Source: Alphaproteobacteria bacterium AO1-B
Lineage (GTDB): Bacteria; Pseudomonadota; Alphaproteobacteria; Rhizobiales; Stappiaceae
Assembly (NCBI GenBank): GCA_001890945.1
Contig: MLAX01000006.1
Coordinates: 248,001 to 312,000 of the forward strand
DNA length: 64,000 nt
Direction: 5' to 3'
Shown here: one piece after another, positions 1 through 64,000 of the stretch
How the letters are laid out: each line of letters begins with the position of its first letter
How positions within the stretch are numbered: position 1 is the first letter of the stretch
The notes under the pieces: model-generated
What the model saw: the letters and a program-made list of their open reading frames with translations, nothing else
The model's database searches: none
What the model was told of the DNA's origin: nothing
Position numbers and translations under genes: made by a program

Positions 1-1170
1 AGCGACGAGACCTCCGATGATGCGGAGGCCGATGCAGGCGACGGCGACGAGGCAGCCGCAGCCGATGGCTCAGTTGACATCGAAGCCATGAAGGCGAAGT
101 ACGCGGAAATCGCCAAGGACCTGAAAGAAGCCCAGGACGGTGATCCGCTAGTGTCGTTTGAAGTTACCGAAGAAGCCATCGGTCAGGTGATCTCCGATTG
201 GACCGGTGTGCCGCTCGGACGCATGGTTGAAAACGAAGCGGATTCCGTTCTGAAGCTCTCCCAGAACCTCCAGGCGCGGGTGATCGGTCAAGATCACGCC
301 ATTCAGGCTGTAGACGAAGCCTTGCGGACTGCAAAGGCCGGGGTTCAGAATCCGGACGCGCCGATGGGCGTCTTCCTGTTCGTCGGCCCATCAGGTGTTG
401 GTAAAACCGAGTTGGCAACGGCAATCGCGGACCAGCTGTTCGGCGGGGAGCGCTTCCTGATCTCCATCAACATGTCGGAATTCCAGGAAAAGCACACCGT
501 ATCGAAGCTCGTTGGATCCCCTCCGGGTTATGTCGGCTATGGCGAGGGCGGTGTCCTGACCGAAGCTGTCCGCCAGCGGCCCTATTCTGTCGTGCTTCTG
601 GATGAAGTTGAAAAGGCGGACCTTGAGGTGATGAACCTCTTCTACCAGGTGTTCGACAAGGGTGTCTTGTCGGACGGGGAAGGGCGCCAGATCGACTTCA
701 AGAACACGATTGTTGTCCTGACCAGCAACCTGGCCACGGATGTTCTGACCGAGATGGGCTCGCTTCCGGAAAAGCCAGATGTCGATGAGTTGGTGGCAGC
801 CTGCCGCCCGATCCTGAGCGCACATTTCAAACCGGCACTTCTGGCGCGGATGCAGATCGTACCGTTCTACCCGCTGATCGGTGAGCCGCTTGAAAAGATT
901 GTCCGGTTGAAATTGAACAAGGTCGGCAAACGCTTGCGTGAAAACCAGAAAATGGAACTGGTCTATTCCGATGAAGTCGTCAAATCGATTGCCGCGCGCT
1001 GCACGGAAGTTGAAACCGGTGCCCGGAACATCGACCACATCGTCAACCGCACGATCTTGCCGGAGCTTTCCACCGAGCTTTTGACAAAAATGGGCGGCGA
1101 CGGAACAGACTTTACCAAAGCGACTATTGATGTTGGCGAGCCGGGCCACTTTACCTACAGCCTGAGCTGA
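1..1170 (+). CDS. clpV: T6SS ATPase ClpV (TssH), C-terminal part, 5' truncated by window edge
   Basis: AAA+ unfoldase that disassembles contracted type VI secretion sheaths in the cytoplasm. The frame is open from base 1, so the N domain and first AAA module lie outside the window. Visible, counting from base 1: a Ser/Asp/Glu/Ala-rich acidic stretch (about residues 1-28), a short helical linker, then the second AAA+ module with Walker A GPSGVGKT near residues 129-136 and Walker B VVLLDE near 197-202, followed by the ClpB-type C-terminal D2 small domain. The phrases SPPGYVGYGEGG and FYQVFDKG are typical of ClpV. A sigma-54 activator and a PpkA-like kinase follow on the same strand, which fits a T6SS locus better than housekeeping ClpB. 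The acidic stretch is unusual. Confidence 0.9.
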   Translation, partial: SDETSDDAEADAGDGDEAAAADGSVDIEAMKAKYAEIAKDLKEAQDGDPLVSFEVTEEAIGQVISDWTGVPLGRMVENEADSVLKLSQNLQARVIGQDHAIQAVDEALRTAKAGVQNPDAPMGVFLFVGPSGVGKTELATAIADQLFGGERFLISINMSEFQEKHTVSKLVGSPPGYVGYGEGGVLTEAVRQRPYSVVLLDEVEKADLEVMNLFYQVFDKGVLSDGEGRQIDFKNTIVVLTSNLATDVLTEMGSLPEKPDVDELVAACRPILSAHFKPALLARMQIVPFYPLIGEPLEKIVRLKLNKVGKRLRENQKMELVYSDEVVKSIAARCTEVETGARNIDHIVNRTILPELSTELLTKMGGDGTDFTKATIDVGEPGHFTYSLS

Positions 1171-1229
1171 TGACCTTGCAAACACAGGCTGGCAAAGGCG
1201 CCGCCTGCAAACATGAACACAAATGGCTT

Positions 1230-1253
1230 CCGGGCGGGCATACTGCCGCCCGG
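1230..1253 (+). other. Stem-loop between clpV and the regulator
   Basis: CCGGGCGG (1230-1237) pairs perfectly with CCGCCCGG (1246-1253) over an 8-base loop. No T-run follows, so this is not a standard intrinsic terminator. It may stabilise or attenuate the transcript between clpV and the activator gene. Confidence 0.4.
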
Positions 1254-1287
1254 GGGATGAGTTCACATCTGTGCAGGCGGAAACCGA

Positions 1288-2907
1288 ATGATACTCGATG
1301 ACCTGTTGGATTTGACCGAGGCGCTGGCGGGAGCCGAGCAGGTGGAAACTGTTCTGGAGCTCGTGCTGGATTCGGCGCTCAAGATCTCGCGCGCCGAGGG
1401 CGGATCGATCTATACGCTCGACACACTTGGGCAGCATCTGCACCGCACGGCGTCCCGTTATCATGGTGTTGTCGCCACCGCGGCAACAGGCGAGCGTGTA
1501 TCCATCTATGGCGATGACATGATGCCGAACCTGCACGCTCCAGCCGCGCTCGTTGTCTCCACTGGCACCGTGATCAACATCGCCGACATCACCTCAGCGG
1601 TCGGATACGACTTTTCCCGCATCGAGGAAGATGACCGGCTGTGTGGAACCAAAACACAGTCCTTGGTCATTGTGCCGATGACGGTCCTTAGAGACCGGTC
1701 CATCGGCATCTTGCAGTTGATCAACCCCCGCAGCGCAGAAGGCCAAACCGGGGCAATCGGCGACGAAGTTCTGAAGCAGCTCAAAGCACTGTCCATCCAT
1801 GCGGGGATCTGCATCTGGAACACTCGTATGCATGAGGAAAACACGCGCCTGAAGAAACAGTTCGATCGCTACATGAAGGAGCTGCCGCGCCAGCTGACGA
1901 AAGACAAGGCGCAGCCGGCTCCGGTCAAAAAGCAAAAACCACAAGGGCTCGTAGGTGACAGCCCGCCGATCGAAAAGGCCATCAACCTGATTGGCAAGGC
2001 GGCCAATTCCGATGTTCCAATCCTGGTGCGCGGGGAAACTGGGACCGGCAAGGAGATGATGGCAAGTTTCATCCATCAGTCCAGTGACCGGTCTGACCAG
2101 GCATTTGTCGTGCAGAACTGCGCGGCGCTCCCCGAAGCGCTTCTTGAAAGTGAGCTTTTCGGGCATGTCAAAGGCGCGTTTACCGGCGCGCAGACGGATA
2201 AAGCAGGCCTCGCACACGAGGCACACAAGGGCACGCTGTTCCTCGATGAAATCGGTGACATGCCACTCGCATTGCAGGCGAAAGTTCTGCGTTTGCTGCA
2301 GGAGGGCGAAGTCCGCCGGGTTGGAGCGACAAAAACCGAACATGTTGATGTCAGAATCGTCGGGGCGACAAATGTCAATCTGGAAGAAAAAATCGCGGAA
2401 GGCGAGTTCCGGAAGGATCTGTTTTACCGTCTGAACGTCTTCCCGATCAGTTTGCCGCCCTTGCGGGAACGTCCCTCTGACATCCCAAAACTCATAGATC
2501 ATTTCCTGAAAAAGGGCGCTGCCAAGGCGGGAACGGCCGTACCGATCGTGTCCGCAGACGCGCTGGATGCGCTATTGTGCTGGAGCTATCCCGGCAATGT
2601 CCGCGAACTAAAGAACATTTTGGACCGGGCCCGCTTAATGGCAGAAGCCGGTTATCCGATTCAGCTGGAGCACCTGCCGCTGGAGCTGACGGGGCCCATG
2701 AATGGCGGTGCAGCGCCGATGCCGAGCGGGATCCCGGAGGGGGATTTGAAAACCATTGTTGGCCAGTATGAAGCACTGGTCATCGAGGCAAAAATGCGGG
2801 AAGCTGGTTGGAACAAAACCAATGCGGCGCGTTTACTGAAAGTAAGCAGGCGCACCATTATTGAAAAGCTAAACCGCTACAACATCACCCGTCCGGCTGG
2901 CTTCTGA
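1288..2907 (+). CDS. Sigma-54-dependent transcriptional activator with GAF sensor (T6SS regulator, VasH-like)
   Basis: Enhancer-binding protein that drives sigma-54 RNA polymerase by ATP hydrolysis. The 539 residues show an N-terminal GAF domain (about 15-175), a short linker, then the AAA+ sigma-54 interaction domain with Walker A GETGTGKE (249-256), the sigma-54 contact loop GAFTGA (296-301) and Walker B GTLFLDE (315-321), and a C-terminal Fis-type helix-turn-helix (about 500-535). No phosphoreceiver domain is present, so a small ligand or protein bound by the GAF domain is the likely signal. It lies 117 bases after clpV and just before the kinase gene, so control of T6SS genes is inferred from position. 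The ATG at 1288 follows a purine-rich GCAGGCGG. Confidence 0.88.
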   Translation: MILDDLLDLTEALAGAEQVETVLELVLDSALKISRAEGGSIYTLDTLGQHLHRTASRYHGVVATAATGERVSIYGDDMMPNLHAPAALVVSTGTVINIADITSAVGYDFSRIEEDDRLCGTKTQSLVIVPMTVLRDRSIGILQLINPRSAEGQTGAIGDEVLKQLKALSIHAGICIWNTRMHEENTRLKKQFDRYMKELPRQLTKDKAQPAPVKKQKPQGLVGDSPPIEKAINLIGKAANSDVPILVRGETGTGKEMMASFIHQSSDRSDQAFVVQNCAALPEALLESELFGHVKGAFTGAQTDKAGLAHEAHKGTLFLDEIGDMPLALQAKVLRLLQEGEVRRVGATKTEHVDVRIVGATNVNLEEKIAEGEFRKDLFYRLNVFPISLPPLRERPSDIPKLIDHFLKKGAAKAGTAVPIVSADALDALLCWSYPGNVRELKNILDRARLMAEAGYPIQLEHLPLELTGPMNGGAAPMPSGIPEGDLKTIVGQYEALVIEAKMREAGWNKTNAARLLKVSRRTIIEKLNRYNITRPAGF

Positions 2908-3001
2908 CAGCGGTCGGGCCATCAGGAGACACCGCAGTCTGAAACTCTTTGGGTTTAGCGCGAAAAAACAGGATGCCACTGGTGAAGGTCCCGATTCACT
3001 G

Positions 3002-4462
3002 GTGAAAGCCTTTGTGTCCGGCCGTTTGTCCTACGATGCGCTTCTTCACGGGTTGAAGGAGGTGTTTCATCGCTCCGATTCACACGCGGCCGACGTTCAT
3101 GCGACCCTTGGAGAGGCTGTTGAAAGCGGACGGCTGCCCAACGACCTTGCCCAAATAATACGGACACAACTGCCCCCAGGCGGCGGGCCAAACGAGCCCG
3201 ATGGACCGGAAGGCCCCTTAGACACGGCTGCAATCGCGAGCGGAGCCGTGGACCCGGCGGTCGAAGACGATCTGGATGAGCCGACCATCCCCAATGGCGT
3301 GGTCGGTCGGGCGTCTTCAGCGGCTCAGTCAAAGCCTCCCGGGCAATCGCCTTACCTGCCTCCCTTGCCGTATCTGACTGAACCACCCGCACAGGCGGGC
3401 GATGACATGCGCAACAAGGTCGATGATGTTGTACTCGGGTCGATCGTCGACGGGTTCAAGGATTTCCGGAAAGCCCGGACCAGCGGCAGCGATCAAACCG
3501 CTGGCGAAGCGCAATCGGGGAAACTCGACCAGTTTCTGACAGGCTACAAAAGTGCGCGCCTGCGCACGAATGCCCGTAAGGCGGCAGCAGGTCAGTCAGG
3601 AGGGGCGGCCGATCTGAATTCGCTCGCGGGCGCCGGAGCAGAGCGGGCGGGCGTGGGAACACTATTGCGCGATCGGTTTGTGCTCGACCGGGAGGTTGGC
3701 CGCGGTGCCATGGGCGTTGTTTATGCCGCCGTTGACCGGCGCCGCCTTGAGGCTGGGCACGACGAGCCGTATGTGGCGCTGAAACTTCTGACCGATGAGA
3801 TCCGGTCCGACACGGGCGCCTTGCGCCAGCTGGAGGCGGAGGCCCGCAAGGCGCAGGCGCTTGCGCATCCAAACATTGCAACGATCTATGATTTCGACCG
3901 CGACGGCGGTGAGGTCTTTATCGTGATGGAATTATTACGCGGGACCACGCTGGATCGGAAGCTATCCGCAGCGCTGGGCCATTCGCTGCCCGCCAAGGAA
4001 GCCTTGCCAATCCTGCAAGGGATTTGCGACGGACTTATCTATGCCCACAGCCAGAATGTCGTCCATTCCGACTTGAAGCCGGGGAACATCTTTGTTCTCG
4101 ATAACAATGTGGTTAAATTGCTCGACTTCGGTCTCGCAGCCGTTACGACCGCTGACATGGCCGATAATGGCCTCGGCAGCGCATTGACCGCGTCCTACGC
4201 AAGTCCGGAAATGTTTCAAAAGGCACCACGGGATCCGCGCGACGATGTGTTCGCGCTTGGCTGCATCGCCTATCAGGTTCTTGCGGGTCGCCATCCGTTC
4301 TCATTGAAAGGCTCGGATCAAGCTGCCCGGGAAAACATGGTGCCTGAGCCTTTGGAAGGGCTGGATGCCGACGTGTGGCAGGCTCTTGAGAAAGCCTTGG
4401 CATTCAAGCGCGAAGATCGGCTGGCCAATGTCAGCACGTTTCGGGCTGCACTCTTTGATTAA
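3002..4462 (+). CDS. Hanks-type Ser/Thr protein kinase, PpkA-like (T6SS post-translational control)
   Basis: Protein kinase of the type that activates T6SS by phosphorylating FHA proteins. Residues 1-55 are helical, 55-220 are low-complexity Gly/Pro/Ala, and the kinase domain fills about 222-485. Seen: glycine loop GRGAMGVVY, ATP lysine K261 in VALK, catalytic loop HSDLKPGN (Asp357) and DFG (375-377), so it should be active. No transmembrane segment is visible. The listed start is a GTG. The frame is open further upstream, and a CTG at 2939, nine bases after AGGAGA, would add 21 residues (KLFGFSAKK...), a more natural N-terminus. It follows the activator gene closely and converges with the MinD-like gene. 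Confidence 0.85.
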   Translation: MKAFVSGRLSYDALLHGLKEVFHRSDSHAADVHATLGEAVESGRLPNDLAQIIRTQLPPGGGPNEPDGPEGPLDTAAIASGAVDPAVEDDLDEPTIPNGVVGRASSAAQSKPPGQSPYLPPLPYLTEPPAQAGDDMRNKVDDVVLGSIVDGFKDFRKARTSGSDQTAGEAQSGKLDQFLTGYKSARLRTNARKAAAGQSGGAADLNSLAGAGAERAGVGTLLRDRFVLDREVGRGAMGVVYAAVDRRRLEAGHDEPYVALKLLTDEIRSDTGALRQLEAEARKAQALAHPNIATIYDFDRDGGEVFIVMELLRGTTLDRKLSAALGHSLPAKEALPILQGICDGLIYAHSQNVVHSDLKPGNIFVLDNNVVKLLDFGLAAVTTADMADNGLGSALTASYASPEMFQKAPRDPRDDVFALGCIAYQVLAGRHPFSLKGSDQAARENMVPEPLEGLDADVWQALEKALAFKREDRLANVSTFRAALFD

Positions 4463-4475
4463 TCCAAAAATTGGA

Positions 4476-5249
4476 TCATTCAATTGAGTCCGCAATCGTC
4501 TCGATCGACCGGGTGAATGCATGGTCCGGGTGCAGAGTGCGGATGAGGCCGGTGCTGCCGATCTGGATAAGGTCTGTGGAGAGCGGAAGAACCGCTGCAA
4601 CAGGCGTCCGGTAATTTGAGAAGATCCGCTGGGACAGATCCTGGAAGTCGAAGGTTTCCAGGGCCTTGTTGACCACCAAAAACAACTGCGGCACTTCCAG
4701 CTTGCGGGCAAGCTCCAGTGTCACCGCGGTTCCCTGATAGTCCTGAATATCCGGACGCAGGATCAATAATAGCGTGTCGGAGATCGCGATGGACAGCAGG
4801 GTCTCTTCATTCACGCCCGGATGGGTGTCGATCAGAAGGTAATCGAGATCCATAGTATCGCAGAATTCCATGAACCCGCGATTGAGGGCTTCGACATCAT
4901 ACATCTCCTTCACGATCCGCGCGATGTCCCCGGTCTTGATCGAGGAGGGAATGAAGAAGACCTTGCCCGGCCCGGTGATCGACGGCTCGCCGTCCGGTCC
5001 TTTGACACCGTCTGTAATGTCCAGAACGGTGTCCTTGATGCCGCAATAGCCCCAAAGGTAGTTGTTGAGCGTATGCGTCACCGTGTTCAGGTCTACATGA
5101 AAGAGCGTGTGAATGCCCGGCGACTGAATATCCGTGTCCACGATCCCGACCTTGTGGCCGCGCAGGGCAAGGCTTGCAGCGATGTTCGCTGTCACGTTCG
5201 ATTTGCCGGTGCCGCCGCGATAGGAATGGGTGGAAATGATTTTGGTCAC
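4476..5249 (-). CDS. MinD/ParA-family P-loop ATPase
   Basis: A 257-residue deviant-Walker ATPase of the group that positions cellular cargoes on the nucleoid or membrane. The N-terminal P-loop reads YRGGTGKSN: the signature lysine of ParA/MinD (KGG) is arginine, while the second lysine is kept. The switch I aspartate lies in VDTDIQSPG and Walker B in YLLIDTHPG. The start is GTG (5249) with a weak ribosome site. The gene lies 26 bases downstream of a small coiled-coil gene on the same strand and converges with the PpkA-like kinase. The pairing resembles cargo-positioning pairs in which a coiled-coil adaptor stimulates a ParA ATPase, but the cargo is unknown. A link to T6SS placement rests only on neighbourhood. 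Confidence 0.8.
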   Translation of the reverse strand: MTKIISTHSYRGGTGKSNVTANIAASLALRGHKVGIVDTDIQSPGIHTLFHVDLNTVTHTLNNYLWGYCGIKDTVLDITDGVKGPDGEPSITGPGKVFFIPSSIKTGDIARIVKEMYDVEALNRGFMEFCDTMDLDYLLIDTHPGVNEETLLSIAISDTLLLILRPDIQDYQGTAVTLELARKLEVPQLFLVVNKALETFDFQDLSQRIFSNYRTPVAAVLPLSTDLIQIGSTGLIRTLHPDHAFTRSIETIADSIE

Positions 5250-5275
5250 AGGAATTCTTTCAGTCTAAAGAAGCT

Positions 5276-5701
5276 TCAAGGCTTCTTTTTATACTTTGAT
5301 CTCATCGACTTTGCGCGGGCCTGAAGCGTGCGGAAATAGTCGGTATCAGCGACTTTTTCTACCTCCATCTTGGCTTCTTGTTCGTCATAGGCGACTTCGA
5401 ATTTGTCGAGGCGGACTTTCAGTTCCTGGTTCTCCTTCCGGAGCTGAGCTTCGGCGAGTTCCAGTTTACGCCGTGTTTCGGTCAAGTCCTCAATAAGCTG
5501 GCCGGAATGGAATTCCCGGGCCTCGACCTGCACCACCATGCTGGAAAACGTTTCGGCAAGCGCTCGGATGCTTTCCGGCACTTGTTTGTCCGTGATGATG
5601 TCAAAGAGGCCATCCACATCATCATAGCGGCCGTTCGCGATTGCTTCGCACGTCTTTGCGAGGCTTGCGATGGCAGGCTGCATGGAGTCCGGTGAGCTCA
5701 A
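5276..5701 (-). CDS. Small coiled-coil protein, putative partner of the MinD-like ATPase
   Basis: I do not recognise a named family. From the preferred start the protein has about 141 residues: a helical N-terminal half (about 10-65) and a long heptad-rich coiled coil (about 65-125) ending in a very basic tail, MRSKYKKKP. The start is chosen as TTG at 5701 because GGAGG lies four bases upstream. An in-frame ATG at 5683 has no comparable site, and the longer open frame to 5758 reads like noise. It precedes the MinD/ParA-like gene by 26 bases, so the two are probably one transcript. An adaptor or activator role for the ATPase is inferred. Confidence 0.65.
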   Translation of the reverse strand: MSSPDSMQPAIASLAKTCEAIANGRYDDVDGLFDIITDKQVPESIRALAETFSSMVVQVEAREFHSGQLIEDLTETRRKLELAEAQLRKENQELKVRLDKFEVAYDEQEAKMEVEKVADTDYFRTLQARAKSMRSKYKKKP

Positions 5702-5850
5702 AAATCCTCCTGAAGATCGGCGGGTCGTGGACCGTCGCCCTTGAATACACCAACACACGGGGGACCCAAAGGCAAAACTGTCTTTGTTTTCCCTGACCTT
5801 GACCGGTGAAGTTTAACCGGCGAAAGGTGAACGAACGATTGGAGACCCAA

Positions 5851-6477
5851 ATGATTCCGGTAGATGTGCTTGGTGTATTTTTTGTCGCGGCCATTGCCTT
5901 GGGGCTCGCGCCGGGGCCCGACAATATCTTTGTTTTGACCCAATCAGCCCTTTACGGACGGCTTGCCGGCCTGGTTGTGACGTTGGGGCTGTGCACGGGT
6001 CTCATCTTCCACAGCGCTGCCGTTGCATTGGGTGTCGCCGCGATCTTTCAGACCTCTGCTCTTGCCTTTACGCTGCTCAAGTTCGCAGGGGCTGCCTATC
6101 TCGTTTATCTGGCGGTGCAGGCGTTCCGGGCCGGTAGCAGCAAGATCAACGGGAACAGTGCTCCGGAAATGTCTCTCCCGGCGCTCTATGTGCGCGGTAT
6201 TATCATGAACGTGACCAATCCCAAGGTTGCGATTTTCTTTCTGGCGTTTCTGCCGCAATTTGCAGACCCCGCGCGCGGCTCTGTTCCGCTTCAGATCCTC
6301 ATGTTCGGCGGGCTCTTTATCATTGCCACGATCCTCGTTTTTGGCGGTGTTGCACTCGGAGCCGGCTCTCTTGGAGGATATTTGAAACGTTCCCCATCGG
6401 CGCAGCTTTGGCTCAACCGGTTGGCAGGTGTTGTCTTCGTCGGTCTTGCCGTCCGTTTGGCAATTGCCGAGCGCTGA
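5851..6477 (+). CDS. LysE/RhtB-family amino-acid exporter
   Basis: Inner-membrane exporter of about 208 residues with around six hydrophobic segments. The family signature is seen near the N-terminus (LGLAPGPDNIFVLTQ), then the conserved KVAIFFLAFLPQF loop in the middle. Members export amino acids or their analogues, and the substrate cannot be read from the sequence. The ATG at 5851 is preferred over 5806 because GGAGAC lies five bases before it. It is transcribed alone, divergent from the coiled-coil gene. Confidence 0.85.
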   Translation: MIPVDVLGVFFVAAIALGLAPGPDNIFVLTQSALYGRLAGLVVTLGLCTGLIFHSAAVALGVAAIFQTSALAFTLLKFAGAAYLVYLAVQAFRAGSSKINGNSAPEMSLPALYVRGIIMNVTNPKVAIFFLAFLPQFADPARGSVPLQILMFGGLFIIATILVFGGVALGAGSLGGYLKRSPSAQLWLNRLAGVVFVGLAVRLAIAER

Positions 6478-6635
6478 GGCTGTGCGATTGTTGTGCGCTT
6501 GGAGCTTCCATGAGTTTATCAACATCAAGTTGTAGACTGCTGCGGATTTTTACAGTGCATTAACCTTAGCGCGCGCACAACTGTAGGATGAAATCCGAAG
6601 GTGGCCTTCGGCAAATCCAAATGGCGTGTCAGCTC

Positions 6636-7433
6636 ATGAAGACCAGTTTAGTTACAATTCTTTCCGCCTTTATGGCCGCCGGTACTGCCCTGGCTGCGGA
6701 TCCTTTTCCATATGATCCAGGCATGTCAGGCGAGGTCTACACCGCATCGACGCTGCGCGGCTCTATCGGGCTTCGTTATTGGTACAGCCAGGGATCCTTG
6801 GATCTTAAGGGCGACATCGCCAGTGCAAAGAATGAGAATGTAACTGGCCATACGGTTGAGTTCCTTGCGCGACTTGAAGATACGTCTACAGGATTTTTCA
6901 CGAAGGGCTATGTCGGTCTCGGCAAGAACACTGACGGTTCGCAGTCCCAGAGGGGCTTTAAATCGTCCGGCTGGAACACAAGCAATCTCGGCTACCTCAC
7001 GCTGGATGGCGGGTGGGAGTTCCGGCGTTTTTCCAACAACTCAGCCCGTATCAATGCTTTGGTCGGCTATCAGTATTTGAGCGACGTTCAATCTGCTGCT
7101 TTCAACACGATCGACGTCAAACTCGACAACAAGTTTCATGCTTTTCGTGTCGGCGTGGCAGCGGATGGTCAATTTAGCGACCGTTTTGCCTGGGCGGTCG
7201 AAGCGGCAGCGGTGCCCTGGGCCTACAATCAGCTCAAGGACAGCTCAACAACGCTTGAGAGCGAATACACCTACGGCTTTGAAGCCGACGCCGCATTGAA
7301 CCTCGCACTGACCCGCAACTGGGACATTGGCATTGGTGGCCGGTATTGGTGGCTGCATTCCGAGTATGAACTCGACCAAAGCCAGACCTATCAGCGGTAC
7401 GGCCTGCTGATTGAGAGCAAATACAAGTTCTGA
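6636..7433 (+). CDS. Outer-membrane beta-barrel protein
   Basis: A 265-residue protein with a clear Sec signal peptide (MKTSLVTIL...ALA, cleaved before ADPF) and alternating aromatic/polar beta strands such as SIGLRYWYSQG and IGIGGRYWWLHSEYE, ending in phenylalanine as expected for BAM-dependent barrels. This fits a small porin-like or omptin-fold barrel, with no function assignable. The open frame extends upstream to 6588, but the signal peptide makes the ATG at 6636 the natural start. A strong terminator follows. Confidence 0.75.
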   Translation: MKTSLVTILSAFMAAGTALAADPFPYDPGMSGEVYTASTLRGSIGLRYWYSQGSLDLKGDIASAKNENVTGHTVEFLARLEDTSTGFFTKGYVGLGKNTDGSQSQRGFKSSGWNTSNLGYLTLDGGWEFRRFSNNSARINALVGYQYLSDVQSAAFNTIDVKLDNKFHAFRVGVAADGQFSDRFAWAVEAAAVPWAYNQLKDSSTTLESEYTYGFEADAALNLALTRNWDIGIGGRYWWLHSEYELDQSQTYQRYGLLIESKYKF

Positions 7434-7480
7434 GTGTTTGTGCCTGCAGTTCCTGCTCATCAAAGCATGTTTGGTTTCTG

Positions 7481-7510
7481 CGCCGGCCGTCTGGCCGGCG
7501 TTTTTTGTTT
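7481..7510 (+). terminator. Intrinsic terminator after the outer-membrane protein gene
   Basis: CGCCGGCC-GTCT-GGCCGGCG (7481-7500) forms a perfect 8-bp stem with a 4-base loop, followed directly by TTTTTTGTTTT. Confidence 0.9.
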
Positions 7511-7547
7511 TCCCGAAGTGACTGTTTCCAAACAGGCACACTGTTTT

Positions 7548-7584
7548 GGGCAAATGTCCTATTGTGCTATTTGGACAATTGTCC
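7548..7584. promoter_or_regulatory. Twin palindromic operators upstream of the TetR gene
   Basis: GGACAATTGTCC (7573-7584) is a perfect 12-bp palindrome, and GGGCAAATGTCC (7548-7559) is a near copy exactly 25 bp upstream. Two related palindromes about two helical turns apart, about 100 bases before a TetR gene, are best read as autoregulatory operators for that repressor. Confidence 0.6.
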
Positions 7585-7683
7585 TAATTGTTTGATTATT
7601 GGGCTAGGGAGCTGTAGGTGCCGCTCATGAATGGCCTGTGTTGAATTTTAGCGAACGAGGCCGGTGAACGGGAAAATGCGCAG

Positions 7684-8268
7684 ATGCCTGGCAAAGAAAC
7701 GCGTCGACTGATTGTCGAGGCAGCCGACGAGCTCTTTTATGAGCGCGGCTTCGGCGAGACCTCATTTGCCGACATTGCTGCGGCAGTAAAGATCTCGCGT
7801 GGTAACTTCTACTATCACTTCAAAACCAAGGACGAGATCCTGGAGGCAGTGATCGAAAAACGCCTTTTGGATCGGATTGCCATGCTGGAAAGGTGGGACG
7901 AAATACGCGGTTCGCCAGAGGACCGGATTGTCTGTTTCATCAAGATCGTCATCACCAATCAAACCAAGATTATGGCCTACGGCTGTCCGGTTGGAACGCT
8001 GACTGCGGAACTAGCAAAAATAGACCATCCGGCAAGTTCTCGGGCTAACGAGATCATGGCCCTATTCCGGGACTGGCTGACCCGTCAGTTTGAGGTTTTG
8101 GGATGTAAGGACAAAGCAGAAGACCATGCGCTGCATGTCCTGAGCTGGAGTCAGGGCGTCGCAACGTTGGCGCAAGCCTTTAAGGACGAAGCGTTTGTCA
8201 CGCGGGAAGTCGAAAACATCGTTGCATGGCTTGATTTGAACGCTCGTCTCGCAACCTCATCGCGCTGA
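7684..8268 (+). CDS. TetR/AcrR-family transcriptional repressor
   Basis: A 194-residue regulator. Residues 5-55 form the typical TetR helix-turn-helix, including ADIAAAVKISRGNFYYHFKTKDEIL. The C-terminal ligand domain contains Cys/Met residues (YGCPVGTL) and resembles the large TetR_C_11-like group, with no ligand evident. The gene sits 29 bases upstream of a YciI-like gene, and the pair probably shares a promoter region carrying the twin palindromes at 7548-7584, so it likely represses itself and the YciI gene. Confidence 0.88.
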   Translation: MPGKETRRLIVEAADELFYERGFGETSFADIAAAVKISRGNFYYHFKTKDEILEAVIEKRLLDRIAMLERWDEIRGSPEDRIVCFIKIVITNQTKIMAYGCPVGTLTAELAKIDHPASSRANEIMALFRDWLTRQFEVLGCKDKAEDHALHVLSWSQGVATLAQAFKDEAFVTREVENIVAWLDLNARLATSSR

Positions 8269-8297
8269 AATTTTCTGAATATGAGAAGGGAAATCTA

Positions 8298-8585
8298 ATG
8301 TTTGTTATCACATTGAAATTTGCAGACAATAAGACACGGGCAGCGGAGCTGATGAACGAGCACAAAGCTTGGATCCAGCAAGGCTTCGACAACGGCCTGT
8401 TCCTTATGGTCGGCAGTCTGCAGCCCAATCAGGGTGGCGGGATAATTGCCCACAACACCTCCCGGGATCTCCTGGAAGCCTTTGTAAATAAGGACCCTTT
8501 TGTTGCCGAACAGGTTGTAACGGCGGACATTCTGGAAATCACACCGGCACGTCTGGATGACCGGCTGGAGTTTCTGGCCGCTTGA
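8298..8585 (+). CDS. YciI-family protein
   Basis: A 95-residue ferredoxin-like-fold protein of the YciI/YCII family, small enzymes or enzyme accessories of mostly unknown reaction. Seen: the N-terminal beta strand MFVITLKFAD, the conserved NEHKAWIQQGFDNGLFLMVGSL with its histidine, and ADILEITPAR near the end. A purine-rich AGAAGGGA precedes the ATG. It follows the TetR gene by 29 bases and is probably under its control. Confidence 0.8.
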   Translation: MFVITLKFADNKTRAAELMNEHKAWIQQGFDNGLFLMVGSLQPNQGGGIIAHNTSRDLLEAFVNKDPFVAEQVVTADILEITPARLDDRLEFLAA

Positions 8586-8605
8586 GGGTAACAGTTTCTG
8601 GAAAT

Positions 8606-8640
8606 GAAAAACGCCGGCCACAAAGCCGGCGTTTTTTGTT
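8606..8640. terminator. Bidirectional intrinsic terminator between the YciI gene and metG
   Basis: ACGCCGGC (8611-8618) pairs with GCCGGCGT (8625-8632), flanked by an A-run on the left and TTTTTT on the right, so it can end the YciI transcript and, read in reverse, that of metG. Confidence 0.85.
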
Positions 8641-8654
8641 TGGAAGCTTGAGCC

Positions 8655-10175
8655 TTATTGGACCCGGGGGAACAGAGCGTCGATCTCGCCGAGGTCTGTT
8701 CCGCCTGCCAGCTTGTCCAGCTCCGGCGCCCAGGGCGTTGCAGCCTGTGGCGCATTGAGCATGCCAAGCGCTCGGGCGGCTGATCCCGGGATTACCTGGG
8801 TCAACGCCTCGAACAGGATGCGCTGGCAATCGAGCGTGACATAGAGAACGGTCGCGCAGCGTTCGCGGGTCTCTTCGTTCTTGAAGAGAGACCACGGAGC
8901 CTGTTGGTCGATATACTCATTCATGGCCACAGCCGCATCGACGATTTGCTGGGTCGCTGCCGGAATATCCTGCAGATTGATCCAACCGGCGAACGCCTTG
9001 CCAGCCTCGACAATAGTCTGGCGCAGCGCCTCATCTTCGGCCGTCAGGGCGCCCGGCATCGGCACCTTGCCGTCGAAATTCTTGTTTGAGAATTTCGCAA
9101 CACGGGACAAGAGGTTACCGATCTTGTTGCCAAGTTCGGAATTGTAGGACTGGGTGATCAGATCGACTGAGATCTGGCTGTCGCTGTCCGCGCGCATGTG
9201 CCGGGCAAGGTACCAGCGCAGTGCGTCGACGCCGAGCTTGTCCATCACCTCGATCGGATCAACCACGTTGCCGATGGATTTCGACATCTTGACGCCGCCA
9301 GCGCCCACCCAGTGACTGTGCACCGAGAGCTTCTTCGGCAACGGCAGATCAGCTGCCATCAGCATCAAGGGCCAGTAGACGCCATGCGGCTTCAGGATGT
9401 CCTTGCCGATCATGTGCTCGCATTCCGCCCACCAGTCCTGGTAGCCGTCTTCCGGCCAGCCGATGTTGGTCAGGTAGTTGGCAAGCGCGTCGAACCAAAC
9501 GTAGGTCACGAAATCCGGATCGAACGGCAGATCCACGCCGAGCGTGACGCGGGTTTTCGGCCGGGAGATACACAGATCCTCCAGCGGCTCGGCCAGCATC
9601 TTCTTCAGCTCGTTTTTGAACGGCTCCGGCTGGACAAAATCCGGGTTCTCGTCGATGTGCTTCAAGAGCTTTTCGCGGAACGGTTCCATCTTCAGGAAGT
9701 AGTTGGTCTCGTCCGTCTGCTCGACCTTCATGGTCGGGTGCAGCGGGCACTGGCCGTCCTCGGTGAGATCGCTTTCCTTTTTGAACTCCTCGCAGCCCTT
9801 GCAGTAGGTGCCGGTGTACTGCTTCTTGACGATCAGGCCCTTGTCGAAGATGCGCTGTTCCATCTCCGCAACGGCTTTCTTGTGGCCCTCGCGGCTGGTG
9901 CGCACGAAATAGTCGAACTCGACGCCGAGCTGCTCAAACACATCGCGGAATTCCTTACAGCGCATGTCGAGATAGTCGGTCACAGGCATGCCGAGATCCT
10001 CGGCCGCTTCCTGGTTTTTCTGACCATGTTCGTCGACGCCGGTGGACAGCATCATCTCATACCCCAGCGCCTGACGGTTCCGCTTCAGGATATCAGCCAT
10101 GATCGAGGTGAAGGCGTGGCCAATATGCGGGGATCCGTTGACGTAGTAGATCGGAGTGGTGATGTAGCTTTTCAT
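8655..10175 (-). CDS. metG: Methionyl-tRNA synthetase
   Basis: Class I aminoacyl-tRNA synthetase charging tRNA-Met. The HIGH motif is in NGSPHIGHAF near the N-terminus and KMSKS in GGVKMSKSIGN. A zinc-binding knuckle (YCKGCEEF ... CPLHP) lies in the connective domain, and the C-terminal helical anticodon domain is present. At about 506 residues it lacks the extra C-terminal tRNA-binding domain of the longest forms, as is usual in alphaproteobacteria. The start is set at the ATG giving MKSYITTPIYYVNG (10175), because the frame to 10226 adds 17 unconserved residues. No holB or tatD neighbour is seen, so I cannot say whether this is the only copy. Confidence 0.93.
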   Translation of the reverse strand: MKSYITTPIYYVNGSPHIGHAFTSIMADILKRNRQALGYEMMLSTGVDEHGQKNQEAAEDLGMPVTDYLDMRCKEFRDVFEQLGVEFDYFVRTSREGHKKAVAEMEQRIFDKGLIVKKQYTGTYCKGCEEFKKESDLTEDGQCPLHPTMKVEQTDETNYFLKMEPFREKLLKHIDENPDFVQPEPFKNELKKMLAEPLEDLCISRPKTRVTLGVDLPFDPDFVTYVWFDALANYLTNIGWPEDGYQDWWAECEHMIGKDILKPHGVYWPLMLMAADLPLPKKLSVHSHWVGAGGVKMSKSIGNVVDPIEVMDKLGVDALRWYLARHMRADSDSQISVDLITQSYNSELGNKIGNLLSRVAKFSNKNFDGKVPMPGALTAEDEALRQTIVEAGKAFAGWINLQDIPAATQQIVDAAVAMNEYIDQQAPWSLFKNEETRERCATVLYVTLDCQRILFEALTQVIPGSAARALGMLNAPQAATPWAPELDKLAGGTDLGEIDALFPRVQ

Positions 10176-10382
10176 CAACATGCTTTCGAAATTTCTAGGC
10201 AGGGGCCGGTGTGCCTTTTCGTTCAAGGACCGGCCAGAAAATCCGCCGTGAAGAGGTGCGAGCTATATTTCACACTCGCGCCCCCAAGAAAAGCCCCGGC
10301 GGGGCAAAAGCGGATGGGTAGTTGCTTAGGATATAGGGATTTGAGGCGGATGAAGCTAGGTGTAAACGCTACTCCGTCTGCC

Positions 10383-10446
10383 GTCCCGGCCTTGGGCCGG
10401 GACCCCTGCTTGTTTGAAACAAACGGCCCCGGCGCAAGGCCGGGGC
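10383..10446. repeat. Intergenic paired-hairpin repeat, copy 1
   Basis: Two GC-rich palindromes in the 343-base gap between metG and the YeiH-type gene: GTCCCGGC...GCCGGGAC at 10383-10403 and GGCCCCGGC...GGCCGGGGC at 10425-10446, separated by a small TTGTTTGAAACAA hairpin. The same arrangement recurs at 21128-21183 and 35779-35839, so it is a dispersed REP-like element. The rest of the gap shows no gene. Confidence 0.7.
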
Positions 10447-10518
10447 GGCAAGGTTGGAGCGAGCCACCACAGGTTGGTCAGCTTGTCGCTATTCCTGATC
10501 CAGTTCCCGCCCGAAAGA

Positions 10519-11514
10519 TCACCCGATTAACCAGATCCCGGCAAGCACGAAAAGGGCCAGGAACACCGTCTGCGTGACCACCATCCAGATCGCCGGGCCG
10601 CCGACTTCCAGCAGTTTCGGGATCGAGGTTTTCATGCCAACGGCGGCGATCGCTGCAAGCAGCGCCCAACGGGAAACTTGGCTTGCCCCATCCTTAACGA
10701 TCTCCGGGATCAGTCCGAAGGAATTGAAGGTTGCAAGGATCAGGAAAGCGACGACAAAAAGCGGCATCAGAGGCGGCCGGGCAGCACCGGGTTCTGTGCC
10801 CTTGCGCAGGATAAGCGCTGCGATCAACACGATGGGGGCCAGCAGGGTGACCCGGATCAGCTTCACCAGCGTCGAAAGATCACCGGTTTCTTCTGAAACG
10901 GAAAAGCCAGCGCCGACCACTTGTGCAACATCGTGAATGGTGCCGCCCAGGAAAACGCCCGTCGCATCCCGATCGAGCCCGAGTGAGGCGGTCAGGATCG
11001 GATAGAAGATCATGGCGAGTGTGGACAGCACAGTCACGGTGATGACGGTAAACGCAAGGTCTCGCTCGGCATGCTCACGTTTTGGTAAAATCGAACCGAT
11101 GGCCATCGCAGCCGAAGCTCCGCAAATGGCGACCGCACCGCCAGACAGGAACGAAAACAAGCGGTCCTTGCCAAAGAGGTTTCCGATCAGGAGTGAAAAG
11201 CCGATGGTCGCCAGGACCCCGGCAACAACGAGAGCCAGAAACGGCAGTCCAAGCGCCTGAACCATATCGACGCTGATCCGAACACCCAGCAAGGCGACCC
11301 CAATCCGCAACAGCGTGCGCGCAGAAAAGGCGATGCCGTCTGCAGTGCGTTTTTCCTCCGAGAGAAAGTTCAGCGGCATTCCAAGAAGGATCGCCATCAG
11401 CATCGCGGGCGCACCATAGTGCTCGTTCAAAAACTGCGCCGAGATCGCGACCAGGCCGGCAATCGCTATTCCCGGGAACAATTCGTGAGCCCGGTGTTTG
11501 ATCTTGTCGATCAT
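10519..11514 (-). CDS. YeiH/UPF0324-family integral membrane protein
   Basis: A 331-residue polytopic inner-membrane protein with about ten hydrophobic segments. The family signature motifs are seen: SGGAVAICGASAAMAI in the middle and GGTIHDVAQVVGAG after it. The family (PSE/YeiH, conserved hypothetical integral membrane protein 698) is poorly characterised, and export of sulfur compounds has been proposed for relatives. AAGGAC precedes the ATG. It starts 15 bases after the stop of the cytochrome c peroxidase gene, so the two are likely one operon. Confidence 0.85.
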   Translation of the reverse strand: MIDKIKHRAHELFPGIAIAGLVAISAQFLNEHYGAPAMLMAILLGMPLNFLSEEKRTADGIAFSARTLLRIGVALLGVRISVDMVQALGLPFLALVVAGVLATIGFSLLIGNLFGKDRLFSFLSGGAVAICGASAAMAIGSILPKREHAERDLAFTVITVTVLSTLAMIFYPILTASLGLDRDATGVFLGGTIHDVAQVVGAGFSVSEETGDLSTLVKLIRVTLLAPIVLIAALILRKGTEPGAARPPLMPLFVVAFLILATFNSFGLIPEIVKDGASQVSRWALLAAIAAVGMKTSIPKLLEVGGPAIWMVVTQTVFLALFVLAGIWLIG

Positions 11515-11529
11515 TTTTCGTCCTTGTTC

Positions 11530-12828
11530 TTATTTGTCGATCGGAAGACCGCTTGGAACGGAAGTTGGAATGCCAAAGGGCGGAAAAGCTACGGAATCTG
11601 CGCCTGTAAGCGCTTTCATAAAATCTACTATAGCATCAATTTCACTGTCAGAAAGGTCAATGGTCTCAACGTCGCGAAAAAGACTTTGGCGGGCCATTTC
11701 ACGGCTGTCCGACCAAACGACAAAATCAATGGTTTCCAACCAGGGAGCTGAGGGTAGGGCGGCAAGTTTTGGGTCCCATATCACCAGCATCCCGTCCGGA
11801 TCAAGATGGTGGCGTATGATCCCCTCCAGTGTAGGGTAGGCGCCGTTGTGCCCGTATGGCGCGGTGAGTTCGACATTGCGCAGCATCGGCGTGCGGAACC
11901 GGTATGCGTCCTCCAGGCTGTCGCTTTCGGCCATGCGGCCTGTGTCCCGAACCATCGGGTCAAACCGGCGGGTCCGGCCCGGTCCGAAAGGCGGCAGCCC
12001 GAGCGCGTGGAACTTCTGGTCACTCAAAAGACTTCCGGAATGGCAACTTGAACAACCGGCTTTTCCGTAAAAAAGATCGAGACCCTGTATTTGTTTCGCC
12101 GAGAGCGCCTCTGTGTCTCCGGCCAGATAGCGGTCAAAGGGACTGTCGAAGCTCTGCCATTCGATTGCCTGAAAGGCGGCAAGAGCGTTGGCAATCTCAA
12201 CGATCGTGACGTCTTCGGCTGACTCAATATGGTCGAAAGCTTCGATAAACCTCTGACCATATTCAGGAATCACGCGCACCCTTTTGGCAAGGATCGGCCA
12301 GGCCGCATCGATCCGGTCGTGGACCGCACCGGCAATCTCGTTTTCTTTCGGGTTTCCGGACATCTCGAATTGCGCCACAAGCGGGAACACAGCCTGGGCA
12401 GCGAGCAGCGAGTTGAAGCCTTCCGGCAGCCACTCTTCCGCGGGTGAATTGAAGCCGTTCTCATATGTGTCGGCAACGGAAATGCGGCCGTCATGAAACA
12501 GGGTGTGAAGGTCTTTTGCGCCCAAATTCCAAAGGCCTGGCGCATTGCGCGGAATCCGTTTCTTAATCCGGCTGTCACCGGTGCCGGCCATGCGATCCGG
12601 ACCGAGGCCTTCGCCGCCCTCGCCAATGCCGAGTGACAGGCCGTCACCGGTTCCAAACTCTGGATGATGGCAGGTTGCGCAGGCAATATTCCTGTTGCCG
12701 GACAGGATCTTGTCGTAAAAGAGAAGTTGGCCGAGCGCGGCCTGCTTGCGATCAAATTCGAGAAAGTTGGATTGGGTCAGAGGTGCTGGCAATTCAGCCG
12801 CGGCAGCCGGCAATATGCAGGCGGACAA
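11530..12828 (-). CDS. Di-haem cytochrome c peroxidase (MauG/CCP family); 5' end uncertain
   Basis: Periplasmic peroxidase reducing hydrogen peroxide with electrons from cytochrome c. Two c-type haem sites are seen: CATCH in the N-terminal half and CSSCH in the C-terminal half, with the usual CCP phrases FHDGRIS, TPMLRNVELTAPYGHNG and FMKALTG. The N-terminus is a problem. A signal-like run HAFLVPSLLSACILPAAAA precedes the mature part, but no ATG, GTG, TTG or CTG lies in frame just before it. The listed TTG (12828) cuts that signal. The open frame runs to 13299, but its upstream part is antisense to the Sel1 gene. LLSAC would also fit a lipobox. Co-transcribed with the YeiH-type gene. Confidence 0.75.
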   Translation of the reverse strand: MSACILPAAAAELPAPLTQSNFLEFDRKQAALGQLLFYDKILSGNRNIACATCHHPEFGTGDGLSLGIGEGGEGLGPDRMAGTGDSRIKKRIPRNAPGLWNLGAKDLHTLFHDGRISVADTYENGFNSPAEEWLPEGFNSLLAAQAVFPLVAQFEMSGNPKENEIAGAVHDRIDAAWPILAKRVRVIPEYGQRFIEAFDHIESAEDVTIVEIANALAAFQAIEWQSFDSPFDRYLAGDTEALSAKQIQGLDLFYGKAGCSSCHSGSLLSDQKFHALGLPPFGPGRTRRFDPMVRDTGRMAESDSLEDAYRFRTPMLRNVELTAPYGHNGAYPTLEGIIRHHLDPDGMLVIWDPKLAALPSAPWLETIDFVVWSDSREMARQSLFRDVETIDLSDSEIDAIVDFMKALTGADSVAFPPFGIPTSVPSGLPIDK

Positions 12829-12849
12829 AAGCGAAGGAACGAGGAAAGC

Positions 12850-13344
12850 ATGACGCCACTTAGATCTGCGGTCGCCGCACTTTGCATCCTTGTCGGTGCG
12901 GCAATGACCAGCCCCGCGCGTGCGGAGATCGAAGAAGCGCGCGATCTGATGGAATCCGGGAAATTCGAAGAAGCCAAGGATGCGCTTTGGCCAGCGGCCC
13001 GATCCGGAAATGCCGACGCTGAGGAGCTGATCGGTGTCATGTATGCCATGGGGCTTGGCGTTGAGCGGGACGATCAAAGGGCGTTTGAGTGGTACCTCAG
13101 AAGCGCCATGAAGGGGCATCCCGGCGCCCAGTCCGGTGTCGGCTGGTACTACGAGATTGGACGGGGCATGCCGGCACCCGATCTGGTGCGGGCCTACATG
13201 TGGTACACACTGTCTGCCATCGGCGGCGATCCGGACGCGGCGATTTCGCTTGAAGAGGTGGTCAAAAAGATGACCGCGGAAGAGATCGAAAAAGCGCATA
13301 TACTTGTCGCCGACTACAAGGTCTGGATGTACCCGTTCCGCTGA
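12850..13344 (+). CDS. Secreted Sel1-repeat (TPR-like) protein
   Basis: A 164-residue protein with a Sec signal peptide (MTPLRSAVAALCILVGA...ARA, then EIEEAR) and two to three Sel1-like helical repeats with the AXXGXGXXXXYXXGXGV pattern (for example IGVMYAMGLGVERDD, GVGWYYEIGRG). Such proteins act as periplasmic interaction scaffolds, and the partner is unknown. GAGGAAAGC precedes the ATG. The gene is divergent from the cytochrome c peroxidase, and the two 5' ends overlap or abut with almost no promoter space. Confidence 0.8.
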   Translation: MTPLRSAVAALCILVGAAMTSPARAEIEEARDLMESGKFEEAKDALWPAARSGNADAEELIGVMYAMGLGVERDDQRAFEWYLRSAMKGHPGAQSGVGWYYEIGRGMPAPDLVRAYMWYTLSAIGGDPDAAISLEEVVKKMTAEEIEKAHILVADYKVWMYPFR

Positions 13345-13405
13345 TTTTGATCAGGGAATGGCTTGGGAGACAAGGCCATCGCCAGATCAAAAAGATGGCA
13401 AGTTA

Positions 13406-13437
13406 AGAGCCCGGCAAATTGCCGGGCTCTATTTTAT
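13406..13437. terminator. Intrinsic terminator between the Sel1 gene and the TRAP operon
   Basis: AGAGCCCGGCAA (13406-13417) and TTGCCGGGCTCT (13419-13430) are perfect complements, followed by ATTTTATCTT. It ends the plus-strand Sel1 transcript and, read in reverse, can end the TRAP/monooxygenase operon whose last gene stops at 13439. Confidence 0.85.
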
Positions 13438-13438
13438 C

Positions 13439-14497
13439 TTAGTTCAGGTCTGCGTCGCGCGCGCCGTTTACGTCTGCCTCGGCAGCTGCCACGGCTTCCT
13501 CCAGCGCGCCGAAGATTTCGCCGCCGCGGTCAACGTTTTCCTTGAACCAATCGAAGACCGGGCTTGCAGCTTCTTTGAAGGCTGCCTTTTCGGCCGGGGT
13601 TGGAACGTAAAGATCACCACCACCTGCGACAAAGTCCTCATAGGCCTGGATCGACTTGCGCTTCGGAGATGCAAAGGTTGCCTGTTGCAGGGCATAGAAG
13701 CCATCAACAACCACCCGGCGCATGTCTTCCGGCATGGAGAGGAACTTCTCGTTGTTCATCCACCACAGAGCGCCCATGTAGGCATGTCCGTCGAGAGTGA
13801 CGTATTGCAGTCCGGCATCCGGGAATTTCATGCCCATGATGTCGGTGATGCCGTTCTTGGAGCCTTCAACAACGCCGGTCTGGAAGGACGTGAACAGCTC
13901 CGGCCACGGGATCGGGGTCGGAGACGCACCAAGTGCTTTGACAAGAACCTGCGGTAGGTCGGCAACGACAGTCCGGATCTTCAGGCCTTCCATGTCAGCA
14001 GGTGCCGCAATACGGCGTTTTGTGTTGGCGAAGTTCCGCCAGCCGCCGGTGTTGCCGATGGTCATCAGGCGGATCATGTTGTCGCTGTCTTCCAGCGCCA
14101 TGTTGCGCATGGTGCGGGTGAAGTCGCCGGACAGGACGTGTTCTGCGATCCGGTCGTCAGACATCATGTATGGCAGGTCGAGAACCTGAACATACGGGAA
14201 GATGCCGGATGCGCCGCCGGATGTGGAGATGTAAATATCGATGGCACCGCCTGCAACGCCTTGCAGGCACTCAGCGCCGTTGGAGCACAGCTGCGTACCG
14301 ATAAAGAGTTCTACTTCGATGGCGCCGTTAGAGGCGGCTTCCACGAAGTTCTTGAATACGACAAGACCATCATAGTCTTCATCGTTTTCATTGGAGTTTG
14401 CAGTGGCGCGCAGGGTGTAGTCGGCCGCCGTAGCACTTAATGCGGACCCGGCGAGCATCGCCGCGACCGTCAAGGATTTAAGGGCAGATTTGAGCAT
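13439..14497 (-). CDS. TRAP transporter substrate-binding protein (DctP family)
   Basis: Periplasmic receptor of a tripartite ATP-independent transporter. A signal peptide (MLKSALKSLTVAAMLAGSALSATAA) is followed by a DctP fold: TLRATANSNEN near the N-terminus and MEGLKIRTV, whose arginine normally clamps an acidic group of the ligand, then ELFTSFQTGVVEGSKNG. The ligand is probably an organic acid or sulfonate. TRAP receptors for isethionate and taurine show that sulfonates can be bound this way. It is the last gene of a six-gene operon, 27 bases after DctM and just before a terminator. Confidence 0.9.
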   Translation of the reverse strand: MLKSALKSLTVAAMLAGSALSATAADYTLRATANSNENDEDYDGLVVFKNFVEAASNGAIEVELFIGTQLCSNGAECLQGVAGGAIDIYISTSGGASGIFPYVQVLDLPYMMSDDRIAEHVLSGDFTRTMRNMALEDSDNMIRLMTIGNTGGWRNFANTKRRIAAPADMEGLKIRTVVADLPQVLVKALGASPTPIPWPELFTSFQTGVVEGSKNGITDIMGMKFPDAGLQYVTLDGHAYMGALWWMNNEKFLSMPEDMRRVVVDGFYALQQATFASPKRKSIQAYEDFVAGGGDLYVPTPAEKAAFKEAASPVFDWFKENVDRGGEIFGALEEAVAAAEADVNGARDADLN

Positions 14498-14524
14498 TGA
14501 AGTCCTCCCTAGGTAAAGCTCAGA

Positions 14525-15814
14525 TCAGTTGGCAAATCCGGTCAGACGCGGGATCGTCATCGAAAGTGCCGGAATGTAAGTGATCAAGAAGATCACTGCG
14601 ATCTCCACCGCCAGAAACGGCAGAATAGCCTTGGATATCGTCTCCACCCGTTCCTTGGAGACAGATGCCGCAACAAAAAGGACCAGCCCCATCGGAGGCG
14701 TTGCCAGGCCAATGGTCAGGTTCACACTCATGATGATGGCAAAATGGATCGGATCAACACCCAATTCGAGGAAGATCGGTCCAAGGATAGGTCCAAGAAT
14801 GATGATCGCCGGTCCGGCATCCAGGAACATGCCCACTATGAAAAGGAGCAGGTTGATCAGGAACAACAGCAGGAGCGGGTTTTCTGTGAGGCTGAGTACG
14901 AAATCGGCCATGATTTGCGGCGCGTAGCTGAGGCTGACAACGGTCTTGAAGGCCATGGCGGCCCCGACCAGAAGCAGGACAACGGCTGATGTGATGCCAG
15001 CGCGGTTCAAAACGCCCGGAATTTCATGGGGCTTCAGTGTTCTAAGGACAAACAGACCGATGAAGAGGGCATAGGCCACAGCAACGGCAGCCGCTTCTGT
15101 CGGTGTGAAGACACCAGCCAGAATGCCCCCGAGGATGATCACCGGGGTCAAAAGCGGAAAGAAGGCCTTGAGTGATGCCTGGCCACGTTCGCCCCAGGTC
15201 GACTTCCGGGAAGCGATCGGGAAGTCATATTTGTCGGCCATGAACTTGACCATCAGCATCAAGCCGACGCCGACCATGACACCGGGAACGATACCGGCAA
15301 GGAACAGCGCAGCAACGCTTTCGCCCATCACATAGGCGTAGATGATCATGATGCCGGATGGCGGAATGATCGGGCCAATCACCGAGGAGGCTGCCGTGAT
15401 TGCAGCGGCGAATTTGCGGGTATAGCCCTGTTTTTCCATGGCCGGGATCAGCATGGATCCGAGCGCTGAGGTGTCGGCAACCGCCGAGCCGGAGAGACCG
15501 GCAAACAGCATCGACGACAGGATGTTGACGTGCGCCAAGCCTCCGCGCAGGTGGCCCATCAGCGCCTGGGAAAACTCCACCAGCCGCATGGTGATCCCGC
15601 CCTTGTTCATCAACTCGCCTGCGAGCATGAAAAACGGAATCGCCATGAGAGGAAAAGAGTCCATCCCGTTGTAGACGTTGCGGTAGAGAAGGGTGATGTC
15701 CCGCTCCTGACCGTTCAGCCACAACAGCATGCCGGGTGCTGCGAGCAGTCCGAAGAAGACCGGCAACCCGATCATCAGGAAGACGAGGAAGACGGGAAGG
15801 AACCAGATCAGCAT
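14525..15814 (-). CDS. TRAP transporter large permease (DctM family)
   Basis: The 429-residue membrane subunit that moves substrate with sodium or proton gradient energy. It has about twelve hydrophobic segments with the family phrases PVFFGLLAAPG, PLMAIPFFMLAGELM and GGLAHVNILSSMLFAGLSGSA. The start overlaps the stop of DctQ by a single base, indicating translational coupling. It lies in the same operon as the SsuD-like monooxygenase, so both probably serve one compound. Confidence 0.93.
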   Translation of the reverse strand: MLIWFLPVFLVFLMIGLPVFFGLLAAPGMLLWLNGQERDITLLYRNVYNGMDSFPLMAIPFFMLAGELMNKGGITMRLVEFSQALMGHLRGGLAHVNILSSMLFAGLSGSAVADTSALGSMLIPAMEKQGYTRKFAAAITAASSVIGPIIPPSGIMIIYAYVMGESVAALFLAGIVPGVMVGVGLMLMVKFMADKYDFPIASRKSTWGERGQASLKAFFPLLTPVIILGGILAGVFTPTEAAAVAVAYALFIGLFVLRTLKPHEIPGVLNRAGITSAVVLLLVGAAMAFKTVVSLSYAPQIMADFVLSLTENPLLLLFLINLLLFIVGMFLDAGPAIIILGPILGPIFLELGVDPIHFAIIMSVNLTIGLATPPMGLVLFVAASVSKERVETISKAILPFLAVEIAVIFLITYIPALSMTIPRLTGFAN

Positions 15815-16404
15815 CAGTCTGCCCCCGCCATGTCGATATCCGGAATGCCCGGAAGGTCATCCTTGCCACCAATCAAGGAAATCAAGCTGCGCAAGATGAG
15901 CTCAACATTGACCAGTGCGAGCAAGATGACGCCAACGAACATCGACATCATCATCCAGCTGCGCGGCACCCGGATCCACTCGGTCAACGTCAAATTGCCC
16001 GGAACGTAGAGAGAGGCGGTCGCGAATTTTCCACCAAAACCGGTCACTTCAGCGTAGCCAATCTGAACAGCGACGATCAGCACCACGAACGAGACGCACA
16101 ACAAGAAAAGGGAAAGGACGCTTGCCAGGATTTTGGGCAGCATGATCACCAGCGTGTCGATGGCCACGAACCCGCCGCGCCGGAAGGCGGTCGGCGCCAT
16201 CAAGCCGGTCATCCAGAGCATACAGAAACGGGCGGCCTCATCAGGCCAGGGGAGGGCATTGTTGAACCCATAGCGGGCCACGACCTGTATCAGGATCGCA
16301 ACCACCATCAACGCAACGGCGACGACGCCGATCCCTCGTCCGATCCGCAAAAGATGCGAATTGACGAAGGCAAGCGGTTTCAAAACCGCCAGCAATGCCC
16401 CCAT
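15814..16404 (-). CDS. TRAP transporter small permease (DctQ family)
   Basis: A 196-residue four-helix inner-membrane subunit that pairs with DctM. The typical ...RYGFNNALPWPDEAARFCMLWM motif region is present between helices 1 and 2. GGGAGGAG lies before the ATG. The gene begins 74 bases after the flavin reductase gene on the same strand and overlaps DctM at its stop. Confidence 0.9.
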   Translation of the reverse strand: MGALLAVLKPLAFVNSHLLRIGRGIGVVAVALMVVAILIQVVARYGFNNALPWPDEAARFCMLWMTGLMAPTAFRRGGFVAIDTLVIMLPKILASVLSLFLLCVSFVVLIVAVQIGYAEVTGFGGKFATASLYVPGNLTLTEWIRVPRSWMMMSMFVGVILLALVNVELILRSLISLIGGKDDLPGIPDIDMAGAD

Positions 16405-16478
16405 ACGGGCTCCTCCCTGGTACGTCCATTATGGCAGGGGCGATGGTCGTCCCGGCCTTTGCTTATCTGTGCACGCTC

Positions 16479-16994
16479 TTACTTTGGCGCGATTTGTCCA
16501 AGTTTGCCGGAAAAAAATGTCAGCGCATCCCCGGTGCGCATCTCAGCCTGCATCACTTGGCCCAGAACAATCAAATGATCGCCACCCTCGTAGGCCGCGA
16601 ACCGCTTGCATTCGAAGCGCGCCAGGCAGTTCTCGATCAGCGGTACGTTGTTCTCGCAAAGCTGGTATGTCAGCTGATCAAAAGCATGTGCGTTCTTGAC
16701 GAACCCATTGCAAATCTCCGCCTGCTCGTGGCTCAGAACATGGATTGCATAGCGATCGGCTTGCTCAAAGTAGCGGAACCGGCGCGAGCCCTTGTCCGGC
16801 ATCCAGAGGACGAGCGGCGGGTCCATGGAGACGGAAGAAAAGCTGTTGGCGGTAATCCCGACCGGGCCGTCTTCAGAATGGGTGGTCACAACAGTAACGC
16901 CGGTCGCAAATCGGCCGAAGGCATCTCGCAAAAGCCGGGAGTTTTCAGAATGCGGCGCGAACGTCACGGTGTGATCTGCATTTTGCATTGTCAT
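16479..16994 (-). CDS. Flavin reductase (FMN reductase component, SmoA-like by context)
   Basis: A 171-residue NAD(P)H:flavin oxidoreductase of the flavin reductase-like (FMN-binding split barrel) family that supplies reduced FMN to a partner monooxygenase. Seen: RDAFGRFATGVTVVT near the N-terminus, GITANSFSSVSMDPPL (FMN phosphate/isoalloxazine contacts) and the C-terminal HLIVLGQV strand. Its ATG overlaps the stop of the aldo-keto reductase gene by one base. With the SsuD-like enzyme two genes upstream it forms a two-component monooxygenase. The likeness to SmoA of sulfoquinovose desulfurisation is inferred from gene context. Confidence 0.88.
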   Translation of the reverse strand: MTMQNADHTVTFAPHSENSRLLRDAFGRFATGVTVVTTHSEDGPVGITANSFSSVSMDPPLVLWMPDKGSRRFRYFEQADRYAIHVLSHEQAEICNGFVKNAHAFDQLTYQLCENNVPLIENCLARFECKRFAAYEGGDHLIVLGQVMQAEMRTGDALTFFSGKLGQIAPK

Positions 16995-17884
16995 CAGGGA
17001 ACCTCGTTTCCAAGGGCTGCCTCGTAGAGGCGGTACCAGGTTTCGCGGTCAAGTTTGACTTTGAGCGCGTCCGAGATTTTCCCGATACGCTCCAGATTGT
17101 TGGTGCCCATGACCGGCATGAGGTGTGCCGGATGCGCCAAAAGGAACCCGACGGCAACTGCTGAGCGGTCAACACCGAAGGAACTTGCGATCTCGTCCAT
17201 CACGGACCCGAGCTTGCCGCCTTCCGAAATCAGAGATCCGCCACCAAGCGGTGACCAGGCCATAAGTTTTGTGCCGAGCCGCTGATGGAATGCGAGATCG
17301 CCATTGGTGAACGGAGAAATCTCCTTTAGGGAGATCTCGATCTGGTTGGTCACCAGCGTGTTGGACATGGCGGATTGAAGAAGTTCCCAGTCCCACGGAC
17401 GAAAGTTCGAAACGCCGATGTTCCGGACCTTACCGGACTTCACCAGATCATCCAGCGCAGCGCCCGTTTCATGATGGTCCATGAACGGATCCGGGCGGTG
17501 AATCAGAAGAAGGTCGACCGTCTCGATGGCCATTTCGGTGAGAGAAATCTCGACCGATTTCTCAATATGAGCCCGCGATGTGTCGTAGTACTTCACCTTG
17601 GCATCGGCATACCGGCCACACGGAGCGACGATGTCACACTTGGTGACGATTTCCATTTTGTCGCGCAGGGACGGGTTGGCTTTCATCGCGCCGCCCAGCA
17701 CGGCCTCGGCGCCGTAATCGCCATAGATATCGGCCTGATCGAAGGTCGTGATGCCCTGATCAAGACAGGATTGGATCTTCCGCTCCACATGCGCCGGGGA
17801 GGTGTCCGCATCGTCGCCAAGCCGCCACATGCCATAGATGAGGCGGGAAAATTCAAGCGTGTCGTTAAGTTTGACGCGATCCAT
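16994..17884 (-). CDS. Aldo-keto reductase (SmoB-like candidate)
   Basis: A 296-residue NAD(P)H-dependent reductase with the TIM-barrel AKR fold. The catalytic tetrad is visible: Asp and Tyr in FDQADIYGDYG, Lys in IVTKCDI and His in LLIHRPDPFMD. The phrases GVSNFRPWDWELLQ and NQIEISLKEISPF place it with YdhF-type reductases. In the sulfo-SMO pathway an AKR of this type (SmoB) reduces 6-oxo-glucose to glucose after sulfonate removal. That role is inferred from its position between the monooxygenase and flavin reductase, with one-base overlaps at both ends. Confidence 0.88.
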   Translation of the reverse strand: MDRVKLNDTLEFSRLIYGMWRLGDDADTSPAHVERKIQSCLDQGITTFDQADIYGDYGAEAVLGGAMKANPSLRDKMEIVTKCDIVAPCGRYADAKVKYYDTSRAHIEKSVEISLTEMAIETVDLLLIHRPDPFMDHHETGAALDDLVKSGKVRNIGVSNFRPWDWELLQSAMSNTLVTNQIEISLKEISPFTNGDLAFHQRLGTKLMAWSPLGGGSLISEGGKLGSVMDEIASSFGVDRSAVAVGFLLAHPAHLMPVMGTNNLERIGKISDALKVKLDRETWYRLYEAALGNEVP

Positions 17885-19038
17885 TAGCGGCGGACTCCAT
17901 TGCCGAGCGGTGTTGCAGGGGTTTCGGCCGGAACGCGGCCGTAAGCTTCGGGAAGCGAACAGGTTTTCAGGTTTGGCATGACGCGGGCACCGAAGTGCTT
18001 GGCTTCTTCTTCATGCGGGTAGCCGGAGAAGATGAACGCGCGGATGCCCATTTTCTGATAGGACTCGATCTTGGACATCACCTGATCGGTGGAACCGACA
18101 AGTGCCGCACCACAACCGGAGCGGGCCCGGCCAACACCGGTCCAAAGGTTCGGCTCGATGTAACCAAATTCATCCGCGATTTCGCGGTTCTTGGATTGGT
18201 GACTGACGCCAAGAGACTTTGCGTCGAGCGCCCGTTCGCGGATGGCTGTGCCTTTGTCATCTTCCAGCTTGGAAACGATGTAGTCGGCGTATTCCTGCGC
18301 TTCCTTTTCCGTGTCGCGCACGATCATGTGGACGCGCAGACCGTAGTCGAGAGTGCGATCGTATTTCTCGGCGACGGCATGTACGGCCTTCATGCGGCCT
18401 TCCAGCTCTTCGATCTTTTCCGGCCACATCAAATAGACATCGCAGTGCTGGCCGCAAAGATCCAGGGCGTCTGGCGAATAGCCGCCAAAATAAAGAAGGG
18501 GGCCGCCGGTCTGGTAAGGCCGGGCCGGATCCGTGGTCAGGCCTTTGAAATTGTAGATCTGACCTTCGTAGTTGATCTCGTCCTGCGTCCAGGCCTGCTT
18601 CAGGATTTCAACCACTTCGCGGGAGCGCTGGTAACGGTAGCCGCTGTCGGCTTCTTCGCCCGGAAAGTTGGAGGAGATGATGTTGACCGTCAGCCGGCCT
18701 TCCAGCATGTGGTCGAGCGTCGCGATGGTCCGCGCCAGCATGATCGGCTGCATTTCGCCACAGCGGACAGCCGCCAGCAGGTTGATCTTGTCGGTAATCG
18801 GCGCGCAGCCAGCGACGAAACTCAAGGTGTCCTGTCCGACCTGATAGGAAGACGGGCAAAGAATATTCCGGAAGCCCTGGGCCTCGGCTGTTTTGACGAT
18901 GGAAGAGCAGTGATCCCATGAGGACCGCAAGTGGCCTTCCGGCACACCGAGGAATTGATAGTCGTCCGAGCACAGCGCCGCAAACCAGGACACTTCAGCT
19001 GCATCTAGGTCCGGCGAAGTTACGGGAACTACGGTCAT
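17884..19038 (-). CDS. SsuD-like FMNH2-dependent sulfonate monooxygenase (LLM family; SmoC-like candidate)
   Basis: A 384-residue luciferase-like monooxygenase. Residues typical of the SsuD branch are present: the early cysteine region IVKTAEAQGFRNILCPSSY, KINLLAAVRCGEMQPIMLARTIATLDHMLEGRLTVNIISS, and the active-site arginine/lid region GYRYQRSREVVEIL. SsuD-type enzymes use FMNH2 and O2 to split the C-S bond of sulfonates into aldehyde and sulfite. It is the first gene of the operon, preceded by GGGGAGGAGAG, and diverges from a GntR regulator. Sulfoquinovose is the most attractive substrate given the neighbours. Other alkanesulfonates remain possible. Confidence 0.88.
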   Translation of the reverse strand: MTVVPVTSPDLDAAEVSWFAALCSDDYQFLGVPEGHLRSSWDHCSSIVKTAEAQGFRNILCPSSYQVGQDTLSFVAGCAPITDKINLLAAVRCGEMQPIMLARTIATLDHMLEGRLTVNIISSNFPGEEADSGYRYQRSREVVEILKQAWTQDEINYEGQIYNFKGLTTDPARPYQTGGPLLYFGGYSPDALDLCGQHCDVYLMWPEKIEELEGRMKAVHAVAEKYDRTLDYGLRVHMIVRDTEKEAQEYADYIVSKLEDDKGTAIRERALDAKSLGVSHQSKNREIADEFGYIEPNLWTGVGRARSGCGAALVGSTDQVMSKIESYQKMGIRAFIFSGYPHEEEAKHFGARVMPNLKTCSLPEAYGRVPAETPATPLGNGVRR

Positions 19039-19131
19039 TTAAGGCTCTCCTCCCCAATATTTTTTGGGCATTTCGTTTGTTTTCGAAGGCCTTCATTTGG
19101 ACCTTCACTTTTTCCTTGCTTATCACCCGCC

Positions 19132-19145
19132 TTGATGTAAATCAA
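19132..19145. promoter_or_regulatory. Candidate GntR operator in the divergent promoter region
   Basis: TTGATGTAAATCAA is an inverted repeat (TTGAT/ATCAA, 4-base spacer) in the 146-base region between the monooxygenase and GntR genes, followed by another ATCAA at 19153-19157. Its place 40 bases before the GntR start suggests a regulator site, without experimental support. Confidence 0.4.
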
Positions 19146-19184
19146 TAGTGTATCAATTTTCGAAAGACAGATCGCCGCACCGCA

Positions 19185-19895
19185 ATGCCAACCACCTCGC
19201 AGACCTCAAATGCCCTGCCTCTTTATGTCCAGATAAGTGAGCTTCTCATTCGGGATATTGCGGCCGGCCGCCTTCTTGACGGAGAGCGTTTGCCGCCGGA
19301 ACGGGACATGGCCGAAGAGCTTGGGATCTCCATCGGTACGCTACGAAAAGCGCTGGCTGATCTTACGGAAAAAGGCCTATTGGAGCGGATACAGGGCTCG
19401 GGAAACTACATACGTCAGGGCGGAACAAACGAAAGCGTCTACGCGATGTTCCGTCTGGAGCTGCTGTCCGGTGGTGGACTGCCAAAAGCCGACATTCTTG
19501 AGGTTGACCGCGTTTTCAAGCCGGAAGATCTGCCGGTGTTCGGCACGAGCCGTGAGGGCACGCGCATCCGCCGTCTGCGCTACCTCAACGAAACAATCAT
19601 CGCGGTGGAGGAAATCTGGCTGGATGGGGATTGCGGTTTTGTCCGCAAAGACCAGCTTTCAGATTCGCTTTACCGTTTCTATCAAAAGCAGCTTGGCTTT
19701 TGGATCGTTCGCGCCGAAGACAGGGTGACGATCAAGGCCGTGCCGGACTGGGCGCCAGAGGTTTTTACCAAGGCACCCGGCACTCTCACAGGATACATCG
19801 AACGGTTCAGCTGGGCGGACAAGCCCGAGCCGGTCGAGTTTTCGCGCACCTGGTTCGATACCGACAGGGCGCATTACGTTCAAAGACTCAAATAG
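19185..19895 (+). CDS. GntR-family transcriptional regulator (HutC/UTRA type)
   Basis: A 236-residue regulator. Residues 10-75 form the winged helix of GntR proteins (PLYVQISELLIRDIAAGRL ... LPPERDMAEELGISIGTLRKALADL). The remaining 150 residues are a UTRA ligand domain of the HutC subfamily, whose ligands are often sugar or amino-acid derivatives. It is divergent from the monooxygenase operon and 38 bases upstream of the Gfo/Idh gene, so it is the likely local regulator of both. Confidence 0.9.
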   Translation: MPTTSQTSNALPLYVQISELLIRDIAAGRLLDGERLPPERDMAEELGISIGTLRKALADLTEKGLLERIQGSGNYIRQGGTNESVYAMFRLELLSGGGLPKADILEVDRVFKPEDLPVFGTSREGTRIRRLRYLNETIIAVEEIWLDGDCGFVRKDQLSDSLYRFYQKQLGFWIVRAEDRVTIKAVPDWAPEVFTKAPGTLTGYIERFSWADKPEPVEFSRTWFDTDRAHYVQRLK

Positions 19896-19933
19896 GCGGG
19901 CGCCAAACGATCCGCCGACTTAAGGAGAGCCAA

Positions 19934-21058
19934 ATGCCTGCGAAGGTAAAATACGGTGTCATCGGCTGTGGCATGATGGGTCAGGAGCACTTGCGCAACA
20001 TCGCGCTGCTGCCGGACACCGAAGTGGTGGTTATTTTCGAGCCGGATGTCGGTATGGCGGAGCAAGCCGCCCGGTTTGCGCCGCATGCCAAGCTCGTCGA
20101 TTCCGTCGACGCTGTCTTAAACGTCGAAGAGCTGGATTGTATCCTGATCGCAAGCCCCAACCACTGCCATGTGCCGCAGATGGAGGAAATCCGTCAGAAA
20201 CGGCCGCTGCCGTTGCTGGTTGAAAAGCCGCTGTTCACCGACCCGAAGGATATTGCAGCGCTTGAGGCCTTCAAGGCATCGTATCCAGCCCCGGTCTGGG
20301 TCGCGATGGAATACCGGTACATGCCGCCGATCGCAGCCCTGATCGAACAGGCGGAACAGGCAACGGGCGGCATCAAGATGCTGACCATCCGAGAGCATCG
20401 CTTTCCGTTTTTAGACAAGGTCGGATCCTGGAACCGGTTCAACCGTTACTCCGGCGGGACATTTGTCGAAAAATGCTGTCACTTTTTCGATCTGATGCGG
20501 CTGATCATCAAGAGCGAACCTGTCCGTGTGATGGCCTCAGCGGGGCAGGACGCCAACCACAAAGAAGAGCTCTATGATGGCGAAACGCCGGACATCCTCG
20601 ACAACGGGTATGTGATCGTTGATTTCGAAAACGGCGCCCGCGCAATGCTGGAACTGTGCATGTTCGCAGAAGGCTCCCGTTACCAGGAGGAAGTGTCTGC
20701 GGTCGGGCCGGCTGGCAAGATCGAGGCCTTGGTCCCGGGGCCGGGCCGGTTTTGGCCAAGAGATTTGGGCGAGCCGCCTGTTCCCCAACTGATCGTGTCG
20801 CCCCGCAATCCAAAAGGCCCTCGCCAGATCGACATTCCTGTTGATCCGACCATCCTGGACGCCGGAGACCACAACGGCTCGACCTTCTATCAGCACCAGC
20901 ATTTTGTCGCTGTTGTTCGCGGCGAAAAGACCGACGTGGAAGTCTCTTTGGAAGATGGGCGCAAAGCCGTCGAGATGGGGCTTGCCGCCCAGCAGTCTGC
21001 GCGCACCGGTCAGGCCGTTGCTGTCATCGGACGGGCTGTATCTTCCATGGCGTGCTGA
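19934..21058 (+). CDS. Gfo/Idh/MocA-family NAD-dependent protein; candidate NAD-dependent sulfoquinovosidase (GH188-like)
   Basis: A 374-residue protein with an N-terminal Rossmann fold (GVIGCGMMGQEH, residues 7-18) and the family EKP motif (LLVEKPLF), then the C-terminal alpha/beta domain with GGTFVEKCCHFFDLMRL, where H and D match the usual catalytic pair. Members oxidise sugars at C3 or use NAD transiently for glycoside cleavage. The second mode is published for NAD-dependent sulfoquinovosidases found in desulfurisation clusters without a classical GH31 enzyme, and this cluster fits that picture. A plain sugar dehydrogenase is the alternative. AAGGAGAG precedes the ATG at 19934, which is preferred over the longer open frame. 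Confidence 0.85.
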   Translation: MPAKVKYGVIGCGMMGQEHLRNIALLPDTEVVVIFEPDVGMAEQAARFAPHAKLVDSVDAVLNVEELDCILIASPNHCHVPQMEEIRQKRPLPLLVEKPLFTDPKDIAALEAFKASYPAPVWVAMEYRYMPPIAALIEQAEQATGGIKMLTIREHRFPFLDKVGSWNRFNRYSGGTFVEKCCHFFDLMRLIIKSEPVRVMASAGQDANHKEELYDGETPDILDNGYVIVDFENGARAMLELCMFAEGSRYQEEVSAVGPAGKIEALVPGPGRFWPRDLGEPPVPQLIVSPRNPKGPRQIDIPVDPTILDAGDHNGSTFYQHQHFVAVVRGEKTDVEVSLEDGRKAVEMGLAAQQSARTGQAVAVIGRAVSSMAC

Positions 21059-21127
21059 AGTCGGTTGGCTGAATGCCATGGTCTTCCCACGCGAAGGACC
21101 TCATTCCGCCTGAAATTGTGTTTGTTC

Positions 21128-21183
21128 GGTCCCGGCCTTGAGCCGGGACCATTTGATTTTAGGCCCCGGCTCAAGGCGGGGGC
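21128..21183. repeat. Intergenic paired-hairpin repeat, copy 2
   Basis: GGTCCCGGC-CTTGA-GCCGGGACC (21128-21150) and GGCCCCGGC...GGGGGC (21162-21183) repeat the layout of 10383-10446, including the CTTGAGCCGGGAC core shared with 35779-35799. It lies in the 287-base gap after the Gfo/Idh gene. Nothing else is recognised in that gap. Confidence 0.7.
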
Positions 21184-21345
21184 GGCTACTACCAAAACAT
21201 CTGAAAAAAGCGCGCCGGTACTTTTTGATAAAGAATTTCAAAGATCACGGCTGACCCTGCTGTGAAAATGCCATAACGTTCGGGCTAAGGTATTGAGAAC
21301 CCGCCGGAAGAAGCTGGGCCGTCCGATATTTTGGGAGGTTTTGCT

Positions 21346-24024
21346 GTGCGTAAAGTTGTTTCCGTCGCCCTGTCATCTGCCCTGGTGCTGCAAACCGTTC
21401 TTTTGAATGGTGCTCTGGCAGCACCGGCTGTCACCACAGCGAACGTGAACTTCCGTCAGGGGCCCGGAACCGGGTTTGGCTCGCTCGGCACCGTGCCGAA
21501 CGGCACCCCCGTCGAACTTCAGGATTGCGATGACACCGGCGCTTGGTGCTCGGTGACCTACAACGGTCAGAACGGATTCGTCAGTGGCAATTACCTGCAA
21601 CTGACTGAAGCCGAGGATACGACCGGCTGGCCGCGCACCTACGATACAGATGCCGGCGCGACACTTGTCCTCTACCAGCCTCAGGTCACCGAATGGACGG
21701 ACTTCAAGACCCTGGATGCCCTGATCGCCGCGGAATACATCAAGGACAAGGATGCGGCCCCCGTGTTTGGCGTGATCGGTGTCAGCGGCAAAACCGCTGC
21801 CGATCCGGAAGCCGGCTTGATTGATGTTTCGGACATTCAGGTGACCCGTCTCGATTTTTCCGCGCTCGACCGGACGGCGCTGTCCGATCTGTCTCTGCAA
21901 GTGGGCAAGATCCTGCCGACCGGTGTGGTGACAGTGAAGGAAGACCGCATTACCGCAAACCTGGCGGAATATAAGCGAATGGAGGATGTGGATGGCCTGA
22001 ACGCCGAGGCGCCGCCGCTCTTCATCTCCTATGAGCCGGCAATCTTGGTGCAAACAGAAGGCGAACCCATCCTTGCCCCGGTCAAGGGCGATCAGGGCCT
22101 GAGCTTCGTGGTCAACACCAACTGGGACATCCTGAAACCGGATGAAGGCTCGGACTATTATCTCCGGGATGAAAAATCCTGGCTCAAATCATCAGAGTTG
22201 ACTGGCAACTGGGAAGCGGTGACGGACCTGCCGGACCCGATCACCAATTTGCCGGACGACGACAACTGGAAAGAAACCCGGGAGGCAATCCCGCCACAAG
22301 CCTTTCCGGACAATAAAGCACCCAAGGTCATCTATTCCGATAAACCGGCTGAAATGATCGTCTTCGAGGGGGAACCGAAACTGGAACCGGTGCCAGGGGG
22401 GGATCTGGAATGGGCCTCCAACACCGACCACGATGTTTTTTTCCTGAAAACCACATCGACCTGGTACATCCTCTTGTCAGGACGCTGGTTCAAGTCGGCG
22501 TCTCTCGACGGGCCCTGGGCGTTCACCACGCCTGACATGCCGTCGGACTTCCTGAACATCCCCGAAGATGCACCTTACTATTCGGTCCGGTCGTCCATTC
22601 CGGGCACGTCCGAAGCCTCACAGGCCCGGCTGAAGGCCAGCATTCCAACGACGGCGCGCGTTGAGCTGGGGTCGGTCAGCGCGGATGTCGCCTATGCAGG
22701 CGATCCGGAGTTCACGCAGATCGAGGGCACATCGATGTCCTATGCGGTGAACACCAACGATCAGGTCATTCAGGTCGGCGCAAAATACTACGTGCTCCAG
22801 GATGGCGTCTGGTTCGTCGGTGACAGCCCGCAAGGACCGTTTGTCGTGGCGCAAGCCGTGCCGGAAGAGATCTACACCATTCCGCCATCCTCGCCGGTCT
22901 ACAACGTGACCTATGTGCGGGTCTATGAGACCGAACCCAATGCCGTCTGGTACGGCTACACCATGGGCTATGTGACCGGGTTTCTGGCATGGGGCGTCTT
23001 TGTCTACGGCACGGGCTGGTACTACCGCCCATGGTACCGTCCGGGCATCCGGCCGATCTACTTCCCGCGGCCGGTGACCTACGGGATCGGTGCCTACTAC
23101 AATCCGCTTCGCGGCACTTATGGCCGGTACGGCTATGCCTACGGCCCGCGCCGGGGCATTGCAGGCGGGGGCATCTACAATCCGCGCACGGGTGGCTATA
23201 TCCGCGGCGGAGCAATCAGCGGCCCGCGGGGCAGTGCGGGTTTCATCTCCGCCTATAATCCCCGCACAGGCAATCGCGTCGTCGCAGGTGGTGCCCGCGG
23301 CATCTACGGCTCCTGGGGTGGGGCCGTCGTGTCCGGCCCGCAGTGGTCGCGCACCCGTGAGGTCAGGGCATCGGCGGCAAACCGGTGGCAGCAACAGGGT
23401 GGCCCCGGCCGCGCGGCAACGCTGAACCGGCGGGGCGGGGACGTCTTTGCGGGCCGCGATGGCAGTGTCTATCGCCGAGACGGACAGAACTGGCAGAAGT
23501 TTGAAGGCGGGCGCTGGAACAGGGTCGATGCGCCCTCGCGCGACGCTCTTCAAAATCGGGCACGCGATCTCGGGGCAGGAGCCGCGATTGGAGCTGGTGC
23601 CGGAGCCGCGCTTGCCAACCGGCCGGCCGGAGATCGGATCCAGAACCGGCCAAACGCCGGACAACGTCCGAATGCGGGCCAAAGACCCAATGCCGGGCAA
23701 AGACCGAACGCGGGCCAACGTCCGAACAATGGCCAGAGGCCCAATGCCGGCCAAAGGCCGAGCAATCAAAGACCAAATGTGCAGCGGCCAGCCAACCGGC
23801 CGGAGACACGCCCGGCTCAACGGCCCGCCCAACGCCCCGCGACCCGGCCAGCACAGCGGCCGCAAGCACCGGCACATCTCAATCGAGACCGTGCTGCGCG
23901 TGAGGCCGGCAACCGTCAGGTCAACCGCCAGCGCAACGTGCAGAGGTCCCGCCCGCAACAGGCCCGCCCGCAACGGGGAGGCGGTGGCCGCGCCGCCCGC
24001 GGTGGCGGCGGCCGCCGGAGGTAG
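21346..24024 (+). CDS. Secreted multi-domain protein: SH3 domain, beta-rich body, RPNAGQ tandem repeats, Arg/Gly-rich tail
   Basis: About 892 residues from the GTG at 21346, which has GGGAGG upstream and starts the signal peptide MRKVVSVALSSALVLQTVLLNGALAAP. Then a bacterial SH3 domain (about 28-85; VTTANVNFRQGPGTGFGSLG), a long region with three similar blocks each holding a PVFGEP/YAGDPEF-like turn, a YY-L-W-segment and GxWxxAxxLPxP (about 210-520), a Tyr/Gly/Pro-rich segment (530-690), six RPNAGQ hexapeptides, and a very basic Arg/Gln/Pro/Gly tail. It probably sits in the periplasm or on the surface and binds peptidoglycan or other polyanions. No enzyme motif is seen. Confidence 0.75.
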   Translation: MRKVVSVALSSALVLQTVLLNGALAAPAVTTANVNFRQGPGTGFGSLGTVPNGTPVELQDCDDTGAWCSVTYNGQNGFVSGNYLQLTEAEDTTGWPRTYDTDAGATLVLYQPQVTEWTDFKTLDALIAAEYIKDKDAAPVFGVIGVSGKTAADPEAGLIDVSDIQVTRLDFSALDRTALSDLSLQVGKILPTGVVTVKEDRITANLAEYKRMEDVDGLNAEAPPLFISYEPAILVQTEGEPILAPVKGDQGLSFVVNTNWDILKPDEGSDYYLRDEKSWLKSSELTGNWEAVTDLPDPITNLPDDDNWKETREAIPPQAFPDNKAPKVIYSDKPAEMIVFEGEPKLEPVPGGDLEWASNTDHDVFFLKTTSTWYILLSGRWFKSASLDGPWAFTTPDMPSDFLNIPEDAPYYSVRSSIPGTSEASQARLKASIPTTARVELGSVSADVAYAGDPEFTQIEGTSMSYAVNTNDQVIQVGAKYYVLQDGVWFVGDSPQGPFVVAQAVPEEIYTIPPSSPVYNVTYVRVYETEPNAVWYGYTMGYVTGFLAWGVFVYGTGWYYRPWYRPGIRPIYFPRPVTYGIGAYYNPLRGTYGRYGYAYGPRRGIAGGGIYNPRTGGYIRGGAISGPRGSAGFISAYNPRTGNRVVAGGARGIYGSWGGAVVSGPQWSRTREVRASAANRWQQQGGPGRAATLNRRGGDVFAGRDGSVYRRDGQNWQKFEGGRWNRVDAPSRDALQNRARDLGAGAAIGAGAGAALANRPAGDRIQNRPNAGQRPNAGQRPNAGQRPNAGQRPNNGQRPNAGQRPSNQRPNVQRPANRPETRPAQRPAQRPATRPAQRPQAPAHLNRDRAAREAGNRQVNRQRNVQRSRPQQARPQRGGGGRAARGGGGRRR
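23647..23754 (+). repeat. Six 18-bp tandem repeats encoding RPNAGQ
   Basis: Six consecutive 18-bp units (23647-23754) encode RPNAGQ, with one RPNNGQ. The units differ at wobble bases (CGT/AGA/AGG for Arg), so the peptide repeat is old enough to have diverged in DNA while kept at protein level. Confidence 0.9.
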
Positions 24025-24075
24025 GAGGTCACGAGCTGTCCTCGGGGGTAGGGCAGCTGTCCGCTGCCCTTAGAC

Positions 24076-24209
24076 TGTCACCCCGGCCGAGTGAAACGCC
24101 GAGCCGGGGCCTACGCGCGGTGCCGCTTGCGGATGACGTCGTTGGGTACGGCACATGCTCTGGAAACGAGTAGGCCCCGGGTCTTCACTGCGTTCGCCCG
24201 GGGTGACGG
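24076..24209. repeat. Long imperfect inverted repeat (MITE- or BIME-like)
   Basis: TGTCACCCCGG...GGGGCCTAC on the left (24076-24113) is mirrored by GTAGGCCCCGG...CCGGGGTGACGG on the right (24170-24209), giving a foldback of about 130 bases in the gap before the Lrp gene. It uses the same CCCCGG cores as the paired-hairpin elements but has a longer structure. No coding region is present in it. Confidence 0.6.
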
Positions 24210-24274
24210 TTGAGGGCCATCCTCTACGTAAATCGCCAAACCGCGTTTCTCTGGAGTAGGATTGTTGCGTCTTG

Positions 24275-24736
24275 TCAAATCGGCAGGTCGCGGGCATCCG
24301 CAATGGCTTCCATGGTCATGTAGGAGGTGACGGTGTCGAGATCGACCTTGTCGATCAGCCGCTGATAGACCTGATCGAAGGCGTTCATGTCTTCGGCGAC
24401 CACTTTCAGCATGTAGTCGTAATCGCCGGCGAGCCGGTAGAAGTCGATCACGTTCGGGATCCGTGTGACCTCGCTGCGGAAAGTCTCCAACCACTCCTTG
24501 GAATGGTGGCGGGTGCGGATCATGACGAAGACCGTGAGGTTCAGGCCGAGCTGCGCCGGATCAAGGCGAATCGTGTGACCTTCGATCAATCCGCTCTCGT
24601 AAAGGGTTTTCAGCCGCCGCCAGCAGGCGTTTTGGGACAATCCGACTTCCTCGGCGAGCTCCCGCTGCGACAAGCGGGCATCCCGTTGCAGGGCTCTCAG
24701 AAGCGCGCGGCCAATTTGATCGAATTTTTTCACCAT
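24275..24736 (-). CDS. Lrp/AsnC-family transcriptional regulator
   Basis: A 153-residue feast/famine regulator. An N-terminal winged helix-turn-helix (residues 5-60: LLRALQRDARLSQRELAEEVGLSQNACWRRLKTL) is followed by a RAM ligand-binding domain with the conserved G-D-Y-D-Y motif (YRLAGDYDYMLKVV). It diverges from the class V aminotransferase gene and is the obvious candidate for its control, probably in response to an amino acid. Confidence 0.93.
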   Translation of the reverse strand: MVKKFDQIGRALLRALQRDARLSQRELAEEVGLSQNACWRRLKTLYESGLIEGHTIRLDPAQLGLNLTVFVMIRTRHHSKEWLETFRSEVTRIPNVIDFYRLAGDYDYMLKVVAEDMNAFDQVYQRLIDKVDLDTVTSYMTMEAIADARDLPI

Positions 24737-24840
24737 TAACGATCATATGACACAAAATGAGTCGTCGGGCAATCAAAATAGGTGCGGATTTCTGAATGTA
24801 CTTGGTCGTATGATCCGTTCAAAGACATTTGGAGCAGATC

Positions 24841-26322
24841 ATGACCCAATCTCAACACCACGCTTCTTCCGGAACTGCGCTCGAGACCTTTAAATGCGCT
24901 TTGAAAGGCCCGGATCTGATCGAACGGCTGCGCGCTGGGCTGATCGGAGACGGCATGGTGATTGAGGGACCGTTCGGTCCGAAAAAGATGATCTATGCCG
25001 ATTATGTCGCGTCCGGTCGGGCCCTTCGGCAGGTCGAGGACTTCGTCATGGAAGAGGTCCTTCCGGTCTATGCCAACAGCCACACCGAAGCCTCTTATTG
25101 CGGGATGACCATGACCCGGATGCGGGAGGCTGCGCGGTCCGAGATTGCCCGCATCTGCCGGGCTTTCGACAGCTACGCCACGGTCTTTTGCGGGTCAGGT
25201 GCCACGGCAGGGCTCAACCGGCTTGTCCACCTGCTGGGTGTTTCCGGGGCCGCGGAACGGGGCGAAAACCCGTTAGTTGTTCTTGGCCCTTACGAGCACC
25301 ATTCCGACATTCTGCCGTGGCGGGAAAGCGGCGCGGAGGTCATCGAGATCGGCGAAGCGGCCGACGGTGGTCCGGACCTGGCCGAGTTGGACGCGGTTCT
25401 CACCGAAAAGGCATCAGGACGTTTGACCGTCGGCGCGTTTTCGCTGATGTCCAATGTCACCGGCATTGTGACCGATGATGTTGCCGTCACGCGGATCCTA
25501 AAAAGTCATGGTGCCTTGAGCGTTTGGGACTGTGCCGGATCGGGGCCTTATCTGCCGATCGACATGAAACCGGGCACGGACGCAGAAAAAGACGCGGTTG
25601 TCGTCTCCCCGCACAAGTTCATCGGCGGTCCTGCTGCGTCCGGTGTCATGATCGTGCGCAAGCAGGCGGTCTGTATCAAAACCCCGGTGTTTCCGGGCGG
25701 CGGAACGGTGCGTTTCGTGTCCCCGTGGGGGCATGACTACTCCGAAAACATTGCCGCACGCGAAGAAGCCGGGACACCGAATGTCATTGGCGACATCCGC
25801 GCCGCGCTGGCGTTTCTGGTGAAGGAAGCCATCGGTCAGGCCGAAATGGATGCCCGCAACGAAGCCTGGCGCGCACGGGCCCTGGCGGCCTGGCAGAATA
25901 ATCCTGCCATCGAGATCCTCGGCAATCTGGAGGCAAGCCACACCATGCCGATCTTCTCTTTCCGGGTGAAGGATCTGGAGCGCGGCGGGTATATCCACCA
26001 GCAGCTGGTCACACGGATGCTGTCGGATGTTTATGGAGTTCAGGCGCGCGGCGGCTGCGCTTGTGCTGGGCCGTACGCCCACCGGCTGCTCGGCATCGAC
26101 CGGTCGGAATCCGAGGCCCTGCGCGATGGCATTCTTTCCGGTGAAGAACTGAAGAAACCCGGCTGGACCCGGCTCAATTTTTCCGTTCTTCTGGATGAGG
26201 TGAAAGCCGATCAGATCATCCAGGCCGTCGACCAGCTGGCGCGTAAGCCGTACCCATTCGCCGACAGCTATGCGTGCGATGAAACGACCGCAAGGTTCAA
26301 GGCCGCACAAAAAGCTGCATAG
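24841..26322 (+). CDS. Class V aminotransferase / cysteine desulfurase-like PLP enzyme
   Basis: About 493 residues. The PLP lysine lies in VSPHKFIGGP, with the upstream Asp in WDCAGSGPYLPID and His in EHHSDILPW. A C-terminal RGGCACAGPY loop holds cysteines in the position of the cysteine desulfurase catalytic loop. It is longer than the IscS/SufS norm (about 400), so it is probably not a housekeeping Fe-S enzyme. The ATG at 24841 with GGAGCA upstream is preferred to the TTG at 24829. It is divergent from the Lrp gene, and an EgtC-like gene starts 15 bases downstream, so an amino-acid or thiol-histidine related reaction is possible. Confidence 0.82.
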   Translation: MTQSQHHASSGTALETFKCALKGPDLIERLRAGLIGDGMVIEGPFGPKKMIYADYVASGRALRQVEDFVMEEVLPVYANSHTEASYCGMTMTRMREAARSEIARICRAFDSYATVFCGSGATAGLNRLVHLLGVSGAAERGENPLVVLGPYEHHSDILPWRESGAEVIEIGEAADGGPDLAELDAVLTEKASGRLTVGAFSLMSNVTGIVTDDVAVTRILKSHGALSVWDCAGSGPYLPIDMKPGTDAEKDAVVVSPHKFIGGPAASGVMIVRKQAVCIKTPVFPGGGTVRFVSPWGHDYSENIAAREEAGTPNVIGDIRAALAFLVKEAIGQAEMDARNEAWRARALAAWQNNPAIEILGNLEASHTMPIFSFRVKDLERGGYIHQQLVTRMLSDVYGVQARGGCACAGPYAHRLLGIDRSESEALRDGILSGEELKKPGWTRLNFSVLLDEVKADQIIQAVDQLARKPYPFADSYACDETTARFKAAQKAA

Positions 26323-26337
26323 GGATTACGAGCGATC

Positions 26338-27126
26338 ATGTGCCGATGGGCTGCCTGGAGCGGGGCTCCGAAATATCTGGAAGAGGTCATCTGCGATCCG
26401 GAGCATTCGCTGATCGATCAGAGCCGCAATGCAACGTCCTGCAAAACGGCGGTGAACGCCGACGGGTTTGGTGTTGCCTGGTATGGCGAGAAGGAAACGG
26501 CGTGTCTTTACAAGGATGTGCGCCCGGCCTGGTCGGACCCGAACCTGTTGCAGATCGCAAAGCACATCCGGTCGGGGCATTTTCTGGCCCATGTTCGCGC
26601 GTCGACCGGTACGGCAACGACACGGGACAACTGTCATCCGTTTACCTTCGATCGCTGGACGTTCATGCACAACGGTCAGATCGGCGGCTATGACAAGGTC
26701 CGCCGGCGGCTCGACAATATGATCCCGGACGACCTCTACCGTGACCGTATGGGCGGCACCGACAGCGAGAGCCTCTTTTTGATTGCGCTCGCCTATGGGC
26801 TCAAACATCACCCGCGCGCGGCCATGGCTCGCGCGGTTCATGAAGCCGAAGCGTTGTCCAAATATTCCGGCTGCACGCCGCACATGCGCTTTGCCTCTGC
26901 ATGGTCGGATGGAGAGACGCTCTATGCGGCCCGGTACGCATCAGACCGCTATCCGCCGACCCTCTATTACCGCGAGTTCAACGACGGCGTCATGGTGGTC
27001 TCCGAGCCACTAGACGAGGCGCGGAACTGCTGGATGGAAGTGCCGCATGGGCACATGATCACGGTCTCCGGCGGCAAGGTCGAGCAATGTGCCTTCCTGA
27101 GCGACGAAGAGTTGCTCACGGCGTAG
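26338..27126 (+). CDS. Class II glutamine amidotransferase-fold hydrolase (EgtC-like)
   Basis: A 262-residue Ntn hydrolase. The sequence begins MCRWAAW, so removal of Met exposes the catalytic Cys. RSGHFLAHVRASTG, NCHPF and FMHNGQIGGY form the glutaminase pocket, and GGTDSES is the typical later motif. It matches the EgtC/YafJ group, which removes gamma-glutamyl groups, and no synthetase domain is attached. Co-transcribed with the preceding PLP enzyme (15-base gap). That pairing recalls EgtC and EgtE of ergothioneine synthesis, but EgtB and EgtD are not in the window. Confidence 0.85.
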   Translation: MCRWAAWSGAPKYLEEVICDPEHSLIDQSRNATSCKTAVNADGFGVAWYGEKETACLYKDVRPAWSDPNLLQIAKHIRSGHFLAHVRASTGTATTRDNCHPFTFDRWTFMHNGQIGGYDKVRRRLDNMIPDDLYRDRMGGTDSESLFLIALAYGLKHHPRAAMARAVHEAEALSKYSGCTPHMRFASAWSDGETLYAARYASDRYPPTLYYREFNDGVMVVSEPLDEARNCWMEVPHGHMITVSGGKVEQCAFLSDEELLTA

Positions 27127-27496
27127 GCATCGTTTCCTCGATCCAATCCCAGGCGGCGTCGAGTTCGGCGGTCGCAAAGTGCTTTTCCTTGATGCCGGCG
27201 AGGTTCGCAAAGGCGGCATCTATGTCCACAAGGGTCGAGACAAACTTGCTGTCTGTCACAACAGCAACCCGCGCGATCTTGTCCATATGGGTCACAAGCC
27301 ACTTGATGTCGGACGCCACCGCTTTCAGTGAGACACCGACATGGTCATCGAGAACAACCAAAAAACTGGCCTTGCCATAGGTTGAGACCAGCTCATCTGC
27401 CTTGGCAATCAGCTCTTTTTCTTCCTCTATCGTCAGCGTGCCAGAGACTTTTACGCCGAGAACGGCTCCGTCGCTGCGTGGCAAAATCTCGTACAT
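27116..27496 (-). CDS. SpoIIAA-like (STAS-fold) protein
   Basis: A 126-residue protein of the SpoIIAA-like group: MYEILPRSDGAVLGVKVSGTLTIEEEKEL at the start and ARVAVVTDSKFVSTLVD in the middle fit the STAS-like alpha/beta fold, often involved in lipid or nucleotide binding. No function can be given. The stop overlaps the end of the EgtC-like gene by 11 bases on the opposite strand. Confidence 0.75.
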   Translation of the reverse strand: MYEILPRSDGAVLGVKVSGTLTIEEEKELIAKADELVSTYGKASFLVVLDDHVGVSLKAVASDIKWLVTHMDKIARVAVVTDSKFVSTLVDIDAAFANLAGIKEKHFATAELDAAWDWIEETMPTP

Positions 27497-27777
27497 TCCA
27501 GACCTCCCGAATGGTTTGTAAGCACCTGCAAGTTTATTTGACGATCGCTGGACCCGCGTTCAAGGCGATCCGGGTTTGTGCTTATGTTTTGGGTTGAATG
27601 CTATCGCCATTGGATTGGTTAACGCTGTCTAACAATCTGGCGACAACTCGAGTAAAGCTGCTAATCCGCCTTTAAAATGCGCTCGTTAAAGTGTCAGTCA
27701 TGAAAAAGCGCGGCTGCCGAAAGGTGGTCGCGTTTGTTGTGATCCGTTGAAAACAAGAAGAGACGTGGAGACGTTCA

Positions 27778-28797
27778 ATGGCGCTGGCTGACTGGAATGG
27801 GTTTTACGACCCGGACGCAGCGAACCCGGACAACACAGCGGCAAGCGCTGCGAGCAATGCAGCCGCACGCATGGATTCAAGCCGCAGCTGTTACTTTTAT
27901 GTGCCGTCAACGAGCTCAGACGAGGATGAACACCGCCTTGGAGCCGTCTTGCGCCTTGGCGAATATGCCGACATTGAAGAACAGGCGTTTCAGGCGGATG
28001 ATCTCGACGAGTGGTATCCGCAACAACACATTGCTGACGAAGGCAGCGATGCGGATGCCTACAAGAATGCATCCGGCGGCGGCGACGGGATCCTGCTGGC
28101 CTGTGATGGCCGGATCCTGGTGAAGTCCGAGGAAAAGATGTATGTGGAAACCGCTGATTTCAGCCTGCAAGTCAACGGTGACTACACGGTCAATATCGAA
28201 GGCGCTGCGTCGGTAACGAGTTCAGGAAAACTGGAAATGACCTCGTCCGCAGATGTTGTTTCCATCTCAAGCGGGGTGGGCAAGGACATCACTTTGTCTG
28301 CAGGCGACGGCACTGGTGTCATCCAGACCAACGCCAAGGAGGAAACCAAGACGATTGCCGGTGATACGTACGAATATAATTCCGGAAACACCAAGAGTTT
28401 CACCGAAGGCAACAGTATCGATTTGACCTTCGGCGGATCGCTCGCGATTTTTGGCGGCGGTGACCTGAGCATCGGGATGGGAGCCACAACCGAAATCAAT
28501 GCCACCATTGCGGTGGGGGTTGCCGCGGTCACAGTCGATGTGGTCGGCGTCGCGGCCGAAGTGACAGGCAGTGAAGTTGATCTGAAAGAAATGGCGGTCA
28601 AGCTGAAAACCCTTGTGGTCAGCAATGAGACCATGGCTGCAAAGATCAAGCAGATGGTAGCAGAAATCGCGCAGCTGAAGGCGGAAAGCACCACTGTCAG
28701 TGCCGCTCAGACGACGGTGGCGGCCAAGTCCGAAACCGTTAAAGCCAAGTCTGGCGGAGTGACAGCTGATACGACCGGGCTGGTCGTCAATATCTGA
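27778..28797 (+). CDS. Orphan spike-like beta-repeat protein, possible T6SS or phage-type tail component
   Basis: I do not recognise a named family for the 339 residues. There is no signal peptide. Residues 1-45 are Asp/Asn/Ala/Ser-rich; 60-100 are acidic; 105-240 run as short beta strands separated by Gly/Ser/Thr turns (ILVKSEEKMYVETADFSLQVNGDYTVNIEGAASVT and similar), the pattern of the triple-stranded spike helix of VgrG/gp5 C-termini; 255-320 are helical and Ala/Lys-rich. A cytoplasmic spike-like protein without signal peptide, in a genome with a T6SS, could be a cargo or tip component. The 280-base gap upstream contains no gene. Confidence 0.55.
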   Translation: MALADWNGFYDPDAANPDNTAASAASNAAARMDSSRSCYFYVPSTSSDEDEHRLGAVLRLGEYADIEEQAFQADDLDEWYPQQHIADEGSDADAYKNASGGGDGILLACDGRILVKSEEKMYVETADFSLQVNGDYTVNIEGAASVTSSGKLEMTSSADVVSISSGVGKDITLSAGDGTGVIQTNAKEETKTIAGDTYEYNSGNTKSFTEGNSIDLTFGGSLAIFGGGDLSIGMGATTEINATIAVGVAAVTVDVVGVAAEVTGSEVDLKEMAVKLKTLVVSNETMAAKIKQMVAEIAQLKAESTTVSAAQTTVAAKSETVKAKSGGVTADTTGLVVNI

Positions 28798-28858
28798 CCG
28801 CAATCGGTGCATATCTGCCATGACTGGACAAGAGGGAAGGATCTGATACCTACGCCGC

Positions 28859-29482
28859 CTAAGCTTTTTGGGCGCTTTGACGGTCTTCTATGAACTCTTT
28901 CGTTCGCGCGTCGATCCCTTCGCGGATCTGGCGGGTGAGGGGAAAAACGTCAGTCCGGTCTCGTCCATAATTCAAATTGAAGGCATGGAAATCGGCATCG
29001 GCACCCGGCATGAGCTGGTGCTGCAACATGGTTTCCAGCTTGTCGAACGCTTTGGCAAGTTGCGCTTCCGGTGTCACGGCATCGGCGTATTCGTCCCAAA
29101 GCGCCATGAAATCATTGGCCACGTCATCAGGCAGGTCGGCACACAGCGCTTGAAAGTCCCGTCTTTCGCGCTCCTGTCGGTTGTCACCGTCAGATTGGTG
29201 CGGGGCCGGAACATCACCAGAGATTGCTTCGCCAAGATCATGAAGAACACACAACTTGAGCAGCTTTTTGATATCGACACCAATGACGTCTTTCTCAAAG
29301 AGCAGAACCATCAAACACAGCCGCCAGCTGTGCTCCGCAGTACTCTCCGCTCGTCCGCTCCGGCTGGTGCCGGATCGCAAAGTGTCCTTGAGCTGTTCGG
29401 CTGCCTGAAAAAAGGCAAGAAGACCGGTCAGCCGGCGATGGTCAATAAAGGGGGCGTGGTTGCCGTCGGTTTCGCTGTTCAT
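28859..29482 (-). CDS. HD-domain phosphohydrolase (YfbR/HDDC2-like)
   Basis: A 207-residue metal-dependent phosphohydrolase. The HD motif set is present: STAEHSWR (first His), LHDLGEAISGDV (His-Asp) and a later Asp in KAFDKLETMLQ. The layout matches YfbR/HDDC2 5'-deoxynucleotidases, which act on dNMPs. The start is placed at the ATG giving MNSETDGNH (29482), because the longer frame to 29593 adds low-quality sequence. An XRE regulator lies 49 bases upstream on the same strand. Confidence 0.82.
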   Translation of the reverse strand: MNSETDGNHAPFIDHRRLTGLLAFFQAAEQLKDTLRSGTSRSGRAESTAEHSWRLCLMVLLFEKDVIGVDIKKLLKLCVLHDLGEAISGDVPAPHQSDGDNRQERERRDFQALCADLPDDVANDFMALWDEYADAVTPEAQLAKAFDKLETMLQHQLMPGADADFHAFNLNYGRDRTDVFPLTRQIREGIDARTKEFIEDRQSAQKA

Positions 29483-29531
29483 GGGCGAAAGTCTACTCCG
29501 GCCAACACCGCTTGACGACACGCTGAATATT

Positions 29532-30104
29532 TTATGCAAACTGGCCGGGGTCGTCCCGCACAAGCCGGGCAAAGCGTCCGTCGGACAGGGCAAGTCGCGT
29601 GATCCTGATCCGGCTTTCCGGGATCGTCATCTCCGGGAAATCCGCGCGCTCCGTTGAAAACACGATATCCGGTGCGTGAGGTTCGAACCAACCCTTTGCG
29701 CCCAGGCTTTGCTCGGCGGCCTGGATCCCCTCCGACGCGTAAGGCCAAAGCGGTCGGTCCATCAGTTCTTGAACACCCGTATGCCAGTCTCGCGCACGGG
29801 CAGGCGAGACGGCGAGCAGCCGGTGGCTGAGATCGCACACCAGATGAACCGGCGCGCTGTTGCTGCTCACAAGCTCCACCAAGGCCCTGTCCGCTGCACT
29901 GTTGGGTCGGGCGAGCAACAGCCGCTCCACTTTGGAGCGGTCAAGCCCGTCAGGCTCCGAAGCACCGCTCTCCCAGCGTGAGATTTTGGATTGCGACACC
30001 CCGAGCTCATCGGCCAATGCCTGCTGTTTGACACGATTGAGCACCCGCCAGCGGCGAAGGGACGGGCCGAGGTTTCGCGGATTTGGGATGATGTCCAAGC
30101 TCAT
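29532..30104 (-). CDS. XRE-family transcriptional regulator with C-terminal sensor domain
   Basis: A 190-residue regulator. Residues 12-65 form a Cro/CI-type helix-turn-helix (LRRWRVLNRVKQQALADELGVSQSKISRWESG). The C-terminal part (about 85-185) reads like a PAS-like sensor with a HLVCDLSHRLLAVSP start. The ligand is unknown. The start at 30104 (MSLDIIPNPRNL) is preferred to 30155. It is followed on the same strand by the HD-domain gene 49 bases away. Confidence 0.8.
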   Translation of the reverse strand: MSLDIIPNPRNLGPSLRRWRVLNRVKQQALADELGVSQSKISRWESGASEPDGLDRSKVERLLLARPNSAADRALVELVSSNSAPVHLVCDLSHRLLAVSPARARDWHTGVQELMDRPLWPYASEGIQAAEQSLGAKGWFEPHAPDIVFSTERADFPEMTIPESRIRITRLALSDGRFARLVRDDPGQFA

Positions 30105-30155
30105 ATTGGGGTGACTGTAGCAGAAAACAGAAAGGGTGTCGGCTTTCACCAACAC

Positions 30156-30675
30156 CCCCCTGTTCAGGTCAAGGTTATCGGACCCGGAAGCCTGCCGAAG
30201 CGGGATCGATAGTCCGTCTTGATCTCAACTCGACATCAGATCTCCGAAGACATCTGGTGCCTGCCGACCCCTCATCCCCGAAGAGATTTGAAGCCTGCAC
30301 CGATATTGCAGATAACCCGCTGCTCACCGGAGAGCCGGGGCGCTGGCTGCGGAGCGCTCCGCATCAAGCGCAAACTGGGTGCCTCACAGCCGGTCCGCGA
30401 GAGCCGCAAGCGGCCCCTTGGGACTGTGCCCAGACAGCGATGACAAAAACCGTATGCTTTGGTTGGCGGTCCGAAACAGGTCTCTGCCGTGCTGTTGATT
30501 GAAGTTCACCACAGGAACTTGCTGCTGTCGAATCGCCCCTGTTAACCATTGTGACTTGTGGGGAAAGTCATCTCTTTCGTCTGAAAGTCACAGAAATGCC
30601 GGCCTTGTAGTGAGTTGAGTTCCCTTACGGAAATCAAATGCAAGTTAAGAAATGATTTTCCGGCAAAATAATAGG
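30156..30675. other. Intergenic stretch without recognised gene
   Basis: About 520 bases between the XRE and acetyltransferase genes. Open frames here are short, with no domain motifs or credible ribosome sites. I see no tRNA, repeat or operator. A decayed gene cannot be excluded. Confidence 0.5.
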
Positions 30676-31314
30676 TCAGCGATACTTCTCTATGAATCCA
30701 TCGATCGGCAAGTTGCGAAAATCGGGCAAGCGATCCTTCAGCTGATCGTGGCTCCAGTCCCACCAGGCGATTTCCATCAGAGCTTCTTCCTGGGTTTCCG
30801 TAAACCGGCGTTTGATTGGTTTCGCCGGAACACCGCCGACAATCGTATAGGGCGGAACGTCTTTCGACACGACCGCGCCTGCGGCAACGATAGCGCCGGT
30901 CCCGATTGTGACCCCGGCCAGAACCGTCACATTATGACCGATCCAGACATCGTGCCCGATTGTGACCCAATCGTCCTTGCGCCATTGAAAGAATTCCTGG
31001 TCATCATCACCCAGCCCATAGGCGGCCGCCCGATAGGTGAAGTGATGTTGTGACGCGCGCCAGGTGGCGTGATTGCCGGGATTGAGCCGCACCCGCCGGG
31101 CAATCGAACAGAACTTGCCGATGGTTGACCAGACCACGTCCCCCTCCTGAACGATGTAGGAGTAATCGTCCATCTGGCTTTCGCGCATTTCGGTCAGCGC
31201 GCCGACTTCTGTCCACTTTCCGAGCTCACAGTTTTGAACGACCGCGTCAGGGTGAATATTGGGGGCTTCGGTCAGGCCGGGTTTTTGGTGCGGAGCGGAC
31301 ATTGTTTGTTCCAT
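30676..31314 (-). CDS. Left-handed beta-helix acetyltransferase of the phosphonate-associated family
   Basis: A 212-residue hexapeptide-repeat transferase. Repeats of the [LIV]-G-X4 type are clear ([35 protein letters not shown]), with the catalytic-type His in NHATW and the W-D-W tail ([19 protein letters not shown]) typical of the family annotated as a phosphonate-metabolism hexapeptide transferase. The gene faces away from phnCDE, which starts 374 bases on, so a link to phosphonate use is reasonable. No C-P lyase genes are in the window. MEQTM gives two candidate starts four codons apart. Confidence 0.82.
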
Positions 31315-31570
31315 TGGTTTGTGACAGGCGCAGATGGATAGCTTTGGTCACATCATGAAGCGTGACGCTTTGATGACGTATCCATGAACTCTTTCCCTTT
31401 TCCTCAGTTTCGGCCGGTTCAAAGCACCCTGACTAATATTTCAGCGCGGAAACACGCTTCTCGGGCTTTGTTCTACTCTTGCAACCATGGTTTGCCGAGC
31501 CTTGCAGAACCCTCTGAGGAAGAAGGAAAATAAAGCCTTGTCCGGGCGCTGTGTGTGTCCCGGTAGGCTC

Positions 31571-31632
31571 TTGTCATTGAAATGTCATCGTTTCTTCAAG
31601 GGACTGATAAATAGCTGTCATCGCGTTGTTAC
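31571..31632 (+). promoter_or_regulatory. Pho-box-like sites upstream of phnC
   Basis: TTGTCAT-TGAA-ATGTCAT (31571-31588) matches the Pho box layout of two 7-mers 11 bp apart. A weaker second pair, CTGTCAT-CGCG-TTGTTAC, follows at 31615-31632. Both precede the phnC start at 31689 by 57-118 bases. Control by PhoB in phosphate limitation is the likely meaning. Confidence 0.6.
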
Positions 31633-31688
31633 GCTCGAATGGCTCTTGTCGCGCAGCAAATACGAACAAACACGGACAGGGCTGCCGC

Positions 31689-32522
31689 GTGATTCAATTT
31701 CAGGACGTCACCAAGACCTTTGGGTCCCGGACTGCGGTGAACAAGGTATCTTTCAACATCGACAAACCGCAGATGGTTGGCATTATTGGCCGCTCCGGTG
31801 CAGGCAAATCGACCTTGCTGCGCATGATCAACCGGCTGACGCCGGCGACCTCCGGTCAGATCCTCTTTAATGACCGCGATATTCTGAGCCTTAAGGGCGG
31901 CATGATGCGCCGCTGGCAGCGCGACTGCGCCATGGTATTCCAGCAATTCAATCTTGTGCCGCGCTTGGACGTGGTGACCAACGTGATGCTCGGCCGTCTG
32001 AATGGCCACGGCACGCTCAAGAGCCTTTTTAATATCTTCGACCAAGACGACGTGAAAACTGCACTTGCCGCGCTGGACCGGCTTGGCATTGCTCAGGAAG
32101 CACCCAAACGGGCCGAAGAGCTTTCCGGGGGTCAGCAGCAGCGCGTGGCGATTGCACGAGCGCTGATGCAGGATCCGCACATGATCCTGGCCGACGAGCC
32201 GATCGCTTCTCTTGATCCGATGAATGCAAAGATCGTCATGGACGCCCTTCGGGAAATCCACGAACGCGACAACAAGATCGTCATCTGCAATCTGCACACG
32301 CTCGACACCGCACGCACGTACTGCGACCGCGTGATCGGTATGCGCGACGGCTTCATCGTTTTTGATGGTGCGCCAGACGCCCTGACCACAGATGTGGCGC
32401 GCGAGATTTATGGCGCCGATGAAAGCTTCAACGAAGCGGCAACATCAACCGCCATCGATGCCGGTAAATCCGGCTCTCAAGAATCCGCCGGTGTGATGAC
32501 CCCGGCGGCAGCAGCGGGCTGA
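31689..32522 (+). CDS. phnC: Phosphonate/phosphate ABC transporter ATPase PhnC
   Basis: About 277 residues. ABC ATPase with Walker [11 protein letters not shown]-loop FQQFNLV, signature [15 protein letters not shown], Walker [13 protein letters not shown] and H-loop NLHTLD. The phrases fit PhnC ([16 protein letters not shown] at the start, [16 protein letters not shown] at the end). The listed start is GTG at 31689, because the upstream frame to 31626 adds 21 residues unlike the family. The Ala/Ser-rich tail of about 30 residues is not part of the core. It is the first gene of the phnCDEE operon. Confidence 0.92.
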
Positions 32523-32577
32523 CCGTCTGCTCCCAAATCATCGTCATCAATTGTGAACCCTCGGGGGAGTGTCCCAA

Positions 32578-33495
32578 ATGAAACTGGTTTCCAAAGTTGC
32601 TGCGCTGGCTGCAGTCAGCATGATCGCTCTGAACGCAACCGCTGCCGTTGCTGAAGAAATCTCCGAATTCCGCATTGGCATCCTCGGCGGCGAAAACGCT
32701 TCCGATCGTCTGCGCGCTTACACCTGCCTTGAAGAAAAGACCGCTGACCTGCTCGGTGTTCCGGTCAAGCTTTTCGCACCGGCTGACTACAACGGCGTGA
32801 TCGAAGGCCTGCTCGGCGGCAACCTCGACATGGCTTGGCTTGGCGCGTCCGGCTACGCAAAAGTCTACCTGACCGATCCGGAAGCTGTTGACCCGGTTCT
32901 GGTCAAGGTCAACGTTGACGGCGGCTATGGCTACTACTCCATCGGTTTTGCCCGCAACGATGCTGAAATCAACTCGCTCGCCGACATGAAGGGCAAGGTC
33001 TTCGGCTTTGGTGACCCGAACTCCACATCCGGTTACCTGATCCCGTCCATCGCCATCCCGCAGGAAGGCTACTCCATGGAGCCGGGCGACTACTTCGGCG
33101 ACGTTAAGTTCACCGGTGGCCACGAGCAGACCATCGTTGCTGTTTCCAACGGCGACATCGACGCTGGCGTAACCTGGGCCGACGGTCTTGGTGAATGGGA
33201 AGACGGCTACAATTCCGGCGCTTTGCGTAAAGCATCCGATGCTGGCCTGGTCGACATGACCGAACTGCGTGAAATCTGGCGTTCACCTGTGATCCCGGAA
33301 GGCCCGATCGTTCTTTCCAAGAAGCTTCCGGAAGATGTCAAAATCAAAATGACCGCTCTGATGGCGTCCCTGAACTCTCTGGACCCTGAGTGCGCATACG
33401 GCGTTGCTGCCGGTGAGACCAAAGGTTTCATGCCGATCACTCACGAAGCTTACGTCAACATCGTTGAAGCTCGTAAGGCAAAGAGCAAGAACTAA
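32578..33495 (+). CDS. phnD: Phosphonate ABC transporter periplasmic binding protein PhnD
   Basis: A 305-residue receptor with a Sec signal peptide (MKLVSKVAALAAVSMIALNATAAVAEEI). It shows the PhnD/SsuA-like fold with FRIGILGGENASDRL, GVPVKLFAPADYNGVIEGLLGG, GDPNSTSGYLIPS (the phosphonate-binding Ser/Thr loop) and GDIDAGVTWADG. Codon choice is more biased than in the neighbouring genes, as usual for abundant receptors. The start is the ATG at 32578 with GGGGGAG upstream. A terminator-like hairpin lies immediately after it. Confidence 0.93.
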   Translation: MKLVSKVAALAAVSMIALNATAAVAEEISEFRIGILGGENASDRLRAYTCLEEKTADLLGVPVKLFAPADYNGVIEGLLGGNLDMAWLGASGYAKVYLTDPEAVDPVLVKVNVDGGYGYYSIGFARNDAEINSLADMKGKVFGFGDPNSTSGYLIPSIAIPQEGYSMEPGDYFGDVKFTGGHEQTIVAVSNGDIDAGVTWADGLGEWEDGYNSGALRKASDAGLVDMTELREIWRSPVIPEGPIVLSKKLPEDVKIKMTALMASLNSLDPECAYGVAAGETKGFMPITHEAYVNIVEARKAKSKN

Positions 33496-33511
33496 GCGTT
33501 CTTGAATAGCG

Positions 33512-33540
33512 CGCGGGCCGGTTTCCGGCCCGCGTTTTTT
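33512..33540 (+). terminator. Hairpin terminator/attenuator inside the phn operon
   Basis: CGCGGGCCGG (33512-33521) and CCGGCCCGCG (33525-33534) form a perfect 10-bp stem with a 3-base loop, followed by TTTTTT. It lies between phnD and the first phnE, so most transcripts should stop here and the receptor would be made in excess over the permeases. Confidence 0.85.
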
Positions 33541-33567
33541 ATGCGTGACGTTTAAAGGACATTGAAG

Positions 33568-34416
33568 ATGGCCGTCGCTGCAATGGAAGAGGAAATCCTC
33601 TCCTTACGCAAACGCCGTCAGCTCTATTCGCTGATCGGACTTTTGTTGGTCGTTGCTGTTATGGTTTCGGGATACTCGAAATCCAACGACATGAACTCCG
33701 GCGGTTTTCTGCAGGGCCTGAGCAAGTTTTTCGATTATCCAGGCGAGATCGTGCTTGAGGCCTGGGAAGCCGGACCGGCGTTTTTTGGTCTGATCATCCA
33801 ATATCTCCCAGCCATGCTGGAAACCTTGAACATCGCGGCCGTTGCGACGCTTCTGGGGGCTGCCATGGCCGTCGTCCTCGCCATGGCCTCCACGCGCAAC
33901 GTCGACAGCTGGGGCCCGTTGATCCCGGTCGTCCGCCGTATGATGGATATTATGCGCGCCTTTCCGGAACTGATCATCGCGTTGTTCCTCATCTTTGTTC
34001 TCGGCTCCAGCCCGGTTCCCGCCATGATCGCCGTCGCGTTTCATACGGCCGGTGCGCTGGGCAAACTGTTCTCCGAAGTCAACGAGAACATCGACCGCAA
34101 GCCGATCGAAGGCTTGTCTGCCTGCGGTGCCAACTGGCTGCAGCGCATCCGGTATGCAGTGATGCCGCAAGTGGCGCCGAACTACCTGAGCTACTTCCTG
34201 CTGCGTCTTGAGATCAACGTGCGGGCTTCTGCGATCCTCGGCTTCGTTGGGGCCGGCGGGATCGGCCAGGAGCTGCGGCGCACCATCGGATGGGGGCAGG
34301 GCGCAGGCGATGAAACCGCTGCGATCTTCGTGCTCCTCTTCGTCACCATCATGATTATCGACCAGGCTTCGTCATATCTGCGCGGCAAACTGGTCGGCGC
34401 CGGCAGAGCGCACTAA
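33568..34416 (+). CDS. phnE: Phosphonate ABC transporter permease PhnE (first copy)
   Basis: A 282-residue inner-membrane permease with about six hydrophobic segments and the MetI-like EAA loop (GLSACGANWLQRIRYAVMPQVAPNYLSY). The start is the ATG at 33568 with AAGGA nine bases before, preferred to an in-frame TTG six bases upstream. With the next gene it forms the membrane channel served by PhnC and PhnD. Confidence 0.93.
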   Translation: MAVAAMEEEILSLRKRRQLYSLIGLLLVVAVMVSGYSKSNDMNSGGFLQGLSKFFDYPGEIVLEAWEAGPAFFGLIIQYLPAMLETLNIAAVATLLGAAMAVVLAMASTRNVDSWGPLIPVVRRMMDIMRAFPELIIALFLIFVLGSSPVPAMIAVAFHTAGALGKLFSEVNENIDRKPIEGLSACGANWLQRIRYAVMPQVAPNYLSYFLLRLEINVRASAILGFVGAGGIGQELRRTIGWGQGAGDETAAIFVLLFVTIMIIDQASSYLRGKLVGAGRAH

Positions 34417-34431
34417 GAGGGATCAGCGAAC

Positions 34432-35766
34432 ATGTCCACCGATACCCTCGAACAGGTTGTCACGCCGCAAGATGTCTGGTCGAAAGTGCGCCGCCGTGCG
34501 TGGCTGACGATCCTCGTCCCGCTCGGTATTCTTGCCTATCTCACCTACACATGGTTCGCATTTGGCGTGCCGGATCTCCTTGCAAAGGCCCAGCCGGAGC
34601 GGGCCGTTATTCTGGCAACAGATTCAGTTGCCTACAAAGTTCATGTCACCAAGTTGCTTCGCCGCGACATTCTCGAAGTCGCAATCGAAGGTGAGCGCCG
34701 CGCAACCTACGACGAAGCGGATCTGCCGGACTGGGTCGAAGTCGACGGCAAGGATGCGTTTGTCGACCTTGGTGAAGGGTATCTTGTCGAGATCATCGGC
34801 AACCGGATGTCGTTCACAGTTCCGGGCTACGGAACCATCATCGGTCAGGCAACCAGCGATGGTGTCGATATCGAACTACCGGAAGGGGAAGTTCCGGAGT
34901 GGCTTCTGACCAATCCGAAGAAACTTGACGCCCGTCCGACCCTTGACCGCCGGGTCCAGGTCACCCGGACAAAGATCGAGGTGCACAACTACTTCGGTGG
35001 TTGGGAAAACTTCTGGTTCCCGTTCGACTCGGAGTTTTACGGCAAGTCGTTCAGCCAACTTTATGCGCTTGCCTTGAGCGCGGATCGGCTAAACCCGGAC
35101 TACTCAAATCTCTGGTACATGGTTCACGACTTCCTGGAGAACCCGGACTGGCAGCATGGTGAGATTTTTGTAGCGCTGTTTGAAACAATCATGATGGCGG
35201 TGCTTGGAACAATCACAGCTGCCTTGTTCGGCCTCCCGCTCGCGTTTCTCGCGGCCCGGAACTTCACGCCCTCAATGTTCCTGAGGTTCGGGGTCCGGCG
35301 TCTCTTCGACTTCCTGCGTGGCATCGACATGCTGATCTGGTCGCTGATCTTCATCCGTGCCTTCGGTCTTGGACCGTTGACCGGTGCGCTGGCGATTGCC
35401 TTCACGGATACGGGAACGCTCGGTAAGCTCTTCTCCGAAGCTTTGGAAAACATTGACAACAAACAGGTCGAAGGCGTGCGTGCCACCGGCGCAAATCAGA
35501 TCCAGCGGTACCGGTTCGGCGTTATTCCGCAGATCCTGCCGGTTTTTGTTTCCCAAGTGCTCTACTTCCTGGAATCGAACACCCGTTCGGCGACGGTTAT
35601 CGGCGCGCTTGGGGCAGGCGGTATCGGCTTGATGCTGGTGGAAACCATGAAAACCTCCCGCGACTGGGAGAACACCAGCTACATCATCATTCTGACCATT
35701 GTTGTCGTGATCTTGATGGATCAGACCTCCAGCTGGCTGCGCCGCAAGCTGATCGAAGGCAAATAA
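34432..35766 (+). CDS. phnE: Phosphonate ABC transporter permease PhnE (second copy, long N-terminus)
   Basis: A 444-residue permease. The C-terminal 250 residues match PhnE with the EAA loop (EGVRATGANQIQRYRFGVIPQILPVFVSQ). The N-terminal 180 residues hold one transmembrane segment and a soluble beta-rich domain (LEVAIEGERRATYDEAD to WENFWFP), probably facing the periplasm; such extensions occur in the second PhnE of alphaproteobacterial phn operons. It starts 15 bases after the first permease. A paired-hairpin repeat follows and may end the transcript. Confidence 0.9.
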   Translation: MSTDTLEQVVTPQDVWSKVRRRAWLTILVPLGILAYLTYTWFAFGVPDLLAKAQPERAVILATDSVAYKVHVTKLLRRDILEVAIEGERRATYDEADLPDWVEVDGKDAFVDLGEGYLVEIIGNRMSFTVPGYGTIIGQATSDGVDIELPEGEVPEWLLTNPKKLDARPTLDRRVQVTRTKIEVHNYFGGWENFWFPFDSEFYGKSFSQLYALALSADRLNPDYSNLWYMVHDFLENPDWQHGEIFVALFETIMMAVLGTITAALFGLPLAFLAARNFTPSMFLRFGVRRLFDFLRGIDMLIWSLIFIRAFGLGPLTGALAIAFTDTGTLGKLFSEALENIDNKQVEGVRATGANQIQRYRFGVIPQILPVFVSQVLYFLESNTRSATVIGALGAGGIGLMLVETMKTSRDWENTSYIIILTIVVVILMDQTSSWLRRKLIEGK

Positions 35767-35778
35767 TGCTTCTCCGCA

Positions 35779-35839
35779 GTCTCGGCCTTGAGCCGGGACA
35801 TACAGGGTGGAAAACAAGATCCCGGCTCCAAGCCGGGAT
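35779..35839. repeat. Intergenic paired-hairpin repeat, copy 3, doubling as phn terminator
   Basis: GTCTCGGC-CTTGA-GCCGGGAC (35779-35799) and ATCCCGGCT-CCA-AGCCGGGAT (35819-35839) with TTTTTGG after it. The first hairpin matches the core in copies 1 and 2, and the second is followed by a T-run, so this copy can also end the phn transcript. Confidence 0.7.
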
Positions 35840-35979
35840 TTTTGGTTTATCGGCCTCGAAAACGCGCCTGTTAGTCTGATTTCCTTTGATAACGGCCAAG
35901 TTCATCTTCCTGCCGCATTTCGGTCGCGGTCCCGTGGCAGCGTTTCCGCACGGTGATTCAAAAGCTGGCGGGACTGGGT

Positions 35980-37179
35980 ATGCGGCGAAGATCTTCAGGT
36001 GTTTTCTCTTCGGTCATGATGTTGGCGGTTTTGGGAGCGGCCACTCTTGCAACGCCTGCCTTGGCCATTGAAAGCTGCGTTGCATCGCTGAAACAGCAAG
36101 CGATTTCGGCAGGCGTCCGGCCGGAAGTTGCTCAGAAGATGCTATCGGGCGCGAAATACGACGAGAAAGTCATCCGCTTTTCAACGGCTCAGCCGGAATT
36201 CAAGACCGAGATCTGGGACTACATGGCGTTCCTCGTTGATCCACAGCGGATCCAGGATGGTAAGGCGAACCTGAAAAAGCATGCCCGGACCCTGGATGCT
36301 GTCGAAAAACGTTACGGCGTCGACAAGCACATCGTTTTGGCGGTCTGGGGAATTGAGAGCGATTACGGCAATTTCCGCGGCGATTTTTATACCCCGCACG
36401 CCCTTGCCAATCTGGTGTGTGCCGGCAAACGCCGACAGAAGTATTTTCGCGGCGAGCTGATGAAAACGCTTCAGATTGCCTCGCGCGGCGATGTCCGGAT
36501 GGACGACTTCCAAGGTTCATGGGCGGGCGCCTTCGGACAAACCCAGTTCATGCCGACAACGTTTGCCAGTCTTGCCGTCGATTTTGACGGAGACGGGCGC
36601 AAGGACCTTGTGAACTCTGTTCCAGATGCCTTGGCATCCACGGCGAACTTCCTGAAAAATGCCGGATGGCGCAACAGCCGTTTGTGGGGTTTTGAGGTGA
36701 AGGTGCCCAAAGGCTATTCCGGCCCCTCGGGCCGCAAGAACTATGCCTCCATGAGCACCTGGACCAAGCGCGGTCTTAGGAATCTCGATGGCAGCACCTT
36801 CAAAAGCAAGGCAGACACGGCGTTGATCCGGCCTGCAGGTGCCAACGGCCCGGCTTTCCTTGTGACACGCAATTTCAAGGCGCTCAGATCTTACAACGCG
36901 TCGACGTCTTATGGTCTCGCAATCGCGGTGCTGTCTGAGCTTGTTTCCGGCGGCGATCCGATCATGACGCCGTGGCCAACGGACAATCCCGGTCTTTCCA
37001 GAGCGCAGCGTTTGGAGCTGCAAAAGCTTTTGAACAGGAACGGCTTCAATGTTGGTGAGCCCGACGGCAAGGTTGGCCCGATGACGCGGAAGGGCATCCG
37101 GGCTGCGGAAGCGAAATACGGCATGCCCGTCACCGGGCGCCCCTCCTGGAATGTCTATTACGCACTCGGTGGGCGGTAA
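35980..37179 (+). CDS. Lytic murein transglycosylase (MltB-type) with C-terminal peptidoglycan-binding domain
   Basis: About 399 residues. A signal peptide (MRRRSSGVFSSVMMLAVLGAATLATPALA) is followed by the SLT/MltB domain with the catalytic Glu in IVLAVWGIESDYGNF and the family phrases WAGAFGQTQFMPTTFASLAVDFDGDGRKDLV. A C-terminal PG_binding_1 domain (about 335-395; LQKLLNRNGFNVGEPDGKVGPMTRKGIRAAEAKYGM) is present. It cleaves glycan strands to 1,6-anhydro ends in the periplasm. The start at 35980 is preferred to the GTG at 35953. No close partner gene is seen. Confidence 0.9.
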   Translation: MRRRSSGVFSSVMMLAVLGAATLATPALAIESCVASLKQQAISAGVRPEVAQKMLSGAKYDEKVIRFSTAQPEFKTEIWDYMAFLVDPQRIQDGKANLKKHARTLDAVEKRYGVDKHIVLAVWGIESDYGNFRGDFYTPHALANLVCAGKRRQKYFRGELMKTLQIASRGDVRMDDFQGSWAGAFGQTQFMPTTFASLAVDFDGDGRKDLVNSVPDALASTANFLKNAGWRNSRLWGFEVKVPKGYSGPSGRKNYASMSTWTKRGLRNLDGSTFKSKADTALIRPAGANGPAFLVTRNFKALRSYNASTSYGLAIAVLSELVSGGDPIMTPWPTDNPGLSRAQRLELQKLLNRNGFNVGEPDGKVGPMTRKGIRAAEAKYGMPVTGRPSWNVYYALGGR

Positions 37180-37198
37180 AAAAGAAATCAGGCGGACC

Positions 37199-38809
37199 TT
37201 ATGAGCCGGTTTTTGCGGGAAACGGTTCCATGAACGCCTGATTTCGGCCAGAGCGTTTGGCGGCATACATCGCCTCGTCCGCTGCCTGAAGGAGGCTGCG
37301 TTCCAGATTTGGCCGGATCCTGGTAACGGAAATCCCGATACTCGCACCGACCGCCCCTTTATCGCCGGGCAAATCTATCGGCTGGTTGATCCGGTCAAGG
37401 ATATCCTGCGCGAGCTTTGTCAGCTCGCCCTGATCCGTTCTTATCGTTGAGGCCACCAGAAACTCGTCGCCGCCCATGCGCACCAGGAGTTCCTGGTCAA
37501 GCAGGAGCGTTCTCAAGCGCTCACTGATGACCTTGATGACTTCATCGCCTGTTGCGTGACCAAACCGGTCATTGATGGATTTGAAGCCGTCAAGGTCGAT
37601 AAGAAGTGCCGCAATTTCTTTAGCGCTGTTATCGGACTGTTCCGCCCGGCCGAAATACTGGGTCATCATGCGCCGGTTACCGATGCCGGTCAGCGCATCG
37701 TGCAGAGCGTTGTGTTCAATGCGCCGGTTCAACATCTGCAGCGTCTTATTGGCCTGGACCAATTCTGTATTCAGCCGGACGCTTTGATCGCGAAGCTCGC
37801 GTTCGTACTCCGCGCTGCGGCGGGCGAGCTGGTACTCCAGTTGGCTGCGCAGTTCATAGCTTTGCCGGTGTGCTTCAACCTTGAACTGGGTCGCTTGCAT
37901 CTCGGCATAGACTTTGAGATGTGCGAGCGCCTGCTGGAATGTGCCGATGGCTTCGTGGGTCTGGGAGAGGTGCAGGTGAAAGTTCCGGATCCAGAGGTGA
38001 TAATCGAACGCGGTAGCTTCTGTGAGGCCCTGTTCGAAGACTTTCAGCGCGTCCGCCGGTCGTTTCTCTTTCAAGTAGCTTGAGCCGATTGCAAAATGCA
38101 GCTGGCAAGTGACCCGCGGATCATCGCTGAAAACAGCCGCTGCCAGACCTCTCTCAGCTTCTTCGCGGGCCTTTGCATAGTCTCCGCTGGCAACAAGCGC
38201 GCCGGCATAAACTTCCTCGGCATAGGGCAGCATGATTGCGTTCCGCCGCGAGCGGTTCTGTTCAACACTCTGCCGGCCTGCATCGAGTGCAGCATCAATG
38301 TTTCCGGCAAGGCAATTGACGCGGCAAAGATTGTGCAACACGCGCCCGGGCTCGAAATAAAGACCGGTGTCCTCTGCGATCTGCAAGGCGTCTCGAAGAT
38401 GCGTCAGGGCCTCGTCATAGTTTTCCGAGTACTGCCGTAAGGTCGCCAGAATGGTCAGCACCTCAATACCGGCACCGCTCTCCGCATGCGGGCCAAGCGT
38501 TTCAAAACCGTCCTTCAGGAATTCGTCTGCGAGCTTGTGATCTCCGAGGCTGTAGGCGCAAACGGCCTTGACCACGAGAAGTTCTGCCCAACCTTCCGGA
38601 TCGGACTGTTTTGACATGGACTGAAAGGCGGCATCCGCCAGCTCACCGGCGGATTTGAAGTTACCGCGCCAACGTTCCAACCAGGAAAGATTGAAGGCCA
38701 GCGGCCGTCCATCCAAGGCCGACACTGTCCGAGCATCCATGGCTTTTTCCAAAAGCGCCCTGCAAAGTGCCGGGTTTCTCCAGCGCAGCGCCCATGTCCT
38801 GGCTTGCAA
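37199..38809 (-). CDS. Diguanylate cyclase with TPR domain
   Basis: About 536 residues. The N-terminal two thirds form helical TPR-like repeats (for example LADAAFQSMSKQSDPEGW, ALTHLRDALQIAEDTGLYFE), followed by a coiled linker and a C-terminal GGDEF domain: DALTGIGNRR, IDLDGFKSINDRFGHATGDE and RMGGDEFLV, intact for c-di-GMP synthesis. The inhibitory RxxD I-site is not seen. No signal peptide or membrane segment is visible, so it acts in the cytoplasm. The start is uncertain: TTG at 38809, or CTG at 38818 with GGAGA six bases before it. The frame further upstream is antisense to the ParA gene. Confidence 0.82.
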   Translation of the reverse strand: MQARTWALRWRNPALCRALLEKAMDARTVSALDGRPLAFNLSWLERWRGNFKSAGELADAAFQSMSKQSDPEGWAELLVVKAVCAYSLGDHKLADEFLKDGFETLGPHAESGAGIEVLTILATLRQYSENYDEALTHLRDALQIAEDTGLYFEPGRVLHNLCRVNCLAGNIDAALDAGRQSVEQNRSRRNAIMLPYAEEVYAGALVASGDYAKAREEAERGLAAAVFSDDPRVTCQLHFAIGSSYLKEKRPADALKVFEQGLTEATAFDYHLWIRNFHLHLSQTHEAIGTFQQALAHLKVYAEMQATQFKVEAHRQSYELRSQLEYQLARRSAEYERELRDQSVRLNTELVQANKTLQMLNRRIEHNALHDALTGIGNRRMMTQYFGRAEQSDNSAKEIAALLIDLDGFKSINDRFGHATGDEVIKVISERLRTLLLDQELLVRMGGDEFLVASTIRTDQGELTKLAQDILDRINQPIDLPGDKGAVGASIGISVTRIRPNLERSLLQAADEAMYAAKRSGRNQAFMEPFPAKTGS

Positions 38810-38960
38810 GCTTTTCAGGTTGAATCTCCGAATAGTTTCACAACCTATGGATATAATTATCACTGGTACAAATGATGTATGGGTTAACGAAACACGGTTT
38901 TCTACGTGTTGCAATGCGAAAGAGTGCGGCGCAATATGGCGGCGAAGCATGGAGGTGTTG

Positions 38961-39602
38961 ATGTCCGGACGAATTCTTACAGTTGCACAACAAAAAGGCG
39001 GGTCCGGTAAGACAACCCTTGCAGCACATCTTGCTGTTGCACTGGCAGCCAGATCCGGGGAGCCGGTCGCCATTCTCGATGTGGATCCGCAAGGCTCATT
39101 GGGCACTTGGTATGAGACCCGCGAAGAAACGCTTGGCGAAGATGAAACCGGATTGGAATTTCGCACCGCCTCCGGGTGGGGGGCCCGGCGGGAAGCCCGG
39201 TCTCTGGCCCGGTCGCATGGGTACGTGATCATCGACACGCCGCCGAAAACGGATACGGATGCCAAGCCCGCAATTGATGCCGCCGACTTTGTGATCGTGC
39301 CAATTCAGCCAACCCCGGTGGACCTGTGGGCGACATCCCAGACCATCGATCTGGCAGCCCGGGAAGATACCCCGGCACTTCTTGTCATGAACCGGGTCCC
39401 TCCGCGGGCTTCCTTGACCGGCGAAATGGCCGATGCAATTGCCGCATCCGGCTATGACACTTTGGGCGCACGACTTGGCAACAGGACCGTTTTTGCGTCT
39501 GCCATGGGCCGGGGAGCGTCCGTGACTGAAAATGCACCGTCCAGCAAAGCTGCTCAGGAGGTCAATCTATTGATTGAAGAGCTGGTCTCCCGCGTCGGCT
39601 GA
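38961..39602 (+). CDS. Orphan ParA-family ATPase
   Basis: A 213-residue ParA-type P-loop ATPase: deviant Walker A KGGSGKTT near residue 12, VDPQGSLGTW switch I, Walker B GYVIIDTPP, and the PVDLWATSQT segment. No ParB or parS site is present next to it. GGAGG lies six bases before the ATG at 38961. Orphan ParA proteins often position cargoes other than chromosomes. The cargo here is unknown. Confidence 0.85.
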   Translation: MSGRILTVAQQKGGSGKTTLAAHLAVALAARSGEPVAILDVDPQGSLGTWYETREETLGEDETGLEFRTASGWGARREARSLARSHGYVIIDTPPKTDTDAKPAIDAADFVIVPIQPTPVDLWATSQTIDLAAREDTPALLVMNRVPPRASLTGEMADAIAASGYDTLGARLGNRTVFASAMGRGASVTENAPSSKAAQEVNLLIEELVSRVG

Positions 39603-39698
39603 ACCGGCCTCCAGGCTTGCATTTCAGAAAAATTGCCTTGTCCTCGTCATCTTCCGGTGCCTTCATAGCTTGAGTTATTCGGCCCGGGAGGACAGGCC

Positions 39699-42600
39699 AT
39701 GTGGCGTTCTTTGAATTATTCTTATCAAAATCAATCAGATAGATCTGTTTTCAGAGTCTCTTTCTTAGTCGCCGGAGCACTCTTGACCGGCGGAATGGTA
39801 GTCGATGGGTTCATCGAAACAGCTGACGCCCAGGACAGACGGATCGTCACCATTGAGGACGCGGATTTCTTCGGCGGTGATTATCAGACGGTCAAGGATG
39901 TGGACCTTGATGGCTGCAAGTCGGCGTGTCTCAGCGACAACCAGTGCGAAGCCTTCACGTACAACACCAGTGCCGGGTGGTGTTTTCTAAAATCCTCCGC
40001 CGGGCAGATGCAGAGTTTTGCCGGGGCGGTTGCCGGCCGCGTGGTGGAGGTTCAGCGATCGACCTTTGCGACCACTGGTGAAAGAAAGGCTGAGCTTGAT
40101 TTTCTAAGCCGTGACACTTTGGAAGCAGCGGAAACCTATTTGCAGCGGATCGAAGAGACGGTCCGGCCAAACAGCACCGATGCAGATGAAATCCGCCGCA
40201 ATGGTTCAAACGCGCTTGCCAACAACAACAACGCTCTGGCAGAGGCCGATTTCCTCCAGCTGATCGCATTGGACCCAACGCGGTTCGATCCATGGGTTCA
40301 ACTGTCGACAGCGCTCATTCTGCAAGATCCAAACGATTGGCAGGAGCGGGAAACAAAGCGCAAGAACCTCGTCTCGGCCGCGGTCAACGCCTATTTGCGG
40401 GCTGGAACGCCTGAGGAACAGGCTTTTGCGCTCGAATATCTGGGTCGCGGTCTTTCCCTTCGACAAGACTACAAAGCAGCCATCAAGTCTCTTCGCGCCT
40501 CGCTTGCACTCGAAGAACGGGGCTCCGTCCGCCGGCGCTACGACAAACTGATGGCGGAGCATGGCTTCCGGATCGTCGATCATCAGGTCGATTCGGACAG
40601 TGCAACGCCGCGGATCTGTCTGGTGTTTTCGCAGAAGCTGCCGGTCGGGGAAGATCTGAGCCCGTATGTTTCTGTCCGGGGTGACGGAACAGTATCGATT
40701 GAAACCGATGGGTCCCAAGTTTGCGCCGAAGGTGTACGCCATGGCGCGCGCTATCAACTGACAGCGCGCAGCGGCCTGCCGGCAGCTGACGGCGAGGTGC
40801 TCGAAAAGTCTTCAGACCTCTCGATTTATGTCCGGGATCGCAGTCCGTCAGTCAACTTCCTTGGCCGGTCTTATGTACTTCCCGCAGGTGGGGATCCCAC
40901 GATCCCGATCGTTTCGGTCAACACCAACGAAGTTGAAGCAACCATCTATCGGATCGGCGACCGGTCGGTAGCCGATGTCCTGAGAGACAACCGCTTCCTG
41001 CGCCAACTGGGCAGCTATCAGGCAGACCAGATCGAGGAAGATCTTGGAGAAAAGGTCTGGAGCGGTGTCGTCGAGACCGGCAATGAGCTCAATCAGGACA
41101 TCACGACCGCCATCCCGTTATCCGAAACCGGGCTTGAGATGAAGCCCGGGATTTACGCCATGACCGCAAGGTCAAAGCTGGACGTGAAGAACCAGTGGGG
41201 CCCGCTCGCAACACAGTGGTTCCTCGTTTCTGATCTTGGGCTTACCGCCATGTCCGGTACGGATGGAATTGCGGCCAATGTCCGGTCCCTGTCCAGCGCT
41301 GAGGCGCTGACAGGCGTCAGTGTCCGGCTGATGGCTGTCAACAACGAGATCCTCGGAACGAGTGAAACCGATGCAGACGGGTTTGCCAGGTTCGCCGCAG
41401 GTCTGACCCTCGGGCGCGGGGGCAGTGCGCCGGGCATTCTGGTCGCAGAAACGGCAGAGGGCGATTACGGCTTCCTGGATTTGCGCAAACCCGCCTTTGA
41501 TCTGTCAGACCGCGGCGTCGACGGACGCCCGGCACCCGGTCCCTTGGACGTCTTCGCCTGGTCTGATCGTGGCATCTACAAGGCTGGTGAGACCGTTCAT
41601 GCGCAGGCTTTGCTCAGAACAGCGAAGGCCGAAGCCCAGACCGGTTTGCCGTTGACATTCATTGTCCGGCGCCCGGACGGGGTCGAACATGCGCGGTACA
41701 CGCTGCAGGATGGCGGTCTCGGCGGATATGTTCAGGACATTGATTTGAGTCCGACCGCCCAACAGGGCATCTGGTCTTGGCAGGTCCTGCTGGATCCAGA
41801 TGGCGAAGCGCTTGCGGACAAGACCTTCCTTGTCGAGGACTATCAGCCGGAGAGGGTCGATTTCACGCTGGAAACGGCCTCTGAGACCTTCAGCCGAACT
41901 GAACCGCTCGACGTCTCATTGTCTGCCAAGTTTTTATATGGATCCCCCGCAAGTGGCCAATCGCTGGAAGGCGATGTAATTGCGCGCCCGGTGCGCACTA
42001 TGGAGGCGTATCCGGGATATCGTTTTGGTATTGAAGACTCGGACGCTTATTCTGAGCGCACGCGCTTGCCGTCCGGGCTTCGAACAGATGACCAAGGCGC
42101 GTTGACCTTCGCTGCCGATTTGCCGGAGCTGCCGGAGACAACGGGTCTTTACGAAGCTGAGATTGTCGCCCGTCTTGTGGAAACCGGAGGACGTTATGTC
42201 GAGCGGACGCTGGATCTGCCAGTCAGCCTCGACGGGCCGCGCATCGGGATCCGGCCCGCCTTTGACGGCGGTGTCGATGAGGGTGGTCCTGCCGACTTTA
42301 CAGTAATTGTGATTGGCGAAACCGGCGAGCGGATCGCGGTAAACGGCTTGAGCTGGACGCTGTCCAAGGTCGACCGGCGCTACCAATGGTACCGGCTGGA
42401 TGGCCGCTGGTCGTACGAGCCGATCACCTCGACCCGCCGGATCTCGACAGGAACCCTCGATGTGTCAGAAGCCCAGCCGGCCAGTCTGTCGCTTCCTGTT
42501 GAATGGGGCGAGTACCGCCTGGACATTGAAGGCAGCGGCGCGCTGCAGACCGCAACACGGGTGGCCTTTCAGGCGGGCTGGTACACCGCCAATGCGACAT

Positions 42601-45236
42601 CCGACACGCCGGACTATCTCGATGTCGGGCTCGACAAGGAAAATTACCGACCAGGTGAAATTGCAAAACTTCGCTTGAAACCGCAAATGGCGGGTACGGC
42701 TGTGATCAACGTGGTGTCTGGCGGTCTTCTCTCCACCCGAACAATAGACGCCTCCGGAGAAGAGACGGAGGTCGACATTCCGGTGGACGCGGCCTGGGGG
42801 GCAGGGGTCTACATCACGGCCAGCCTCTACCGGCCGATGGATGTTGATCAAGCCCAGATGCCGTCGCGCGCTATGGGGCTCTCCTGGCTGCAGGTCGACC
42901 CCGGTAATCGGGATCTTGAAGTTGCGATGAATCTGCCGTCGATGATCCGGCCACAAACCCGGCTGGATGTTCAGGTCCAACTTGCCAATCTGGCCGCAGG
43001 TGAAGAGGCTTACATCACGGTTGCCGCGGTGGACGTCGGAATACTCAACCTGACGGCCTATGAAACGCCAGCCCCTGAAAAGTGGTATTTCGGTCAGCGC
43101 CGCCTCGGAAGCGATATCCGCGATCTTTATGGCCAGCTCATTGACCGGATGTCTGGCGCGCGGGGCAAGGTTCGCTCCGGCGGGGACGGCATGGGCATGC
43201 GTTTGGACGCGCCGCCGCCGGATGACGAACCTGTGGCGTTGTTCTCCGGCCTTGTGAAAGTTGATGACAATGGCGAGGCGCTCGTCTCGTTTGATGTGCC
43301 GGATTTCAACGGTGCCTTGCGCGTGATCACCGTGGCATGGAGCAAATCCGGTGTCGGTCATGGAGAACAAGAGGTCGAGGTCAGAGCCCCGATCGTCATG
43401 ACGGCGAGCTCACCGGCCTTTCTTGCCCCGGGCGATACATCCCGGCTGGTTCTGGAAATCGACCCGGTCGATGCCCCGTCAGGTGCCTACGATCTGGAGC
43501 TGACTGCAAGCAACGGGTTGAGCCTCGGAGACGGTCCGAGCGAGCCCAGAGTTCTCGATCTGGAGCCGGGCAAGAAAGCACAAGTCATTCTGCCGATGGC
43601 GGCCGGCGACGCACTGGGAAGCGCCGAAATCGTTGCCTCCCTGACCGGGCCCGACGCCCAAACCGTCGTCAAGCGGATCAATCTCGATATCAAGGACACC
43701 CAGCCTGAAGTTCTGCGCAGTTACGCGTTCGATTTGGCGCCGGGGAACAAGCTTGAGGTAGACGCCGCCAGCTTTGACGATCTGCGCGGAGACAGTGTGA
43801 AGGTCACGCTGACAGCCGGTGGGGCGGCACGCATAGATGTCGCTGGCCTTCTGGCAGCACTGGATCGGTATCCGTATGGCTGTACCGAGCAGACCACCAG
43901 CCGGGCGTTGCCGCTGCTATACTTGAGCGACGTTGCCGAAGCAGCCGGCCTTGGCGGAGACGATGAAATTCGTGAACGGGTGGTCAAGGCGATTGCCGCC
44001 GTTCTTGCCAATCAGTCCTCTGGCGGATCCTTCGGGCTCTGGAGCAGCTATGGCAGTGGTGGAACCTGGCTTGATGCTTATGTTGCCGACTTCCTGACCC
44101 GGGCGCGGGAAAAGGGCTACCTGGTTCCAGATCTCGCCTTCACGTCCGCGCTCGACAATCTGGAAAACAGGCTTGCCTACGCGTCGGACTTTGAAAGTGG
44201 TGGTGAGGACATTGCCTATGCGCTTTATGTCCTGGCGCGCAATGGCCGGGCCTCCATGGGGGATCTTAGATACTATCTGGACGCCAAACTGCAGAACTTT
44301 GCGACACCGCTCGCCAAGGCGCAGCTTGCGGCCGGTCTTGCGCTCTACGGTGAAGACGAACGGGCCGCCACTGGATTTGGGGCCGCTCTTGATGCATTGG
44401 ATCGGACAGCATCCAGCACTTACCGGGAAGACTTTGGATCAAAGCTTCGCGATGCGGCTGGTGTCACTGATTATGTGGTGACGGCTTCTGTCAGTGAGCA
44501 GTTGAACACCCGCGCGGTTTCAGAACTGACATCGGTGGACAGCAGCGCCCGGAGCCGGTCAACACAGGATATGGCGTGGTTGCTGCTCGCAGCGAATGCG
44601 CTGAACGAGTCGGCGGAAGAGGCCCGCCTGTCTGTGGATGGTGTGGAAACACCGGGCCGGCTTGCCTGGACACTTGGCTTTGACGAGTTGAAGTCCGGCC
44701 AGGTGGATGTCCGCAATGCCGGCGAAAAGCCAACTGAAGTGCTGATGTCGATTGCCGGTCAGCCGCTCAGTCCGGAACCGGCTGGCGGCAAGGATTATGC
44801 CGTCGAACGGACACTCTATGACCTCGATGGCAATGTCATTGACCCGTCCGCGGTGCCCGTGAATACCCGGATCGCCGTTGTCCTGACCGTACGGCCGCTC
44901 TCTGATCAGCCGGGCAGGTTGATGGTCGTCGACCGTTTGCCCGCAGGGCTTTCAATCGACAATCCGCGCCTTGTACGGTCCGGTGATCTCGGCGGCTTGT
45001 CATTCCTTTCAACGATCGACCAACCGGATTACAGCGCGTTCTATTCCGACCGGTTCGAAGTCTCGGTCGATGAAAGCAATTGGGGCAACCGGGAGCTGAC
45101 CTTTGCGTATCTCGCGCGCGCGGCGACACCGGGGACGTTCACGCATCCACCGGCTTCGGTTGAAGACATGTACCGGCCGGATCGGCGGGCCATCACGGAA
45201 ACCGCTGGTTTCGTGGTGCTTGGGCCGACCAGGTAG
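39699..45236 (+). CDS. Bacterial alpha-2-macroglobulin (MG/A2M domain) with N-terminal PAN domain
   Basis: A 1845-residue envelope protein. A signal/anchor segment (about 18-45) is followed by a PAN/apple-like domain (about 47-117, Cys-rich, DLDGCKSACLSDNQCEAFTYN), TPR-like helices (about 150-290), several macroglobulin beta domains, the bait region, and the thioester domain with GCTEQ (Cys1395 to Gln1398), the intact thioester motif, then the C-terminal receptor-like part. Such proteins trap foreign proteases in the periplasm. The gene ends 12 bases before the pbpC-like gene, the common bacterial pairing, in which PBP1c repairs the wall while A2M disarms proteases. The PAN domain at the N-terminus is the unusual part. 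Confidence 0.9.
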   Translation: MWRSLNYSYQNQSDRSVFRVSFLVAGALLTGGMVVDGFIETADAQDRRIVTIEDADFFGGDYQTVKDVDLDGCKSACLSDNQCEAFTYNTSAGWCFLKSSAGQMQSFAGAVAGRVVEVQRSTFATTGERKAELDFLSRDTLEAAETYLQRIEETVRPNSTDADEIRRNGSNALANNNNALAEADFLQLIALDPTRFDPWVQLSTALILQDPNDWQERETKRKNLVSAAVNAYLRAGTPEEQAFALEYLGRGLSLRQDYKAAIKSLRASLALEERGSVRRRYDKLMAEHGFRIVDHQVDSDSATPRICLVFSQKLPVGEDLSPYVSVRGDGTVSIETDGSQVCAEGVRHGARYQLTARSGLPAADGEVLEKSSDLSIYVRDRSPSVNFLGRSYVLPAGGDPTIPIVSVNTNEVEATIYRIGDRSVADVLRDNRFLRQLGSYQADQIEEDLGEKVWSGVVETGNELNQDITTAIPLSETGLEMKPGIYAMTARSKLDVKNQWGPLATQWFLVSDLGLTAMSGTDGIAANVRSLSSAEALTGVSVRLMAVNNEILGTSETDADGFARFAAGLTLGRGGSAPGILVAETAEGDYGFLDLRKPAFDLSDRGVDGRPAPGPLDVFAWSDRGIYKAGETVHAQALLRTAKAEAQTGLPLTFIVRRPDGVEHARYTLQDGGLGGYVQDIDLSPTAQQGIWSWQVLLDPDGEALADKTFLVEDYQPERVDFTLETASETFSRTEPLDVSLSAKFLYGSPASGQSLEGDVIARPVRTMEAYPGYRFGIEDSDAYSERTRLPSGLRTDDQGALTFAADLPELPETTGLYEAEIVARLVETGGRYVERTLDLPVSLDGPRIGIRPAFDGGVDEGGPADFTVIVIGETGERIAVNGLSWTLSKVDRRYQWYRLDGRWSYEPITSTRRISTGTLDVSEAQPASLSLPVEWGEYRLDIEGSGALQTATRVAFQAGWYTANATSDTPDYLDVGLDKENYRPGEIAKLRLKPQMAGTAVINVVSGGLLSTRTIDASGEETEVDIPVDAAWGAGVYITASLYRPMDVDQAQMPSRAMGLSWLQVDPGNRDLEVAMNLPSMIRPQTRLDVQVQLANLAAGEEAYITVAAVDVGILNLTAYETPAPEKWYFGQRRLGSDIRDLYGQLIDRMSGARGKVRSGGDGMGMRLDAPPPDDEPVALFSGLVKVDDNGEALVSFDVPDFNGALRVITVAWSKSGVGHGEQEVEVRAPIVMTASSPAFLAPGDTSRLVLEIDPVDAPSGAYDLELTASNGLSLGDGPSEPRVLDLEPGKKAQVILPMAAGDALGSAEIVASLTGPDAQTVVKRINLDIKDTQPEVLRSYAFDLAPGNKLEVDAASFDDLRGDSVKVTLTAGGAARIDVAGLLAALDRYPYGCTEQTTSRALPLLYLSDVAEAAGLGGDDEIRERVVKAIAAVLANQSSGGSFGLWSSYGSGGTWLDAYVADFLTRAREKGYLVPDLAFTSALDNLENRLAYASDFESGGEDIAYALYVLARNGRASMGDLRYYLDAKLQNFATPLAKAQLAAGLALYGEDERAATGFGAALDALDRTASSTYREDFGSKLRDAAGVTDYVVTASVSEQLNTRAVSELTSVDSSARSRSTQDMAWLLLAANALNESAEEARLSVDGVETPGRLAWTLGFDELKSGQVDVRNAGEKPTEVLMSIAGQPLSPEPAGGKDYAVERTLYDLDGNVIDPSAVPVNTRIAVVLTVRPLSDQPGRLMVVDRLPAGLSIDNPRLVRSGDLGGLSFLSTIDQPDYSAFYSDRFEVSVDESNWGNRELTFAYLARAATPGTFTHPPASVEDMYRPDRRAITETAGFVVLGPTR

Positions 45237-45248
45237 AAAAGCTGTGCG

Positions 45249-47387
45249 GTGCGTGAACGGATGAACAGACGGTCAGTGAAACGATGGGGGCTCATTGCTG
45301 GCGCCGGTGGTCTTCTGGCACTCGGCACCGCTGCCTGGACCGTTTTTGCGGACTACCGGCAACTGCCGCCTCTACCGAAAGCTGCCGATCTATCTGTGTC
45401 GACAGTCGTTCTCGATCGTGAAGATCGCTTGCTGCGGGCTTTCACAAGCACTGATTCCAAATGGCGTTTGCCGGTCAGCCTTGAGGAGATCGATCCGCTC
45501 TATTTCGAACTGCTGCTCGCCTATGAGGACAATAGGTTCCGCCAGCATGGCGGTGTTGACGTTTTGGCATTGGGCCGCGCCGCTTTGCAGGCAATTGCCA
45601 GCGGACAGCTTGTGTCCGGTGGCTCGACCCTGACAATGCAGGTTGCCCGGCTTCTGGACGAGACGCCGACCAAGTCGCTGAAACGTAAGTATCAGCAGAT
45701 CCTCAAGGCTGTTCAGCTGGAGCAGGTGGCCACCAAGGACGAGATCCTGCATCTTTATGCCTTGCGCGCACCCTTTGGCGGCAATCTGGAAGGGGTCCGG
45801 GCGGCAAGCCTCACCTGGTTCGGCAAGGAGCCGCGGCGTTTGACCCCGGCCGAAGCGGCCCTTCTTGTGGCCTTGCCGCAAAGCCCGGAGAACCGGCGCC
45901 CTGACAGACATCCCAAAAATGCACTGAAGGCCCGCAACCGTGTGCTGGCGCGTGCAGTCCGGGAAGGTGTGCTGGGTGAAGAGGAAGCTAGATCCGCAGC
46001 CAGCGAACCACTTCGGGCCGAACGGCATCCAATGCCGCTGCTTGCAGCCCATGAGACCCGGGAGGCACGGGCGGCCTATGCTTCCGAGCCGGTTCTGCGT
46101 CTGACACTGGACCGGGACTTGCAACAGGCCTTGGAAGATCTCGCTCGCCGGCGGGCGGCGGTCATGCCCGCACCGCTGTCGATCGCCATGGTGGTTGCGG
46201 ATCATAAGTCCGGCGAGATCCTGGCAAGCATAGGCGCGCCTGACCTTCTGGATGAAAGCCGGGAAGGACACGTGGACATGACCCGGGCAACTCGGTCACC
46301 CGGGTCTGCCTTGAAACCCTTTATATATGGGCTCGCCTTTGAAGAGGGGATTGGCCAGCCGGACAGCCTGATTGTCGACAGGCCAACCAACATCGCTGGT
46401 TATCGTCCTACCAATTTTGATCGGGGCTATCAGGGAACGGTCACTTTGGATGAGGCCCTGCAACTTTCCTTGAACACACCTGCGGTCCAGCTTCTGGAAT
46501 CAGTTGGTCCGACCAGACTTCTTGCCCGGTTGAGACGGGCGGGCGTTCAGCCGCAGCTGGAACCAGGCAGTGCGCCGGGGCTTGCCATTGGTCTTGGGGG
46601 AATCGGATTGTCGCTCCGCGACCTCACGCAGACCTATGCCGCCCTCGCGCGGCGCGGAGAGCCAGTTGAACTGCGATCCTGTCGATACCCATGCAAGTCT
46701 GGTTCGGGGGCTGCGCGGCAGGCCATGCCGGTTCTGAATGAGAAGTCGGCGTATCAAGTCACTGACAGTCTGTCCGGCTTGCCGCAGCCTCTCAATCCCG
46801 CAAAAGGGGCCATCGCGTACAAAACCGGCACGTCCTATGGCTATCGCGATGCCTGGGCTGTTGGATATGACGGCCGCTATGTGGTGGGCATCTGGACAGG
46901 CCGGGCCGATGGGTCGCCAGTCCCGGGCCAAACCGGTGCGTCGTCAGCGGTGCCAATCCTTCATGAAGCCTATCAGTCATTGGCCGCGGGGCGGGAACCT
47001 TTGCCCAAACCGCCGGAAGACATCGCTCACGCCGCGATGCGGCCACTTCCCGAACCGCTCCGTTATGCCCGTGTCAAATCCCGTCCAAAGATGACCAGGA
47101 CCACCAGCCGTTTGGGAATCACCTTCCCGCCGGATGGTGCAAGACTGCAGATTGGCAGGACCTCCTCTGAAGGCGCACATCCAATGGTCGTCAAGTTTGA
47201 TGGCGGTCAACGGCCGTTCCGGCTCTTCGTAAACGGAACACCGACGGGCAAGGCCACGTTTGAACGCCGATTCTTTTGGAACGCGCCCGGCTCCGGCTTT
47301 GCCGATCTCATGATTCTCGACGGGAAAGGGCAGACGTCCAAGGTGTCGATCGTCCTTGAAGCAACCCAAAGCCCGGAAAAACCTTAG
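45249..47387 (+). CDS. pbpC: Penicillin-binding protein 1C
   Basis: About 712 residues from GTG (or 708 from the ATG at 45261). A transmembrane anchor (about 15-35) is followed by a glycosyltransferase domain with ...EDNRFRQHGGVD and LVSGGSTLTMQVARLL, a transpeptidase domain with SPGSALKPF (catalytic Ser), SLNTP and the KTGTSYGYRDAW box, and a C-terminal BiPBP_C-type domain. It synthesises and cross-links peptidoglycan at the inner membrane. It directly follows the alpha-2-macroglobulin gene and is probably translated from the same message. Confidence 0.92.
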   Translation: MRERMNRRSVKRWGLIAGAGGLLALGTAAWTVFADYRQLPPLPKAADLSVSTVVLDREDRLLRAFTSTDSKWRLPVSLEEIDPLYFELLLAYEDNRFRQHGGVDVLALGRAALQAIASGQLVSGGSTLTMQVARLLDETPTKSLKRKYQQILKAVQLEQVATKDEILHLYALRAPFGGNLEGVRAASLTWFGKEPRRLTPAEAALLVALPQSPENRRPDRHPKNALKARNRVLARAVREGVLGEEEARSAASEPLRAERHPMPLLAAHETREARAAYASEPVLRLTLDRDLQQALEDLARRRAAVMPAPLSIAMVVADHKSGEILASIGAPDLLDESREGHVDMTRATRSPGSALKPFIYGLAFEEGIGQPDSLIVDRPTNIAGYRPTNFDRGYQGTVTLDEALQLSLNTPAVQLLESVGPTRLLARLRRAGVQPQLEPGSAPGLAIGLGGIGLSLRDLTQTYAALARRGEPVELRSCRYPCKSGSGAARQAMPVLNEKSAYQVTDSLSGLPQPLNPAKGAIAYKTGTSYGYRDAWAVGYDGRYVVGIWTGRADGSPVPGQTGASSAVPILHEAYQSLAAGREPLPKPPEDIAHAAMRPLPEPLRYARVKSRPKMTRTTSRLGITFPPDGARLQIGRTSSEGAHPMVVKFDGGQRPFRLFVNGTPTGKATFERRFFWNAPGSGFADLMILDGKGQTSKVSIVLEATQSPEKP

Positions 47388-47444
47388 CGACCGGAGCTGC
47401 ATTCAGCGGCCGTCCTCAGGAACCACAATCTAAGGGCGCTCTGC

Positions 47445-47493
47445 GACCGGAGTTGAGGCGCGAAGCGATTCCTCGGCGCGATTCCGGTCTTTT
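47445..47493 (+). terminator. Hairpin terminator after pbpC, in a long gene-free gap
   Basis: GACCGGA (47445-47451) pairs with TCCGGTC (47483-47489) around a GC-rich inner stem, followed by TTTT. The 451-base gap from pbpC to the porin also holds a CTGCTC-TGTG-GAGCAG hairpin and the porin leader. I see no gene in it. Confidence 0.6.
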
Positions 47494-47838
47494 GGGGCGT
47501 CGAACCCATGCTGCTCTGTGGAGCAGAACCAGCTCAGAAACCCCTTTTAACACCCTCAAACGTCTCTAAATCCTACCAAATCCTAAACGTCGGGGCTGAT
47601 TTTGTGACATTCACGCAACACCGGTTTCTGAAAACCCTGCCCTGCGGCTCCAAACCGGATTTCTGAGTTGAACGGCAGATCGGGATGCGTATGGTCACAA
47701 CTGCGAGCGGCTTCGGGCCGCACTGATTTGCATACCGCGGACGTCCAACCTCCGGCAGGAAGCAAATACAGAAATTATTCGCGGGGATAATGGCATCACT
47801 TTGATGCTGGCAAATTTGACTGATTTTGGAGGTCAGAC

Positions 47839-49014
47839 ATGAAACTCTTTAAGGGCATGATGCTCGGCGCTGCAGCCGTTGCTACCGCCACAACTGCTCA
47901 GGCAGCTGATCTTCCGGTTGCTCCGGAGCCGGTTGACTACGTACGTATCTGTGACGCTTACGGCGCTCGCTTCTTCTACATCCCGGGCACCGAAACCTGC
48001 CTGCGTGTAGGTGGTCGTGTTCGTGCCGACTACGGCATCTCTGACTTCGGCAACGACGGCCCGAACTCTTGGGACTCCAAGGCTGACGACAGCCTTCGTT
48101 TCCGTGCTCGTGGTTACATCCGCCTCGACGCTCGTACACAGACCGAATTCGGCCTGCTGCGCACCTACACCGACGTTTGGTTCACTTCCAACAACTCCAA
48201 CTTCGGTTCCGCTGGCGGCAACACTGAGCTTTGGGACGCATTCGTCCAGCTCGGCGGCTTCACCTTCGGTCGTACCGGTTCTTTCTTCGACTACTGGACT
48301 GGTGAATCCTGGGGTTCTCGCATCGGTCAGGGTCTTGACTCCCGTGCAAACCTCGCAGCTTACACCGCTACCTTCGGTAACGGCCTGTCTGCAAGCGTCT
48401 CTCTCGAGTCCAACACCGGTGAGCGCTCCCCGAGCACTTACATCGGCGGTTACTCCCGCGGTGGCTTCCGCTACCCGGCTCTCGTTGCCAACGTGAACGT
48501 AGTTCAGGGTTGGGGCGGCGCTCAGTTGATGGGTGTTGTTAAAGCTAACCGTGCTTCCACAGCTCCGGTTGACTCTGAGACCGGTTGGGCGATCGGTGCA
48601 TCTGCACGCTTCAACCTGCCGATGCTCGGCTCCAACACTGGCCTCGGCCTGCGCGCTGTCTACGCTGACGGTGCAATCGGCTACATCCACGAAGCATACG
48701 GTTCCTACGACGCGACCCTCAATGCTGCTGGCACTGGCCTGTCCAACTCCACCGGTTGGGGCGTTGCAGCTGGTATCACTCACTACTGGACCCCGACCAT
48801 CTACACCGCGGTTCAAGGTCAGTACTGGGATATCGACGCTCTGAACAACGTCAACGACTTGTCCGCTTGGTCCGCACACGCGACCCTCGGCTGGACACCG
48901 GTCTCCGGTCTCGTAATCGGTACTGAATTCGAATACCGTGACGAAGACTTCGGTGGCGGCGCTACCGACAACCAGGACATGACTGTTACCTTCCGCGTAC
49001 AGCGCACGTTCTAA
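47839..49014 (+). CDS. Major outer-membrane porin (Rhizobiales Porin_2 type)
   Basis: A 391-residue porin with a signal peptide (MKLFKGMMLGAAAVATATTAQA), a conserved N-terminal segment with two cysteines in ICDAYGARFFYIPGTETCLRVGG, beta-barrel strands throughout, and a C-terminal phenylalanine. The same N-terminal Cys pair is typical of alphaproteobacterial Omp2/RopA porins. Codon use is strongly biased toward GCT, CGT and GGT, a mark of very high expression, and GGAGGT lies just before the ATG. It forms the general diffusion channel for small solutes. A strong terminator follows. Confidence 0.93.
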   Translation: MKLFKGMMLGAAAVATATTAQAADLPVAPEPVDYVRICDAYGARFFYIPGTETCLRVGGRVRADYGISDFGNDGPNSWDSKADDSLRFRARGYIRLDARTQTEFGLLRTYTDVWFTSNNSNFGSAGGNTELWDAFVQLGGFTFGRTGSFFDYWTGESWGSRIGQGLDSRANLAAYTATFGNGLSASVSLESNTGERSPSTYIGGYSRGGFRYPALVANVNVVQGWGGAQLMGVVKANRASTAPVDSETGWAIGASARFNLPMLGSNTGLGLRAVYADGAIGYIHEAYGSYDATLNAAGTGLSNSTGWGVAAGITHYWTPTIYTAVQGQYWDIDALNNVNDLSAWSAHATLGWTPVSGLVIGTEFEYRDEDFGGGATDNQDMTVTFRVQRTF

Positions 49015-49040
49015 TCAATCCTTATCTTAAGGTTTGATGG

Positions 49041-49071
49041 AAAACCCGGCGGAAACGCCGGGTTTTCTTTT
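49041..49071 (+). terminator. Intrinsic terminator of the porin gene
   Basis: AAAACCCGGCG (49041-49051), a GAAA tetraloop and CGCCGGGTTTT (49056-49066) form a perfect 11-bp stem, followed by CTTTTTG. Confidence 0.95.
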
Positions 49072-49094
49072 TGCCCAGCACGACCTGCGGCAAA

Positions 49095-49131
49095 GAAAAA
49101 AGCCGGAACCCAAAAGGGTCCCGGCTTTTTC
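49095..49131 (-). terminator. Intrinsic terminator of the alpha/beta hydrolase gene
   Basis: AGCCGGAACCC (49101-49111), AAAA loop and GGGTCCCGGCT (49116-49126) form an 11-bp stem with one mismatch. The A-run on the left reads as a T-run for the minus-strand gene that stops at 49173; TTTTT also follows on the right. Confidence 0.8.
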
Positions 49132-49172
49132 TCTCTTTGTTTGGCGCAACGGCCGGACAAATACAGGGATTG

Positions 49173-50087
49173 TCAGACCTTGCTCAAAAATTCTCCGATA
49201 CGCTGATGCGTCTCGCTGTCCCACAAAACAGGCGCATGACCTTGGCCCTCAACCGTGTGAAGCACAGCGCTCAAGTGGCTATCCACCATCCTTTGTGCAG
49301 TGTCTTCCCCCAAAAGGTCTGATTTTTCACCCCGGATTACCATGACTGGCCTGTCTTTCAAGAATTCATAAAGTGGCCAAAGATCGGGAACCGGAGCGCC
49401 GTCATCAAGACTTGCAAATTGATGCCCAAGCGCCGGATCGTAGTCGAGCAAAACCTTTCCATCCTTCTCAGAGGCAACCTGGCCCGCCATTTTCAGCCAA
49501 TCGTCAGCTGAAAACACCGGAAACTGCATTCCGAGCATGTGCCGGAGCGAGCCGGCGACCTCATCAAGGGACGCATAGGACATGTTGCGGCCAAGTGTTG
49601 CCGCAATCCGATGGATGGCCCGCATCTCGATATGCGGCCCGATGTCATTGAAAATCACGGCGGCCAGCCGCTCGGGTGGATACCGGTGGGCCATTGCGAG
49701 TGCATGCAGTCCGCCCCGGGATGTGCCCAAAATCGCAAAACGATCGAGTTTGAACGCCTCGATCGCGGCATCGATGTCCTTTTCCTCAACGGGAAGCGCG
49801 TAGTTCTGCCACTCCGGGTCCCAATCACTGTCGCCGCGTCCGCGATAGTCAAGGGCGATAACACGGTGACCCTGGCCTTGAAGAAAAGCTGCGATCTCGT
49901 TGAAATCCCGCGTGTTTCTCGAAAGGCCGGGAAGGCAGAGGACCGTGACTTTTTCGTCTTTTGCCGCGGACTGTGGCACGGGCCATTCTTTTGCCGCCAG
50001 CGTCAAGCCGTCCGGGCTTTGATAAGTCAAGCTGACCGGAGCGCTGGATGGGACAGCGTGCGGCGGTTCCTCTTGTGCAAGCGTCAA
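49173..50087 (-). CDS. Alpha/beta hydrolase
   Basis: About 304 residues from the TTG at 50087, which has GGGAGA six bases upstream; the longer frame to 50180 adds 31 residues without family features. The nucleophile elbow is GTSRGG (Ser), with Asp in GEKSDLLG and His in GQGHAPVL. The oxyanion region VLCLPGLSRNTRDF and the DYRGRGDS strand are typical of esterases and haloalkane/epoxide-like hydrolases. No substrate can be named. Confidence 0.85.
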   Translation of the reverse strand: MTLAQEEPPHAVPSSAPVSLTYQSPDGLTLAAKEWPVPQSAAKDEKVTVLCLPGLSRNTRDFNEIAAFLQGQGHRVIALDYRGRGDSDWDPEWQNYALPVEEKDIDAAIEAFKLDRFAILGTSRGGLHALAMAHRYPPERLAAVIFNDIGPHIEMRAIHRIAATLGRNMSYASLDEVAGSLRHMLGMQFPVFSADDWLKMAGQVASEKDGKVLLDYDPALGHQFASLDDGAPVPDLWPLYEFLKDRPVMVIRGEKSDLLGEDTAQRMVDSHLSAVLHTVEGQGHAPVLWDSETHQRIGEFLSKV

Positions 50088-50361
50088 GGTGGTTCTCCCT
50101 AGGATATGTTGTGTTTTTTTAAAAGATAACTGGAGCGCGCGGCGGCTGCCATAGGAAGATTGCTTAAACGACACAGCCACCAGGTGGGTGAAATCCGAAC
50201 CAATGGTGCAACAGCCGCAAGAAAAGCGAAATTGAGCCTTCTAAACAGCAGTTGCAGGATTGCCGGAAGCGGGCCGGGTGAGTATGTTGCGCCTCCGTTA
50301 GAACTCTTTGGGCATTCGTCCCAAGCTTAGCCACGTACTGCCGATCCAAAAGGAAACCGAG

Positions 50362-51240
50362 ATGTTTAAAGGCTCCATCCCAGCGCTTATTACGCCCTTC
50401 AAGGACGGTGCGCTTGATGAGAAACGGTTTCAGGAGTTCGTGGATTGGCAGATTAAGGAAGGCTCCACTGGCCTCGTTCCGGTCGGAACCACTGGTGAGA
50501 GCCCGACACTTGGCCACGATGAACACAAGCGTGTCATCGAGCTCTGCATTGAGGCTGCCAGCGGCCGTGTTCCGGTGATCGCCGGCGCAGGCTCGAACAA
50601 CACGATCGAAGCGATTGATTTTGCCCAGCACGCTGAAAAGGCGGGTGCGGACGCGCTTCTGGTGGTGACGCCTTACTACAACAAACCAAACCAGGCGGGC
50701 CTGAAGGCGCACTACAAGGCGATCAATGATGCTGTCGGGATTCCGATCATCATTTACAACATTCCGGGGCGGTCAATCATCGACATGACACCGGAGACCA
50801 TGGCCGAGCTCTTTGAGACCTGCGACAACATCAAAGGTGTAAAGGACGCAACTGCGGACATGGCAAAGGTTTCGCGGCAGCGCCAGCTGTGCGGTCCGGA
50901 TTTCATTCAGCTCTCCGGTGAAGATATTTCTGCGTTGGCTTTCAATGCACATGGCGGGGCGGGCTGCATTTCGGTAACAGCCAATGTCGCACCGCGGCTG
51001 TGTTCGGAGTTTCAGGCTGCGACACTTGCCGGTGATTACGCGAAGGCGCTTGAGTATCAGGACCGTCTGGCACCGCTTCATCGGGCCTTGTTCCTTGAAC
51101 CGAGCCCAACAGGGGCCAAATATGCCTTGTCGCTTTTGGGTAAGATCGACGAAGAGCTGCGTTTGCCGCTCGTTCCGATTTCCGAAGGCACACAGGCAGA
51201 GATCCGTAGCGCGTTGTCGCATGCAGGTCTGATCAACTAA
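50362..51240 (+). CDS. dapA: 4-hydroxy-tetrahydrodipicolinate synthase
   Basis: A 292-residue lysine-biosynthesis enzyme condensing pyruvate with aspartate semialdehyde. Pyruvate contacts GTTGESPTL, Tyr in IIYNIPGRS, and the Schiff-base Lys in [11 protein letters not shown] are all present. AAAGGAAACC precedes the ATG at 50362, which is preferred to the upstream in-frame start at 50308. It is followed by smpB, as in many alphaproteobacteria. Confidence 0.95.
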
Positions 51241-51249
51241 TACAAAGAA

Positions 51250-51269
51250 GGGCGTGCTGCGGCACGCCC
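51250..51269 (+). promoter_or_regulatory. Stem-loop between dapA and smpB
   Basis: GGGCGTGC-TGCG-GCACGCCC is a perfect 8-bp stem lying just before AGGAA, the smpB ribosome site. With no T-run after it, it is more likely to tune smpB translation or protect the 3' end of dapA than to terminate. Confidence 0.5.
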
Positions 51270-51282
51270 CAGGAATACGCTT

Positions 51283-51762
51283 ATGGCTCCGAAAAAAGGG
51301 GGGCATCCGGGCCGGACCATCATCTCCGACAACCGGAAGGCCCGGTTCAATTACGAGATCGAAGACACGCTGGAAGCCGGCATCGAGCTGAAGGGGACGG
51401 AAGTCAAATCCCTTCGCACGGGAAAGGCGAATATTGGCGAGTCTTACGCTGCCGAGCACAAGGGCGAGATCTGGATCTACAACGTCTATATCCCGGAGTA
51501 TTTGCAGGGGAACCGGTTCAACCATGAACCGCGCCGTCCGCGTAAGCTGCTTTTGCACAAGCGCGAAATCGGTAAGCTGGCCGGAGCCGTTCAAAAAGAC
51601 GGCAAGACGATTGTGCCGCTCAAGCTCTATTTTAATGAACAGGGGCGGGCGAAACTGGAACTGGCCCTGGCGCGCGGCAAGAAACTTCATGACAAGCGCG
51701 AGACGGAGAAAAAACGCGACTGGCAGCGTGAGAAGTCTCGTTTGATGAAGAATTTTTCCTAA
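51283..51762 (+). CDS. smpB: SsrA-binding protein SmpB
   Basis: A 159-residue RNA-binding protein that delivers tmRNA to stalled ribosomes. It has the usual beta-barrel phrases [28 protein letters not shown] and [10 protein letters not shown], and a basic C-terminal helix ([26 protein letters not shown]) that enters the empty mRNA channel. It starts 42 bases after dapA. The tmRNA gene itself was not seen in the window. Confidence 0.95.
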
Positions 51763-51803
51763 AGCCGGCCGTTCATAAATCGAGTGGGCTTTCGGCAACG
51801 GCG

Positions 51804-51901
51804 TGTGGAACAGCCTGTCTATAACCTGTTGCTAGCGTGTGGATAAGCTGTGGGTAGTCGGCTGTTGATCAACAGTGCGCTACTTGTTGGGATGTGGAGA
51901 A
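51804..51901 (+). promoter_or_regulatory. Cluster of DnaA-box-like 9-mers with a palindrome
   Basis: In the 180-base gap after smpB five 9-mers resemble the DnaA box (reverse complement TGTGGATAA): TGTGGAACA (51804), TGTCTATAA (51816), TGTGGATAA (51838, exact), TGTGGGTAG (51849) and TGTGGAGAA (51893), all in one orientation, with CTGTTGATCAACAG (51862-51875), a perfect 14-bp palindrome, inside the cluster. A DnaA-binding site is inferred. Confidence 0.4.
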
Positions 51902-51942
51902 TTCTGCTCTATCGAATAGCAACTTTGTTGGCATCTAGTTCT

Positions 51943-52398
51943 CTAACACAGTGTTTCCAGAACCTTGCGGGTTTTGTCCGGAATTGGAAGCGGGCGCCGG
52001 GTTCGTCTGTCAACATGGATATGAACAAAGCGGCCGTGCGCGGCAGTCTGAAGGTCTTCACCGGAAAAGAGACCGACCCGGAAAACCACTGAGCTTTTGC
52101 CGATTTGTTCTATTCTGAGACCCGCTGAAACAATGCTCGGGAACAACAGCTCCGCGAAATAATTGCAACCCGTCTCAGCAACAAGAAACACGGTTTCTCC
52201 GCGCATCGGATCCAGCAGACCATTTTCGATATACCAGCTGTTCACGGCTGTATCGAAGTAACTCAGGTACTGGACATTGTTGACATGACCATACATGTCC
52301 ACATCCATCCACCGGGTGGGGATTTCCAGGAAACTTTGGAAATCTGAACGCTGCATTGGTTTCGCGCGTTCCGGCGCTGCAGATTTGTTTGCCGTCAT
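51943..52398 (-). CDS. 4-hydroxybenzoyl-CoA thioesterase-like (hotdog-fold) thioesterase
   Basis: A 151-residue acyl-CoA thioesterase. The active-site region IPTRWMDVDMYGHVNNVQYLSYFDTAVNSW contains the catalytic Asp and the HVNN motif of the 4HBT/YbgC group. The ATG overlaps the stop of the alcohol dehydrogenase gene by four bases (ATGA), so the two are co-translated. The CoA ester is unknown. Confidence 0.88.
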   Translation of the reverse strand: MTANKSAAPERAKPMQRSDFQSFLEIPTRWMDVDMYGHVNNVQYLSYFDTAVNSWYIENGLLDPMRGETVFLVAETGCNYFAELLFPSIVSAGLRIEQIGKSSVVFRVGLFSGEDLQTAAHGRFVHIHVDRRTRRPLPIPDKTRKVLETLC

Positions 52399-53558
52399 AG
52401 GGCAGCCGCATAAATGTTGAAGGCATCCGTCTCGGTCACTTCACGCGGATTATTCACCAGAAGACGGGTTTGTTTCATGGCATCACTCGCCATTTTCGGC
52501 AGATCCTTTTCAGAGATACCAACTTCACTCAAACGGGTCTGCAGGCCGAGATTTTCCGTAAGTGCGGCGAGACGCTTTGCAAAGGCATCCGCGCGCTCGT
52601 CGGCGCTGGCAAGTTCGATCAGATCCGGAAACAGTGCAGGGGCAAGGTCCGCGTAGGTGGGTGCAGCAACCGCGTTGTTGAATTCAAGCACATGCGGGAG
52701 GACCAGCGCGTTCGAAAGCCCGTGCGGTACATGGAATGTCCCGCCAATCGGGTAGGCGAGGGCATGCACGGCCGCGACCGGGGAATTGGCAAACGCCATT
52801 CCGGCGAGTTTCGAACCGAGCAGCATGCCGCCACGGGCGCTCACATTGGTGGGATCAAACACGGCAGTTTCAATATTGGCACCGAGCAGCTTCAGTGCCT
52901 CGACCGCAAGTGTGCGCGACAATGGATTGTTGTTGGCGGACTTTGAAGCATAGGCTTCGATCGCATGCACCATGGCATCCACACCGGTGGCAGCAGTCAC
53001 ATGAGCCGGCAAGCCAAGGGTCAAAAGCGGATCGAGAACGGCCAAATCAGGCAAAAGGTGTGGAGAAACAACACCGCGCTTTTCATCGGCCCCGACCGTA
53101 ATGATCGAGATCGGCGTCACTTCAGATCCGGTGCCCGCGGTGGTCGGAATCAAAATTAGTGGAAGGCGGGGGCCCTTTGCGTTGCCGATGCCCCAGGTAT
53201 CATTCAAATCTTCGCCGCTGCCGAGCAGCAGGGCGACCAATTTGGCGACATCCAGAGAGGAGCCGCCGCCAAACCCGATGATTGAAGTCGCGCCATGGTC
53301 CTTGGCCGCCGCGACAGCCTCTTCAACCAGTTTTTGCGGCGGATCTGCAACGACTTCAGAAAAGCGGTCAATCTGGTATCCTGCGGCGGTCAGGCTTGCT
53401 TCACACGCTTCTTGCAGTCCGAGAGAGACGATCCCCGGATCGGTGATCAGAAAGGGCCGCGCACCCAGAAAATCCGCCGCATGCCGGTCTAGCGCCGCTG
53501 CGGCGCCATTTTCAAAGACAATCCGTTCGCTGGTATGAAAAGTAAACGCCGCGACCAT
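52395..53558 (-). CDS. Iron-containing (group III) alcohol dehydrogenase
   Basis: About 387 residues. NAD site GGGSSLDVAK, metal-binding phrases TGVDAMVHAIEAYAS and HALAYPIGGTFHVPHGLSNALVLPHV with the Asp and three His ligands, and the usual PTTAGTGSEVT loop. It oxidises or reduces an alcohol/aldehyde pair; similar enzymes include maleylacetate reductase and gamma-hydroxybutyrate dehydrogenase. The start at 53558 is chosen because GGAGGGAAT precedes the ATG. It forms an operon with the thioesterase downstream. Confidence 0.9.
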   Translation of the reverse strand: MVAAFTFHTSERIVFENGAAAALDRHAADFLGARPFLITDPGIVSLGLQEACEASLTAAGYQIDRFSEVVADPPQKLVEEAVAAAKDHGATSIIGFGGGSSLDVAKLVALLLGSGEDLNDTWGIGNAKGPRLPLILIPTTAGTGSEVTPISIITVGADEKRGVVSPHLLPDLAVLDPLLTLGLPAHVTAATGVDAMVHAIEAYASKSANNNPLSRTLAVEALKLLGANIETAVFDPTNVSARGGMLLGSKLAGMAFANSPVAAVHALAYPIGGTFHVPHGLSNALVLPHVLEFNNAVAAPTYADLAPALFPDLIELASADERADAFAKRLAALTENLGLQTRLSEVGISEKDLPKMASDAMKQTRLLVNNPREVTETDAFNIYAAAL

Positions 53559-53835
53559 ATTCCCTCCCGATTTTTTGCAAGTGTGCATAACAAAACCGGC
53601 CGCGTCGAGGGGCAATTGGTCTGGGAAGTGTAACTGTAGTGTCGATGGCTCCTGCAAAAACCGCTGGTTTTGTCCATGGCGCCAAAATTTCTCACTTCGC
53701 TGCTATGTTAAAAATTTGAAACTCATATTTTAATAAAGGATGTCAAGTGCATAGCTTATTGGCCAGCGATTAAAGATTAGCCAAGATCCAGACTGCGAGA
53801 GGCCAGCATTGTTTGCAATTCTTCTACAGAATGTC

Positions 53836-54564
53836 TCATTTCCAAATCCTTTTGAATGCGCCATGAGTGAGGTTTCGGTAGAACGGTTGAGGCATTTCGT
53901 GAGTGAACTCACCAAGATGTCGCGAGGTATTGTCTGACAGCCAAGGCAAGTGGTTATCGATTCCAGTGGAGAGGGGGATGTCGGTGAAGGTGAGGCCAGC
54001 ACTTGCGAACCGGACATCAGACCCAAATGCTTTGCCCAGATCCTGCGGCAGAACCTGCTGCGCGGTCTCAGAGCGCAGCGGGTCCTCAAACCGGACCATG
54101 ACGGGCAGTTGGTCTTCAGTGATGGGGCAGGAGCCGTCGAGCCGCTTGAACCGGCGTACGAACACCGCGAAGTTGGGCTGTTGCTTCTTGATCGCGCAGG
54201 CCTCGTCGACGAGATAGGCGTAGCCGTATTTGCATTGCCCCCATTCGGTCTTCCCCGGGCAGTAAAGCGCCATGGTCACGAACAAAGTGCCACGGCCGGG
54301 AAGATCCAGGGCCAGCGCCTGGCCACGGACTGTGCGGGTGATCAGTTTGCCCGACAATCCCCGAAAAAGGCCGTGGTTGACAGTGAGTTCCTGCACCACG
54401 CTGCCGGTCACCGGTTCGCCATCCACCTCCAGCGTCACGTCCAGCCGGTAGCGGACATGGGCCGTTGGTGCGAACCAGGACAACAGTCCCCAGCCGATCA
54501 GCCCCAGGACGACCAACACCTTCAACGAGGTCAGGCAACCTTTTTTCGTTGCAAGCTTGGCCAT
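53836..54564 (-). CDS. Membrane-anchored conserved protein of unknown function
   Basis: I do not recognise the family. The 242 residues begin with a basic stretch and one transmembrane helix (residues 15-32, LKVLVVLGLIGWGLLSWF), then a soluble periplasmic domain with beta strands (VRYRLDVTLEVDGEPVTGSVVQEL) and two cysteines (YCPGKTEWGQCKYGY) that may form a disulfide. No enzyme motif is visible. The 277-base gap upstream, to the alcohol dehydrogenase, contains no gene. Confidence 0.65.
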   Translation of the reverse strand: MAKLATKKGCLTSLKVLVVLGLIGWGLLSWFAPTAHVRYRLDVTLEVDGEPVTGSVVQELTVNHGLFRGLSGKLITRTVRGQALALDLPGRGTLFVTMALYCPGKTEWGQCKYGYAYLVDEACAIKKQQPNFAVFVRRFKRLDGSCPITEDQLPVMVRFEDPLRSETAQQVLPQDLGKAFGSDVRFASAGLTFTDIPLSTGIDNHLPWLSDNTSRHLGEFTHEMPQPFYRNLTHGAFKRIWK

Positions 54565-54717
54565 GCCGGAGGACGTCCTTGCTAAGAGTGCATTGTTGAT
54601 GCGCGCACAGTAGGTATTCTGGCTGCTGGCAATCCCGAGTTGCCTGCAGGGTGTTGCATAATCGCAATCCCGGTGCGGGGCAATCGGTCAACAGGGTGTT
54701 CAGTCCCGTTAAGCCCA

Positions 54718-55125
54718 CTATCCGTGCATCTTCGCGCCTTTGGAAATCTTGTCGGCGATTTTTTTGTCCGCGTGAAAGGCAATGCCGGCGACCTTTGCGC
54801 CATCTGGAGTATGCTCTGCAAAGACCGCGCGGTTGGCGCTGTCGTGGCCGGTTGAGAACATTTCTTCGATGTAAAGGCTCGATTGGACTTGCCGGTCAAG
54901 CGTGCGCCGGTGGATCTTCTTCAACGTATCTGCATTGGCAGCCAAAACGATCACAGGTTGGACGCTCATCGGATGATAGACATTGCCGTCCGCATCTTGG
55001 TAAGGCATTCCGATGATGTCTGGCTTGGCAGCGGCGACGCCGGTGGACAAGAATGCAGTGACGTTCAGCTTCTGCCACATGGCCAAGTTTTCGCGGACGA
55101 CGATGACGAATTTGGTATCGAACAT
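54718..55125 (-). CDS. DUF2000-family protein
   Basis: A 135-residue protein beginning [29 protein letters not shown], which matches the DUF2000 family of small alpha/beta proteins related to peptidyl-tRNA hydrolase-like folds. No function is known to me. Its ATG (55125-55123) overlaps the ATG of the AraC gene within one CATG, and the AraC protein is the natural candidate for its regulator. Confidence 0.8.
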   Translation of the reverse strand: MFDTKFVIVVRENLAMWQKLNVTAFLSTGVAAAKPDIIGMPYQDADGNVYHPMSVQPVIVLAANADTLKKIHRRTLDRQVQSSLYIEEMFSTGHDSANRAVFAEHTPDGAKVAGIAFHADKKIADKISKGAKMHG

Positions 55126-56023
55126 GAATGAAAATTCCAGAATGGGATTTGAGGAAAGGCGAGAGACGGTCAGCCTAGGCGGTGTGGCCGGAAACGGTCT
55201 TGAACGTTTGTGCAAAATCGGCCGGGACGGCATTCGCGTAGCGCCGACTGAAGCCGGGATTGAGCGGATCGAAGCCAATTTCCAGGGCAACGGCTTCTCG
55301 CCTCACCGTCATGATACCTATGCCATTGGCCTGACATTGCACGGCGTGCAGCGGTTCAAATATCGCGGTGCGGAGCGGGCGTCCTGTCCCGGTCAGGTGA
55401 TCGTCATCCACCCGGATGAAGTTCATGATGGCGGGGCCGGAACAGAGACCGGCTTGCGCTACAGGATGATGTATATCCCGCCGGAAATGATTGCGGAGGC
55501 GCTTGGGGGGACGGCGCTGCCCCACGTTGCGTCTCCCGTTCTGACGGATCCAGTGTTTCAGAGGAGCCTGATCGAAGCCTTGCAGGATCTCGACGGTGAA
55601 ATGGGGGACTTGAGGGTTTCTGGTCTTCTGGCAGATCTGGCCAGCTGTTTGAGCCGCTTCTCAGATGATGCACGTCCCGTCCGGCGGACGCTCGACTGGC
55701 CGGTTCTAAGAGCCTGCGCCGAGTATTTAAAGGAACATGCGGCCGATCCGATTGACTCGAGTGATCTGGAAGCAGTCTCAGGTCTGGACCGGTTTGCGCT
55801 GTCCCGCCAGTTCCGGGCGGCTTTTGGAACGAGCCCGCACCGGTATCTGGTCATGCGCCGTTTGGAGCGGGTGAAGAGCGGCCTTGCTGGTGGCGAATGC
55901 CTTGCAGCAGCGGCCTCGGCCGGTGGCTTTGCAGACCAAAGCCACATGTCCCGTCATTTCAAACGTGCGTTTGGCATGTCGCCTGGAAAATGGCGGCAGT
56001 TGAATGCCGCCAGCTTGGCTTAA
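55124..56023 (+). CDS. AraC-family transcriptional regulator
   Basis: About 299 residues: a cupin-like ligand domain (about 35-180, including [25 protein letters not shown] with metal-like His) and a C-terminal double helix-turn-helix (about 205-295; [29 protein letters not shown]). ATG at 55124 overlaps the divergent DUF2000 start; a second ATG at 55142 is possible. The stop overlaps that of parC on the other strand by four bases. Confidence 0.9.
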
Positions 56024-58272
56024 AGCGTCTTCGGCCCAAACTTGTTCGAGCGCGGGAACCCGGTCGGGGGCAGGCGGCCTGCCTGGCCGCGGTCGCCGAG
56101 CCATTCGGAAAGCTCCTCCAGCGAGCGGGTGAAGCTGCGCCCGGAACTGTCGGTCCAGGTAAGACCATCTTCGCCTTTGAACACGCGGATGTCAGAGACA
56201 TTGCCATCGCGGTAGCGCTGCAAGCGGACACCGCGGCCGCGCCCCATCTGAGCGATTTGCGCGAGCGGGAACACAAGAAGCTTCCGGTTCTCGCCAATGA
56301 TCGCAACATGATCGCCGGTTGCATCGACACACAAAGCAGCTTCAGCCGGTGCCGTGAGGTTCAAGACCTGTTTGCCTTTCCGGGTGTTGGCAACGACATC
56401 ATCTTCGCTGACAACAAATCCGCGGGCTTCGTTGTTGCTGAGGAGAAGGTTCCGTCCGGGTTTGTGAACGAAGGCGCTGACGACATCCTGCGCCTCGTCC
56501 ATTTCCACCATCAAACGGATCGGCTCACCATGGCCGCGTCCCCCCGGCAGGCGGTCCGCACCGAGCGTGAAGAACTTGCCGCCGGTGGAGAAGACCAGGA
56601 TCTTGTCGGTCGTCTCCGCATGGAAGGAGAGCTTCAGCTTGTCGCCTTGCTTGAAGGAGAGGCTCGAAAGGTCCGCCTGGTGGCCCTTGAGTGCCCGGAT
56701 CCAGCCCTTTTCAGAGATGATGACCGTAATCGGTTCCTTTTCGATCATCGCCTGCTGGATGTCGACCAGATCAGCTTCCGGAGCTTCCGCCTTGTCCGTG
56801 CGGCGCTTTCCGATCTCTGTCTCCGGTCCATAGACCTTGGCGATTTCGCCGATTTCCTTGGAGATCTTGGTCCACTGGCGCGCATCGGATCCAAGAAGTT
56901 TGGTCAGCTGATCCTTTTCATCCGTCAGCTTGTCGTGTTCCTTGCGGATCTCAATCTCTTCCAGCTTGCGCAAGGAGCGCAAGCGCATGTTGAGGATCGC
57001 TTCGGCCTGAACGTCGGTCAGCTCGAAGGTGCGGATCAGCGATGCTTTGGCGTCGTCTTCCTCGCGGATGATGCGAATGACTTCGTCAAGGTTGAGATAG
57101 GCGATCAGATAGCCGGCCAACACTTCCAGCCGGTGATTGATCTGGCCAAGGCGGTGTTCGGAGCGGCGAACAAGGACGACCTTGCGGTGGTCCAGCCACT
57201 CCCGCAGCACCTGCTTGAGGCCCATCACCATCGGGACCTTGCCCATGGATAGAACGTTCATGTTCAGCGAGAACCGGTTTTCCAGATCCGTCAGCTTGAA
57301 CAGGGATTCCATCAAGATGTTGGCATCGACGTTCTTGGAGCGCGGCACCAGAACGATCCGGATGTCTTCCGCGGACTCGTCGCGCACATCGTCCAGAAGC
57401 GGCAGCTTTCGGGCTGTCAGCAGCTCGGCGGTTTTTTCGATTAACCGTGACTTTTGAACCTGATAAGGGATCTCGGTGACGACAATCGCCCATTGTCCCC
57501 GGCCAAGCTCTTCCACTTCCCAGCGGGCCCGCACCCGGAAGCTGCCACGCCCTGTGGCGTAGGCCTCGCGGATAGAACCCTGATCGGAGACCAGCAGGCC
57601 ACCGGTCGGGAAGTCCGGGCCTTTAATGTGCTCTAGAAGCTCATCGACTTCAGCATCCGGGTTCTTGATCAGATGCTGACAAGCGTTGCAGAGTTCAAAG
57701 GCATTGTGCGGCGGTATTGAGGTTGCCATGCCTACCGCAATACCGGACGAACCGTTGCCGAGAAGGTTTGGGAACCCGCCTGGAAGGACGATCGGTTCTT
57801 TGTCTTCGCCGTCGTAGGTTTCGCGCCAATCGACCGCATCCTCGTCCAAACCGTCGAGAAGACGTTTGGCGGTGTCGGTCATGCGGGCTTCGGTGTACCG
57901 CATGGCCGCAGCGTTATCGCCGTCAACATTGCCGAAGTTGCCCTGACCATCGATCAACGGATAGCGTTGTGCAAAGTCCTGGGCCAGGCGGACCAGCGCA
58001 TCATAGACCGCTTGGTCCCCGTGGGGGTGATACTTACCGATGACATCGCCGACGACGCGGGCGCATTTCTTGAAACCCTGGCCTGGATCCAGCTTCAAAA
58101 GCCGCATTGCGTAGAGCAGGCGCCGGTGCACCGGCTTCAGGCCATCACGAACGTCAGGCAGAGCCCGGTGCATGATGGTTGACAATGCGTAGGCCAGGTA
58201 GCGCTCTTCCAGCGCGTCCTTCAGGTTGATGCCTTCAATGCCGCTTGGCGGCGGTGTCACTTCTTGTCCCAT
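56020..58272 (-). CDS. parC: DNA topoisomerase IV subunit A
   Basis: A 750-residue type II topoisomerase subunit that decatenates daughter chromosomes. The start is the ATG giving [11 protein letters not shown] (58272). The catalytic Tyr126 lies in [10 protein letters not shown], and the C-terminal beta-propeller part follows. At the positions matching E. coli Ser80 and Glu84 of the quinolone region the residues are Gln and Asp ([12 protein letters not shown]), a natural variant common in alphaproteobacteria. parE is not in the window. The 313-base gap upstream holds no gene. Confidence 0.95.
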
Positions 58273-58585
58273 AGTTGTTTGCCTACCGGCTTCCGCGAAG
58301 CAGTTCAATCAACCGGCGCGCACATAGGGATCAAAACCGCAGATTTTCAACGGTTTTCCGCATCATACACAGGCAGCAGCAGGTGCGGTTTGAGTTCAAA
58401 TTCGAGCGCTCACCGCAACCGTGTTAGTTTGAAGTAGTGTTTCGGTTTTAAATGCGACCATTAGTTGTTCTTTTACCGTAAAAATAACAATGAAAAAGGC
58501 ATTATGGTGTTTTTAACACCTCGGATCGAGGCTGTCTGAGAAGTTGCCCGAAATGTAACGAGCAGGATTGTCGACGATCATCGGT

Positions 58586-60616
58586 ATGAACAGAGTTTCC
58601 AGCCCTTTTTCTGGTTTGAAGTCCGCACTGTCCACTTGGTTGCTGGATGACAGCCAGGACATTGAAGTTGCTAAAGCGCAGTATGAATCGACACGGCGCC
58701 AGGCCCCTTTCCTTTACATTATCCGGTTCATCTGCGCCTGGACCATTGCGTTCACGCAAATCAGTTACGCGCCGCTTTGGCTGGTCCTGATTTATCCAAT
58801 TTGCACAACCGTCTGGTCCTACTGCCGTATTCGCCGTCTTTGGTCCGCACCAAAATCACCTCCGCGAACTTTGGAAGCCTTGATCGTCTGGCGAAAGAGA
58901 ACACAGATCATCGCAGCCCTGGCCCCCTCTATTTTTACAGTCTGGGCTCTGGTGCTGTTTCCCTATGGAACTGCGTTTTCGCAGGTTCAGATTTTCCTGG
59001 CGATCCTTGTTGGCAACCTGAGTGCCTTGTTCAGCCTGACACATTTGCGTTCTATCGCGGTCACCAACGCAGTTTCCAGCACAGGCATCTACACACTCTT
59101 CTTCAGCTGGTACGGGGACCCGGCCTATCAATTGATGGCACTCTTTGGGGTGGCAGTTACATTCTTCGTGGCGCTGATTGAAATGAACACCTATCGTGAC
59201 TTCATTTCGCTCATCAAAACCGGCACGCGCTTTAAAGAGCAAAGCCATAATCTTGAGCAGAAACATCGGGAAACCAAAAAACTCAACGCGTTGAATTACC
59301 AGCTCGCCACCACTGATCATCTGACCGGAGTCGCAAACAAACGGTTTTTCCGGCAGGAACTGGACCGGCAGCTTCGCGCCGCGAATGCATCGGGAGAGCG
59401 TTTCGGTCTGTGCATCTTCGACATTGGCGGCCTTAAATCGATCACTGAGATTTACGGACTGGATGCCGGAGACCAGGTGTTAAAGGAAGTTGCCCGCCGT
59501 CTAGCCGGCATGGAAGGTGAAGGGGTGTTCGTTGGCCGGGTCGGCGGCGACGAATTTGGACTCTTCGGGACCTGCGATCCTGAAAAGTATCAAAGGGTGG
59601 AAGCGGCGTTTGAGTTCCTGATCGAGCAACCGGTTGAAACGAAACAGGGCCGCTTCCGGCCCAACTATTCCGCCGGGATAGCCCACTCCAACGGGGCTGT
59701 CACATGTGCGACGGAATTGTTTGAACGGGCTGATTTTGCCCTTTCCACCGCCCGCGAAAACCGCAAGGAAACCTCTGTTTCCTATGATGCGTGCCTTGAT
59801 GCCCGCCGGTCCCGGGACACCGAGATCCTGTCAGCGTTGCTCGATGAAGAGACCAGAGACGGTCTCCACCTGGCGTTTCAGCCGATCATCGATATTCGAA
59901 ACAATTCAATCCTCGGCGTTGAGTGCCTCGCGCGTTGGCATCATCCTCAACTTGGCCACGTCGCACCGGTCGACTTCATCCCGCTCGCCGAACGGTCCGG
60001 TGTCATCAATCAGATCAGTCTCGATCTGTTCGAAAAGGCTTTGTCTCAGGCCAAGACATGGCCGGAAAGCCTTCGGCTGTCGTTCAACCTGTCGGCGTCC
60101 AACTTGTCTTCAAGACGTTTCATCGTTGAGTTTTTGAGGGTCCTCAAGCAATCCGGGATCGACCCTCAGCGGTTGAGCTGTGAAGTGACCGAAACGTCCG
60201 TCATGTGGGACTTCAAGGAAACACGCCGCGCGCTGGACACCTTGAAGGAAGCCGGTGTCCGGATTTCCCTGGATGATTTCGGAACCGGGTACTCGAGCCT
60301 TTCCCACGTGCATCGCTTGCCGCTCGACTGTATCAAGATCGACCGCAGCTTTGTGTCTGACCTTTGTCCGGGAAGTACCGGCTATGGCATCGTGAAATCA
60401 CTCCTGGCACTCAGCCGGGACATGGCAATCTCGTGTGTGGTCGAGGGCGTTGAAACGGAAGAAGAACTGTCTGTTCTGAAAGACCTCGGGGCATCATTCG
60501 TCCAGGGCTATCTCTTCTCAAAACCGCTCAATGCTCCGGAGTTGGCACAGCTTCTGGCAACGGGATTACCGGATCGGGTAGCCCCTTCAATCGACGGGCT
60601 GCCAAGAGCCAGCTGA
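58586..60616 (+). CDS. Membrane GGDEF-EAL c-di-GMP signalling protein
   Basis: About 676 residues. Five or six membrane segments (about residues 40-190) form the sensor, followed by a coiled linker, a GGDEF domain (RVGGDEFGLFG, no RxxD I-site) and an EAL domain (about 415-660). The EAL signature reads ECL in GVECLARWHHP, while NLSASNLSSRRF, EVTET, DDFGTGYSS and FVQGYLFSKP are intact, so phosphodiesterase activity is plausible. The ATG at 58586 lacks a clear ribosome site; a TTG at 58568 next to GAGCAGGA is the alternative. Divergent from parC. Confidence 0.88.
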   Translation: MNRVSSPFSGLKSALSTWLLDDSQDIEVAKAQYESTRRQAPFLYIIRFICAWTIAFTQISYAPLWLVLIYPICTTVWSYCRIRRLWSAPKSPPRTLEALIVWRKRTQIIAALAPSIFTVWALVLFPYGTAFSQVQIFLAILVGNLSALFSLTHLRSIAVTNAVSSTGIYTLFFSWYGDPAYQLMALFGVAVTFFVALIEMNTYRDFISLIKTGTRFKEQSHNLEQKHRETKKLNALNYQLATTDHLTGVANKRFFRQELDRQLRAANASGERFGLCIFDIGGLKSITEIYGLDAGDQVLKEVARRLAGMEGEGVFVGRVGGDEFGLFGTCDPEKYQRVEAAFEFLIEQPVETKQGRFRPNYSAGIAHSNGAVTCATELFERADFALSTARENRKETSVSYDACLDARRSRDTEILSALLDEETRDGLHLAFQPIIDIRNNSILGVECLARWHHPQLGHVAPVDFIPLAERSGVINQISLDLFEKALSQAKTWPESLRLSFNLSASNLSSRRFIVEFLRVLKQSGIDPQRLSCEVTETSVMWDFKETRRALDTLKEAGVRISLDDFGTGYSSLSHVHRLPLDCIKIDRSFVSDLCPGSTGYGIVKSLLALSRDMAISCVVEGVETEEELSVLKDLGASFVQGYLFSKPLNAPELAQLLATGLPDRVAPSIDGLPRAS

Positions 60617-60629
60617 TCTGGGCTCAGCG

Positions 60630-61385
60630 TCAAAAATTCCATGGGAAATCTGATCTGTAGCGTTTTTCCAGCGCATTCGTCAAAAGCGCGCGCGTGCCGC
60701 TGTCAGTGATGTTGCGTTCTCCAAGCTGCCGGTCGAGAAAGAAGCCGGTCAGTTGAAATCCTTGGGTGACATCTTGCCAGGTCAATTCGGTCCCGGCTTG
60801 CCGCTGCCCCTCCAGCAAAAACGAGGGCAGGGGGAGCAGCTTGTCATGATAGGGCCGCCCGGCCTCCCGGCTTACAGCGCGGGAAGAGCGCGGCGAGACA
60901 TAGGCAAGGTCGTCGGTCGTTCCGGTCGCGGCACAGGAGGTCAGATCGAGACCAGCCCCCAGTTCCTGCAGCAATTCCAGCTCAAAGCGGATCATGAGAG
61001 CGGCAGCCGCATCGCTTGCATCAAGGTGATCCAGCACAACATTCAGCGCGCCATAGATGCGCGGATAGGGATGGCGTTCTGGGAGAAGCCGAACCAATGC
61101 CGCAAGGTGTTGAACGGCAGCCAATCCAATTCCGCTGTTCATCAGATCAGCAGCACGGGCCGTGTGTGGTTCTATCTGGAATTGCCCGAGGTGATCAGAG
61201 AGCCGTGCTTTCCAGGTAAGAGACAGTTCATTGCCGGGCTGCAATGCAGGGCGGTGGCGCTTTGATCTGCCACCACGAACAAGGCCGAGGTGACGGCCGC
61301 GGTCTGCGGTCATCACTTCCAGTATAACGTCGTTTTCGCCGTGCTTGCGGGTGGTTAGAACCACACCGTGTCCGCTCCATTCCAA
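60630..61385 (-). CDS. recO: DNA repair protein RecO
   Basis: A 251-residue recombination mediator that loads RecA with RecR. It has the N-terminal OB fold (MEWSGHGVVLTTRKHGENDVILEVMTADRGRHLGLVRGGRSKRHRPALQPG) and the helical C-terminal part with LELLQELGAGLDLTSCAATG. It follows era on the minus strand after 60 bases, within the lepB-rnc-era-recO order typical of Hyphomicrobiales. Confidence 0.93.
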   Translation of the reverse strand: MEWSGHGVVLTTRKHGENDVILEVMTADRGRHLGLVRGGRSKRHRPALQPGNELSLTWKARLSDHLGQFQIEPHTARAADLMNSGIGLAAVQHLAALVRLLPERHPYPRIYGALNVVLDHLDASDAAAALMIRFELELLQELGAGLDLTSCAATGTTDDLAYVSPRSSRAVSREAGRPYHDKLLPLPSFLLEGQRQAGTELTWQDVTQGFQLTGFFLDRQLGERNITDSGTRALLTNALEKRYRSDFPWNF

Positions 61386-61445
61386 CGCGACTGTCCCTTG
61401 CTCAGGCCGACGCTAAAACTGCCGGATTCGCGTACAGAAGGCCAA

Positions 61446-62459
61446 CTACTTCGGAAACTCCAGCCCCATTTCCCGGTAGCGCTCGGGATCATCGGCCCAG
61501 TTTTCACGCACCTTAACAAACAGGAACAAATGCACTGGTGCTTCGATGATGTCCGAGATCTCGCTGCGCGAGGCCTGGGAGATCTGCTTGATCGTTTGGC
61601 CTTTCTTGCCGAGCACAATGCTCTTCTGGCTGTCGCGCTCCACATAGATGGTCTGTTCGATCCGGGCTGATCCGTCTTTCTTGGTCTCCCAGCGTTCGGT
61701 TTCGACCGTAGAGATGTAAGGCAGCTCCTGATGTAAGCGCTCAAAAAGCTTCTCGCGCGTGATTTCAGCCGCGAGAATGCGCAAGGGCAGGTCTGATGGC
61801 TGGTCTTCCGGATAAAGCCACGGACCATCCGGGACCTTTGAGGAAAAGTAGTCCAGGATCTGTTGCGTGCCGTCGCCGGTCAGCGCGGAGATCATGAAAG
61901 TTTCTTCAAACTCAATGTGTTCATTGGCCGCTTGCGCAATCTTCAACAGCTTTTCGCGGTTGGCAACATCGGTCTTGTTGAGGATCAAAACCTTGGGTGC
62001 AGTCTGACCTTTGAGGCGCTTGAGGATGGATTCCACCTCCTCATCGATGCCCTTCCGGGCGTCGATCAGAAGGGCGATGACATCGGCATCGCGCGCACCG
62101 CCCCAAGCGGTATCGACCATCGCCCGGTCGAGCCGCCGTTTGGGCTTGAAGATCCCGGGGGTGTCGATGAAGACAATCTGTGCAGTGCCGTTCATCGCCA
62201 CACCGCGCACAATGGAGCGCGTGGTTTGCACCTTGTGCGTGACGATAGAGACCTTGGTGCCCACCAGCTGATTGATCAGCGTCGATTTGCCGGCATTCGG
62301 CGCGCCGATCAGCGCAACAAAGCCGGCCTTCGTGTCAGACGGCATTGCTCCCAGCGGATCGGGCAGGGGAATGTCGAAGCGGCCTTTTGGCGCGACAAAC
62401 TCTGTACCTGCGTCGTCGGTCTCAAAGTCTTCAGGTTCGTTTGAGGTATCGTCGCTCAA
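61446..62459 (-). CDS. era: GTPase Era
   Basis: A 337-residue GTPase for 16S rRNA maturation and 30S assembly. G1 GAPNAGKST, G3 DTPG, G4 NKTD and the C-terminal KH domain (VLGKKGQTIKQISQASR) are all seen. An acidic N-terminal extension of about 45 residues precedes the G domain, longer than in E. coli. Only six bases separate it from the rnc stop, so they are co-transcribed. Confidence 0.95.
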   Translation of the reverse strand: MSDDTSNEPEDFETDDAGTEFVAPKGRFDIPLPDPLGAMPSDTKAGFVALIGAPNAGKSTLINQLVGTKVSIVTHKVQTTRSIVRGVAMNGTAQIVFIDTPGIFKPKRRLDRAMVDTAWGGARDADVIALLIDARKGIDEEVESILKRLKGQTAPKVLILNKTDVANREKLLKIAQAANEHIEFEETFMISALTGDGTQQILDYFSSKVPDGPWLYPEDQPSDLPLRILAAEITREKLFERLHQELPYISTVETERWETKKDGSARIEQTIYVERDSQKSIVLGKKGQTIKQISQASRSEISDIIEAPVHLFLFVKVRENWADDPERYREMGLEFPK

Positions 62460-62465
62460 CGTCGT

Positions 62466-63173
62466 TCAGTCCTTCCACACGCCTTCGCGGCGCAGCACCG
62501 CCTCGGCGGCGTGTTGTTCGGCAATCCGTTTCGACCCGCCTGTTCCCTCACCGTTCTTCAGGCCCTGCACAATGACGGACACTGTAAAGCTCGGTGCGTG
62601 GTCCGGGCCTTCCCGGCTCGCAACTTCGTAGCGCGGCGTTGGCAGGCTCTTGGATTGGGCCCACTCCTGCAACGTAGTCTTTGCGTCTCTTAAAGGGCCG
62701 GTCCAGGATAGCATACGCGGCTCCCAAAGGCGCCGGACGAATGCATCTGCGGCGTCAAAGCCGCCATCGAGATAGATTGCGGCAATGATCGCTTCGCAGA
62801 TATCTGCAAGGAGGGCCGTCTTCTTCCGTCCGCCGGTCTGAGCCTCTGCCTGACCGATCCGCATGGCATCACCGACGCCGAGTTCGCTGGCGATCTCCGC
62901 GCAGGTTTCGCGTTTGACCATGTGATTGAACCGGCGGGCCAGCTCGCCCTCATCTGCCTTTGGGAAATGGTGATGGAGCATGGAGGCGACCACCAACCCG
63001 AGCACACGGTCACCAAGAAACTCAAGCCGTTGGTAACTGCCCGCCACAGTATCGGCCGGATCAAGCGCGCTCGCATGGGTCAAAGCGACCCGGAGGAGCT
63101 CCAGATCCTCGAATTCGTAAGCCAGCGCGGCCTTCAGCGCTGCGATGGGGTTTTGTTTTTTGTCTTTTGTCAT
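62466..63173 (-). CDS. rnc: Ribonuclease III
   Basis: A 235-residue double-strand RNase for rRNA processing. The signature RLEFLGDRVLGLV contains the metal-binding Glu/Asp, the second active-site Glu is in ADICEAIIAAIYLDGG, and a C-terminal dsRNA-binding domain follows (DAKTTLQEWAQSKSLPTPRYEV). The ATG giving MTKDKKQNP (63173) is preferred to the longer frame. Lies between lepB and era. Confidence 0.95.
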   Translation of the reverse strand: MTKDKKQNPIAALKAALAYEFEDLELLRVALTHASALDPADTVAGSYQRLEFLGDRVLGLVVASMLHHHFPKADEGELARRFNHMVKRETCAEIASELGVGDAMRIGQAEAQTGGRKKTALLADICEAIIAAIYLDGGFDAADAFVRRLWEPRMLSWTGPLRDAKTTLQEWAQSKSLPTPRYEVASREGPDHAPSFTVSVIVQGLKNGEGTGGSKRIAEQHAAEAVLRREGVWKD

Positions 63174-63221
63174 ATCGTTGGTCCGGTGCTGGTCACCGGA
63201 CACTGCCACTCAAGAAGAGCC

Positions 63222-63974
63222 TCAAAGGCCCCGGCCGATGCGGTCCCAACGGACTGTCCATGGCCATGTCCAGATTTGCCAGGCCGGCGTGCCGTCACCG
63301 ATGGAGAAGAACAGGATTTCTGCCCGGCCGATAAAGTTTTCATAAGGAACATAGCCAACCCGGCTGAGGACACGGCTATCAACCGAATTGTCTCTGTTGT
63401 CACCCATCATGAAATAATGCCCTTCCGGCACCGTGTATTCACGAGTGTTGTCCAGTTGGCCGCGGTCCGTGATGTCCAGTGTGTCGTAGCTCACACCATT
63501 GGGAAGAGTTTCGCGGTAGCGCGGAACCCGGCGCACAGCGCCAGAAGAGGACTCTTCGATGTAATCGTCGATCCTGACCCGCGGGACAGCTTCCCCGTTG
63601 ATATGAACGACGCCATTGATCATCTGAACGGTGTCGCCCGGCAGGCCAATGACCCGCTTGATGTAATCAATGGAAGTATCCGTCGGCAGCTTGAAGACCG
63701 CGATATCGCCGCGCTCCGGTGCCGCATCCCAGACGCGGCCAGAAATCGGCGCAAGACCAAACGGGAAGGAATAGCGCGAATAGCCGTAGCTGAACTTCGA
63801 AACGAACAGGTAATCGCCGATCAGCAACGTGTCCTTCATCGACCCGGAAGGGATATTGAAGGGCTGAAAGAGAAAAGTCCGGACGACAAGGGCGATCAGA
63901 AGGGCCTGGATTATGACTTTTACGGTCTCGTAAACGCCGCCTTCCTTATCTTTTCCGTTTTCGGTCACGCTCAT
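63222..63974 (-). CDS. lepB: Signal peptidase I
   Basis: A 250-residue membrane protease that removes Sec/Tat signal peptides. A single N-terminal transmembrane helix (about 17-36) precedes the catalytic Ser45 in PSGSMKDTL; Lys106 lies in YIKRVIGLPGD, and GDNRDNSVDSR is the conserved box E. It leads the lepB-rnc-era-recO series; 26 bases after its start the window ends. Confidence 0.95.
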   Translation of the reverse strand: MSVTENGKDKEGGVYETVKVIIQALLIALVVRTFLFQPFNIPSGSMKDTLLIGDYLFVSKFSYGYSRYSFPFGLAPISGRVWDAAPERGDIAVFKLPTDTSIDYIKRVIGLPGDTVQMINGVVHINGEAVPRVRIDDYIEESSSGAVRRVPRYRETLPNGVSYDTLDITDRGQLDNTREYTVPEGHYFMMGDNRDNSVDSRVLSRVGYVPYENFIGRAEILFFSIGDGTPAWQIWTWPWTVRWDRIGRGL

Positions 63975-64000
63975 GCTGTCCCTAAAGTTGTTCTCTAAAG

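Follow-up and report, generated by a model that had tools for sequence, protein, structure and literature searches.

Block 13439-21058 of a 64,000-nt stretch of DNA (hereafter the window) is best read as a desulfonating, sulfo-SMO operon for the utilisation of sulfoquinovose (SQ) with a TRAP transporter as its importer; we put the probability of this reading at about 0.87. The window comes from a marine bacterium, Alphaproteobacteria bacterium AO1-B (GCA_001890945.1, contig MLAX01000006.1, positions 248,001 to 312,000 of the forward strand). The block combines genes for a predicted SQ monooxygenase, a predicted 6-dehydroglucose reductase and a flavin reductase with TRAP genes, a GntR/UTRA regulator and a GH188 homologue, and in related genomes the same transporter is associated with two non-homologous SQ pathways. 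The output of SQ is given as 10 billion tons a year in the accessible part of PMC10755693, and SQ import is described as poorly characterised in that of PMC8873060.

The operon and its enzymes

The following features were identified in the region:

10519-11514, minus strand, YeiH-family membrane protein, candidate sulfite exporter (PF03601; TIGR00698 below cut-off)
11530-12855 (start uncertain), minus strand, di-haem cytochrome c peroxidase/MauG-family protein with two CxxCH motifs (PF03150)
12850-13344, plus strand, Sel1-repeat protein, 164 aa, whose start resembles a signal peptide by eye (PF08238)
13406-13430, plus strand, terminator-like hairpin where the DctP and Sel1 genes converge (11 pairs, 8 of them G-C; T-rich tail on the plus strand only)
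13439-14497, minus strand, TRAP solute-binding protein DctP, predicted SQ or SQ-glyceride binder (PF03480)
14525-15814, minus strand, TRAP large permease DctM, 429 aa (PF06808; TIGR00786)
15814-16404, minus strand, TRAP small permease DctQ, 196 aa (PF04290)
16479-16994, minus strand, flavin reductase, putative SmoA role, 171 aa (PF01613; best NCBIfam match FerA, below cut-off)
16994-17884, minus strand, SmoB-type aldo-keto reductase, predicted to convert 6-dehydroglucose to glucose, 296 aa (PF00248, PDB matches)
17884-19038, minus strand, SmoC/SquD-type SQ monooxygenase, predicted to depend on FMNH2 and O2, 384 aa (PDB matches, PF00296)
19185-19895, plus strand, GntR/UTRA regulator, 236 aa (PF00392 and PF07702)
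19934-21058, plus strand, GH188 NAD-dependent sulfoquinovosidase, SqgA type, predicted from PDB matches and kept residues, 374 aa

The gene order in the preliminary description, from the monooxygenase through the two reductases to DctQ, DctM and DctP, was found as claimed, as were the divergent GntR regulator and Gfo/Idh gene. The one-base overlaps that it reported are present at 17884, 16994 and 15814, but the flavin reductase and DctQ genes are separated by 74 bases and the DctM and DctP genes by 27. Likewise, a strong hairpin does lie just past DctP, where a terminator of the operon had been placed, but it is listed for the plus strand and has no T-run on the strand of DctP; as a plus-strand element it would terminate Sel1, which converges on DctP. 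The region contains 20 terminator-like sites versus 12.4 ± 4.0 in shuffled sequences, while a sigma-70 promoter scan gave two sites versus 4.4 in shuffles. An Rfam scan of positions 9000-22000 revealed no RNA family at gathering score.

The clustering of the genes is far beyond chance, as follows from its conservation across 80 related loci. The SmoB and GntR genes are kept in all 80 of them, the flavin reductase gene in 78 and the GH188 gene in 77; two of the five missing cases (L062 and L065) are at contig ends. It should be mentioned that a plasmid locus (L093) carries SmoC and TRAP genes, with neither SmoB nor flavin reductase annotated.

The SmoC-type enzyme, the adjoining SmoB-type reductase and the PF01613 flavin reductase are all present in one operon. 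For comparison, a genome was scored as sulfo-SMO positive in a 2026 survey (PMC13372026, accessible part) when it encoded both SmoB and SmoC. Closeness to SsuD had been named beforehand as a finding that would speak against a sulfo-SMO assignment; over residues 1-383 the monooxygenase matches PDB entries 7olf and 7oh2 with 691 and 687 bits, and SsuD-type entries with only 177-187 bits. The aldo-keto reductase matches 7bby/7bbz with 410 bits, and the next entry with 208. We take 7olf/7oh2 to be SmoC and 7bby/7bbz to be SmoB, names that the PDB titles do not carry. These matches support the assignment of the two enzymes as SmoC and SmoB orthologues. The SmoC-like monooxygenase is present in a single copy in the genome.

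The preliminary description had also proposed that the Gfo/Idh protein substitutes for the GH31 sulfoquinovosidase, and its homology agrees with this. The protein matches 8zn9 with 560 bits and SqgA (8qc2/8qc3) with 361/359 bits, and it keeps the sugar- and sulfonate-binding residues of GH188: Y136, E164, R166, L170, K172, E189 and H193 of ArSqgA correspond to Y127, E154, R156, L160, K162, E179 and H183 (the aligned Glu, printed in the paper as Glu163, is counted here as 164). Equivalents of K107 and H321 are also seen by eye in the alignment. No YihQ/SmoI-type GH31 was found in the genome; the sole GH31 enzyme found there best matches alpha-glucosidases (252 bits for the best match versus 102 for YihQ).

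These enzymes also bear on the suggestion that the substrate is a different sulfosugar or a sulfonated glycoside. Degradation is now known for other sulfohexoses as well, e.g., sulfofucose, but the sulfofucose clusters contain different enzymes and ABC transporters (PMC12421959, accessible part), while here the monooxygenase matches 7olf/7oh2 over the full length, the reductase matches 7bby/7bbz and the glycosidase retains the sulfonate and sugar residues of an SQ-specific family. We consider this suggestion very improbable.

The TRAP transporter in related genomes

DctP, DctQ and DctM lie together in one operon, and the claim that they replace the ABC importer is supported by three comparative tests. 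Among 198 genomes of a related family, DctP (E<=1e-80) was found in 73, SmoC (E<=1e-120) in 88 and both in 54 (Fisher p 1.9e-10), the two genes being within 8 kb of each other in 50 of these 54. At the 80 related loci the importer slot is occupied by TRAP genes in 58 cases and by an ABC importer in six; 11 have neither, and in five the contig ends too early. This leaves 75 assessable loci and a non-TRAP comparison set of 17 (the six with ABC and the 11 with neither). The 11 loci have neither TRAP nor ABC genes of the L054 type nearby, although some carry other ABC genes, and one of them (L006) retains DctQ and part of DctM. Since 11/75 loci lack both importers and 34/88 SmoC genomes lack this DctP, the TRAP transporter is not essential to the pathway.

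In 19 genomes of the related family DctP is present without SmoC, and in 12 of them the TRAP genes are located beside an SQ pathway of the sulfo-EMP type, assigned from family and PDB matches. All 12 have a PfkB kinase and a LacD-type aldolase, and 11 an isomerase as well. In the single example compared, the best PDB match of the kinase is sulfofructose kinase 7ag6. The isomerase reaches the cut-off neither in Pfam nor in NCBIfam and has no PDB match; at another locus its sole NCBIfam match, also below cut-off, is SQ isomerase. The stretch examined in the remaining seven genomes contained partial SMO remnants (four), nothing (two) or, in a distant relative, the kinase only (one). The isomerase was not found in the window's own genome, in a search that had no positive control and shows little.

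A genome of the window's genus (G633) contains both pathways, each with its own TRAP block; the blocks are 99.97% identical over 2,938 bases and their DctP proteins 100%. Another genome (G638) has the sulfo-EMP type only, with DctP at 93%. We constructed a DctP tree from 87 rows (72 SMO and 15 EMP); left out of the initial 133 were 41 short duplicate loci classed as other, three distant ones (L201, L246, L247) and the duplicate rows L176 and L184. On this tree the partner pathway switches at least seven times, four of the switches being forced by well-supported branches, and a single EMP clade is rejected (p-AU 6.6e-5). Tracking SQ pathways built of unrelated enzymes, which was proposed as the mark of an SQ importer, is what these genes are seen to do.

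The alternative is that the enzymes are sulfo-SMO but the transporter carries either a sugar acid or a companion sulfonate, namely sulfolactate, DHPS or isethionate, its co-location reflecting shared regulation. Two sulfo-EMP loci, L248 and L232, adjoin genes that we take to be UxaA/SuyAB-like, from galactarate-dehydratase-family matches at L248 and by eye at L232. In the accessible parts of the sources, a known sulfonate-specific TRAP binding protein has isethionate as its ligand (PMC11668362), and TRAP genes of T. muris are proposed to serve sulfolactate (PMC10507020). However, no companion-sulfonate pathway is seen among the genes listed around the operon of the window, in close SMO relatives the TRAP slot is filled by an ABC importer of the SBP_bac_1 type, and SQ or its glyceride is the only obvious substrate that the SMO and EMP clusters have in common. 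Transport of a companion substrate is thus unlikely, and SQ or SQ-glycerol is the ligand that we predict for DctP from its sequence and gene context.

The anion site of TRAP binding proteins in general includes two arginines and an asparagine. R154, R175 and N215 of DctP, as well as W198, are invariant in an alignment of 23 relatives, and the spacing of the first three equals that of the IseP sulfonate site as given in the accessible part of its description. The two proteins are distant, DctP matching 8t9t with 96 bits. An AlphaFold model from 23 sequences had a mean pLDDT of 48, and no claim on fold or pocket is drawn from it.

The di-haem, Sel1 and YeiH genes

The locus had been given an end at 13439, but genes that recur beside the operon in relatives (Sel1, di-haem and YeiH) continue it to 10519. 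The di-haem gene adjoins 46 of the 58 TRAP-type loci and the Sel1 gene 48, versus none of the 17 others for either gene; the YeiH gene is found at all six ABC-type and at 10 of the 58 TRAP-type loci. The closest PDB entry to the di-haem protein is 1nml, followed by other di-haem peroxidases.

The idea that this protein scavenges peroxide leaked by the monooxygenase is weakened, because sulfo-EMP operons without SmoC contain its gene too. The gene could merely mark one chromosomal neighbourhood: of 57 cases, 13 have it on a different contig or at a distance of more than 10 kb from DctP and SmoC, and 11 of these 13 concern genomes with one of those two genes. This explanation is weakened in turn, since seven of 12 EMP operons have the di-haem gene in direct contact with that of the kinase and the window's genus has it beside YeiH. 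Judging by titles, none of the papers listed links such a protein with SQ clusters; if it belongs to the system, it would be a new piece of it.

Proposed pathway and comparison with known systems

In the proposed pathway, DctP would grip SQ or SQ-glycerol in the periplasm via the sulfonate, and DctQM would import it in an ion-coupled manner. The GH188 enzyme with its bound NAD+ would then cleave the glyceride inside the cell. SmoC, using O2 and reduced flavin from the flavin reductase, would cut the C-S bond to give sulfite and 6-dehydroglucose, which SmoB would convert to glucose. Sulfite would probably leave the cell through the YeiH-type protein, and the GntR/UTRA protein may act as the sugar sensor. 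It can further be proposed, with even odds in our view, that DctPQM serves marine Alphaproteobacteria as a pathway-independent module for the uptake of SQ or its glyceride, that it has been exchanged between sulfo-SMO and sulfo-EMP, sometimes with a duplication that supplies the two pathways of a single cell, and that a dedicated periplasmic di-haem/MauG-like protein and its Sel1 partner take part in SQ use, perhaps in peroxide handling or in oxidation of SQ-derived or sulfur species during entry. If so, marine metagenomes could be screened for SQ uptake without recourse to the enzymes, and DctP offers a directly testable binding protein.

The enzymes themselves are known. The sulfo-SMO (sulfo-ASMO) systems of Agrobacterium (smo) and Novosphingobium (squ) rely on a monooxygenase, an aldo-keto reductase and a flavin reductase in the same roles to convert SQ to glucose and sulfite; the window differs from them in having TRAP instead of ABC, GH188 instead of GH31, and di-haem and Sel1 genes nearby. 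The replacement of GH31 by GH188 is not new, being already published for Roseobacter sulfo-SMO clusters (Kaur 2023, PMC10755693), which, as far as its accessible part goes, are of the same kind and contain the same glycosidase family. Their cassette is very likely that of the window. The accessible text of Kaur 2023 does not discuss the importer, the peroxidase-like gene or the exporter.

A TRAP importer for SQ appears undescribed: none was found in the searchable open-access literature, judged by title among the matches listed, and the word TRAP is absent from the accessible parts of a 2026 review and a 2026 ISME J survey. Nevertheless, a figure in Kaur 2023, according to its accessible part, depicts the Dinoroseobacter and Phaeobacter gene clusters, and there is a real possibility, somewhat short of even, that a TRAP transporter has already been drawn or named there or elsewhere for Roseobacter sulfo-SMO clusters, so that nothing here would be new.

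Sulfo-EMP clusters with GH188 are known from Arthrobacter AK01 and others. Their enzymes are unrelated to SMO, and the importer proposed for AK01 in the accessible part of PMC8873060 is an ABC system, whereas in relatives of the window's genome such clusters bear the same TRAP block. Finally, IseP (PMC11668362, accessible part) belongs to the DctP family and holds the sulfonate with two Arg and an Asn; its ligand is a C2 sulfonate, while the DctP of the window, distant in sequence but with the same spacing of these residues, is predicted to bind a sugar.

Enzymes and layout of the operon

From its sequence, the locus is predicted to be a conserved marine sulfo-SMO cassette, composed of known enzymes and an importer with a strongly predicted cargo. 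The operon and its divergent partner genes lie where the preliminary description had placed them, and the reported one-base gene overlaps are real, at 17884, 16994 and 15814.

Comparison of the LLM monooxygenase with SmoC and SsuD favoured the proposed assignment to the pathway: its full-length matches to PDB entries 7olf and 7oh2 scored 691 and 687 bits, against 177-187 bits for SsuD-type entries. The aldo-keto reductase gave 410 bits to 7bby/7bbz, with 208 for the runner-up entry. We take 7olf/7oh2 to be SmoC and 7bby/7bbz to be SmoB; the PDB titles are generic. The sulfonate- and flavin-binding residues of SsuD are conserved in the window monooxygenase (alignment, by eye), and the flavin reductase belongs to PF01613. 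Among the matches listed in the SmoC search, Labrenzia/Roseibium are the closest named relatives.

The Gfo/Idh protein gave 560 bits to 8zn9 and 361/359 to the SqgA structures 8qc2/8qc3, with 60 for the next entry. It retains equivalents of Tyr136, Arg166, Leu170, Lys172, Glu189 and His193 of ArSqgA, the roles of which are given in PMC10755693. The sole GH31 match in the 5.2 Mb genome is alpha-glucosidase-like, and the suggestion that a Gfo/Idh protein, here of the GH188 (SqgA) type, stands in the place of GH31 is supported. According to the same source, GH188 is near-universal in sulfo-SMO clusters within the Roseobacter clade (Kaur et al., 2023), and a 2026 survey predicts sulfo-SMO for relatives of Roseobacter members taking up labelled sulfoquinovose (SQ) (PMC13372026). 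Thus, the pairing of a marine SMO pathway and an NAD-dependent glycosidase was already known.

Elsewhere in the window, at 88-5249, consecutive genes for a ClpB/ClpV-like ATPase, an enhancer-binding regulator, a Ser/Thr kinase and a ParA/MinD-like protein (ORF list, by eye) form an arrangement reminiscent of type VI secretion regions.

Importer genes at sulfo-SMO and sulfo-EMP-type loci

One scan of genome contigs (SmoC 82-98% identity) provided the SMO loci, the best 80 of at least 553. TRAP genes were present at 58 of these 80, and an SBP_bac_1 ABC importer lay downstream of the flavin reductase at six, including L051 with a broken ABC set. Neither was found at 11, among them L006 with a split TRAP operon and others with different ABC genes (e.g., L080). 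At five the contig ends too early (L005, L050 and L062 end after DctQ or DctM). Among eight alphaproteobacterial plasmid records, examined from 19 matches, seven carry TRAP (L090-L093, L095-L097) and one, Marinovum L094, carries ABC; a ninth record, Emticicia L098, encodes a SmoC-like protein at 50% and has neither.

Several loci differ in detail. In genome G629 (L006, L253/L254), DctQ and part of DctM stay at SmoC while the remainder with DctP lies about 60 kb off, as if the operon had been split by insertion or rearrangement. In L093 (Qingshengfaniella alkalisoli plasmid) the TRAP genes directly follow SmoC, and neither SmoB nor a flavin reductase is annotated. The SMO operon of L094 (Marinovum algicola pMaD9) includes at 10066-12079 an extra putative dehydrogenase and an acetyl-esterase-like gene, a candidate for deacylating sulfolipid. 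Three ABC-type SMO loci (L211, L221, L225) share a recurrent trio of extra Gfo/Idh-dehydrogenase-like proteins (by eye). At L090 (12370-12684), L010, L012, L017 and L019, the gene after DctP is a small one of the Dabb family (A/B barrel).

The window's family (87 genomes) has DctP in 50 genomes and SmoC in 45; within its own genus SmoC is found in 40/45. In a 198-genome family centred on G331, whose DctP is identical to a Ruegeria DctP, 73 genomes have DctP, 88 have SmoC and 54 have both, at most 8 kb apart in 50 of the 54. Neighbouring genes were inspected in all 19 DctP-only genomes. In 12, the TRAP genes are accompanied by a PfkB kinase together with an aldolase of LacD type, joined by a fucose-isomerase-like protein in 11, a DeoR regulator in 10 and, within the stretch inspected, a GH188 protein in four. 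Four other genomes hold SMO remnants without SmoC, two show no SQ gene, and the last, a distant relative, has a kinase at a distance of 8 kb. Loci L191 and L198 are SMO-like (SmoB, flavin reductase, TRAP), with SmoC not found in their genomes.

The kinase of L202 has sulfofructose kinase as its top PDB match; its aldolase matches, in order, 8tnf, tagatose-bisphosphate aldolases and YihT, and its isomerase has no match in PDB. The sole NCBIfam match of the L248 isomerase is sulfoquinovose isomerase, below cut-off. The sulfo-EMP-type clusters L248, L243, L245 and L187-L205 share this TRAP block and mix enzymes of several kinds: a fucose-isomerase-like putative SQ isomerase, a YihV-like kinase and an aldolase of LacD type. 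UxaA/SuyAB-like genes lie near the L248 cluster. By predicted gene content, L202-type clusters are sulfo-EMP-type, mixed from parts assigned to EMP and EMP2 in PMC9594981.

Genome G638 has the EMP type only (DctP 93%), and G633 has both pathways, with two TRAP blocks 99.97% identical across 2,938 bases (DctP 100%). A DctP tree built from 72 SMO and 15 EMP rows requires at least seven switches of partner pathway, four of them forced by well-supported branches. Pathway labels are clustered (7 changes minimum vs a shuffled mean of 14.2), but placing all EMP rows in one clade is rejected (p-AU 6.6e-5).

Genes downstream of the operon

Three products are encoded downstream of the operon:
Sel1 protein
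di-haem peroxidase/MauG-family protein
YeiH-family protein

The terminator described after the operon was confirmed only as a strong hairpin past DctP (13406-13430); the scan assigns it to the plus strand, and as such it would terminate the convergent Sel1 gene. The peroxidase-like gene and the Sel1 gene divergent from it (11530-13344) recur at many SQ loci of TRAP type, for SMO and EMP alike. Among the best 80 of at least 553 loci, the former lies within 11 kb of SmoC at 46/58 TRAP loci vs 0/17 other assessable ones, and Sel1 occurs at 48/58 vs 0/17; because the sequences are related and not independent, p values for these associations (Fisher p 1.7e-9 for the peroxidase-like gene) are lower than they should be. 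The peroxidase-like gene is nevertheless present at the more distant SMO loci L208 and L218, both of which lack TRAP.

In the 198 genomes, 57 peroxidase-like matches reach at least 478 bits (next 411), and 44 of them have DctP or SmoC no more than 10 kb away. DctP or SmoC is present in 54 of the 56 genomes with a match, against a base rate of 107/198, and the gene touches or overlaps the kinase gene in 7 of the 12 EMP operons. A literature search found no paper that, judged by its title, links SQ clusters with cytochrome c peroxidase or MauG. The protein is likely an extra redox part of the cassette.

YeiH was found at 6/6 ABC-type, 10/58 TRAP and 2/11 other loci (best 80 of at least 553), a distribution that fits its candidate role in sulfite export.

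Predicted cargo and anion site of the importer

The SMO and EMP pathways have their substrate but no core enzyme in common, which makes SQ or SQ-glycerol the most likely cargo of the transporter. The proposal that TRAP takes the place of ABC as SQ importer is supported by its presence at 58 loci (best 80 of at least 553) and beside two SQ pathways, with the cargo predicted. SQ importers named in the available parts of PMC8873060, PMC12421959 and PMC9594981 are ABC systems and the E. coli yih transporters, and SQ import is called poorly characterised in the first of these. A search of the open-access literature, with partial coverage that does not establish absence from print, found no paper that by its title concerns TRAP uptake of SQ.

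R154, R175, N215 and W198 are unchanged across 23 aligned DctPs. As the arginines are general in the DctP family, this conservation shows the presence of an anion site only. In the isethionate-binding DctP-family protein IseP, as described in PMC11668362, Arg156, Arg177, Asn217 and Trp200 hold the sulfonate of isethionate and line the site; by residue numbering, the four residues of the window DctP have the same spacing.
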